Positions 1-31,614 of a DNA stretch of 31,614 nt are shown in pieces. How positions within the stretch are numbered: position 1 is the stretch's first letter; each line of letters starts with the position of its first letter. The stretch is taken from the IMG/VR virus record IMGVR_UViG_3300006100_000046, positions 1-31,614 of that record; one strand, written 5' to 3'. The DNA is from a virus. The position numbers and the translations under genes are program-made. Under the pieces are notes generated by a model. That model saw only the letters and a list, made by a program, of their open reading frames with translations, ran no database searches and had not been told where the DNA came from.

Positions 1-86
1 GATGTGTAGGAAAATTGGTAACCCCAGGAGACTGTAAATCTTCCGTCGTAATGGCATTGTTGGTTCAAGTCCAACCTCATCCACCA
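1..86 (+). tRNA. tRNA-Tyr(GTA), 5' base missing
   Basis: Long-variable-arm tRNA with anticodon loop CTGTAAA (anticodon GTA, Tyr), a T-loop TTCAAGT and an encoded CCA end. The 3' acceptor strand CTCATCC needs a 5' strand GGATGTG, so the first G lies one base before the window. There is one T-T mismatch in the acceptor stem. It opens the visible part of the tRNA array. Confidence 0.9.
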
Positions 87-108
87 AATTAAAAAGAAAG
101 GAAACATA

Positions 109-486
109 ATGAACTATTATGATTATCACGCAGCTGCTAAAATTGCAGATATGGTAGGTAAAGCTTTTACCAAAGTAACTGCCAGTGAAAACACATTGAC
201 CTTTGAAAACGATGTAGACCGTTATGTTTTCTTTCATATGCAAGACTGTTGCGAAACAGTTGGGATTGAAGACATTGTAGGTGACTTGAGTGATTTGGAA
301 GGTGCTCCATTGGTAGTAGCCGAAGAAGTCGACGGAGAAACTCCTGCTGACTTTGAAGCATACGAAAGTTATACTTGGACATTTTACAAGTTTGCTACTC
401 GCAAGGGTTATGTAGATGTAAGATGGTTAGGTGAATCAAACGGCTACTATAGCGAAAGAGTAGACTTGGGATATGAAAAAGTCTAA
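109..486 (+). CDS. Conserved hypothetical protein (DUF7448-like)
   Basis: A 125-aa soluble protein with no signal peptide or membrane segment. An AAAGGAAA ribosome site lies a few bases before the ATG. The run YVFFHMQDCCETV, followed by EDIVGDLSDL, and the C-terminal YTWTFYKFATRKGYV ... WLGESNGYYSE match the pattern I remember for a small family of unknown function in phages and plasmids, catalogued I believe as DUF7448. The paired cysteines and the aromatic-rich C-terminus are the recognisable parts. It sits between tRNA-Tyr and tRNA-Arg, so it is probably transcribed with the array. No biochemical role is known to me, and the family assignment is from memory. Confidence 0.85.
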   Translation: MNYYDYHAAAKIADMVGKAFTKVTASENTLTFENDVDRYVFFHMQDCCETVGIEDIVGDLSDLEGAPLVVAEEVDGETPADFEAYESYTWTFYKFATRKGYVDVRWLGESNGYYSERVDLGYEKV

Positions 487-494
487 GATACTCT

Positions 495-571
495 CGGCCT
501 TTAGCTCAACTGGATAGAGTTCTGGTCTTCGAAACCAGCGGTTGGCGGTTCGACTCCGTCAAGGCCGACCA
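495..571 (+). tRNA. tRNA-Arg(TCG)
   Basis: Full 77-nt cloverleaf. The acceptor CGGCCTT pairs with AAGGCCG, the D-stem GCTC with GAGT, the anticodon stem CTGGT/ACCAG encloses loop CTTCGAA (TCG), and the T-loop is TTCGACT. CCA is encoded. It reads CGA. Confidence 0.93.
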
Positions 572-584
572 AACTGTTTAATTT

Positions 585-659
585 AGCCGCGTAGCTCAGT
601 GGTAGAGCATTCGCTTGATAAGCGAAGGGTCGTTGGATCGTTCCCAACCGTGGCTACCA
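585..659 (+). tRNA. tRNA-Ile(GAT)
   Basis: 75-nt cloverleaf. Acceptor AGCCGCG/CGTGGCT has one G-T pair, the anticodon stem TTCGC/GCGAA encloses loop TTGATAA (GAT), and CCA is encoded. The T-loop is ATCGTTC instead of the usual TTCGANN: position 54 is A and the conserved TTC is shifted, which is odd for a functional tRNA. Confidence 0.9.
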
Positions 660-676
660 ATTTTTAGGAAAATCAA

Positions 677-829
677 ATGAAGATAACATTGAAACCGATC
701 GCCGCTCCACGTAACCCCTTCGTGAAGCTGGCACTATTTAAGAAAGCGGGTAGTCATACGAAAAGCAATAAAGCAATTCGTAGACAAGAAAACAGCAAAA
801 GGATCGTAGCTCAGTTGGTAGAGCAGTAG
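677..829 (+). CDS. Small basic protein overlapping tRNA-Lys
   Basis: A 50-aa ORF starting MKITLKPIAAPRNPF and rich in Lys/Arg. AGGA lies seven bases before the ATG. It fills the whole gap between tRNA-Ile and tRNA-Lys, and its last ten codons run into tRNA-Lys: the stop TAG (827-829) is at the end of the D-stem. I recall similar short basic proteins in other large phages but cannot name a function. Charge and size would suit nucleic-acid binding, which is inference. The ribosome site and the filled gap favour a real gene. Confidence 0.6.
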   Translation: MKITLKPIAAPRNPFVKLALFKKAGSHTKSNKAIRRQENSKRIVAQLVEQ

Positions 830-875
830 ACTTTTAATCTATTGGTCCCGAGTTCGAATCTCGGCGGTCCTACCA
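800..875 (+). tRNA. tRNA-Lys(TTT)
   Basis: 76-nt cloverleaf. Acceptor AGGATCG/CGGTCCT, D-stem GCTC/GAGC, anticodon loop CTTTTAA (TTT), T-stem CCGAG/CTCGG, CCA encoded. The first 30 bases are also the end of the upstream small CDS. Confidence 0.94.
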
Positions 876-935
876 TATAAAAACACATTCGTAACCAAAT
901 GGGAGTGAAAAGTCCGCGGGGGGTGTGTTTCTATA
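876..935 (+). other. Stem-loop filling the Lys-Met tRNA spacer
   Basis: TATA-A-AAACACA (876-887) pairs with TGTGTTT-C-TATA (924-935): 11 base pairs with one A-C mismatch, closing a 36-nt G-rich loop. The stem begins at the base after the tRNA-Lys CCA and ends one base before tRNA-Met, so it spans the spacer exactly. It may be an RNA processing element or a small RNA. No T-loop is present, so it is not a tRNA. Confidence 0.45.
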
Positions 936-936
936 T

Positions 937-1012
937 GGTAATATAGCTCAGTTGGTAGAGCAGTGGCTTCATACGCCGCCTGTCAGTAGTTCGATTCTAC
1001 TTATTACCACCA
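937..1012 (+). tRNA. tRNA with CAT anticodon (Met or Ile2)
   Basis: 76-nt cloverleaf. Acceptor GGTAATA/TATTACC, D-stem GCTC/GAGC, anticodon stem GTGGC/GCCGC with loop TTCATAC (CAT), T-stem AGTAG/CTACT, CCA encoded. The anticodon stem lacks the three G-C pairs of an initiator. It could be elongator Met, or Ile2 whose C34 is modified to lysidine by TilS; sequence alone does not decide. Confidence 0.92.
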
Positions 1013-1018
1013 AATTGT

Positions 1019-1092
1019 TGGCTCATAGTGAAATGGTATCACAACAGATTTTGATTCTGCTATCCTAGGTTCGATTCCTAGTGGGCCTGCCA
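1019..1092 (+). tRNA. tRNA-Gln(TTG)
   Basis: 74-nt cloverleaf with anticodon loop TTTTGAT (TTG), T-stem CTAGG/CCTAG, discriminator G and encoded CCA. The first pair of the acceptor is U-U, in keeping with the weak 1-72 pair typical of Gln tRNAs. Confidence 0.92.
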
Positions 1093-1125
1093 AATATTAT
1101 GCTATATATAGTATGTGAAGAAATT

Positions 1126-1210
1126 GCGGGCGTGTCGTAATTGGTAGCCGAGATGGTCTTAGAAGCCATTACCGTAAGGTGTGTGAGTTCGAGTCTCACC
1201 GCCCGCACCA
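1126..1210 (+). tRNA. tRNA-Leu(TAG)
   Basis: 85-nt class II tRNA. Perfect acceptor GCGGGCG/CGCCCGC, anticodon stem ATGGT/GCCAT with loop CTTAGAA (TAG), a long variable arm built on ACC-GTAA-GGT, T-stem GTGAG/CTCAC, discriminator A and encoded CCA. It reads CUA. Confidence 0.94.
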
Positions 1211-1218
1211 CAGTAAAT

Positions 1219-1505
1219 GCGAGTATGGCGAAATAGGTAGACGCAACAGACTTAAGAGTAAAATTTGAGTGCCTTATTGGAAACGATAAGAGTAGAACCT
1301 GTCAAATTCGGTGAAAGCTGTAAAATGCTAATACCGAGCGAAGCCCAAAAGGGAACGTGTAGAGACTAGACGGCAGGAACCTAAAGCGTAAGCAATGGTT
1401 AAGGTATAGTCCAGACCACAAACTGTAAGGGTAGTGAAAACTATAGTGGTAAGAAAATCTGTCGGGAGAAATCCCATCCCGGTTCGATTCCGGGTACTCG
1501 CACCA
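1219..1505 (+). tRNA. tRNA-Leu(TAA), interrupted by a group I intron
   Basis: The 5' exon is 1219-1253 and the 3' exon 1454-1505. Joined, they give a class II tRNA with acceptor GCGAGTA/TACTCGC, anticodon stem CAGA/TCTG and loop CTTAAAA (anticodon TAA), variable-arm pair GGGA/TCCC, T-stem CCCGG/CCGGG, A73 and CCA. The break is after U34 in the anticodon, the same site as the well-known cyanobacterial and plastid tRNA-Leu(UAA) intron. Without splicing this tRNA cannot decode UUA. Confidence 0.93.
1254..1453 (+). ncRNA. Group I self-splicing intron in tRNA-Leu(UAA)
   Basis: A 200-nt intron without an ORF. The 5' exon end ACTT can pair with GAGT at 1267-1270 to form P1, giving the required U-G pair at the splice site. 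P2 is a 7-bp hairpin with a GAAA tetraloop (1273-1290). The segment AGAGACTAGACGGCAGGAACC (1339-1359 approximately) is the P7/P8 core block, very similar to the cyanobacterial intron, and its P7 partner TAGTCC lies near 1417-1422. P9 holds TAGT-GAAA-ACTA (1432-1443). The intron ends in G (1453), the expected omega-G. It should self-splice with a guanosine cofactor. The fold was drawn by eye. Confidence 0.9.
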
Positions 1506-1512
1506 TTATATA

Positions 1513-1587
1513 CTGGCGTTAGTTCAATGGATAGAACAGTAACCTTCTAAGTTATCAATAGAGGTTCGATTCCTCTACGCCGGACCA
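1513..1587 (+). tRNA. tRNA-Arg(TCT)
   Basis: 75-nt cloverleaf. Acceptor CTGGCGT/ACGCCGG, D-stem GTTC/GAAC, anticodon stem GTAAC/GTTAT with loop CTTCTAA (TCT), T-stem AGAGG/CCTCT, CCA encoded. It reads AGA. Confidence 0.94.
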
Positions 1588-1588
1588 A

Positions 1589-1753
1589 TCAAAGATTATT
1601 TACAAACCGTAGTGCTTTATTGATATCACTGAAATACTGTAATTCAAAGTAAGTGTTGTCGTAGATATCTTGTACCATAACACAACATATACCGTCATTG
1701 TAAGACAAGTGGAAATGTAGGCCGCTTGGTGTTAGATTATCGTAAGTTCTCAC
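1589..1753 (-). CDS. Small hypothetical protein inside the tRNA array
   Basis: A 54-aa minus-strand reading frame starting with GTG and ending exactly after tRNA-Arg(TCT). It has a protein-like composition (LHFHLSYNDGICCVMVQD, then YFELQYFSDINKALRFV). No Shine-Dalgarno is visible. Five bases before the GTG lies TATAAATA (1766-1759, minus strand), a T4-late-type -10 box, so the mRNA would start at or next to the GTG and be leaderless. The same TATAAATA-N5-GTG arrangement precedes the minus-strand gene near 24.2 kb, which supports both. It is the only gene on this strand within the array. I do not recognise the family. Confidence 0.5.
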   Translation of the reverse strand: MRTYDNLTPSGLHFHLSYNDGICCVMVQDIYDNTYFELQYFSDINKALRFVNNL

Positions 1754-1765
1754 AAAAATATTTAT

Positions 1766-1845
1766 ACCCCCATAGACAAATTGGTAAAGTCACTCTCCTC
1801 AAAAGGGAGTAATCTGTCTCAGTTCGAATCTGAGTGGGGGCACCA
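1766..1845 (+). tRNA. tRNA with CAA anticodon (Leu)
   Basis: 80-nt tRNA. Anticodon stem CTCTC/GGGAG with loop CTCAAAA (CAA), T-stem CTCAG/CTGAG, CCA encoded. Two oddities: the first acceptor pair is A-C, and the variable region has only about eight bases although Leu tRNAs normally have a long arm. Its 5' end overlaps the TATTTATA box of the minus-strand gene. Charging with Leu is inferred from the anticodon only. Confidence 0.82.
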
Positions 1846-1850
1846 AATCA

Positions 1851-1942
1851 GGAAGTGTGGTAGAGTCCGGTTGATTGCAACAGTCTTAAAAACTATCGAG
1901 CACGCAAGTGTTCCGTGAGTTCGAATCTCACCACTTCCGCCA
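1851..1942 (+). tRNA. Class II tRNA with TAA anticodon (Leu by anticodon, mixed identity)
   Basis: 92-nt tRNA. Acceptor GGAAGTG/CACTTCC, anticodon stem ACAGT/ACTAT (one C-A mismatch) with loop CTTAAAA (TAA), variable arm GAGCAC-GCAA-GTGTTC, T-stem GTGAG/CTCAC, CCA encoded. The discriminator is G and the acceptor resembles the neighbouring tRNA-Ser, while the D-loop looks more Leu-like. It duplicates the UAA anticodon of the intron-containing gene but has no intron. Confidence 0.8.
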
Positions 1943-1950
1943 AGAAACAG

Positions 1951-1979
1951 TTGACACAGGTCTGTGTTGACTATATAAT
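1951..1979 (+). promoter_or_regulatory. Consensus sigma70-type promoter within the tRNA array
   Basis: TTGACA (1951-1956), exactly 17 bases, then TATAAT (1974-1979): a perfect consensus. An inverted repeat ACACAG-GT-CTGTGT (1954-1967) overlaps the -35 box and spacer and may be an operator. It would drive the second half of the array from tRNA-Ser(GCT) onward. Confidence 0.85.
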
Positions 1980-2030
1980 ATAGCATATACTAACATAAGC
2001 AAAGTAAAGAAAAAATTATACACAGAATTC

Positions 2031-2122
2031 GGAAACGTGGCCGAGTGGCCGAAGGCAGCAGGTTGCTAACCTGTCGTACGTAGTAATATGTACCGTGAGT
2101 TCGAATCTCACCGTTTCCGCCA
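2031..2122 (+). tRNA. tRNA-Ser(GCT)
   Basis: 92-nt class II tRNA. Acceptor GGAAACG/CGTTTCC, D-stem GCC/GGC, anticodon stem CAGG/CCTG with loop TTGCTAA (GCT), long variable arm, T-stem GTGAG/CTCAC, discriminator G, CCA encoded. Confidence 0.95.
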
Positions 2123-2135
2123 ATGTATAGTTTTT

Positions 2136-2210
2136 GCCCGATTAGCTCAGAGGTAGAGCAACCGCCTTGTAAGCGGTAGGTCGTCTGTTCGATTCAGACA
2201 TTGGGCACCA
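2136..2210 (+). tRNA. tRNA-Thr(TGT)
   Basis: 75-nt cloverleaf. Acceptor GCCCGAT/ATTGGGC, D-stem GCTC/GAGC, anticodon stem ACCGC/GCGGT with loop CTTGTAA (TGT), T-stem GTCTG/CAGAC, CCA encoded. Confidence 0.95.
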
Positions 2211-2218
2211 AGTTAGTT

Positions 2219-2292
2219 GCGGGATTAGTTTATTGGTAAAACAGAACCTTGCCAAGGTCCAGTGACCAGTTCGATTCTGGTATCCCGCTCCA
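2219..2292 (+). tRNA. tRNA-Gly(GCC)
   Basis: 74-nt cloverleaf. Acceptor GCGGGAT/ATCCCGC, D-stem GTTT/AAAC, anticodon stem GAACC/GGTCC with loop TTGCCAA (GCC), T-stem ACCAG/CTGGT, discriminator T, CCA encoded. Confidence 0.93.
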
Positions 2293-2296
2293 AATT

Positions 2297-2869
2297 GCAT
2301 CGTTAACTCAGTTGGTATAAAAACATAGACCTATGCTAAATATATGTGGAGGTCTATACTATGCCAAGTGGAATAAAAGGAAGCAACAGAAAATATAGTT
2401 GCCTATATTGTAATAAAGAAAACCTGTGGGGACATAGCAAAATTAATAAATTTTGTAATAATGTGTGCCAAGGACAATACAAATGGGAAAACGAAACTAT
2501 AGATAGAATCGAAAAAGGTGAGGTTCCGGGAGGATCACCTTCTCTAAAAAAATACTTAATAGAAAAGTTTGGAGAAAAGTGTTTCGAATGTGGACAAGAA
2601 AGTATTTGGAATAACAAGTCTCTGGTGCTACAATTAGATCACATAGACGGTGATAGTGATAACAACTATCCAATGAATTTAAGATTACTTTGCCCAAACT
2701 GCCATACTCAAACAGAAAATTTTGGCAGTAAAGGTAAAGGAAGCAGATACAAGAAGATTACAAAGCGTAATCAGTATTTGAGAGAATATAAGAGCCTGGG
2801 TGCGTAGAGAGGTGATACGTCTCCTTTACACGGAGAGCGATACTGGTTCGAGTCTCTCACGATGCACCA
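2297..2869 (+). tRNA. tRNA-Val(TAC), split by an HNH gene
   Basis: The 5' part (2297-2318) gives acceptor GCATCGT and D-arm ACTCAGTTGGTA. The 3' part (about 2806-2869) gives anticodon stem TCTCC/GGAGA with loop TTTACAC (TAC, Val), T-loop TTCGAGT, acceptor ACGATGC (perfect partner of the 5' strand) and CCA. About 490 bases with the HNH gene lie between. The joined molecule is imperfect: about eight extra bases between the D-stem and anticodon stem, and a T-stem with only two pairs. The flanks of the ORF are too short for a group I core. It may be a disrupted pseudogene or need unusual processing. Confidence 0.65.
2361..2807 (+). CDS. HNH endonuclease (homing type)
   Basis: A 148-aa protein. 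I chose the ATG at 2361 because a strong GGAGG (2348-2352) lies eight bases before it; an in-frame GTG at 2346 lies upstream of that site. It has three zinc-knuckle-like cysteine pairs (CLYC near residue 14, CNNVC near 32, CFEC near 74) and then an HNH core LDHIDGD (about 91-97), an Asn-containing NNYPMNLRLLC segment and CPNCH (about 111). This is the usual layout of phage HNH nucleases that cut DNA and spread by homing. A short inverted repeat (ATAGACC ... GGTCTAT) can fold the ribosome site into a hairpin. It lies inside a tRNA-Val gene, so it probably arrived by invasion of that gene. Confidence 0.88.
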   Translation: MPSGIKGSNRKYSCLYCNKENLWGHSKINKFCNNVCQGQYKWENETIDRIEKGEVPGGSPSLKKYLIEKFGEKCFECGQESIWNNKSLVLQLDHIDGDSDNNYPMNLRLLCPNCHTQTENFGSKGKGSRYKKITKRNQYLREYKSLGA

Positions 2870-2874
2870 AGTAA

Positions 2875-2948
2875 GTCTTGCTAGTGTAACGGCAGCATAC
2901 CGGTCTCCAAAACCGTTGGTCGGGGTTCGAATCCCTGGCAGGACGCCA
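2875..2948 (+). tRNA. tRNA-Trp(CCA)
   Basis: 74-nt cloverleaf. Acceptor GTCTTGC/GCAGGAC, D-stem GTGT/GCAT, anticodon stem CCGGT/ACCGT with loop CTCCAAA (CCA), T-loop TTCGAAT, discriminator G, CCA encoded. It is the last tRNA of the array. Confidence 0.93.
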
Positions 2949-2956
2949 TAAACCTG

Positions 2957-2964
2957 TGTAAATA
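2957..2964 (+). promoter_or_regulatory. T4-late-like promoter box, leaderless start
   Basis: TGTAAATA with only four bases before the ATG at 2969. In T4 late promoters transcription starts about six bases after this box, which would fall on the start codon. No Shine-Dalgarno is seen for the gene. Confidence 0.5.
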
Positions 2965-2968
2965 TATA

Positions 2969-3763
2969 ATGAAATTAAATGTTGTTTTACGCACTTGTGA
3001 TCGTACAAGTTTACAAAGCGATCGTATCGTACCTAAAAATGAGTGTGTATGGCGATGCCTGAATTCTCTGAGTAGAAGTTTAGAAAAATCCAAAGTAGAT
3101 TTTCAATTGCACATAGTAGACGATTATTCAAGTGCAGAAACAGTTGATAAAATACAAACTATTGCTCCCAAGGGCACAACATTTGATTTACTACCCGAAC
3201 GAGATCAAACTGGTCTCAATGGTAAACAAAAATCAAGATACTCAGTTAAACAGGCCTACGATTATATTCACCGGTTGCCCGAAAATGAATTGGTCTATAT
3301 AGTGGAAGATGACTACTTGCACTATCCTGACAGCATTAAACTTATGATTGCTGCTTATGAATATTTTGTTAGTCTTGATACTAGTATGAGTATAGGAATA
3401 TTCCCCCAAGATTTTAATCAGATGTACCCACATCCTGAAAATCCATTTAACCACGTATATGTAAGGCCTTGCATAGTACTTCCCGGGCCTGACCGTTACT
3501 ATAGAACCACTTGGTACACACAAGAATCTTTTTTAGTCGCCAAATCATTGATTACCAAATACCGAGATGGCTTTGATAAGCTATTGAAAATTGGCTCAGA
3601 TGATGTTTCATGGGAAGGCAGTAGTTTAAGTACAGTTTGGAATAAACCTGATGTTAAAATGTTAATGCCCTTGGGCACACACACAATACATTTAGGTGCT
3701 GAAAGAGACATATCTTTCTTTGTCAAAGATTGGCAAAAACTTTGGGAGCGAAATCGAGTATGA
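2969..3763 (+). CDS. Family 2-like (GT-A) glycosyltransferase
   Basis: A 264-aa protein without membrane segments. The N-terminus (MKLNVVLRTCDR, residues 1-12) is a beta strand leading into a nucleotide-sugar site; LHIVDDYSS near 47-55 and VYIVEDDYLHYP near 108-119 carry acidic clusters typical of GT-A folds, the second being the probable DxD-like metal site. It should transfer a sugar from a nucleotide donor to a surface or protein acceptor; donor and acceptor cannot be read from the sequence. Its stop overlaps the start of the UDP-galactopyranose mutase gene (ATGA), so the two are co-translated and a galactofuranose donor is a reasonable guess (inference). Confidence 0.8.
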   Translation: MKLNVVLRTCDRTSLQSDRIVPKNECVWRCLNSLSRSLEKSKVDFQLHIVDDYSSAETVDKIQTIAPKGTTFDLLPERDQTGLNGKQKSRYSVKQAYDYIHRLPENELVYIVEDDYLHYPDSIKLMIAAYEYFVSLDTSMSIGIFPQDFNQMYPHPENPFNHVYVRPCIVLPGPDRYYRTTWYTQESFLVAKSLITKYRDGFDKLLKIGSDDVSWEGSSLSTVWNKPDVKMLMPLGTHTIHLGAERDISFFVKDWQKLWERNRV

Positions 3764-4752
3764 ACTATTTGGTAGTCGGGGCAGGATTCAGTGGTGCCAC
3801 AGTTGCTAGAATGTTAGCAGAACAAGGGCACACTATCACAGTAATAGATCAACGTCCACACATTGGTGGTAATGCATACGATTATGTTGACCAATACGGT
3901 CTGAGAGTACACAAATACGGTCCTCATTTGTTTCACACCAGCAATAAAAAAGTTTATGATTGGTTGAGTAGATTCACCGAGTGGGTACCTTACGAACACT
4001 ATGGTAAAGCATTGTTAGCCGACGGTACTTATGTGCCTTGGCCCGCTAACCTAAATACCTTGGATCGTGTTCCTGCAGATGATTATGTCAAAACTTTTAT
4101 CGAACCTTACTCTACTAAAATGTGGGGCAAGTACTATAAAGAGTTAGATCCTGAAGTGTTGAATAGGGTCAGGATTCGCGATAATCGTGACAATCGGTAT
4201 TACGAAGATACTTATCAAGTGTTTCCTGCAAACGGGTACGAAGCATTGTTTACAAATATATTTGATCATCCAAACATCACAGTGAAATTGTCTACTCCGT
4301 TTGACCGAACATTGGAAACAGCGTTTGATCATACATTTAACAGTATGGCCATCGATGAATACTATGATTACTGTTACGGTGCATTGCCCTATCGTTCAAT
4401 AAAGTTTCATCATTATAGTTTGCCTGTGCCTCATTTGTTTCCTACTACAACTGTTAATTTTACTCACGACGGTCCTTACACCCGTGCTACAGAATGGAAA
4501 CACATTTCAGCACACGGAGAAAATCCCCACTATACATCAATCACCGTAGAAGAGCCCTGTGACCCGGCAGAAGTCAACGGAGAAAAATATTACCCAGTGC
4601 TGACTCCTGCAAATAAACTGTTGCATAAAAACTACAAAGCCATACCCAATGATCGTGTGACTTTTATTGGTAGATGCGGTAATTATGTCTACTTGGATAT
4701 GCATCAAGCAATATCTTCTGCTATGGCAATTGTTGACTATTATTCCAAATAG
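3760..4752 (+). CDS. glf: UDP-galactopyranose mutase
   Basis: Flavoenzyme that interconverts UDP-galactopyranose and UDP-galactofuranose, the donor for galactofuranose in O-antigens and capsules. The FAD-binding motif GAGFSG is at residues 7-12, followed by the IGGNAYD block and HKYGPHLFHT, both hallmarks of the family. TRATEWKHI is the equivalent of the conserved Arg/His region near the substrate. At 330 aa it is shorter than the usual 365-390. The start at 3760 is chosen because it overlaps the upstream stop as ATGA and because the FAD motif then sits at the expected distance from the N-terminus; an upstream in-frame ATG at 3730 would add ten residues and overlap the previous gene by 34 bases. 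It implies that the phage makes its own UDP-Galf. Confidence 0.95.
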   Translation: MNYLVVGAGFSGATVARMLAEQGHTITVIDQRPHIGGNAYDYVDQYGLRVHKYGPHLFHTSNKKVYDWLSRFTEWVPYEHYGKALLADGTYVPWPANLNTLDRVPADDYVKTFIEPYSTKMWGKYYKELDPEVLNRVRIRDNRDNRYYEDTYQVFPANGYEALFTNIFDHPNITVKLSTPFDRTLETAFDHTFNSMAIDEYYDYCYGALPYRSIKFHHYSLPVPHLFPTTTVNFTHDGPYTRATEWKHISAHGENPHYTSITVEEPCDPAEVNGEKYYPVLTPANKLLHKNYKAIPNDRVTFIGRCGNYVYLDMHQAISSAMAIVDYYSK

Positions 4753-4761
4753 TGTTATAAT
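4733..4761 (+). promoter_or_regulatory. Sigma70-type promoter, leaderless downstream gene
   Basis: TTGACT (4733-4738), 17 bases, TATAAT (4756-4761), overlapping the end of glf. The next ATG (4768) is six bases after the -10 box, the expected +1. An inverted repeat ACTATT-ATTCCA-AATAGT (4736-4753) covers the spacer. Confidence 0.75.
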
Positions 4762-4767
4762 AACAGT

Positions 4768-5244
4768 ATGGAAAAAATACAACCAAAACTTTATGTATTA
4801 ATCGGAGTACCGGCTAGCGGTAAAAGCACGTGGGTCAACGCCCAAAATTGGTCAAATGATTGTGCTATTGTCAGCACAGACTATTGGGTAGAGCGTGAAG
4901 CCAAGAGTCGAGGTGTTACTTATTCAGAAATTTTTGAAGAGTATATGCCTACTGCACTGGAGTTGATGCTTCATATGGTAGAACTTGCCTACGAAGAAGG
5001 TCGTGATATTATATGGGATCAAACCAGTACTACAGTATCCAGTCGTCTAAGAAAAATAAAGTTACTGCCCGATTACTATAAAATTGCGGTAGTGTGTAAA
5101 ACCCCGCCGATGAGTGAAATAATGACCAGAGTGAACAACAGACCTGGTAAAAATATTCCACGCGATGTGATTGTGAAAATGATTAAAAATTGGGAAGATC
5201 CTACCCTTGAAGAAGGATTTGACGAAATTTGGAATATAAACTAA
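4768..5244 (+). CDS. P-loop kinase, polynucleotide-kinase-like (AAA_33 type)
   Basis: A 158-aa single-domain P-loop protein. The Walker A motif GVPASGKST is at residues 13-21. VSTDYW (about 35-40) and DIIWDQTST (about 79-87) match the substrate and Walker-B-like positions of the zeta-toxin/PNK kinase group, and NRPGKNIPRDVI (about 127-138) carries the lid arginines. The closest family I know is the 5'-kinase half of T4 PseT polynucleotide kinase; there is no C-terminal phosphatase domain. It has its own promoter and apparently a leaderless message. The tRNA array and a metallophosphoesterase nearby make an RNA-end-repair role attractive, but the substrate could also be a small molecule. Confidence 0.8.
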   Translation: MEKIQPKLYVLIGVPASGKSTWVNAQNWSNDCAIVSTDYWVEREAKSRGVTYSEIFEEYMPTALELMLHMVELAYEEGRDIIWDQTSTTVSSRLRKIKLLPDYYKIAVVCKTPPMSEIMTRVNNRPGKNIPRDVIVKMIKNWEDPTLEEGFDEIWNIN

Positions 5245-5256
5245 AGGTGTAACATA

Positions 5257-5430
5257 ATGGCAGGCAAAGCGAAATCAGTTTACTTAACTGTAAACAAAAA
5301 AGGGTCCACAAAGACAGAGTTTACCAAAGTATTCTTTGATGCTAAAGCATACAACGAATTTGTTTCTACAGAAGAGTTTAAGGCTAAATGGCCCGTTGAA
5401 GAATATAACATAATAAAAGAAACCTATTAG
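5257..5430 (+). CDS. Small hypothetical protein
   Basis: A 57-aa protein starting MAGKAKSVYLTVNKKG, with a ribosome site AAAGGTG six to eight bases before the ATG. It is lysine-rich with alternating hydrophobic residues in the first half and ends in EEYNIIKETY. It has no cysteines or membrane segment. It lies 12 bases after the kinase and 20 before the phosphoesterase, in the same direction, so all three are probably one message. I do not recognise a family. Confidence 0.7.
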   Translation: MAGKAKSVYLTVNKKGSTKTEFTKVFFDAKAYNEFVSTEEFKAKWPVEEYNIIKETY

Positions 5431-5450
5431 TAAAATCAAAGGAGGCAACT

Positions 5451-6035
5451 ATGCCTGGCGTATTTTTAGTCAGTGACACACACTTTGGTCACGCAGGAGT
5501 CTGTAGATTTATGCGAGATGACGGTATTACAAAATTGCGTCCTTGGGATAACACCGAGGAGATGGATGAAGCTATGGTCAAGGCTTGGAATGAACGGGTA
5601 AAGACCACTGACAAAGTCTACCATTTGGGAGATGTTGTTATCAATCGTAAGGCCTTGAACATTATGCATCGCTTGAACGGAGACAAAGTCCTGATCCGAG
5701 GCAATCACGACATCTTCAAAGACGAAGACTATCGTGTGCATTTTCGTGAGTTACGTGCATACCACGTGATGAATGGATTGATATTGAGTCACATTCCGGT
5801 GCATCCAGATAGTTTGGGCCGATTCGGAACCAATATTCACGGACATTTGCACAGTAACCGTGTAATGACCTCCGCCGGCACCAAAGCCAAGCCAGAAATT
5901 GATGTTAGATACCATTGTGTATGCGTAGAACAAACTCCAGACTTTGCGCCCATCTTGTTTGAAGATGTGTTAAAAAGAATCACAAACGAAGGCGGTACTA
6001 TCGGATTTAAGAATGGCAACGGCCCTATAATGTAA
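5451..6035 (+). CDS. Calcineurin-like metallophosphoesterase
   Basis: A 194-aa protein with the full metallophosphoesterase signature: SDTHFGH (Asp9, His11, His14), HLGD (Asp61), GNHD (84-87), LSHIP (His114) and HGHLH (130-134). These residues bind two metal ions and hydrolyse phosphomono- or diesters. The short single-domain form is common in large phages and in bacterial YfcE-like proteins; its substrate is unknown. A strong GGAGG (5441-5445) five bases before the ATG fixes the start. It follows a PNK-like kinase gene, so it could supply the missing phosphatase or cyclic phosphodiesterase step of RNA repair (inference). Confidence 0.92.
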   Translation: MPGVFLVSDTHFGHAGVCRFMRDDGITKLRPWDNTEEMDEAMVKAWNERVKTTDKVYHLGDVVINRKALNIMHRLNGDKVLIRGNHDIFKDEDYRVHFRELRAYHVMNGLILSHIPVHPDSLGRFGTNIHGHLHSNRVMTSAGTKAKPEIDVRYHCVCVEQTPDFAPILFEDVLKRITNEGGTIGFKNGNGPIM

Positions 6036-6057
6036 ATACTACACTAATCTATAAACT

Positions 6058-7836
6058 ATGAAATACGTAACACCCCCAAAACAACCATTACAAACAAACA
6101 CACAAACGCTGATTCCAACCGGTGTTAATTTAGTTGAACTAAATGCAACTGCAATGGAATTACACAACAACCAACAATACGATGCTGCCAGAGAAAAATA
6201 TCAAGCAGTACTTGCAGTTGAGCCGAATTATTTTGATGCATTGCACCTATTAGGTCTAATGGAGGCTCAGGCTGGAAATGTAGAGTTGGGTTTGGAATTG
6301 TTAGCCAAAGCAGAAACAGTTAATCCCGATGTTGCTTTCTTGTACAACAATCGTGCAGGCATTTATAAACTAAACGGAGATCCGGCAGCTGCGTTAGAAG
6401 ACTGCGATCGAGCACTAAAGCTCAACCCCAGATTTACTGAAGCACAATTGAATCGTAGTCTAATATTATTAGATTTACGCAGACTTGACGAAGCATTGGC
6501 TGCTTCCGAAAAAGCATTAAAAATGTTGAACCATCCCAGTATCCACAATACTCGCGGAGCAATCTTGAAAGAGATGGACAAGATTAATGAAGCACAGGCC
6601 AGTTTTACTGCTGCAGTAAAGTTAGATAAAACATATCCCGATAGTTATAACAATCGTGGAGTTATCCTGATGGAAATGGGAAAAACTGAAGATGCTATCA
6701 AAGATTTTCTGACGGCATTGGAACTTAACCCATCGCATAATGCTGCCCGTGCAAATTTAGCAGGTGCATATTCAGACGCACATAAATTTGATTTAGCAAT
6801 AGAAACCTACAATCAGGTATTAGAAGCAAATCCAACCGACAATCAAGTTAGAACACATAGAGCTATGTGTTTGTTAAATCTTGGAGATTTTGAAAATGGT
6901 TGGGCAGAATACGAAGCTCGTTGGTACGTGACTGAAGGTCCTATGTATAGAAGTTTACCAGAATACGAGCAACCTTTGTGGACAGGTGAACAACCATTAG
7001 AAGATCGTATACTTTTATTGTACTCAGAACAAGGACACGGCGACGGATTGCATTTTAGTAGATATGCAAAATATGCAGTTGAAGTATTAGGTGCAAAAAA
7101 GGTGTATCTACAAGTAGACGAATCTTTAGTTGAATTGATGGAAAGTCTATCTCCTAAAATAGAAGTAATTCCATTCCAACAGTCTGCAGTTATTCAATTT
7201 GATTATCATTGCAGTCTCATGAGTATGCCTTTGGCCTGTAAAACCAGTTTAGATAATATTCCTTATCCTGACAAGTATTTGAAAGCCCCTACTAAAAAAG
7301 TAAATGCTTGGAAAAAGAAATTAGGCACTACTGATAAATTGCGTGTGGGTCTATGCTGGAATGGTGGATACAGAGCTGAGCCACAGTTTCAAATTTCCAA
7401 TAATAGACGTAACATTTCTTTTGGCAGATACAAGAGTTTTGCCGACGACAATGTTGAGTTTTACAGTTTACAAAAAGGTGAAGCTGCAGAAGCTGAATTA
7501 GCAAAAACACTTAAAGATAAAAAGTGGAAAGGTCCAAGACCTATTAATTTTGTAGATGAATTCAAGTCTTATGCTGATACTGCGGCCTTGATTATGAACC
7601 TAGATCTAGTTATTACTGTTGACACCAGCGTAGCACATTTGGCAGCTGCAATGGGCAAAAAAGTATGGATTTTAAGTAGATTTGATGGTTGCTGGAGATG
7701 GATGTTGGAAAGATCCGACTCTCCTTGGTATGACAGTATAACACTTTATAGACAAACTGAATTTGGCGTATGGGATGATGTGATTGAGCGAGTTGCCAAA
7801 GACCTGCACTCATTGAGTGATAATTTTTCAAAGTAA
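6058..7836 (+). CDS. TPR protein with C-terminal glycosyltransferase (GT9/GT41-like) domain
   Basis: A 592-aa soluble protein. Residues about 25-285 are six to seven tetratricopeptide repeats, visible from recurring motifs such as ALHLLGLMEAQAG, LYNNRAGIYKLNGD and SYNNRGVILMEMGK spaced by 34 residues. After GWAEYEARW comes a GT-B-like C-terminal part: LLYSEQGHGDGLHFSRY, LRVGLCWNGG and VDTSVAHLAAAMGK, the last being the donor-side motif shared by heptosyltransferases and OGT-like enzymes. The TPR region probably binds the acceptor, as in bacterial and phage protein O-glycosyltransferases. A TGTAAATA late-type box lies at 6031-6038. No Shine-Dalgarno is seen. Acceptor and sugar are unknown. Confidence 0.88.
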   Translation: MKYVTPPKQPLQTNTQTLIPTGVNLVELNATAMELHNNQQYDAAREKYQAVLAVEPNYFDALHLLGLMEAQAGNVELGLELLAKAETVNPDVAFLYNNRAGIYKLNGDPAAALEDCDRALKLNPRFTEAQLNRSLILLDLRRLDEALAASEKALKMLNHPSIHNTRGAILKEMDKINEAQASFTAAVKLDKTYPDSYNNRGVILMEMGKTEDAIKDFLTALELNPSHNAARANLAGAYSDAHKFDLAIETYNQVLEANPTDNQVRTHRAMCLLNLGDFENGWAEYEARWYVTEGPMYRSLPEYEQPLWTGEQPLEDRILLLYSEQGHGDGLHFSRYAKYAVEVLGAKKVYLQVDESLVELMESLSPKIEVIPFQQSAVIQFDYHCSLMSMPLACKTSLDNIPYPDKYLKAPTKKVNAWKKKLGTTDKLRVGLCWNGGYRAEPQFQISNNRRNISFGRYKSFADDNVEFYSLQKGEAAEAELAKTLKDKKWKGPRPINFVDEFKSYADTAALIMNLDLVITVDTSVAHLAAAMGKKVWILSRFDGCWRWMLERSDSPWYDSITLYRQTEFGVWDDVIERVAKDLHSLSDNFSK

Positions 7837-7875
7837 CTTCTCTAACTTAAATATTATTTTAACCCTTCAACTATT

Positions 7876-8847
7876 ATGTCACTCAAACAAGAAATTCTCA
7901 AATATAGCCGCCAAGAAACTATGGCACCACTATCCAGCTGGTTCGAAGCCCAATTGGACGATCTAATTGCACAAAATGTCTATGTAGATCAAAACACGCT
8001 GGAAGATACTGGCCGCAAATTGGTTAGCGGACTAATTGCCTATGCCAAAAAATACAACATTCAAACTGCCGCTATCGGTATGAGTGGTGGTGTAGACAGT
8101 GCACTGACTGCTGCGTTATTCAAAGCCGCAGGATGGCGAGTAATAGGTATCACTATGCCTATTCACCAAAAACAAGAAGAAACTGACCGTGGGGTTGAAG
8201 CTTGTAAAGCACTAGGCATTAGCCACAAACACGTGGATTTGACCAAATCATATGATACACTACTAAAAAGTATCGCAGAGCACGACCCTGCTATTAACAA
8301 TGCTGACCAAGCATTACGCAGAGGCAATCTAAGAGTCAGATTGCGTATGATGACCGTCTACAACGAAGCCAGTGCTAACAAAGGTTTGGTTGCCAGTACT
8401 GATAACTTCAGCGAGTTGGCTGCTGGATTTTGGACACTACACGGCGATGTAGGTGATGTTGCTCCTATTCAAAGTCTGCTAAAAAGTTGGGAAGTTCCTA
8501 AGCTAGCAGAAATCTACGGTGTACCTGACAGCACAGTATTTGCTCGTCCCACAGACGGACTTGGTATTACTGATGGCGACGAAGATCAATTTGGATTCAG
8601 TTATCTTGAATTTGATCTAGTACTAATGAAACTGTGTCAAGCACCTAACTTGACTACACGTTTGGAAATGATCAACTACTTGAATCTGCCAGATGACGAG
8701 CACGTGGTCAAAGTAAATCGTATCTTGGATCGTATCAAGGGCAGTACATTCAAGAGAGCCAATCCCTACAATTTAGATCATCCACTACAACCAGATCGTT
8801 ATCCTGGTCTAAAAAGTGTTGACACTAACTTGTGGACCGCTATCTAA
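7876..8847 (+). CDS. nadE: NH3-dependent NAD synthetase
   Basis: A 323-aa protein that should adenylate and amidate nicotinate adenine dinucleotide to NAD. The PP-loop motif SGGVDS is at residues 70-75. NLRVRLRMMTVYNEA and STDNFSELAAGFWTLHGD match the helix and NaAD/ATP-binding regions of NadE, and ARPTDGLGITDGDED the C-terminal loop. There is no N-terminal glutaminase domain, so ammonia is the nitrogen donor. It is somewhat longer than the about 275 residues of E. coli NadE. A CTTAAATA late-like box lies at 7846-7853. Phages use NAD-salvage enzymes to recover from NAD-depleting defences; NadE alone would act only if NaAD is available. Confidence 0.93.
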   Translation: MSLKQEILKYSRQETMAPLSSWFEAQLDDLIAQNVYVDQNTLEDTGRKLVSGLIAYAKKYNIQTAAIGMSGGVDSALTAALFKAAGWRVIGITMPIHQKQEETDRGVEACKALGISHKHVDLTKSYDTLLKSIAEHDPAINNADQALRRGNLRVRLRMMTVYNEASANKGLVASTDNFSELAAGFWTLHGDVGDVAPIQSLLKSWEVPKLAEIYGVPDSTVFARPTDGLGITDGDEDQFGFSYLEFDLVLMKLCQAPNLTTRLEMINYLNLPDDEHVVKVNRILDRIKGSTFKRANPYNLDHPLQPDRYPGLKSVDTNLWTAI

Positions 8848-8873
8848 TCAATTAGACGAATTTGTAATCATGG

Positions 8874-8881
8874 TATAAATA
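8874..8881 (+). promoter_or_regulatory. T4-late-type promoter TATAAATA
   Basis: Exact T4 late consensus TATAAATA in the 59-base gap between nadE and the next gene. The expected start of transcription is near 8887, leaving a 20-base leader before ATG 8907. Confidence 0.65.
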
Positions 8882-8906
8882 CGGGTGCTACTAACCTGTT
8901 ACTGCC

Positions 8907-9344
8907 ATGATTTACACCATCAAAAATATTTCTGACCCTCTGGCCACATATCTCAAAGACGATCCTGTGCGCCCACACATCCCCCATGACCAACGCTTCG
9001 GAGCCAATAGACAAGTATTTGCCTTGACCGACGAAGTCAACACAGTTAAGGCTGTTATTTGTGCTAGATTTTGCACAGGTATTCCCAGTACCGAACAAGA
9101 GCTACTAGCCGATAATAGCACTGACCCTGACACAGTGGTATTCTATACCATATGGAGTTATCGACCTGGAGCCGGCCAACAGCTGATACGCGAAGGACTT
9201 CAATTGGTAAAAAAAGAGTTGCCCACTGTTAAAAGATTTGTTACACTTAGTCCTCAAACGGAATTAGCAAAACGCTTCCATTTGAAGAACGGTGCTAATG
9301 TATTCAGGATTAACACTGATACTGTTAATTACGAATATATATAG
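8907..9344 (+). CDS. GNAT-like protein (putative acyltransferase)
   Basis: A 145-aa protein with the size and strand-helix rhythm of a GNAT fold. The region RPGAGQQLIREGLQLVKKEL resembles the acetyl-CoA-binding loop and helix (the R-x-x-G-x-G/A position), and RFVTLSPQTELAKRFHLKNGA the terminal strand-helix; FVTLSP is also seen in malonyl-CoA-decarboxylase-type GNAT folds. It probably transfers an acyl group, and the operon suggests a sugar or amino-sugar acceptor, but a non-catalytic or decarboxylase role is possible. It is driven by an exact TATAAATA box. Confidence 0.6.
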   Translation: MIYTIKNISDPLATYLKDDPVRPHIPHDQRFGANRQVFALTDEVNTVKAVICARFCTGIPSTEQELLADNSTDPDTVVFYTIWSYRPGAGQQLIREGLQLVKKELPTVKRFVTLSPQTELAKRFHLKNGANVFRINTDTVNYEYI

Positions 9345-9367
9345 TATCAACTATAACTTAACAATCA

Positions 9368-10141
9368 ATGAATTCTGTAAAAAACTATGTGGTGTGTGCT
9401 CACCGCCGAATAAAAAGTACCAAATGGATTTGGAAAGATACTAAAGACGAGGGCGATATCTACGAACTGTATCGACAGATGTGTTTGAACAGTTTGGCCA
9501 GTGCAAGACATTTTCTCGAAGGTGATTGGGAATATGTTGTACTTGATGAAGAAATTGAACACATCAATGACGCAATGCCATTGAATAATGATCGTGTGCA
9601 CGACCTTTGGCACCGTGAACCCTGCAACATTCTATGGGTCGGACCTGACGTGCAGTTTGTTAAGCCTACAAAACTGTTTGGCGAGTTCAATGAATTCAGA
9701 CTGTTTAACTGGACTGATCCCAAAGTCTGGTACGAACCTAACCAATATAATGCTCGATTCGATAACTTGTTTAACAATGATCTACAGTATTATCCCAGCA
9801 ATATGGATCCTAAGTTGTGGGAAATTGAACGTGAAATGCGTGCAGCTTGGGACACAACTGACGGAATGGGCAGCTATAACAATCAACAGATCATCCATAA
9901 TACCATGTTCTGGAGTCAGGGATTAGAGTGGGAAGATGCACATCGTCCTGACTTGTTTTATCAAGCACAGTGGATTCCCAATTGGGCCAGCATAGCTACT
10001 CAAGACGAGTGGAACGGTTGCAAATACGAAGATGCACAAGTGATCCATTGGCACAGCAGTCGCCACGCACCCACCAAGCTAGCTTGTATGCAACAGGTTA
10101 ACGAAGCGTTGGGAATCGAACCTGCCACTGAACTAAAATGA
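9368..10141 (+). CDS. Putative glycosyltransferase (GT-A-like)
   Basis: A 257-aa protein beginning NYVVCAHRRIKSTKW, rich in Trp and Tyr. WEYVVLDEEIEH and NILWVGPDVQFVKP (around residues 88-101) have the form of the strand plus acidic metal site of GT-A sugar transferases, and the C-terminal VIHWHSSRH fits the closing His of such enzymes. It ends in an ATGA overlap with the SDR gene, so it is translationally coupled to the sugar-nucleotide operon. It probably transfers the product of that operon (inference). No Shine-Dalgarno is evident at the ATG. Confidence 0.65.
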   Translation: MNSVKNYVVCAHRRIKSTKWIWKDTKDEGDIYELYRQMCLNSLASARHFLEGDWEYVVLDEEIEHINDAMPLNNDRVHDLWHREPCNILWVGPDVQFVKPTKLFGEFNEFRLFNWTDPKVWYEPNQYNARFDNLFNNDLQYYPSNMDPKLWEIEREMRAAWDTTDGMGSYNNQQIIHNTMFWSQGLEWEDAHRPDLFYQAQWIPNWASIATQDEWNGCKYEDAQVIHWHSSRHAPTKLACMQQVNEALGIEPATELK

Positions 10142-10932
10142 AAATAGCAGTTTTAGGTGCAAGAGGATTCTTAGGATCTTTTCTCTGTCGTTGGCTGAAT
10201 AAAAAGCACATAGTCATAGAAGTCACAAGAAATATACTCGATCTCACTGACTACATTAGTGTTAGCCAATGGCTAATGACCGTACAACCTGATGCAGTTA
10301 TTAATTGTGCTATCAGTGGCGGTGGTCAGGGAATAGAAGATATTAGTTATTCGGATGTCCAGCGTGATCTACAGATATTTCTTAACTTTTACAACAATAC
10401 CGGTGGTTTTAAGTACATAAATATTAGTAGTGGTGCTGAGTTTGATCGTCGTACAGATATTGACAAAAAACCAGAATCTGCGATACTGCTTTCCCATCCA
10501 CTGGAGTCATACGGCTTTACCAAAAACACCATTTCCCGTATGGTTCTCAACAGAGACAATTTTTATAATCTTAGATTATTTGGTTGCTTTGACCGCACAG
10601 ATCCCCCATTTAGACTATTCAAAAAGTTTAAGCTACAACAAGCAATTGCTGTAACTGATAGGTACTTTGACTATATCAGTGCCAGCGATTTTGCACGAGT
10701 AGTTGATTACTATCTGCAGGATATTGTGTTGCCCAAAGATATCAATTGTGTATACGAAGACAAATTACTGTTAAGCGAACAACTAAAACTGTTTGCAAGA
10801 TATCACATAACCAACGCTGAGATTAATGTAATTGGCACTGATAATAAAAACTACACAGGCAATGGTCAAGTGTTGGCAGATTTGGATATCCTACTAGAAG
10901 GATTAATAAAAGGAATTAAAAAATATGAGTAA
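10138..10932 (+). CDS. NAD(P)-dependent sugar-nucleotide reductase/epimerase (extended SDR)
   Basis: A 264-aa Rossmann-fold protein. The cofactor motif GARGFLG is at residues 7-13; DAVINCAISGG, YINISSGAEF and the catalytic YGFTK (Tyr-x-x-x-Lys) follow in the order of extended short-chain dehydrogenases such as RmlD and other 4-keto-sugar reductases. Residues at the C-terminus are shorter than in RmlB-like dehydratases, which fits a reductase. The ATG overlaps the previous stop (ATGA) and its own end overlaps the next gene by eight bases. In this operon it is the obvious candidate for the final 4-keto or acetyl-side-chain reduction. Confidence 0.82.
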   Translation: MKIAVLGARGFLGSFLCRWLNKKHIVIEVTRNILDLTDYISVSQWLMTVQPDAVINCAISGGGQGIEDISYSDVQRDLQIFLNFYNNTGGFKYINISSGAEFDRRTDIDKKPESAILLSHPLESYGFTKNTISRMVLNRDNFYNLRLFGCFDRTDPPFRLFKKFKLQQAIAVTDRYFDYISASDFARVVDYYLQDIVLPKDINCVYEDKLLLSEQLKLFARYHITNAEINVIGTDNKNYTGNGQVLADLDILLEGLIKGIKKYE

Positions 10933-11869
10933 AAAAGTTGTTTATGTAACAGGTTGCTTGGGATTTATTGGAATCCACGTGACCCGGGCTTGCCTTGAAC
11001 AAGGATGGTATGTAACTGGTGTGGATAAAATTACCTACGCCAGTAATACAAAATTCCTAGATGAGTTCTTGGCAAATCCCAATTTCCAGTTTATACAAAA
11101 AGACATTAACGATTTGGATAGACTGTATGAGTGTGATTATATCATTAATACTGCCGCAGAAACACACGTGGATAACAGTATTATGAGCAGTGATGTGTTC
11201 TTAAAAAGCAATGTAAACGGAGTGCATCACTTGTTGAAGCTGATTACCGAAAAAGCCAAATACAAAATGCCCACACTACTGCATTTTAGTACAGACGAAG
11301 TCTACGGTGATATCCTTGAAGGCAGTCACGTGGAAACAGATTTGTTAAAACCCAGTAATCCCTATAGTGCTACTAAAGCAGCCGCAGATATGTTGATTTT
11401 GGCTTGGGCAAGAACTTTTAACTTACCATACGTTATTGTTCGTCCTACCAACAACTATGGCATTGGCCAGTATGTGGAAAAACTTATTCCCAAAAGTTGT
11501 AAACATTTGACCATTGGCAAACAAATTGATCTACACGATCGTGGCCTTCCTGTTCGCACTTGGTTGCACGCAGAAGATACTGCTCGTGCAGTATTAACCA
11601 TTATCAACAGTGGGGTTCAAAACGAAATCTACAACATCAGTGGCAACGCTGAATTGCAAAACATTGTGGTAGTTCAAAAGATTATCGAATACTTTAACGG
11701 TGACAAGGACTATGCCAAATATCTTTTTGATATGGTGCGTGTGGGACAGGATCAAAGATACAGTATCGATGATACTAAACTCAAAACTTTGGGCTGGCAA
11801 CCACAAGCAAAGTTTGACAAAGAGCTGAAGAAGATAGTACAATACTACAAGAACAACTTTATTTGGTGA
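10925..11869 (+). CDS. Nucleotide-sugar 4,6-dehydratase (RmlB-like)
   Basis: A 314-aa extended SDR. GCLGFIG (residues 10-16) is the NAD-binding loop, AAETHVDNS the conserved acidic substrate region, FSTDEVYGD the Thr-Asp-Glu catalytic triplet of 4,6-dehydratases, YSATK the Tyr/Lys pair, and RPTNNYGIGQY-EKLIP the family signature. It should convert an NDP-glucose to the NDP-4-keto-6-deoxy sugar. The sequence looks closer to RmlB (dTDP) than to RfbG (CDP) by eye, yet the next gene is of the type that acts on a CDP sugar in known systems, so the nucleotide is open. AAGGA precedes the ATG. Confidence 0.92.
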   Translation: MSKKVVYVTGCLGFIGIHVTRACLEQGWYVTGVDKITYASNTKFLDEFLANPNFQFIQKDINDLDRLYECDYIINTAAETHVDNSIMSSDVFLKSNVNGVHHLLKLITEKAKYKMPTLLHFSTDEVYGDILEGSHVETDLLKPSNPYSATKAAADMLILAWARTFNLPYVIVRPTNNYGIGQYVEKLIPKSCKHLTIGKQIDLHDRGLPVRTWLHAEDTARAVLTIINSGVQNEIYNISGNAELQNIVVVQKIIEYFNGDKDYAKYLFDMVRVGQDQRYSIDDTKLKTLGWQPQAKFDKELKKIVQYYKNNFIW

Positions 11870-11872
11870 TCA

Positions 11873-13192
11873 ATGGAAGAAATATTAAAACTCGTGCGTG
11901 AATATGCAGAACAAAAATCTGCAAAGAAAACTTGGACTGCTGGTAAGGATTTTGTCAACTATGCAGGTGCTTACTATGATGCGGAAGAATATGCCGCAGG
12001 TGTAGAAAGTCTATTAGGTGGCTGGCTGGCCATGGGAGATGCTGGATTAAAATTCGAGCGTAGATTCCCCAAGCAGTTTGGTAAACAGTTGGGCATTGTT
12101 ACCAACAGTGGTAGTAGCAGTAACTTGTTAATGATGAGTGCACTAACCAGCAAGCGAGGACATAACCTGCCCAAAGGCACAAAAGTGCTGATGCCTATTG
12201 CAGGATTTCCCACTACACTAAACCCTACACTACAAGTGGGATTTACTCCAGTGTTTGTGGATATTGAATTGGATTCTCTGAATCTCGATCTTGATGCAGT
12301 TGAACAAGCATTGGCTGCAGATCCAGAAATTCGTGTTATTACTTTTGCCCACGTGTTGGGTAATCCTCCCAATATGGATCGATTGATGCAGTTGGTCGAC
12401 AAGTATAATCTTATACTACTAGAAGATTGTTGTGATGCATTGGGCAGTACTTATGATGGCAAGCCCTTGGGTAGTTTTGGTCTAATGGCCAGTTGCAGTT
12501 TTTATCCTGCACACCATATGACCATGGGCGAAGGCGGATATGTTGCTACAGATGATGCCAATACAGATGTAATACTTCGCAGTTTCCGTGAATGGGGCAG
12601 AGGTTGTTACTGTGTTGGACCAGATGCCAACAAACTCAAATGCGGTACTTGCGGCAAGCGTTTTAACAATTGGATTGAAACACTACCTGATGAAATATTC
12701 GACCACAAGTATGTTTACGATGAGATCGGCTATAACCTAAAACCAATCGAACTACAATGTGCTATGGGTCTAAAACAGTTGGATAAACTGCCAGAGATTC
12801 ACGCACTGCGCCGTCGTAACTATCAATTGCTGTATGATATCTACAGCAAGTACGAAGAATTCTTTATTGTTCCCAAGCCCCAGGCCAAGAGTGATCCCAG
12901 CTGGTTTGCTTTCCCTATTACCATTAGGTCAAGCGAACACTTCAAACGCAGTGACATTGTGGACTATCTCGAAGAGAATCTAATTCAAACTCGTCCATAC
13001 TTTGCTGGCAATATTATGCTACAACCCGCATACAGTCACTTGATGGATCCACAGTTGGCCAAGAACAACTTCCCCAATGCTACCCACGCTATGACAAATA
13101 CTTATTTCCACGGTACAAGTCCGGTGATTACACCCGAACAAATTGCTTACATTGGAGAAAAAGTAGATGGTTTTATGAGTCTATTCACATGA
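11873..13192 (+). CDS. ddhC: NDP-4-keto-6-deoxyglucose 3-dehydratase (DdhC/RfbH type, PMP and [2Fe-2S])
   Basis: A 439-aa DegT-fold protein. At the position of the PLP lysine it has His-His (SFYPAHHMTMGEGG, residues 214-215), the mark of the PMP-dependent 3-dehydratases rather than aminotransferases. The iron-sulfur motif is visible: Cys187, then exactly 57 residues to Cys245, one residue to Cys247, and then Cys257 and Cys260 with CGKRF. This matches the known C-X57-C-X1-C pattern of Yersinia E1; the last spacing is 12 instead of 7 residues. With a reductase partner it removes the 3-OH, giving the 3,6-dideoxy-4-keto sugar. No E3-like reductase is seen in the window. It starts three bases after the dehydratase and ends in an ATGA overlap with the aminotransferase. 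Confidence 0.93.
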   Translation: MEEILKLVREYAEQKSAKKTWTAGKDFVNYAGAYYDAEEYAAGVESLLGGWLAMGDAGLKFERRFPKQFGKQLGIVTNSGSSSNLLMMSALTSKRGHNLPKGTKVLMPIAGFPTTLNPTLQVGFTPVFVDIELDSLNLDLDAVEQALAADPEIRVITFAHVLGNPPNMDRLMQLVDKYNLILLEDCCDALGSTYDGKPLGSFGLMASCSFYPAHHMTMGEGGYVATDDANTDVILRSFREWGRGCYCVGPDANKLKCGTCGKRFNNWIETLPDEIFDHKYVYDEIGYNLKPIELQCAMGLKQLDKLPEIHALRRRNYQLLYDIYSKYEEFFIVPKPQAKSDPSWFAFPITIRSSEHFKRSDIVDYLEENLIQTRPYFAGNIMLQPAYSHLMDPQLAKNNFPNATHAMTNTYFHGTSPVITPEQIAYIGEKVDGFMSLFT

Positions 13193-14358
13193 AAAAATTA
13201 AGTACTGCCGCAATGAACATTGATGGACAACCAATGTTCAAATATTTAGATCGTGCCCGTAAGCTAGAAGCTGAAGGTCGTTCAATGATACATATGGAGA
13301 TTGGTGATCCAGATTTCTGCACACCACCAAACATCACTATGGCGGCTGTTCGAGCGTTAGCTGAAGGACGTACACACTATACCAGCAGTTGGGGCGACTT
13401 GGAGTTTAGAGAAACCATTAGAACTGCTACTTACAAAAGTAGAAAGTTTATGCCAGACTTGAATCAAGTATTGGTAGTACCCGGTGCTAACATTGGCATT
13501 TACTATGCGGTGTTTACACTTTGCGATCCCGGAGAGGAAGTATTGGTACCAGATCCTGGCTTTGCTACCTACTACAGTTCAATTAAAATGTGCGGAGTAA
13601 ACGCAGTTCGTGTTCCTTTATTAGAGGAAAACGGATTTAGAATGCAGGCCACAGATGTACGTGCACGTATCACTGACAAAACACGTTTACTGATTCTAAA
13701 CAGTCCCAACAATCCCACTGGTGCAGTAATGACTCGGCAGGAGTTGAAAGACATCTACGATCTTTGTGTAGAAAAAGATATCTACTTATACAGTGATGAA
13801 ATTTACAGTCGTATGATTTACGATGACTATGACTTTAGCAGTCCTGCACAGTATGATCAATGTCGCACACACGTTATATTAAGTAATGGATTCAGCAAGG
13901 CCTTTGCTATGACTGGATGGCGATTAGGTGCACTAATCGGTCCCCCTGAAGTTATGGAACGTATGAGTCAGTTGTTACAAACCACCAGTAGTTGCGTTAG
14001 TAGTTTTATTCAAAGTGCAGGTACCGAAGCCATACGTGGTCCACAGGATGCAGTATATTCAATGATGAAAACCTATGAGCAACGCAGGGATCTATTGGTA
14101 GAGGGCCTAAACAATGTGCCTGGATTCTCTTGCCAAAAGCCTGGCGGAGCATTTTATGTGTTTCCCAATATTACAGGCACTGGACTTACTGATGTTGAAG
14201 TATGCGAACAACTAATGGATCAAGCTGGGGTAGTTACTGTTCCAGGCAGTTGTTTTGGAGAACACGGAGCCGGACACATTAGACTATGCTATGCTACAGA
14301 CAGAAATAGCATAATGTCGGCAATTGCAAGAATTAAACAATGGGCAGAAAAATTATGA
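13189..14358 (+). CDS. Class I/II PLP-dependent aminotransferase
   Basis: A 389-aa fold-type I aminotransferase. HMEIGDPDF near the N-terminus, NSPNNPTGAV (171-180), YSDEIY (Asp203, Tyr206) and SNGFSKAFAMTGWRLG with the PLP lysine at 237 are all present, and the C-terminal IRLCYAT carries the carboxylate-binding Arg. It resembles aspartate/alanine-type aminotransferases, which use amino and 2-oxo acids, rather than DegT sugar aminotransferases. In this operon it could supply a 2-oxo acid such as pyruvate to the TPP enzyme that follows, or act on the product; that is inference. ATGA overlaps on both sides show tight coupling. Confidence 0.92.
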   Translation: MKKLSTAAMNIDGQPMFKYLDRARKLEAEGRSMIHMEIGDPDFCTPPNITMAAVRALAEGRTHYTSSWGDLEFRETIRTATYKSRKFMPDLNQVLVVPGANIGIYYAVFTLCDPGEEVLVPDPGFATYYSSIKMCGVNAVRVPLLEENGFRMQATDVRARITDKTRLLILNSPNNPTGAVMTRQELKDIYDLCVEKDIYLYSDEIYSRMIYDDYDFSSPAQYDQCRTHVILSNGFSKAFAMTGWRLGALIGPPEVMERMSQLLQTTSSCVSSFIQSAGTEAIRGPQDAVYSMMKTYEQRRDLLVEGLNNVPGFSCQKPGGAFYVFPNITGTGLTDVEVCEQLMDQAGVVTVPGSCFGEHGAGHIRLCYATDRNSIMSAIARIKQWAEKL

Positions 14359-15374
14359 GAGTATGCGATTGGATTGCGGAATATCTTTATAGTCAAGGAG
14401 TAGAACGTGTACACGGCCTTATGGGCGGTGGTGCAAGCGGTCTAAACGATGGCTTTATCAAACAAGGACAAATTGGTTATATTTGTTATCACCACGAACA
14501 GGGTGCAGGTCATGCTGCCATTGGAGAAGCAAAATACACGGGCCGTTTGTCAGTAGTCAATCCCACAACTGGTTGTGCTGGCACCAACTGTGCTACCAGT
14601 GTACTAGATGCTTGGCAAGACAGTACACCTGTGTTGTTTCTCAGCGGTAATGTCAGACTAAACACCTGTAGTGGTTATATCAATCAAACACAAGGTATTA
14701 ACATTCGCAAGTACGGTATTCAAGAACACCACGTGGTTGATACCTACAAGTCAATGACCAAATTCAGTTACTTTGTCACTGATGTAAAAGATGTTGCGTA
14801 TGTTATGCAGTATGCGGTGTATATTGCACAGGCCGGAAGACCAGGTCCAGTTTGGGTTGATATTCCCGGAGACATACAAACTGCAGAAATGCCCGCACGC
14901 TACAGAGAATACACTCCACCGACATTGCCCACAGTGGCAAAAAATGCGGTAGATTATTCTGCAATTAAAACTGCCATAGCAAATAGTCAACGGCCTATTG
15001 TATTGGCAGGCTACGGCATCAGACAAGCCAATTGCGTAGATGAATTTGTTGAATTTATCGAACAGTATCAAATGCCTTTTGTTAGTACATATGGAGCGAG
15101 AGACTATATTACAGACTCGCACTCTTTAAGTATTGGTGCAGTGGGCATCAAAGGCAGTCGTGCCGGTAACTTTGCACTAACCAATGCTGATTTGTTATTG
15201 GTGTTGGGCAGTAGTCTGGGTGGTAGTGTTATTGGCTACGATCCAAAACAGTTTAGTCCTGCAAGTTATAAAATTGTAGTGGATATTGATTCAAACGAAT
15301 TAAAAAAGAATATTGTTAAAATTGATGCTGCTTACAACATCAGCTTAAAAGAATTTTTCGGAGCAATGCTATGA
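14355..15374 (+). CDS. Thiamine-diphosphate enzyme, N-terminal half (acetolactate-synthase-like)
   Basis: A 339-aa protein covering the PYR and central domains of the acetolactate synthase/pyruvate oxidase family. HHEQGAGHAA holds the catalytic Glu (Glu48) that activates the thiazolium. TTGCAGTNCATSVLDAWQDSTP and PGPVWVDIPGDIQ follow in family order, and the central domain (about 185-335) has RPIVLAGYGI and ADLLLVLGSSLGGS. The pyrophosphate-binding domain is missing here and is encoded by the next gene, overlapping as ATGA. The start at 14355 overlaps the aminotransferase stop; an ATG 15 bases upstream adds only five residues. Together the two halves total 583 residues, the normal length of one chain. 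Confidence 0.9.
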   Translation: MRVCDWIAEYLYSQGVERVHGLMGGGASGLNDGFIKQGQIGYICYHHEQGAGHAAIGEAKYTGRLSVVNPTTGCAGTNCATSVLDAWQDSTPVLFLSGNVRLNTCSGYINQTQGINIRKYGIQEHHVVDTYKSMTKFSYFVTDVKDVAYVMQYAVYIAQAGRPGPVWVDIPGDIQTAEMPARYREYTPPTLPTVAKNAVDYSAIKTAIANSQRPIVLAGYGIRQANCVDEFVEFIEQYQMPFVSTYGARDYITDSHSLSIGAVGIKGSRAGNFALTNADLLLVLGSSLGGSVIGYDPKQFSPASYKIVVDIDSNELKKNIVKIDAAYNISLKEFFGAML

Positions 15375-16105
15375 CACGTGAAGAATGGATCAATAAATGT
15401 AATGATTGGAAATCTGCTTGGCCAGTTATTCAGCCCGAATACTTTGATGATGCCGATGGTACGGTGAATATCTACGCAGTATTAGATGCAATTAACCAAC
15501 ACAGCGGTGCATACCAAGTGTTAATGGGAGATGCTGGCAGTATCAGCTACGCAGGCCCAGTAGCATTGAAGGCCAAAGCAGGTCAAAGATTTGTGTTTAA
15601 CCCTGCTCAAGCTGATATGGGATGGGCACTGCCTGCGGCCATTGGAGTGGCACTTGCTGGAGGCAATGTTATTAGTATCATCGGTGACGGTAGTTTTATG
15701 AGTAACTTACAGGAGCTAGCAGTTGTTCGCCAACACAACCTAAATATCAAGTTTATTATTTTGAATAACAGTGGATACTTGAGTATTAGAAACACACAAA
15801 CCAAATACTTTAACGGTCGAGTGTTTGGTACTAGTAACGAAACTGGACTTTGGTTCCCTAAATTCAAAGACATTGCAGATTCGTTTGAAATTGGTTATGC
15901 AGAAGTCAATGGTGTTGCGGGATTAGCTGACTTTGCCCAATTATTATCAGCACCAGGTCCTGCTATCATCAACTGTATTTGCAAAGCCGAACAGGAAATT
16001 TTGCCAGCACAGGCATTGAAAAATGGCAAGCAAGCTGGGTTACACGATATGACACCATTCTTGACAGACGAAGAATTATCTGCGGAAATGATAGTCAAAG
16101 TCTAA
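15371..16105 (+). CDS. Thiamine-diphosphate enzyme, C-terminal half (acetolactate-synthase-like)
   Basis: A 244-aa protein equal to the PP domain. The ThDP-binding motif begins GDGSFM (105-107 GDG) and ends LNN (132-133), the standard GDG-x(24-27)-NN block with the metal ligands. NPAQADMGWALPAAIG is the segment before it. The first about 30 residues form a linker (EEWINKCNDWKSAW) of the sort found between domains of the fused enzymes. It needs the N-terminal half to make an active site, since the active site forms between PYR and PP domains. Homologous fused enzymes beside rfbH in O-antigen clusters include YerE, which adds a two-carbon unit from pyruvate to a dideoxy-keto sugar. Confidence 0.9.
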   Translation: MTREEWINKCNDWKSAWPVIQPEYFDDADGTVNIYAVLDAINQHSGAYQVLMGDAGSISYAGPVALKAKAGQRFVFNPAQADMGWALPAAIGVALAGGNVISIIGDGSFMSNLQELAVVRQHNLNIKFIILNNSGYLSIRNTQTKYFNGRVFGTSNETGLWFPKFKDIADSFEIGYAEVNGVAGLADFAQLLSAPGPAIINCICKAEQEILPAQALKNGKQAGLHDMTPFLTDEELSAEMIVKV

Positions 16106-16111
16106 TAAATA
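16104..16111 (+). promoter_or_regulatory. Late-like promoter box, leaderless start
   Basis: AATAAATA overlapping the end of the TPP gene, five bases before ATG 16117, so the expected +1 is the A of the start codon. Confidence 0.4.
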
Positions 16112-16116
16112 TCAGT

Positions 16117-16509
16117 ATGAGTGCATACTGGCAAGACTATGTAAAAGCTGCTTATGATCTTATACTGGAAAGTGAAGGTCAAACTGCAGTTTACTTGGAC
16201 AATGATGTAGAACAATATGTTGTACATCTTTTTGCAAAAAATTTCCAAAGAACTGATATCGGCGAACAACCAATTGCAATACAGATGTTGGAAGCGGTTA
16301 ATGGTAAACAGTTTGATCGTTATCAAACCATAGCAGATGAATGTTTGCTAATTCACAGTTACCCATTAAAACGCAGACGCTGGCCCACCGAAACTTACTA
16401 TTTGGATATGGGCACCACTGCATACGGTATGGCCAATATTGAAATTATGGAGCATAATTTCCAAACGGCCAGTCAGGTATTACACACAGTTTTCAGCAAG
16501 ATTGGTTAA
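16117..16509 (+). CDS. Hypothetical protein
   Basis: A 130-aa soluble protein starting MSAYWQDYVKAAYDLILESEG. It has hydrophobic helices near both ends and a basic patch KRRRW in the middle, followed by YYLDMGTTAYGMANIEIM. No cysteine motifs or membrane segments. The start at 16117 is chosen because the reading frame further upstream lies inside the TPP gene; a late-like AATAAATA box is five bases before the ATG. I do not recognise the family. It closes the sugar block and is followed by an inverted repeat and an early-type promoter, so it may be the last gene of that unit. Confidence 0.75.
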   Translation: MSAYWQDYVKAAYDLILESEGQTAVYLDNDVEQYVVHLFAKNFQRTDIGEQPIAIQMLEAVNGKQFDRYQTIADECLLIHSYPLKRRRWPTETYYLDMGTTAYGMANIEIMEHNFQTASQVLHTVFSKIG

Positions 16510-16546
16510 AATAACCGTTGACCTAAAATGCATAATATGCTATTAT
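16504..16546 (+). promoter_or_regulatory. Inverted repeat and sigma70-type promoter
   Basis: Hairpin GGTTA-AAA-TAACC (16504-16516) followed at once by TTGACC (16518-16523), 17 bases, and TATTAT (16541-16546). It drives the 51-aa gene at 16578, leaving a leader of about 25 bases. Confidence 0.65.
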
Positions 16547-16577
16547 TATGTATAACTTAACCACACAAAGGTCTACT

Positions 16578-16733
16578 ATGTTTGAATCAATTGAAATCCG
16601 TAAAGCCGCAAATGGCTTCATCTTAGTCGTCAATACCGAAGACGAAAGCAAAGAATTTGTTTACGATACCAGTCGTAAGGCAATGAGAGTACTAAAGCAA
16701 TATTTAGAAGCTGATAACAAAAGCGAAGAATAA
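16578..16733 (+). CDS. Small conserved phage protein
   Basis: A 51-aa protein starting MFESIEIRKAANGFILVV and ending in an acidic tail. The pattern of a short beta-rich half followed by a helix (DTSRKAMRVLKQYLE) is one I have seen in other T4-type phages, without a known function. AAAGG precedes the ATG by six bases; an ATG 30 bases upstream has no ribosome site and lies too close to the promoter. It has its own sigma70-type promoter. Confidence 0.78.
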   Translation: MFESIEIRKAANGFILVVNTEDESKEFVYDTSRKAMRVLKQYLEADNKSEE

Positions 16734-16736
16734 CCC

Positions 16737-16782
16737 GCCAAATTGGCAAGGTATTGCAAATTAATCCCAATGGTGTTATACT
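16737..16782 (+). promoter_or_regulatory. Inverted repeat and sigma70-type promoter
   Basis: GCCAA-A-TTGGC (16737-16747) then TTGCAA (16754-16759), 17 bases, TATACT (16777-16782). It precedes the 30-aa microprotein gene. Confidence 0.65.
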
Positions 16783-16812
16783 AATGGTTCACTACAAATA
16801 AAGGAATTAATT

Positions 16813-16905
16813 ATGGAATGTACTTTCTGCAGAAAATGGCACTTCAAGGGCATCGAAACTTGCACCGAAGCACCTAAAAAACCCGCACCGCAAAAAGCTC
16901 AGTAA
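16813..16905 (+). CDS. Microprotein with CxxC motif
   Basis: A 30-residue protein, MECTFCRKWHF then KGIETC, ending in a Pro/Lys-rich tail (PKKPAPQKAQ). Cys3 and Cys6 form CxxC; His10 and Cys17 could complete a tiny zinc site. A good AAGGA lies seven bases before the ATG, and a dedicated promoter and the palindrome of the next promoter frame it, so it is a complete transcription unit for one very short protein. I know no family. Phage products of this kind often bind host enzymes (inference). Confidence 0.65.
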   Translation: MECTFCRKWHFKGIETCTEAPKKPAPQKAQ

Positions 16906-16930
16906 TTGTTGTAAAAAAGTAACAAGCAGT

Positions 16931-16959
16931 TTGCCCAAATTTGGGCATTCTGCTATAAT
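16931..16959 (+). promoter_or_regulatory. Sigma70-type promoter with 14-bp palindrome
   Basis: TTGCCC (16931-16936), 17 bases, TATAAT (16954-16959) preceded by TGC (extended -10). The perfect palindrome GCCCAAATTTGGGC (16933-16946) overlaps the -35 box and half of the spacer and looks like an operator or a terminator for the microprotein gene. Confidence 0.75.
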
Positions 16960-16984
16960 TGTAACTTAACAACAAGGAGCTAGT

Positions 16985-17272
16985 ATGCAGTTTAACACAT
17001 CACCTGTTAGTACTTTGTATGTAAAAGTTAATTTTAAGCGTAGTCCCTATAAACGGGACGTTACAGCTTTGCGTATAGTTGCCCAAACTTACTCCAATTT
17101 TGTCAGCAACAATGCGTTATTTTTAGTAGATTTGCCCCCAAAAACGGCAAGTTTATTAACAGTAGAGGCAGCAGTAGAAGCACTAAAAACTCGTGCAAAC
17201 GCCTTAAATGTTAGTGTTAAAATGCCCAATAATGTATACAAAACACTTGCACGTCGTGTAGCTGTTGCATAA
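16985..17272 (+). CDS. Hypothetical protein
   Basis: A 95-aa basic protein starting MQFNTSPVSTLYVKVNFKRSPYKRD. The second half is helical (VEAAVEALKTRANALNV ... YKTLARRVAVA). A strong AAGGAG lies six bases before the ATG. It is a single-gene unit between a sigma70-type promoter and an intrinsic terminator. No motif or family recognised. Confidence 0.78.
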   Translation: MQFNTSPVSTLYVKVNFKRSPYKRDVTALRIVAQTYSNFVSNNALFLVDLPPKTASLLTVEAAVEALKTRANALNVSVKMPNNVYKTLARRVAVA

Positions 17273-17282
17273 AAACAACACT

Positions 17283-17309
17283 AAAAGCCTGCCATTTTGG
17301 TGGGTTTTT
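17283..17309 (+). terminator. Intrinsic terminator
   Basis: AAAAGCCTGCC-ATTTT-GGTGGGTTTTT: an 11-bp stem with some G-T pairs and a T-run. The T-run merges into the -35 box of the next promoter. Confidence 0.75.
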
Positions 17310-17336
17310 GACACAAATTCTGTCTTTTGCTATAAT
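17308..17336 (+). promoter_or_regulatory. Consensus sigma70-type promoter
   Basis: TTGACA (17308-17313), 17 bases, TATAAT (17331-17336) with an extended -10 TGC. A perfect consensus, driving the AAA ATPase and the small gene after it. Confidence 0.85.
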
Positions 17337-17368
17337 ACTTGTATAGTAATTAAAAAGGAGCTAACAAA

Positions 17369-18397
17369 ATGTCACAGTTTATTCAAATTACACAAGGCAC
17401 TTATCGTAATCAGCCAGTTAACGGTATGGTGTTTGAGCTAGTAGAACAGTATAAATCAGGTGCAAATGGTGGTTTTGTTACTGTTAAAAATAACGGCACT
17501 TTCCCAGATTTTCCAGAAAAACTTCGCATTAGATGCGGCGGAATGGACAGTTACAATTTTACAACTTCGACGGAGAATACAACAATGGTAAAAACAGTTA
17601 CCGCACCAATGGCAGTAGTAGAAACAGATGAGCAAGCCATTGAGCGTATTAGAGAGCGTTTTGAAATCCTTACAGAAATGACCAAAGCTGCTACCAATGG
17701 CGACATTCGTGCTATGATTGTGTCAGGCCCCCCTGGAGTTGGTAAGAGTTTTGGCGTAGAGCAAGAAATAGAAAAGGCTTGCTTGTTCGACCAAATTGCA
17801 GGCAAGAAACTCCGCGCAGAAGTTGTAAAAGGTTCTGCAACTGCTCTTGGATTGTATAGTACACTCTACAAGTATTCGGACAGTAATTGTGTGTTGGTGT
17901 TTGACGACTGTGACAGTATTTTGCTAGATGATGTTGCACTCAACTTGCTTAAAGGTGCGCTTGACTCAGGTAAGAAACGCAAAATCTCTTGGTTGTCAGA
18001 CAGCAATTTGTTGCGTAGAGAAGGTATCCCAGATAGTTTTACATTCAGCGGTAGTGTTATCTTTATTACCAACTTGAAGTTTGACCAAATGAAATCTCAA
18101 AAGTTACGTGACCACTTGGATGCACTCCAGTCACGTTGCCACTATTTGGATTTGACATTGGATACACAGCGTGATAAATTGTTGCGTATTCAGCAGATTG
18201 CCAAAGATGGCGTATTGTTTTCGGACTATGATTTCGAGCAAGTTACACAAGACGAGATCATTGAGTTTATGAATGAGAACAAAGACCGTTTGCGTGAATT
18301 GAGTTTGCGTATGGCTCTTAAGATTGCAGATTTGCGCAAGAGTTTCCCTACTCGCTGGAAAGCAATGGCTACCACAACTTGTATGAAAGCTGCTTAA
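17369..18397 (+). CDS. AAA-family ATPase
   Basis: A 342-aa protein. Residues 1-70 are a beta-rich region (FIQITQGTYRNQPVNGMVF). The ATPase core follows from about 90: Walker A GPPGVGKS (about 120-127), Walker B VLVFDDCDS (about 171-179), sensor-1 VIFITNLKF and the arginine-finger-like LQSRC (about 250-254). The C-terminal helices (RLRELSLRMALKIADL) form the lid. It is not the gp44 clamp loader by sequence; related proteins occur in many large myophages with no assigned role and may remodel DNA or protein complexes. AAGGAG precedes the ATG by seven bases. Confidence 0.88.
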   Translation: MSQFIQITQGTYRNQPVNGMVFELVEQYKSGANGGFVTVKNNGTFPDFPEKLRIRCGGMDSYNFTTSTENTTMVKTVTAPMAVVETDEQAIERIRERFEILTEMTKAATNGDIRAMIVSGPPGVGKSFGVEQEIEKACLFDQIAGKKLRAEVVKGSATALGLYSTLYKYSDSNCVLVFDDCDSILLDDVALNLLKGALDSGKKRKISWLSDSNLLRREGIPDSFTFSGSVIFITNLKFDQMKSQKLRDHLDALQSRCHYLDLTLDTQRDKLLRIQQIAKDGVLFSDYDFEQVTQDEIIEFMNENKDRLRELSLRMALKIADLRKSFPTRWKAMATTTCMKAA

Positions 18398-18624
18398 TGT
18401 ATACTGCTAAAGATAAAGCAGTGATGAAACTTTGCGAAGGGGAAAAAGGATTCGCCATCTTAGATAGTATGGTTACTTATCCCCGTGCCAGTATAGAATT
18501 CAGTGTTGATTGTCCTGCAGAATACATACAGATGATTCGGCGAGCACATATGAAGGGTTGGTTAAAACTGGTTGCATACGTTAAGGAAGAAGAATACATA
18601 TGGAATCGATTGCAAAGTGAGTAA
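18397..18624 (+). CDS. Hypothetical protein coupled to AAA ATPase
   Basis: A 75-aa protein starting MYTAKDKAVMKLC. The start at 18397 makes a TAATG overlap with the ATPase stop, a typical coupling signal; an in-frame ATG 18 bases upstream lies inside the ATPase gene. A helical N-terminus and the segment IQMIRRAHMKGWLKLVAYV look like a small winged-helix-sized domain, but I cannot assign it. It may be a partner of the ATPase. Confidence 0.75.
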   Translation: MYTAKDKAVMKLCEGEKGFAILDSMVTYPRASIEFSVDCPAEYIQMIRRAHMKGWLKLVAYVKEEEYIWNRLQSE

Positions 18625-18640
18625 GTTGTTTTTCTGTTTC

Positions 18641-18710
18641 GGTTGCCTACTTTTCTCAGTTAGCTCCTCGGGCAACCTTTTATAAGCTCTACTTCGGTAG
18701 AGCTTTTTTT
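18641..18710 (+). terminator. Double intrinsic terminator
   Basis: Hairpin one: GGTTGCC (18641-18647) with GGCAACC (18671-18677) followed by TTTT. Hairpin two: AAGCTCTAC-TTCG-GTAGAGCTT (18684-18705), a perfect 9-bp stem with a UUCG tetraloop and a T-run to 18710. The second is a classic rho-independent terminator. Confidence 0.9.
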
Positions 18711-18737
18711 GACTTTGTTTTACAAGTGTGTTAGAAT
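18709..18737 (+). promoter_or_regulatory. Sigma70-type promoter, leaderless downstream gene
   Basis: TTGACT (18709-18714) overlapping the terminator T-run, 17 bases, TAGAAT (18732-18737). The ATG at 18744 is six bases after the -10 box, the expected +1. Confidence 0.7.
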
Positions 18738-18743
18738 TAACAA

Positions 18744-19781
18744 ATGATAAAATTCAATTACGTAGAAGATTACATAGAGTTTTTTGCTGGTGACAGAGAT
18801 GCCGCCGGCACGCTCATTGGTTTGTTTGACAGTCACAAATCTCCCATTAGTCTTGCAAGATACGATATTGCTATTGTCAGCAGTTTAAGTTCGCAAGTGG
18901 TTCATCATAACAAAGCCTACACTGACAAACAAGCAGACTTGGCCAAAAGACTGGTTATCAAATACACAAGACAACTGTCTAGACTGTCTCCGCCTGTTGC
19001 AGTGCCCGATGACCTACAGTTTAGAATGGGCATTAGAGTTGTTGATAGGACCAAGAGCATAACAGAAACCGACGAATATTATGTTATGCGATTCCCCTAC
19101 GATAATGATTTTATCAATACAATCAAAAAGCAAATCAAAGAAGGCCAGGGCAAAATACTGTTCGACAAAGAACTAAGAGCTTGGTGCCTTGCTAAAACTG
19201 AATACAATTTGAATTGGCTAGTGACTATAGCTCCCACGTATGAATTCGAAATAGCACCCAGTATTCTCGCACAATATGATCAATTGACCGAAGTAGAAGC
19301 CAAAGGGTATACAATTGAATTGATACAAACGGGCGATCACTACACTATTACCAACGCCGCCGATAGTCTAATAGACTATGTTAACAGTAAATTGGGGGGC
19401 TTTGGTTTAGACAATTTACTCACATTAGTAGACAACAGCTCGGTATTAGGTTATAATGTAAACCAAGACCTACTGAATACGTTATACAGTATGTACGATC
19501 CCGATACCGTAGATTATTTAACTGAAAGAGTTGTCAGTAAAGAAACTGACAAACTTGGTTCAATAGTCAAGTATGCTAAATTGGTAAATAGATTGCCCGT
19601 TTACATATATGACAATGCTGCTGATAGAGTTGTTGTTGACGATCCTGCAGTTGTGTATTTGGCAAGAACAAGCCCCAGTGATCTACAACCTAAATTGATA
19701 GTAACACATACTGCAATGATGATAGGTTCCAAAAAACAAAGTTGGTTAGCCAACAGTGAAAAAATAATTAAACTAGAATGA
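18744..19781 (+). CDS. Hypothetical protein upstream of UvsW (HARP-like segment)
   Basis: A 345-aa soluble protein. The middle part, MRFPYDNDFINTIKK (about 111-125) followed by a GKILFDKELRAWCL block and NLNWL, resembles the HARP-type domain that accompanies SNF2 annealing helicases (a beta motif ending in a conserved Trp). The rest is unrecognised. No helicase motifs are present. It overlaps uvsW as ATGA, so the two are made together and may act together in annealing or branch migration. The message looks leaderless: there is no Shine-Dalgarno and the ATG is at the expected +1. The HARP comparison is by eye. Confidence 0.75.
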   Translation: MIKFNYVEDYIEFFAGDRDAAGTLIGLFDSHKSPISLARYDIAIVSSLSSQVVHHNKAYTDKQADLAKRLVIKYTRQLSRLSPPVAVPDDLQFRMGIRVVDRTKSITETDEYYVMRFPYDNDFINTIKKQIKEGQGKILFDKELRAWCLAKTEYNLNWLVTIAPTYEFEIAPSILAQYDQLTEVEAKGYTIELIQTGDHYTITNAADSLIDYVNSKLGGFGLDNLLTLVDNSSVLGYNVNQDLLNTLYSMYDPDTVDYLTERVVSKETDKLGSIVKYAKLVNRLPVYIYDNAADRVVVDDPAVVYLARTSPSDLQPKLIVTHTAMMIGSKKQSWLANSEKIIKLE

Positions 19782-21235
19782 ACTGTACACTAATAATCAA
19801 AGACGAAGTCAACTTGAAAATCGAGGGGCTGGATCTTACCACAAGAAAAAATCTAGTTAACAAATTCAAATTTGAAATACCTGGTGCCAGATATACTCCT
19901 GCAGTTAGGCTGGGACGATGGGATGGCAAAGTAGCATTTTTTGCACTGGGCGGTACTAGTTATATCAACTTACTGCCAGAAATTTTGCCTTACTTGGAAG
20001 AACAGGGCTACGATGTAGAAATTGTTGACCAACGTGAGTACAGCACTACATTCAGCTTTGATGAAATACGCGAAGACAGTTTTAGTCATATCAAGTGGCC
20101 ACCCAAACACGAACGTGCAGGTCAGCCTGTGATGTTGCGTGACTATCAAGTTGGTATTATCAACAAGTTTTTAGCCAACCCCCAATGCTTGCAAGAAGTA
20201 GCTACAGGTGCAGGTAAAACTATTATGACTGCCAGCCTGAGTGCGTGTGTTGAAAAGTATGGTCGCAGTATTGTTATTGTTCCCAACAAAAGTTTGGTAA
20301 CTCAAACTGAAGCTGACTATATCAATATGGGATTAGATGTTGGAGTTTACTTTGGTGACCGCAAAGAGTTTGGCCGTACACATACTATTTGTACTTGGCA
20401 AAGTCTAAACAATCTGCTTAAAAACACACAAGCAGGAACTGCAGAAGTAACTGTTGGTGAGTTTATTGAAGGTGTAGTGTGTGTAATGGTCGATGAAGCA
20501 CATATGGCCAAAGCCGACGCATTGAAGACGATTCTCACAAGTGTGTTTGCCCGAGTACCTATTAGGTGGGGATTGACCGGCACTATTCCCAAAGAGGATT
20601 TTGAGTTTATGTCCTTGCGTTGTAGTTTAGGCGAAGTATTGGGAAGACTCAGTGCCAGTGAACTACAGGAAGCAGGTCATTTGGCCAGTTGTCACGTTAA
20701 AGTACGTCAATTGGTAGACTATGTAGAGTACAAGGACTATCAACAAGAGCTCAAGTATCTTACTGAAAATGACGAGCGTATAGAATACATTGCTAATTTT
20801 ATTGACAACATCAAAGAGTCAGGCAATACATTAATACTAGTTGATAGAGTTGCCAGCGGAAAACTTATTGTAAACAAATTAGGCGACCGTGCAGTATTTG
20901 TAAGTGGAGCCACTAAATCAAAGAATCGAAAAGAGGAATATGATGAGATTGCAACAAGTACTAATAAGATTTTGGTGGCGACTTATGGTGTGGCCGCTGT
21001 TGGTATTAATATCCCTAGGATTTTTAATTTGGTTCTTCTGGAGCCCGGAAAAAGCTTTGTTCGCGTTATACAATCAATTGGGCGAGGCATTAGAAAAGCG
21101 GAGGACAAAGACTTTGTCCAAATCTGGGACATCACATCGACGTGTAAGTTTGCAAAAAGGCATCTCACTAAAAGAAAGGCTTTCTATAAAGAAGCGAACT
21201 ATCCATTCGAAGTGGAAAAGATAACTTGGCATTGA
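19778..21235 (+). CDS. uvsW: UvsW-type superfamily 2 helicase
   Basis: A 485-aa protein close to the length of T4 UvsW (about 500). The N-terminal domain (1-95) with RLGRWDGKV matches the UvsW substrate-binding domain. Helicase motifs: ATGAGKT (142-148), DEAH (239-242), GLTGT (265-269), a VATYGVAAVGINIP motif V and QSIGRGIRK motif VI. The family unwinds Holliday junctions, regresses stalled forks and, in T4, removes R-loops so that replication switches from origin- to recombination-dependent. The ATG overlaps the upstream stop. The stop codon lies within the -35 box of the next promoter. Confidence 0.95.
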   Translation: MNCTLIIKDEVNLKIEGLDLTTRKNLVNKFKFEIPGARYTPAVRLGRWDGKVAFFALGGTSYINLLPEILPYLEEQGYDVEIVDQREYSTTFSFDEIREDSFSHIKWPPKHERAGQPVMLRDYQVGIINKFLANPQCLQEVATGAGKTIMTASLSACVEKYGRSIVIVPNKSLVTQTEADYINMGLDVGVYFGDRKEFGRTHTICTWQSLNNLLKNTQAGTAEVTVGEFIEGVVCVMVDEAHMAKADALKTILTSVFARVPIRWGLTGTIPKEDFEFMSLRCSLGEVLGRLSASELQEAGHLASCHVKVRQLVDYVEYKDYQQELKYLTENDERIEYIANFIDNIKESGNTLILVDRVASGKLIVNKLGDRAVFVSGATKSKNRKEEYDEIATSTNKILVATYGVAAVGINIPRIFNLVLLEPGKSFVRVIQSIGRGIRKAEDKDFVQIWDITSTCKFAKRHLTKRKAFYKEANYPFEVEKITWH

Positions 21236-21260
21236 CATTGCCAGGTCGTTAGTGTATACT
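21226..21260 (+). promoter_or_regulatory. Sigma70-type promoter with -35 inside an inverted repeat
   Basis: TTGACA (21232-21237), 17 bases, TATACT (21255-21260). The inverted repeat TGGCA (21227-21231)/TGCCA (21239-21243) places the -35 box in its loop. It overlaps the end of uvsW. Confidence 0.75.
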
Positions 21261-21286
21261 AACAACATATAACAAGGATACAGTAA

Positions 21287-21790
21287 GTGCGTTTATTAAC
21301 ATTAGAAAATACCAGCTACGAATTAAATGAAATACCCGAAGAAATAGATGATATCAGATTCTGTGTATTAGATAATAGTGATCCCAAGGAACCTGATTAC
21401 TTTTTTATACCTTTGATCTTTTTAGAAAGTTTTAATAGCCCAGCATTAGTATTGAACATAGGCGGTAATATAATTAAAATGCCCATAGACTGGCAACTGT
21501 TAATTGGAGAACCTGACTTAGGTGACTTAGAAGTTGTTCCTCTTACCAGTATCAATGACCGCGGATTCAGTGTATTTGCTTTTAATCCAATGGCAGGATT
21601 TAGGCCCGAGTTCTTCCCTGTGGAAGTAATCGACATTTACCAAGATGTCAAATGGTACTTTCCTAAACTAAAGCCCGGCCAGATGTTGGCAGTACCATTA
21701 GAGCACGGAGTAAAAAAGCCACTTTGCGTATTTTTTATCAAAGATATTAGTCGTCAAAGTGAGGTTGTTAACTATACTAAATGTTGGTAA
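21287..21790 (+). CDS. Conserved hypothetical phage protein
   Basis: A 167-aa acidic beta-rich protein with a GTG start and AAGGA eight bases before it. The stretch LVLNIGGNIIKMPIDW, then EVVPLTSINDRGF and DVKWYFPKLKPGQMLAVPLE look well conserved in type and remind me of proteins near the replication genes of T4-type phages, but I cannot name a function. No nucleotide-binding motif, cysteine cluster or membrane segment. Confidence 0.8.
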   Translation: MRLLTLENTSYELNEIPEEIDDIRFCVLDNSDPKEPDYFFIPLIFLESFNSPALVLNIGGNIIKMPIDWQLLIGEPDLGDLEVVPLTSINDRGFSVFAFNPMAGFRPEFFPVEVIDIYQDVKWYFPKLKPGQMLAVPLEHGVKKPLCVFFIKDISRQSEVVNYTKCW

Positions 21791-21794
21791 TGGT

Positions 21795-22130
21795 ATGGGA
21801 CAACTAAAACCTGGTGCTACTTACATATACGAACGAGTGGGCAATACCACTTATGCTAGGGAAATGGGCTCTGAGCCCAGTACCAGATTCCCAATTGGTC
21901 ACGATTGGGATCCAGTTAGCGGACATAAACTTCCACCTGATGCTAGACTTGTAGACGGAAAAACAGTACACGAGCAAATAAAAGAAGACCAGATGTGGGG
22001 CGAAATCCGTCGGATGGCTCGGACAAATGTTACCTTGCAGTCAGAGTTAGAACGTGTTATAATAGTCTATAACTTGATTAAAGAAGAACAAGAAAGAGAA
22101 AACAATTCGGTTGCTTATCACAGGGTATAA
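21795..22130 (+). CDS. Conserved hypothetical phage protein
   Basis: A 111-aa protein starting MGQLKPGATYIYERVGNTTY. The ATG at 21795 is four bases after the previous stop; an in-frame GTG 36 bases earlier lies inside the preceding gene. The N-terminal half is beta-rich, with a Pro-Gly-rich middle (GHDWDPVSGHKLPPDARL), and the C-terminal half is a charged helix (LQSELERVIIVYNLIKEEQERE) that may form a coiled coil. A sigma70-type promoter lies inside its 3' end. Function unknown. Confidence 0.78.
   Translation: MGQLKPGATYIYERVGNTTYAREMGSEPSTRFPIGHDWDPVSGHKLPPDARLVDGKTVHEQIKEDQMWGEIRRMARTNVTLQSELERVIIVYNLIKEEQERENNSVAYHRV
22035..22063 (+). promoter_or_regulatory. Sigma70-type promoter inside a gene
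   Basis: TTGCAG (22035-22040), 17 bases, TATAAT (22058-22063), within the upstream coding region. It would give the clamp-loader-like, zinc-finger and DnaE-like genes their own transcript. Confidence 0.6.
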
Positions 22131-22131
22131 A

Positions 22132-22596
22132 ATGGATAAATTAAGTCTTAACAATGAACTACGACAACTGGATACACGTAATCGTGAATTTTATGATGAG
22201 TTAACTGACGAAGAAAAGAAAAAGTTCAGTACATATTTAATGTTGCGTTATAGTGCCAGCGTAGAGGGAGATCCTGATTTCCAAGAATGGTATCTTAGAG
22301 CTACCAATGAACGTGCCAATATCAATTTCTTTGATTTGAATCATCATCCTAAATTACAATGGTTATTGTTAAGTTCTGTTAGTCCTGGTATGGGAGTCAA
22401 AAGACATTATTGGCAAGGTGCCAAAAAAGCCGAAGGCAATAACAACAAGGCCATTAAGTTTTTAACACGCCTAAATCCAGAAATGAAAGCAGACGAAATT
22501 GAACTATTGGCAGAACTAAACACCACTGCAGATCTTAAAGCACACGCTCGTAGTATGGGAATGTCCGAAGCTGAAATTAAAAAGGAATTAGGTTGA
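22132..22596 (+). CDS. Putative clamp-loader small subunit (gp62-like)
   Basis: A 154-aa all-helical, highly charged protein. The segment LQWLLLSSVSPGMGVKRHYW followed by GAKK resembles by eye the conserved part of T4 gp62, the small clamp-loader subunit, where a hydrophobic strand precedes a Gly-Lys-Arg-aromatic-Trp motif. The end (EIELLAELNTTADLKAHARSMG) is a helical pair like the gp62 tail. T4 gp62 has 187 residues, so this is slightly short. The ATG one base after the previous stop is chosen; a TTG 21 bases upstream is less likely. It overlaps the zinc-finger gene, and that gene overlaps the DnaE-like gene, a replication-type context. Confidence 0.55.
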   Translation: MDKLSLNNELRQLDTRNREFYDELTDEEKKKFSTYLMLRYSASVEGDPDFQEWYLRATNERANINFFDLNHHPKLQWLLLSSVSPGMGVKRHYWQGAKKAEGNNNKAIKFLTRLNPEMKADEIELLAELNTTADLKAHARSMGMSEAEIKKELG

Positions 22597-23276
22597 GTTT
22601 TACTTGTCGTTACTGTAACAAAGACTTTAGAAAAGAAAGTAGTCTTCTTGCACATCTTTGCGAACCTAAACGACGTTGGCAACAGGAAAAAGAAACAGGT
22701 GTGCAGTTAGGATTAAAAGCCTATTTGAGATTCTATGAAATAACACAAGGTAGTGCAAAATTAAAATCCTACAAAGATTTTGTTGCCAGTCCTTATTATA
22801 GTGCGTTTGTCAAGTACGGCAGATACTTGGTTGCTATTCGTGCGGTAAATACCACTAGCTTTACTGAATGGCTATTAAGAAACAATAAGAAATTAGACAA
22901 TTGGTGCAAAGATACATTGTATACCGAATGGCTATTTGATTATATGAAAAAAGAATCAGTGCAAGACGCACTGGAAAGAGCATTCAAAGAAATGCAGGAA
23001 TATGCAGACGATCAAACAAGTTCTACAGTTAATTTTAACGACTATTTCCGTGTTGCGGGCAATAGTCTTGTGTGTTACCATATTACCACTGGCCGCATTA
23101 GCCCTTGGATTGTATACAATTGTGCCAGCGGTATTGCAGTACTTGATACACTCAATGAAGAACAAGTTGCGATGATATTGCCTTGGATTGATCCAGAATT
23201 TTGGCAGAGAAAATTTCAAGACTTTATGGCAGATACTGAATGGATCAAAGATATATTGAAATCAGCAGGACTATGA
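22593..23276 (+). CDS. Zinc-finger protein of unknown function
   Basis: A 227-aa protein with a TTG start overlapping the previous stop as TTGA. The N-terminus has a C2HC-type finger: Cys5 and Cys8 (CRYC), then His and Cys in LLAHLCEPK (about 21-23). The remainder is helical, with Trp- and Tyr-rich segments (TEWLLRNNKKLDNWC, ISPWIVYNCASG), and gives no further motif. Similar small zinc-finger proteins with this layout occur in T4-type phages near replication genes. It is translationally coupled on both sides, which suggests it works with the clamp-loader-like and DnaE-like products. Confidence 0.82.
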   Translation: MSFTCRYCNKDFRKESSLLAHLCEPKRRWQQEKETGVQLGLKAYLRFYEITQGSAKLKSYKDFVASPYYSAFVKYGRYLVAIRAVNTTSFTEWLLRNNKKLDNWCKDTLYTEWLFDYMKKESVQDALERAFKEMQEYADDQTSSTVNFNDYFRVAGNSLVCYHITTGRISPWIVYNCASGIAVLDTLNEEQVAMILPWIDPEFWQRKFQDFMADTEWIKDILKSAGL

Positions 23277-23863
23277 ATCAAAAGAAGTTTTCCAGTGATA
23301 TTGATATAGATTTCGGGGACCGCAATCGTGCATTGGCGTTGCTTAAAACAACTCCTGCAAGTATCATGCGAGACGGCAAGTTAATCAAGCATAATACTGG
23401 AGTCTACGCCACGGATGTATCCACAGATCCTTTGCTGGGTGTAGCCAGTATAGAGTATCAATCAGCTGAAGATCTAGGCTATACCAAGTTGGACTTTTTG
23501 AATGTCGGCCTGTATAATCAAGTACGAGACGAAGATCATTTGAATAGTCTAATGGCACAAGAGCCACCGTGGGATAAACTATATCAGCGTGAGTTCTGTG
23601 AGCAGTTAATACACATCAATCAGCATTATGATACACTGATTAAAATGCCCGAAGCAGTTAATACTATACCCCGTATGGCTATGTTTTTGGCAGTTATTCG
23701 TCCGGGAAAACGACACTTGATTGGCTTGCCCTGGGCTAAGGTTGCTGAAACTGTGTGGCAACGACCAGATGACGATGAATACTACTTTAAGAAGTCTCAT
23801 AGCCTAGCCTATGCACATCTTGTAGTAGTTAATATGAACTTGTTAAACGATCCTACGAACTAG
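23273..23863 (+). CDS. Miniature DnaE-like protein (C-family polymerase palm motifs)
   Basis: A 196-aa protein whose motifs line up in order with the catalytic core of the bacterial Pol III alpha subunit. SDIDIDFGDR (8-17) fits the PDFDVDF motif with Asp11 and Asp13; KHNTGVY (39-45) fits the KHAGGVVI block; EDLGYTKLDFLN (66-77) fits the VKFDFLG motif with Asp74; AVIRPGK (140-146) fits LFRPGP; KKSHSLAY (173-180) fits NKSHSAAY. All three catalytic aspartates are kept in a protein about half the size of the matching DnaE region, with no PHP, tau-binding or OB domains. Its ATG overlaps the previous stop (ATGA); an upstream in-frame ATG at 23240 is inside the preceding gene. Activity is unknown. 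Confidence 0.75.
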   Translation: MNQKKFSSDIDIDFGDRNRALALLKTTPASIMRDGKLIKHNTGVYATDVSTDPLLGVASIEYQSAEDLGYTKLDFLNVGLYNQVRDEDHLNSLMAQEPPWDKLYQREFCEQLIHINQHYDTLIKMPEAVNTIPRMAMFLAVIRPGKRHLIGLPWAKVAETVWQRPDDDEYYFKKSHSLAYAHLVVVNMNLLNDPTN

Positions 23864-24217
23864 GGTTATACTACGACGCTTACCGCGTTTTTGAGCGTTT
23901 TCTTTAAGACTTATAGCTGGGCCGTATTTTAATTCCACGTCCTTGCTGTTTAGGGTTTTTAAGGTAAACCTAAACTGAATCCAATCTTGTTTTAAGAAAA
24001 TGTTAATGGGAACCATACGGTTGCTTTCCCACCACCACGTGTCTGCCAACTCCATATAAAGTCGTTTTTGATCTGAAGTTTTTAAGGCAGCGTAATCGTA
24101 AATGCTGGTGATAACATCGTCGATGTTTTGAATGATTCCTATGTACTCATTGCCACCGTAGGTAACTAGGCTGAGAAAAGGAAATTCGTCTAATAATTTT
24201 TGGTATTCTAATTCCAC
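23843..24217 (-). CDS. Hypothetical protein
   Basis: A minus-strand gene of 124 residues if it starts at the GTG (24217), five bases after TATAAATA; an in-frame ATG at 24241 would add eight residues but lies upstream of that box. Sequence highlights: EFPFLSLVTYGGNEYIGIIQN, LYMELADTWWWESNRMVPI and a basic tail KRGKRRSITLVRRIV. The triple Trp and the basic end might suit nucleic-acid or protein binding. It converges on the DnaE-like gene, overlapping its last 21 bases, and diverges from the baseplate-like gene. I do not recognise the family. Confidence 0.78.
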   Translation of the reverse strand: MELEYQKLLDEFPFLSLVTYGGNEYIGIIQNIDDVITSIYDYAALKTSDQKRLYMELADTWWWESNRMVPINIFLKQDWIQFRFTLKTLNSKDVELKYGPAISLKENAQKRGKRRSITLVRRIV

Positions 24218-24222
24218 AATGA

Positions 24223-24230
24223 TATTTATA
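24223..24230 (-). promoter_or_regulatory. T4-late-type promoter TATAAATA, leaderless start
   Basis: TATTTATA on the plus strand is TATAAATA on the minus strand, five bases before the GTG start at 24217, so transcription would begin on the start codon. Confidence 0.6.
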
Positions 24231-24265
24231 GCCAAATTCAAAGCTAATTACGAATGTGATATTCT

Positions 24266-24273
24266 GCTAAATA
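24266..24273 (+). promoter_or_regulatory. Late-like promoter box, leaderless start
   Basis: GCTAAATA four bases before ATG 24278, divergent from the minus-strand TATAAATA box 36 bases away. It would open the structural cassette. Confidence 0.5.
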
Positions 24274-24277
24274 TCTA

Positions 24278-24802
24278 ATGCAGCAGATTTATAGTTATCT
24301 CTACGATTCGGTGGTCGTTGTCCAATTTGACACAGATCCCACTATACCAACAAGGAACAGAGTAGTGTACAACAGACCCTTAAAGCTTTATCAAGGTGTT
24401 GACAACATAGTTAAGATTCAGGTCTTGAACAGTGATCAAAAACCTGTAGATATCACCGATTATACCGTAACTTTCAATTTAATAGACAGTTACGTTTATG
24501 CCAACGCCAATGTTGTACTCAGTAGTCAAATGACAGTTAGCAATGCAAGGTCCGGATTAGGTTCAGTTACCATTGGACAATTGGAATTATTACAGTTAAA
24601 CAGTTTAGATAGACAAGATTATACATACAATCTATTATTCAATAATGGTTCTGCAAATGTTGCAGCTTATGTAGATGATAATTATGGTGTGTCTGGGCAA
24701 GTAGAAATTAATCCCAGCGGGTATGCCGCTGGTGCAGCAGAATTATTAGATTTTGGATCTGTAGCTGACCCGGCTACAGGTGCAGATTTTGGAACAATTT
24801 AG
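24278..24802 (+). CDS. Baseplate/tail structural protein (BppU N-domain-like)
   Basis: A 174-aa beta-rich protein. The segment RPLKLYQGVDNIVKIQVLNS then QKPVDITDYTVTFNLID has the form of the BppU-type N-terminal domain found in baseplate and fibre-attachment proteins: an Ig-like sandwich with a variable chemistry of linear position. The C-terminus is Gly/Ala-rich and flexible. Its place directly before the large collagen-like fibre suggests that it anchors the fibre to the baseplate. No signal peptide or membrane segment. There is no Shine-Dalgarno and the ATG is four bases after a late-like box. Confidence 0.75.
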   Translation: MQQIYSYLYDSVVVVQFDTDPTIPTRNRVVYNRPLKLYQGVDNIVKIQVLNSDQKPVDITDYTVTFNLIDSYVYANANVVLSSQMTVSNARSGLGSVTIGQLELLQLNSLDRQDYTYNLLFNNGSANVAAYVDDNYGVSGQVEINPSGYAAGAAELLDFGSVADPATGADFGTI

Positions 24803-24811
24803 GAAAGAACG

Positions 24812-27800
24812 ATGGCTAAACAAGTACAATGGAGACGTGGAAACACAGCACAAAACAGCACTTTTGTTGGTGCGCCCGGTGAGGTCACGGTTAACACAGA
24901 TAATTGGACTTTAATAGTTCATGACGGAGTAACTGCTGGCGGTTTCCCCATCAACGACATTAATCTTTCTAGTATCAGCAGTAACCTAGTGCCATCAGCC
25001 AATGTGACCTATAGTTTAGGTACTCCAGATCTTCAGTGGAAAGAGTTATTTGTAAGTAATCACACAGTTTGGATTGGTAATGTACCGTTAAGCACAGACC
25101 CAAATGGTGGGTTATTGGTAGGCGGTCAGCCTGTATTGGTAAACAACGGTAATGCCAGTGTAGCCACCAGTGGAAACATCACTGCCAATTACTTTTTTGG
25201 TAATGGACGTTATTTAACTGGAATAGTTTCAACTAGTAACTACGGTGATGCCAATGTTGCGGCATATTTGCAAGGTAACATTACTGCAGGTAATATAGTT
25301 GCTACTGGAATTTTTTATCCAAATGGTCAGCCTATATTAGGCGGCGGTGGCGGAAGTAGTACTGGTACAATATTAAGTAATTCAGCACCAGTTAGCCCTA
25401 CACAAGGTGAACAATGGTTCGACCCAACTGCAGGTCAAATATACATTTATTACGGTAATGCTTGGGTAACTGCAAATCCTGGTATTGCGGGACCGACTGG
25501 ACCAACAGGACCTGCAGGCCCTTCAGGAGGACCACAAGGACCACAAGGACCAGCAGGCAATGACGGCCCACAAGGACCAACAGGACCAGCTGGCGGCCCA
25601 TCGGGACCACAAGGACCAAGCGGACCACAGGGCCCAACAGGCCCTGCAGGTTCACAAGGATACCAAGGACCTGTAGGTGCACAAGGGCCACAAGGCGTAC
25701 AAGGACCACAAGGTATACACGGTAATGTTGGACCAGCTGGCCCATCGGGCATACAAGGACCACAGGGACCAAGTGGTCCACAAGGTCCTAGCGGAGCAGT
25801 GGGTCCCACTGGAATACCTGGTGTTGGCGGAATAAGAGGACTTCAAGGACCACAAGGCGCACAAGGACCACAAGGACCGCAAGGCCCAAGCGGAGCACAA
25901 GGTACTGCAGGAACTAGCGGACTACGTGGCTTACAAGGCCCACAAGGACCGCAAGGCCCGATTGGTGCAACTGGTAATACTGGGCCTTTAGGGCCAAGCG
26001 GTCCAGTCGGTGCACAAGGGCCGCAGGGTCCAGTTGGAGCTCAAGGTCCACAGGGACCGCAAGGCCAAGGCTACACTTATAAAGGCATTTATAGTGCAAA
26101 TGTAGCATATACTCCTTATGATACTGTAACCTCAGGTGGAAATTTATACATTAAAGTTGGTTCAACTACCACTGGTTCTCCGCTTTCCGACGGACTAAAT
26201 TGGAATTTAATTGTTAATGCTGGACCGCAAGGACCGCAAGGTGCAGCCAGCACAGTGCCTGGACCACAGGGTACACAAGGACCACAAGGACCAAGCGGAC
26301 CACAAGGAGCAGCAAGTTCGGTACCCGGACCACAAGGTCCACAAGGACAAACAGGCCCACAAGGACCGCAAGGACCTAGTGGTTTCAACGGTGACAAATA
26401 TGCTACAACTAGTAACAGTACTTGGACTATTACTTCTGTAAACGGTACTAGTGGCACTATTACTATCGGTACTAATCTAAGTTATACTGCAGCTCAAAAC
26501 ATATTTGTAGCAAAAGATGCTTACAATTATCAATTGGCTGCAGTTGTTGATTATTCAGCTAATGGTAGATTACATTTCAGCACCACTGGCTCGTTAGGCT
26601 CAGGAACATATAGTTCTTGGATTATTAACTTAGATGGTGCAGTCGGTAGTGCTGGTCCACAGGGACCTACTGGCTTACAAGGACCACAAGGTCCAAGTGG
26701 TGTTAACGGCAACGATGGAGTACAAGGACCACAAGGACCACAAGGACTGCAAGGTCCAACTGGGGCACGAGGACCACAAGGTACACAAGGACCACAAGGC
26801 CCAATTGGTAATGTCGGTGCGTCGGGCCCACAAGGCCCTCAAGGACCAGTAGGATTTACAGGACCTGCTGGCCCAGCTGGTGCGGCCAGTACTGTACCTG
26901 GACCACAAGGTGTTCAAGGACCAACTGGACCAATCGGTCCTGTGGGTGGAAACGGTCCGCAAGGACCACAAGGACCACAAGGAACATTTGGCGGAACAAC
27001 CAATTTACCGTTAATTACTACCAATACCACAATCAGTACTAGTACTAGTACTGGCGCACTACAGGTTGCTGGTGGTGGCGGAATTGGCGGAAACTTATAT
27101 ATTGGCGGAAACTTAGTTGTACTTGGTACAATCACTAGCGCAGGTAATGTTGTAACTGGCGGAGGCAGTGGTGGAGGCGGTAGCGGTGGATTTACATTTA
27201 ACGGTGCATTGCTAACACTCAGTAATACTGCTACTACAAGCCTACAGGCCAACAACTCGGGTATTTTAGTAGACGGTGCCAATGCCAGCTTGTTATGGAA
27301 TTCAACTTACAATGATTGGACATTTAATACTGGTATTAGAACACTGGGAAATAGCGGAAATATCAGTAATGTTGCTACTTACTTTGGCAATAACATTGTA
27401 CTAACTGGTAATGCAAATGCTGTAAATTACTTTGGTAATAACATTGTAGTAACTGGCTATGCAAACGCTGCAACATTTGTTGGTAATGGTTCTGGTATTA
27501 CATATATATTAGGTTCTGCAGTATCAGGTACTGTACTGTCAGCAGTTACAGCACAATATGTAACAGGATTAACCGCTGCCAATGTTACTAATGCATTAGG
27601 TTTTGTGCCAATGAATAGTAATGCAAGTATTGTAAGTTCAGGAGTTGCACAGTATGTCACTGGTAATATTCAAAGCAATATTAATGGGCTGGGTGTATTA
27701 TCAACAGTTACTGTTAGTGGAAATGCTACAGTAAATGCGTTAACTGTTAATAATTCAGTAACCATTGGCACAACACTAGGAGTTCTAGGAAATATTTATA

Positions 27801-28162
27801 GTAATGCTGCCAGTGGTACTAGTACATCAACTTCTACAGCATTGGGCTATATTGGCTTACCACAAAACAGTCAAAGTTCAGGATATACACTGGCATACGC
27901 AGATCAAGGCAAGCACGTTTATGTAACTGCAAACAGTACTGTAACGGTACCTGCTAACAGTACTGTAGCGTTCCCAATTGGCAGTGCAATTACAATTGTT
28001 GCAGGTCCTACCGCAACAGTGACTATATCAACTACATCTGATACTATGTATTTGGCAGGCACCGGCAATACTGGTAGTCGTACACTGGCCCCATACGGTA
28101 TGGCCACAATGGTTAAAGTTGCTAGTACAACTTGGTACATTAACGGAACAGGATTGTCATAA
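24812..28162 (+). CDS. Collagen-like tail fibre protein
   Basis: A 1116-aa fibre. Residues 1-45 ([20 protein letters not shown] then [14 protein letters not shown]) are the attachment motif of many phage fibres. Three blocks of Gly-X-Y triplets, mostly GPQGP, cover about 226-420, 470-526 and 608-727 and should form collagen-like triple helices. Between the first two, [17 protein letters not shown] ... NWNLIV is like a small carbohydrate-binding module. [11 protein letters not shown] recurs within blocks. After 730 come Gly-rich and Asn-rich beta repeats ([13 protein letters not shown]) and a terminal domain ending WYINGTGLS, probably the receptor-binding tip. AGGAAAG precedes the ATG. It ends as a TAATG overlap with the next gene. 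Confidence 0.93.
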
Positions 28163-30057
28163 TGACAGGTGCAGTTGCAGTTATGGCTAGTTATGGCGGG
28201 AGTTTAATTCCTGTTGTATCTAGCATTAGTCCTAATACCAGTACAATAGCAGGCGGTGTTAATGTTACTATTACCGGAAAAAACTTTACTTGGGCCACTA
28301 GTGCCACAGTAGGCGGATCTGCAGTAACTAATTTTACTGTGGTCAGTGATACCAGTATTACTTGTACAGTGCCGTCTGGTAGTGCAGGAACTGCTAGTGT
28401 TGTAGTTACTAGCCCGTACGGCAGTAATAAGGCCAATACATTATGGACTTATACGTACCCTGTACCGACAATCACCGGTATATCTCCGACCAGTGGCCCA
28501 ATACAAGGCAATACCACAGTTACTATCACAGGTACTAATTTTATCAATGTTACTGCAGTTAAATTTGGCACAACAAACGCCACAAATTTTACTGCCAATA
28601 GCACAACACAAATTACTGCAACCAGTCCAACAGAAACGGCTGGGGTTATTGATATTCGAGTAACTGCTGCAGGCGGAACCACTGCTACTAGCTCAGCTGA
28701 TCAATTTACCTATATGAGTCTGGCTCCATTAATAACTGGTATTAGTCCTTCATCAGGATATATTGCTGGCGGAACTACAGTTACTCTCACTGGAGTACAT
28801 TTTACGGGAGTAACAGCAGTTACAATTGGTGGAACACCTGCTACCAGTGTTGTAGTCAACAGCGATACCAGTTTAACTTGTGTAGTTCCAGCTGGAAGTA
28901 TAGGTACTGCAAGTGTTATTGCTACTAATTCTTATGGTAGTAACTCGTCTAATACCTTATGGACTTACATTTATCCTCCTCCAACAATTACCGGGGTTTC
29001 ACCTAGTAGCGGAACTACATTAGGCGGGACTTCAGTTGTGATTACTGGTACTGAATTTATTGGTGTTACTGCAGTTAAATTTGGTACATTAAATGCGTCA
29101 AGTTATACTGTTAATAGTTCAACCCAGATCACTGCAACTGCACCAGCCGAATCTGCTGGCATTATAGATATAACAGTTACTGCACGCGGCGGCGGCAGTT
29201 CGGTCCAGACATCAGACCAATTTACTTATACATCACCTATACCAATAGTGACTAGTGTTAGTCCGAATACCGGTGGTGGTGGTCTAACAGTTACTATAAC
29301 CGGACAATATTTTACTGGTGCAACTTCAGTGACCCTTGGAGGTAACCCGGCTACATCAGTGGTTGTTAACAGTGATACCAGCATAACCTGCGTAATACCT
29401 AGTCATCCAATTGGACAGGTCAGTGTTAATGTAACTACAGCCAGTGGGACAAACACAAATAATACATTGTTTAACTACACCAATGGTGGATATAGTGGAG
29501 TAGATAGTGCAGAAGGATTAGTCACCCACGGTTATTTTGATAATGCGCCACATACTGGATATAGAATCACAACATCAACAGGTTCAGCAACTGTTAACAG
29601 CATAACAAATTCTATTTTAGGGTCTTCGGGAATGACCACATTGAATCCGCTAGATACTGGTAATTTTGACGACGGTTATTGGCATGTTACTTTACCATTT
29701 AGTATAAATTATTTAGGCACATCCTACAACGACTTTTATGTTGGCACCAACAGTTATATAACATTTACTGCAGGTTCAACAATTTATACAAATGTATCAA
29801 ACATTTATCCAGCATTGCCTAAAATATTGTTGGCAACAGGCGATAACTATTCTAATAATGCTTGGTCTCAGGTATCCGGAAGTGCTCCTAATAGGACATT
29901 TAGAATTCGTGTGCAAGGAGTTAATTCTAGTAGCGGACCGTCAGCAAAAGGATTGCCGGTCCCTGATGGGTATAACATAGAATATGAAGTAACATTTTAC
30001 GAATCTCCCAGCAATCAATTTGATGTACAATTTGGTGTAAATGCAATTCACGCTTAG
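28162..30057 (+). CDS. Adhesin-like protein with five TIG/IPT domains
   Basis: A 631-aa beta protein. Five Ig-like TIG/IPT domains lie at about 17-100, 101-186, 189-271, 273-358 and 361-440, each opening with a I-x-P-x-x-x/G motif such as ITGISPSSG and containing a VTITG strand. The odd-numbered domains resemble each other (SDTSITCTVP, then NTLWTYTYP), as do the even ones (VKFGTTNA, STTQITAT, DQFTYMS), so the array is A-B-A-B-A. Residues 441-631 form a different beta domain (PFSINYLGTSYNDFYVGTNS). Such proteins bind surface glycans or extend fibres. The start overlaps the fibre gene stop. Confidence 0.9.
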   Translation: MTGAVAVMASYGGSLIPVVSSISPNTSTIAGGVNVTITGKNFTWATSATVGGSAVTNFTVVSDTSITCTVPSGSAGTASVVVTSPYGSNKANTLWTYTYPVPTITGISPTSGPIQGNTTVTITGTNFINVTAVKFGTTNATNFTANSTTQITATSPTETAGVIDIRVTAAGGTTATSSADQFTYMSLAPLITGISPSSGYIAGGTTVTLTGVHFTGVTAVTIGGTPATSVVVNSDTSLTCVVPAGSIGTASVIATNSYGSNSSNTLWTYIYPPPTITGVSPSSGTTLGGTSVVITGTEFIGVTAVKFGTLNASSYTVNSSTQITATAPAESAGIIDITVTARGGGSSVQTSDQFTYTSPIPIVTSVSPNTGGGGLTVTITGQYFTGATSVTLGGNPATSVVVNSDTSITCVIPSHPIGQVSVNVTTASGTNTNNTLFNYTNGGYSGVDSAEGLVTHGYFDNAPHTGYRITTSTGSATVNSITNSILGSSGMTTLNPLDTGNFDDGYWHVTLPFSINYLGTSYNDFYVGTNSYITFTAGSTIYTNVSNIYPALPKILLATGDNYSNNAWSQVSGSAPNRTFRIRVQGVNSSSGPSAKGLPVPDGYNIEYEVTFYESPSNQFDVQFGVNAIHA

Positions 30058-30066
30058 GAAAAATAA

Positions 30067-31209
30067 ATGGCAAATATCGGAACTGGAATAATTATTGATA
30101 CTGGCGTTATAATTGATGGAACAACTCCTCCTTGGATTGTTACTCCGTATGTAAGTCCTCAAAATTTATATTGGAATGCTGTATTATCTCCGTTCAAACC
30201 ACTGGTTTCTGTTGGTGGAAATGAACCAATGACATATTTTATTATAGATGGGTCACTGCCTACAGGAATAACATTAGACCCTATTACAGGAATAGTATCG
30301 GGTACTGCACCTCCAGTGACTTCTTCTACATCTGTTACATTTGGAGTACAGGACATATTCGGCATTGTTAATCCTATAACCAGTACGGTATCTTTTGTTA
30401 TAACAAAAGGACCATTGGCTGGAATATCTACTTCACTATTGTTATTTCAATGGTCAAACCCTGCCAGCGGAAGTTCTACGTGGACAGACCTGTCAGGCCA
30501 CAATAGAAATGGAACTATTGTAGGTTCTCCTGGTTATGTGGTTAACAGTAACGGTGATGCTGGACTACAATTTACTGCCAATGCAAGTGGTAATCAACGT
30601 GTAACTATTAAAAGCGATTACATAGGCGGTACAACTATTATGGTTGCAAGCCTAACAGGTGGGGCTGGCACTTTAGCCACTGACGTAGAGCAATCAACGG
30701 GTAGTGGTTTTAGCGTAAGTTTGTTAACAACAACACCTGCTTATCCTCAAACTGATCCAGCAACAGGCTTACCTGCGATAGTAGGTAGAGTTAATATATA
30801 TTCTAATCCAGGTGGTACTGCATCGGGTGCATTCAATTGGGGCGCATCGACTAATAAAATTGCAATTTATGTGTTTAATATGGCTTATGGTACCAGCCCA
30901 CAAGGATATCCAATCAATTTACCAACATTTTATATTGCCGGAACAAATACTGGAGCATTAAGTGGAATGCTTAACCAAACTCCGGGTGCATCTGAGTTGT
31001 ATGGAGCTGAAGCTTCTAGTACTATTTTATCTGGATATCCAAGTGAATATGCCAGCTGGGGACAATCTTATTCGCCAAGTAGTGCCGCCTCCACAAATTA
31101 TATGGAAATAAATGGCACTCTTTATGCTATTTTACAATACCAAACTAAATTGACTGGTGCTGCTTTAACCCAAACCATCAGCGCACTGCAAAGCTATTAT
31201 AATTGTTAA
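30067..31209 (+). CDS. Putative receptor-binding protein (Ig-like plus LamG-like)
   Basis: A 380-aa protein without a signal peptide. Residues about 45-115 contain IDGSLPTGITLDPITGIVSG, the signature of putative-Ig (He_PIG/cadherin-like) domains. After about 120 follows a jelly-roll region (WTDLSGHNRNGTIVG, then LQFTANASGNQRVTI) resembling the LamG/concanavalin-like fold that binds sugars. It ends in NYMEINGTLYAILQY, as in capsule-binding phage proteins. AGGAAA precedes the ATG. It belongs to the fibre cassette, probably an adhesin tip or decoration (inference). Confidence 0.82.
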   Translation: MANIGTGIIIDTGVIIDGTTPPWIVTPYVSPQNLYWNAVLSPFKPLVSVGGNEPMTYFIIDGSLPTGITLDPITGIVSGTAPPVTSSTSVTFGVQDIFGIVNPITSTVSFVITKGPLAGISTSLLLFQWSNPASGSSTWTDLSGHNRNGTIVGSPGYVVNSNGDAGLQFTANASGNQRVTIKSDYIGGTTIMVASLTGGAGTLATDVEQSTGSGFSVSLLTTTPAYPQTDPATGLPAIVGRVNIYSNPGGTASGAFNWGASTNKIAIYVFNMAYGTSPQGYPINLPTFYIAGTNTGALSGMLNQTPGASELYGAEASSTILSGYPSEYASWGQSYSPSSAASTNYMEINGTLYAILQYQTKLTGAALTQTISALQSYYNC

Positions 31210-31217
31210 TGAGTTAA

Positions 31218-31225
31218 AATAAATA
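31218..31225 (+). promoter_or_regulatory. Late-like promoter box
   Basis: AATAAATA in the 37-base gap before the last gene, with expected +1 near 31231 and a CGGAG ribosome site at 31236-31240. Confidence 0.4.
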
Positions 31226-31246
31226 TAAAATATATCGGAGTAATAG

Positions 31247-31614
31247 ATGTTAAATTTTCCAGCAAGTCCATCAACCGGACAAACTTATTCAGCACCCAAT
31301 GGTGTTACTTATACATTTGACGGCGTTCATTGGAATGGTGTTGCTGGAATTGGTGCGCAAGGCCCCCAGGGCCCACAAGGACAAACTGGACCACAAGGAC
31401 CACAAGGTGCAGCTAGTACTGTACCCGGGCCACAAGGTGCGCAAGGACCCACTGGCGTACAAGGACCACAAGGACCTACTGGTGTACAAGGACCACAAGG
31501 CCCAAGTGGAAGTAATGGCAGCGCTGGAGCGCAAGGACCACAAGGACCTACTGGTGTACAAGGACCACAAGGCCCAAGTGGAAGTAATGGCAGCGCTGGA
31601 GCGCAAGGACCACA
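31247..31614 (+). CDS. Second collagen-like tail fibre protein, truncated by window end
   Basis: The first about 122 residues of a fibre protein. The N-terminus [19 protein letters not shown] followed by [11 protein letters not shown] is the common beta motif at the base of phage fibres. From about residue 36 it turns into Gly-X-Y triplets of the GPQGP type with the same [11 protein letters not shown] phrase as the large fibre gene. A perfect 72-base (24-residue) unit is repeated within the visible part. CGGAG lies six bases before the ATG. The rest lies beyond the window. Confidence 0.88.
31460..31614 (+). repeat. 72-bp perfect tandem repeat in collagen-like gene
   Basis: Units 31460-31531 and 31532-31603 are identical, and a third begins at 31604 and runs to the window end. 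Each encodes eight Gly-X-Y triplets, so repeat number can change without a frameshift. Identity at the DNA level implies recent duplication. Confidence 0.93.

Follow-up and report, generated by a model that had tools for sequence, protein, structure and literature searches.

A T4-like phage operon predicted to form a C-branched 3,6-dideoxyhexose, with a carboligase that is exchanged among related phages

Tertiary C-branched sugars are rare and are known from LPS and from antibiotics. The closest described route is the yersiniose A pathway of Yersinia pseudotuberculosis, which uses E1/DdhC, E3 and YerE (PMC12247030, PMC4753412). According to a 2025 review, the ketone-accepting ThDP enzymes, known or proposed, belong to exactly three superfamilies, namely the decarboxylase (DC), alpha-keto-acid-dehydrogenase (aKADH) and transketolase (TK) types (PMC12247030). 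JanthE of Janthinobacterium sp. HH01 (PDB 8rph) is a YerE-like lyase formed by one chain, and ketone branching has been proposed for aKADH2 (KbDH, AviB1/B2, Pau11/12) and split-transketolase enzymes of actinomycete antibiotics. Among viruses, the cyanophages S-SM2 and P-TIM68 carry nucleotide-sugar islands, and the chlorovirus PBCV-1 has its own sugar and glycosyltransferase genes; PBCV-1 is an unrelated virus, and its likeness to the phage studied here is an analogy of purpose only.

The DNA analysed here (hereafter the window) is a stretch of 31,614 nucleotides from the IMG/VR record IMGVR_UViG_3300006100_000046. Its positions 9368-16105 contain an operon with genes for a glycosyltransferase, an SDR, a 4,6-dehydratase, RfbH, a class I aminotransferase and a ThDP enzyme, which lie head-to-tail on the same strand with ATGA overlaps or almost no space between them (Table 1). 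ORF coordinates and profiles confirmed the genes, the common strand and the spacing given in a preliminary description, which had placed the unit at 10138-16105. The operon stands, but its start was moved to 9368, since the first ORF overlaps the start of the SDR gene by 4 bases and its product has a predicted GT-A fold. The "acetolactate-synthase-like enzyme" of the same description is indeed a ThDP enzyme, but it is encoded by two ORFs instead of one. In common with the yersiniose A pathway, the operon has a 3-dehydratase of the E1 type, then a YerE-like ThDP enzyme and also a reductase, and the same chemistry on a 4-keto-3,6-dideoxyhexose is proposed for both. It differs from that pathway in being phage-encoded, in having a dTDP-type instead of a CDP-type dehydratase and a ThDP enzyme made of two subunits, in lacking E3 and a nucleotidyltransferase, and in including an aminotransferase gene.

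Table 1. Features of the window and the evidence for each of them.
Feature	Coordinates	Strand	Evidence
Weak GT2 match	2969-3763	+	Pfam
UDP-galactopyranose mutase	3730-4752	+	NCBIfam TIGR00031, 268.9 bits (below cut-off of 303.75)
TPR repeats and GT9-like domain	6058-7836	+	Pfam
Glycosyltransferase with predicted GT-A fold, start of the unit	9368-10141	+	AlphaFold2 model, Foldseek
Extended SDR, RmlD/epimerase-like	10138-10932	+	Pfam Epimerase 59.6 bits, RmlD 38.9 bits
Nucleotide-sugar 4,6-dehydratase, dTDP-glucose type by similarity	10925-11869	+	TIGR01181, 308.6 bits
RfbH/DdhC (E1)-type PMP and [2Fe-2S] 3-dehydratase	11873-13192	+	NF011936, 454.8 bits
Class I/II PLP aminotransferase	13189-14358	+	Pfam PF00155, 232.6 bits
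YerE-like ThDP carboligase subunit 1, PYR and TH3	14340-15374	+	PF02776 (TPP_enzyme_N) and PF00205 (M)
YerE-like ThDP carboligase subunit 2, PP domain	15371-16105	+	PF02775 (TPP_enzyme_C), 97.7 bits
Small conserved protein downstream of the carboligase	16117-16509	+	ATG start read from sequence
Collagen-like tail fibre	24812-28162	+	PHROG tail fibre matches; about 118 Gly-X-Y triplets in runs of at least 5

The same gene set was found repeatedly in many independent contigs, and the median dN/dS of the operon genes, where measurable, was 0.04-0.11 (0.13-0.14 for neighbouring phage genes). Recurrence and purifying selection together indicate that the arrangement is more than chance, and the operon is real. 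The source phage is T4-like and has hundreds of uncultured relatives with comparable genes; the T4 gp23 capsid gene was present on contigs carrying each of the ThDP types described below. No match was obtained when the 9-18 kb region was compared with phage records by megablast, and a search of 50,697 phage records did not reveal the complete gene set, in agreement with the earlier statement that no described phage is known to have it. Searches of the phage records by tblastn with the ThDP and aminotransferase genes returned distant matches only; many of these are fragments that lack annotation, or genes annotated as ilvB/ilvI, of apparent host origin. The literature searched gave no prior description of YerE with phage, or of acetolactate synthase with phage nucleotide-sugar genes.

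The gene at 11873-13192 is best read as encoding an E1/DdhC-type 3-dehydratase, as had been proposed. The predicted protein exceeded the curated NF011936 cut-off (454.8 versus 423 bits) and its best PDB matches were 3bcx and 3bb8, both of them Yersinia E1. His215 replaces the active-site Lys, a substitution found in 157/157 relatives. Three of the cluster positions (Cys 245, 247, 257 and 260) were conserved in 150/157 relatives and the fourth one in 139/157; the seven relatives without the cluster Cys are ColD-like paralogues.

The 4,6-dehydratase scored 308.6 bits against the dTDP-type model TIGR01181 (RmlB), below the equivalog cut-off of 365.1 bits, and 62.3 bits against the CDP-type model TIGR02622. 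Hence, dTDP is more likely than CDP as the nucleotide. The RmlB catalytic DE pair and YxxxK are both present in this protein, and the TDEVYGD motif and the Tyr and Lys of YxxxK were found in 121/121 relatives. The SDR was found together with all three ThDP types, and its relatives retain the YxxxK Tyr (89/89) and mostly the Lys (74/89). It is proposed to reduce the branch carbonyl in a YerF-like role; an identification as YerF itself could not be demonstrated, as its similarity to RmlD and epimerases is weak and it matched these generic models only, with no specific branch-reductase match. No Pfam match was found for the first gene of the unit, nor any match to its product in the phage record collection, and relatives were present at 73/158 phage loci. 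The AlphaFold2 model of this product (mean pLDDT 91.8, pTM 0.90) matched glycogenin best in Foldseek (E 2.7e-7), followed by GT6 enzymes and a PBCV-1 capsid glycosyltransferase, at TM values of about 0.5 that place the assignment at the level of fold class only.

Both halves of the ThDP enzyme point to a YerE-like enzyme and not to an acetolactate synthase (AHAS), which supports the YerE chemistry put forward in the preliminary description. Among solved structures, JanthE came nearest in sequence, profile and fold alike. It ranked first in the PDB for subunit 1 (164.7 bits), followed by 5ahk and then AHAS, and also for subunit 2 (114.8 bits, with AHAS next at 62.6). Profile comparison gave 604.5 bits for JanthE versus 462 for 5ahk and 447.5 for AHAS. 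When the predicted fold of a fused phage relative, about 28% identical to JanthE, was used in Foldseek, ranks 1-6 were all JanthE (best E 4.9e-47). The GYLxI..TQ and R..G.Q signatures are common to the phage enzyme, JanthE and other YerE-like lyases; CDG in JanthE corresponds to the canonical GDG in the phage enzyme. The catalytic PYR Glu was found in 120/120 relatives, and the ThDP/Mg site GDG...NN lies in subunit 2, where GDGSF and NN were read. The position of the acceptor Arg of AHAS (FDDR), which binds the acceptor carboxylate, is occupied by Ser in this phage and by Ser or Ala in the commonest motifs of the split clade. Acetolactate synthases were the closest named NCBIfam families; both halves scored far below every curated AHAS cut-off (best value for the N-half, 196 versus 970 bits), which is weak evidence alone because the halves are short.

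Unlike the single-polypeptide YerE-like lyases, this enzyme is encoded by two ORFs joined by an ATGA overlap. A sequencing frameshift was discarded as the source of the split: the same junction, with -4 spacing, was present in 72/85 relatives, and in the examples read among the remaining 13 called junctions a -4 ATG lies inside. The split is thus preserved across a phage clade and is not a frameshift artefact. Fused relatives exist and are 63-65% identical. A profile search of genome contigs with the alignment of fused enzymes retrieved five distant cellular relatives only (31-37% identity), and RfbH was beside or near the gene in 4/5 of them (Sphingomonadales, Caulobacteraceae). Relatives of the small protein encoded downstream of the carboligase were found at 28/158 loci, mostly 3-4 genes past RfbH.

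The aminotransferase retains its catalytic Lys in 41/41 relatives. It was found with no other kind of ThDP enzyme than this one: of the 42 loci that have it, 35 carry the split enzyme and 5 the fused enzymes closest to that, and in the last two no ThDP N-half was called. This restriction to a single ThDP clade fits the suggested supply of a 2-oxo acid; amination of the sugar branch is the alternative role.

RfbH relatives were present in at least 478 IMG/VR stretches, from which 80 loci were picked by RfbH alone for a survey of ThDP enzymes. A carboligase was found in 72/80 of them and came from all three of the superfamilies mentioned above: 48 were of the DC type (28 fused, 20 split), 14 of the aKADH type and 10 of the split TK type. 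No ThDP enzyme was recognised at the remaining eight loci, several of which are cut-off contigs. Anchoring in the reverse direction retrieved an RfbH-like gene at 79/80 DC, 71/80 aKADH and 40/47 TK loci; the other nine aKADH loci have no RfbH. The RfbH tree requires at least 24 changes of ThDP type, and genes for the aminotransferase, HpcH aldolase, DHQ synthase and NeuB are each linked with particular ThDP subtypes. Since carboligases replace one another beside a constant RfbH/dehydratase core, the branch appears to be the variable part of the product. In phages, the aKADH and TK types likewise consist of separate PP and PYR subunits, as in the actinomycete enzymes. Here, however, both classes share one slot with the YerE-like class beside one RfbH core, and the short phage proteins, of about 207+180 and 202+160 aa, leave no room for a C-terminal transketolase domain. 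A protein of the S-SM2 and P-TIM68 islands, annotated as "transketolase central region", is 39-40% identical to the aKADH-type half. Those islands differ in having no annotated RfbH and a single ORF of about the length of both halves, which had not been recognised as a sugar-branching enzyme.

The presence of an E1/DdhC-type 3-dehydratase together with a YerE-like ThDP enzyme makes the chemistry of a C-branched 3,6-dideoxyhexose the best reading of the operon. It is likely, on sequence grounds, that its product is a nucleotide-activated sugar of this kind, with an exchangeable branch, which is attached by the glycosyltransferase of the operon. Family assignments, active-site residues, gene coupling, cassette exchange and purifying selection were computed, and we infer the rest of the route, from its substrates, nucleotide and donor through the sequence of reactions to the product and its acceptor, as follows. 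Host dTDP-glucose would undergo 4,6-dehydration, and RfbH would remove the C3 oxygen via PMP and its [2Fe-2S] cluster with electrons from a ferredoxin- or E3-type reductase of the host. The aminotransferase would probably make the 2-oxo acid donor; the split ThDP enzyme would decarboxylate it and add the acyl anion at the ketone on C4, so that a tertiary alcohol bearing a keto branch would form. Reduction of the branch ketone by the SDR and transfer of the sugar by the GT-A enzyme would follow; the most likely acceptor is a protein of the phage virion, with host LPS as the second choice. Yersiniose as the specific sugar is not supported, because YerE-like enzymes use many donors; yersiniose would also call for pyruvate and a CDP sugar, and the dehydratase here resembles the dTDP type. 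E3 (Fer2 domain) was found neither in the window nor in 20 large related contigs; a nucleotidyltransferase had no match in the window, and RmlA-type (NTP_transferase) genes were mostly absent from those contigs, which extends the absences reported before. The route would therefore need host enzymes. However, a host E3, which had also been suggested, is not a necessity, given that the E1 relative SpnQ runs on general ferredoxin or flavodoxin reductases and a dedicated E3 is thus inessential in this family (PMC8987622).

Other uses of these genes were considered. The ThDP enzyme might be an acetolactate synthase making branched-chain amino acids during infection, with the adjoining class I aminotransferase finishing them and the sugar genes as mere neighbours. 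The closest NCBIfam families would agree with this, but JanthE is well ahead of AHAS by profile and fold, Ser takes the place of the acceptor Arg, neither a regulatory subunit nor other ilv genes accompany the enzyme, RfbH is coupled to it at 79/80 loci and the slot is filled in other phages by ThDP enzymes that are not AHAS, all of which makes this role very unlikely. T4-like phages glucosylate their DNA, and transfer of the sugar to a hydroxymethylated base of the phage DNA might be imagined on that account. It is improbable, since a thymidylate-synthase/hydroxymethylase fold was found in only 2/20 large contigs and the T4 DNA glucosyltransferases are GT-B enzymes, unlike the adjacent glycosyltransferase with its predicted GT-A fold of the GT8/GT6 kind. 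Similarly improbable as the product is a 3,6-dideoxyhexose that has no branch, or else an amino sugar, on which RfbH or the aminotransferase would act while the ThDP enzyme had some unrelated task: SpnQ can transaminate when it has no reductase (PMC8987622) and an aminotransferase gene lies in the operon, but RfbH carries His and not Lys, the class I fold is not that of the sugar-aminotransferase family, and most loci have no aminotransferase, whereas the ThDP enzyme is nearly always there. That the operon genes are non-functional filler is hardly credible; Sullivan et al. (2010) left undecided whether cyanophage LPS clusters are "stuffer DNA" (PMC3037559), but here the active sites are preserved and dN/dS is as low as or below that of the neighbouring genes.

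The acceptor is the point on which a rival carries real weight. The branched sugar may go onto host LPS or O-antigen, in receptor masking or superinfection exclusion; the known products of YerE-like enzymes are LPS sugars (PMC12247030) and earlier cyanophage sugar islands were named LPS clusters (PMC3037559). Against this, no multi-membrane flippase, polymerase or bactoprenol transferase was found among 1,775 genes around RfbH, and protein glycosylation is hinted at by two products of the window, the collagen-like tail fibre and the protein with TPR repeats and a GT9-like domain, although neither was conserved in the related flanks that were fetched. Attachment to LPS is thus a serious but less probable option, and a virion protein is slightly favoured as the acceptor. 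The glyco-genes at 2969-7836 possibly belong to the same glycosylation programme as the operon, and the tail fibre as the sugar acceptor is speculative; these genes and the tail fibre were not seen as a conserved unit in the fetched 10-kb flanks of relatives.

The occurrence of different carboligases in one slot suggests that these phages vary the shape of the sugar, which is probably a surface decoration. We give an even chance to a broader view, in which T4-like phages have a combinatorial branched-sugar pathway, with a fixed 3,6-dideoxy-4-ketosugar core and carboligases of different architectures from three ThDP superfamilies. Every carboligase would come with particular genes for making its donor (aminotransferase, HpcH aldolase, DHQ synthase, NeuB), and consequently every lineage would display another branched sugar, comparable to antigenic variation at the surface of the infected cell or in the virion. 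If this is true, the split YerE-like carboligases would represent a new form of enzyme, as would the RfbH-linked branching enzymes of the transketolase type. With all three ketone-accepting ThDP superfamilies joined in one slot, this widespread phage module makes it testable whether split transketolases act on ketosugars, and it is a ready source of new carboligases. The same module allows the purpose of large phage sugar islands, functional or filler, and the identity of the glycan displayed by the phage to be tested.

According to its IMG/VR entry, the window is a linear fragment that constitutes the entire record (31,614 bases). Its 13 tRNA genes, its collagen-like tail fibre and its phage helicase, which had its best matches (51–54%) in Sinorhizobium phage Phosso and PA5oct-like Pseudomonas jumbo phages, mark it as a fragment of a T4-like phage. 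The sugar gene cluster noticed in the preliminary description was confirmed on the + strand, with junctions at or near ATGA. The neighbouring NAD synthetase gene (nadE; TIGR00552, 138 bits, over the cut-off), found in 45/158 related loci, could serve NAD supply or the countering of an NAD-depleting defence. Another protein carries a GT9-like domain after TPR repeats, an arrangement recalling O-GlcNAc transferase, which by analogy suggests protein glycosylation.

Features of the window and of related phage loci
Feature	Position	Remark
tRNA cluster, 13 genes	495-2948	HNH endonuclease (2346-2807) within
UDP-galactopyranose mutase homologue	3730-4752	phage-encoded; adjoins weak GT2 match
TPR/GT9-like protein	6058-7836	
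nadE	7876-8847	
Sugar operon	9368-16105	+ strand
Glycosyltransferase (GT)	9368-10141	4-base overlap with SDR
SDR	10138-10932	8-base overlap with dehydratase
4,6-Dehydratase	10925-11869	gap of 3 before RfbH
RfbH	11873-13192	4-base overlap with aminotransferase
Aminotransferase	13189-14358	19-base overlap with ThDP-N
ThDP-N	14340-15374	4-base overlap with ThDP-C
ThDP-C	15371-16105	
Small uncharacterised protein family	16117-16509	downstream of carboligase in many relatives
ColD-like paralogue, locus L100	3714-4910	
ColD-like paralogue, L136	2617-3777	
ColD-like paralogue, L137	2599-3840	
ColD-like paralogue, L138, L140, L142, L143		
aKADH-type relative, S-SM2 (L167)	149421-150629	annotated 'transketolase central region'
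aKADH-type relative, P-TIM68 (L168)	167767-168912	annotated 'transketolase central region'

The proposed E1/DdhC-type 3-dehydratase was upheld: RfbH exceeded the curated RfbH profile cut-off, Yersinia E1 was its nearest PDB relative, the aminotransferase-lysine position was His in 157/157 relatives, and four cysteines were kept in nearly all E1-type relatives. The 4,6-dehydratase scored 308.6 bits with the dTDP-glucose-type profile, which is below the equivalog cut-off, versus 62.3 bits with the CDP type, and its catalytic motifs were intact. The aminotransferase belongs to class I and retains the catalytic lysine. No Pfam match was obtained for the GT open reading frame; its predicted fold is that of a GT-A glycosyltransferase (pLDDT 91.8), and Foldseek related the model to glycogenin (E 2.7e-7, TM about 0.5). 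Median dN/dS was 0.036–0.113 for the operon genes measured (RfbH itself was saturated) and 0.13–0.14 for two neighbouring phage genes. In seven related loci a ColD-like 3-dehydratase paralogue, without the cluster cysteines, lies upstream of the main RfbH beside further dehydratase genes, which raises the possibility of two distinct dideoxy sugars per phage.

The acetolactate-synthase-like enzyme of the preliminary description proved to be YerE-like, as had been proposed, and encoded by two open reading frames rather than one. Pfam placed the PYR and TH3 domains in the first and the PP domain in the second. On a fused relative the split maps to the stretch from residue 341 to 358, and the predicted structure of that protein loses confidence around 341–350, as would fit a linker between TH3 and PP. 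Seventy-two relatives share this split with its −4 overlap, as do 13 others in which gene calling had settled on an upstream TTG. Because fused relatives are 63–65% identical, the split probably originated within the phage clade. The phage-enzyme profile scored 604.5 bits with JanthE, 462 with 5ahk (P. protegens; presumably the PpYerE of PMC12247030) and 447.5 with E. coli AHAS1, and JanthE chains took Foldseek ranks 1–6. The catalytic Glu never varies, the window enzyme has Ser where AHAS has its acceptor Arg, and the sequence NNxGYLxIxxTQ around the PP site is shared with JanthE, whereas AHAS differs there. By sequence and model, then, this is a split YerE-like enzyme. The nearest cellular relatives found (Parcubacteria MAG, Novosphingobium, Sphingomonas, Caulobacteraceae MAG) were only 31–37% identical, and 4/5 had RfbH inside the same 10-kb flank.

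RfbH relatives occurred in at least 478 IMG/VR stretches. Among the best 80 of these, chosen by RfbH alone (75–88% identical), 72 contained a ThDP enzyme: fused decarboxylase in 28, split decarboxylase in 20 (some a single half at a contig end), an alpha-keto-acid-dehydrogenase (aKADH)-type pair in 14 (cluster 37 matching E1_dh, 57.5 bits; partner cluster 42 weakly Transket_pyr) and a transketolase-type pair in 10 (cluster 56, Transketolase_N, 29.9 bits; cluster 63, Transket_pyr, 65.8 bits). Most of the eight loci lacking one were cut-off contigs, yet flanking sequence was plentiful in L040 and L076 at least. Conversely, an RfbH-like gene was present in 79/80 decarboxylase-, 71/80 aKADH- and 40/47 transketolase-anchored loci. 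The T4 major capsid gene gp23 on contigs of each type indicates that all are phages. At least 24 changes of ThDP label were counted on a quick RfbH tree (99 proteins) with numerous weak branches, indicating that the carboligase has been swapped repeatedly beneath a conserved RfbH.

Among nine ThDP superfamilies, only the YerE-like decarboxylases, aKADH2 and transketolase are known to use ketones (PMC12247030), and exactly these three occupy the slot adjoining RfbH. The class I aminotransferase was confined to loci with the split enzyme or with the fused enzymes closest to it. DHQ synthase plus a classical SDR accompanied fused enzymes, an HpcH/HpaI aldolase those of mid identity, and NeuB those of low identity. 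This slot, and accessory genes that track the ThDP subtype, suggest that the branch of the predicted phage sugar is swappable. Aldolases and NeuB yield functionalised 2-oxo acids. ErwE favours such acids over pyruvate as donor (PMC12247030), and each accessory gene set may supply a different donor. In L041, L045, L060 and L064, which carry DHQ-synthase-like, SDR and HpcH aldolase genes, the first two run antisense to the ThDP gene, which hints at a cyclitol-like compound or an uncommon 2-oxo acid as donor.

As had been remarked, the E3 reductase is missing: no E3-like Fer2 domain was detected in 20 large contigs, where nucleotidyltransferases were also few. Since general ferredoxin or flavodoxin reductase pairs can serve SpnQ, an E1 relative acting on dTDP sugars (PMC8987622), host reductants may by analogy be enough for phage RfbH. 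No multi-membrane protein was encoded within six genes of RfbH (1,775 genes), indicating that neither flippase nor polymerase is phage-supplied.

The complete set was absent from all 50,697 phage records, in agreement with the earlier statement that no such phage was known; RfbH relatives there were at most 43% identical and ThDP matches distant. Searches of the open-licence literature turned up no account of a phage YerE-like enzyme. Acetolactate-synthase-like fragments in several phage-named records (e.g. OR848815, OR847010, CAKLQH020000017) look like host chromosome contamination. Cyanophages S-SM2 and P-TIM68 carry relatives of the aKADH-type branching pair within sugar islands, where sugar genes and one for a zinc alcohol dehydrogenase lie alongside but RfbH is not annotated.

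The preliminary interpretation was right in kind but incomplete. Computation gives good support for a phage module that would synthesise a branched 3,6-dideoxysugar, though not for yersiniose in particular. Two points matter most: the YerE-like enzyme is stably split, and carboligases from three ThDP superfamilies replace one another across many T4-like phages.
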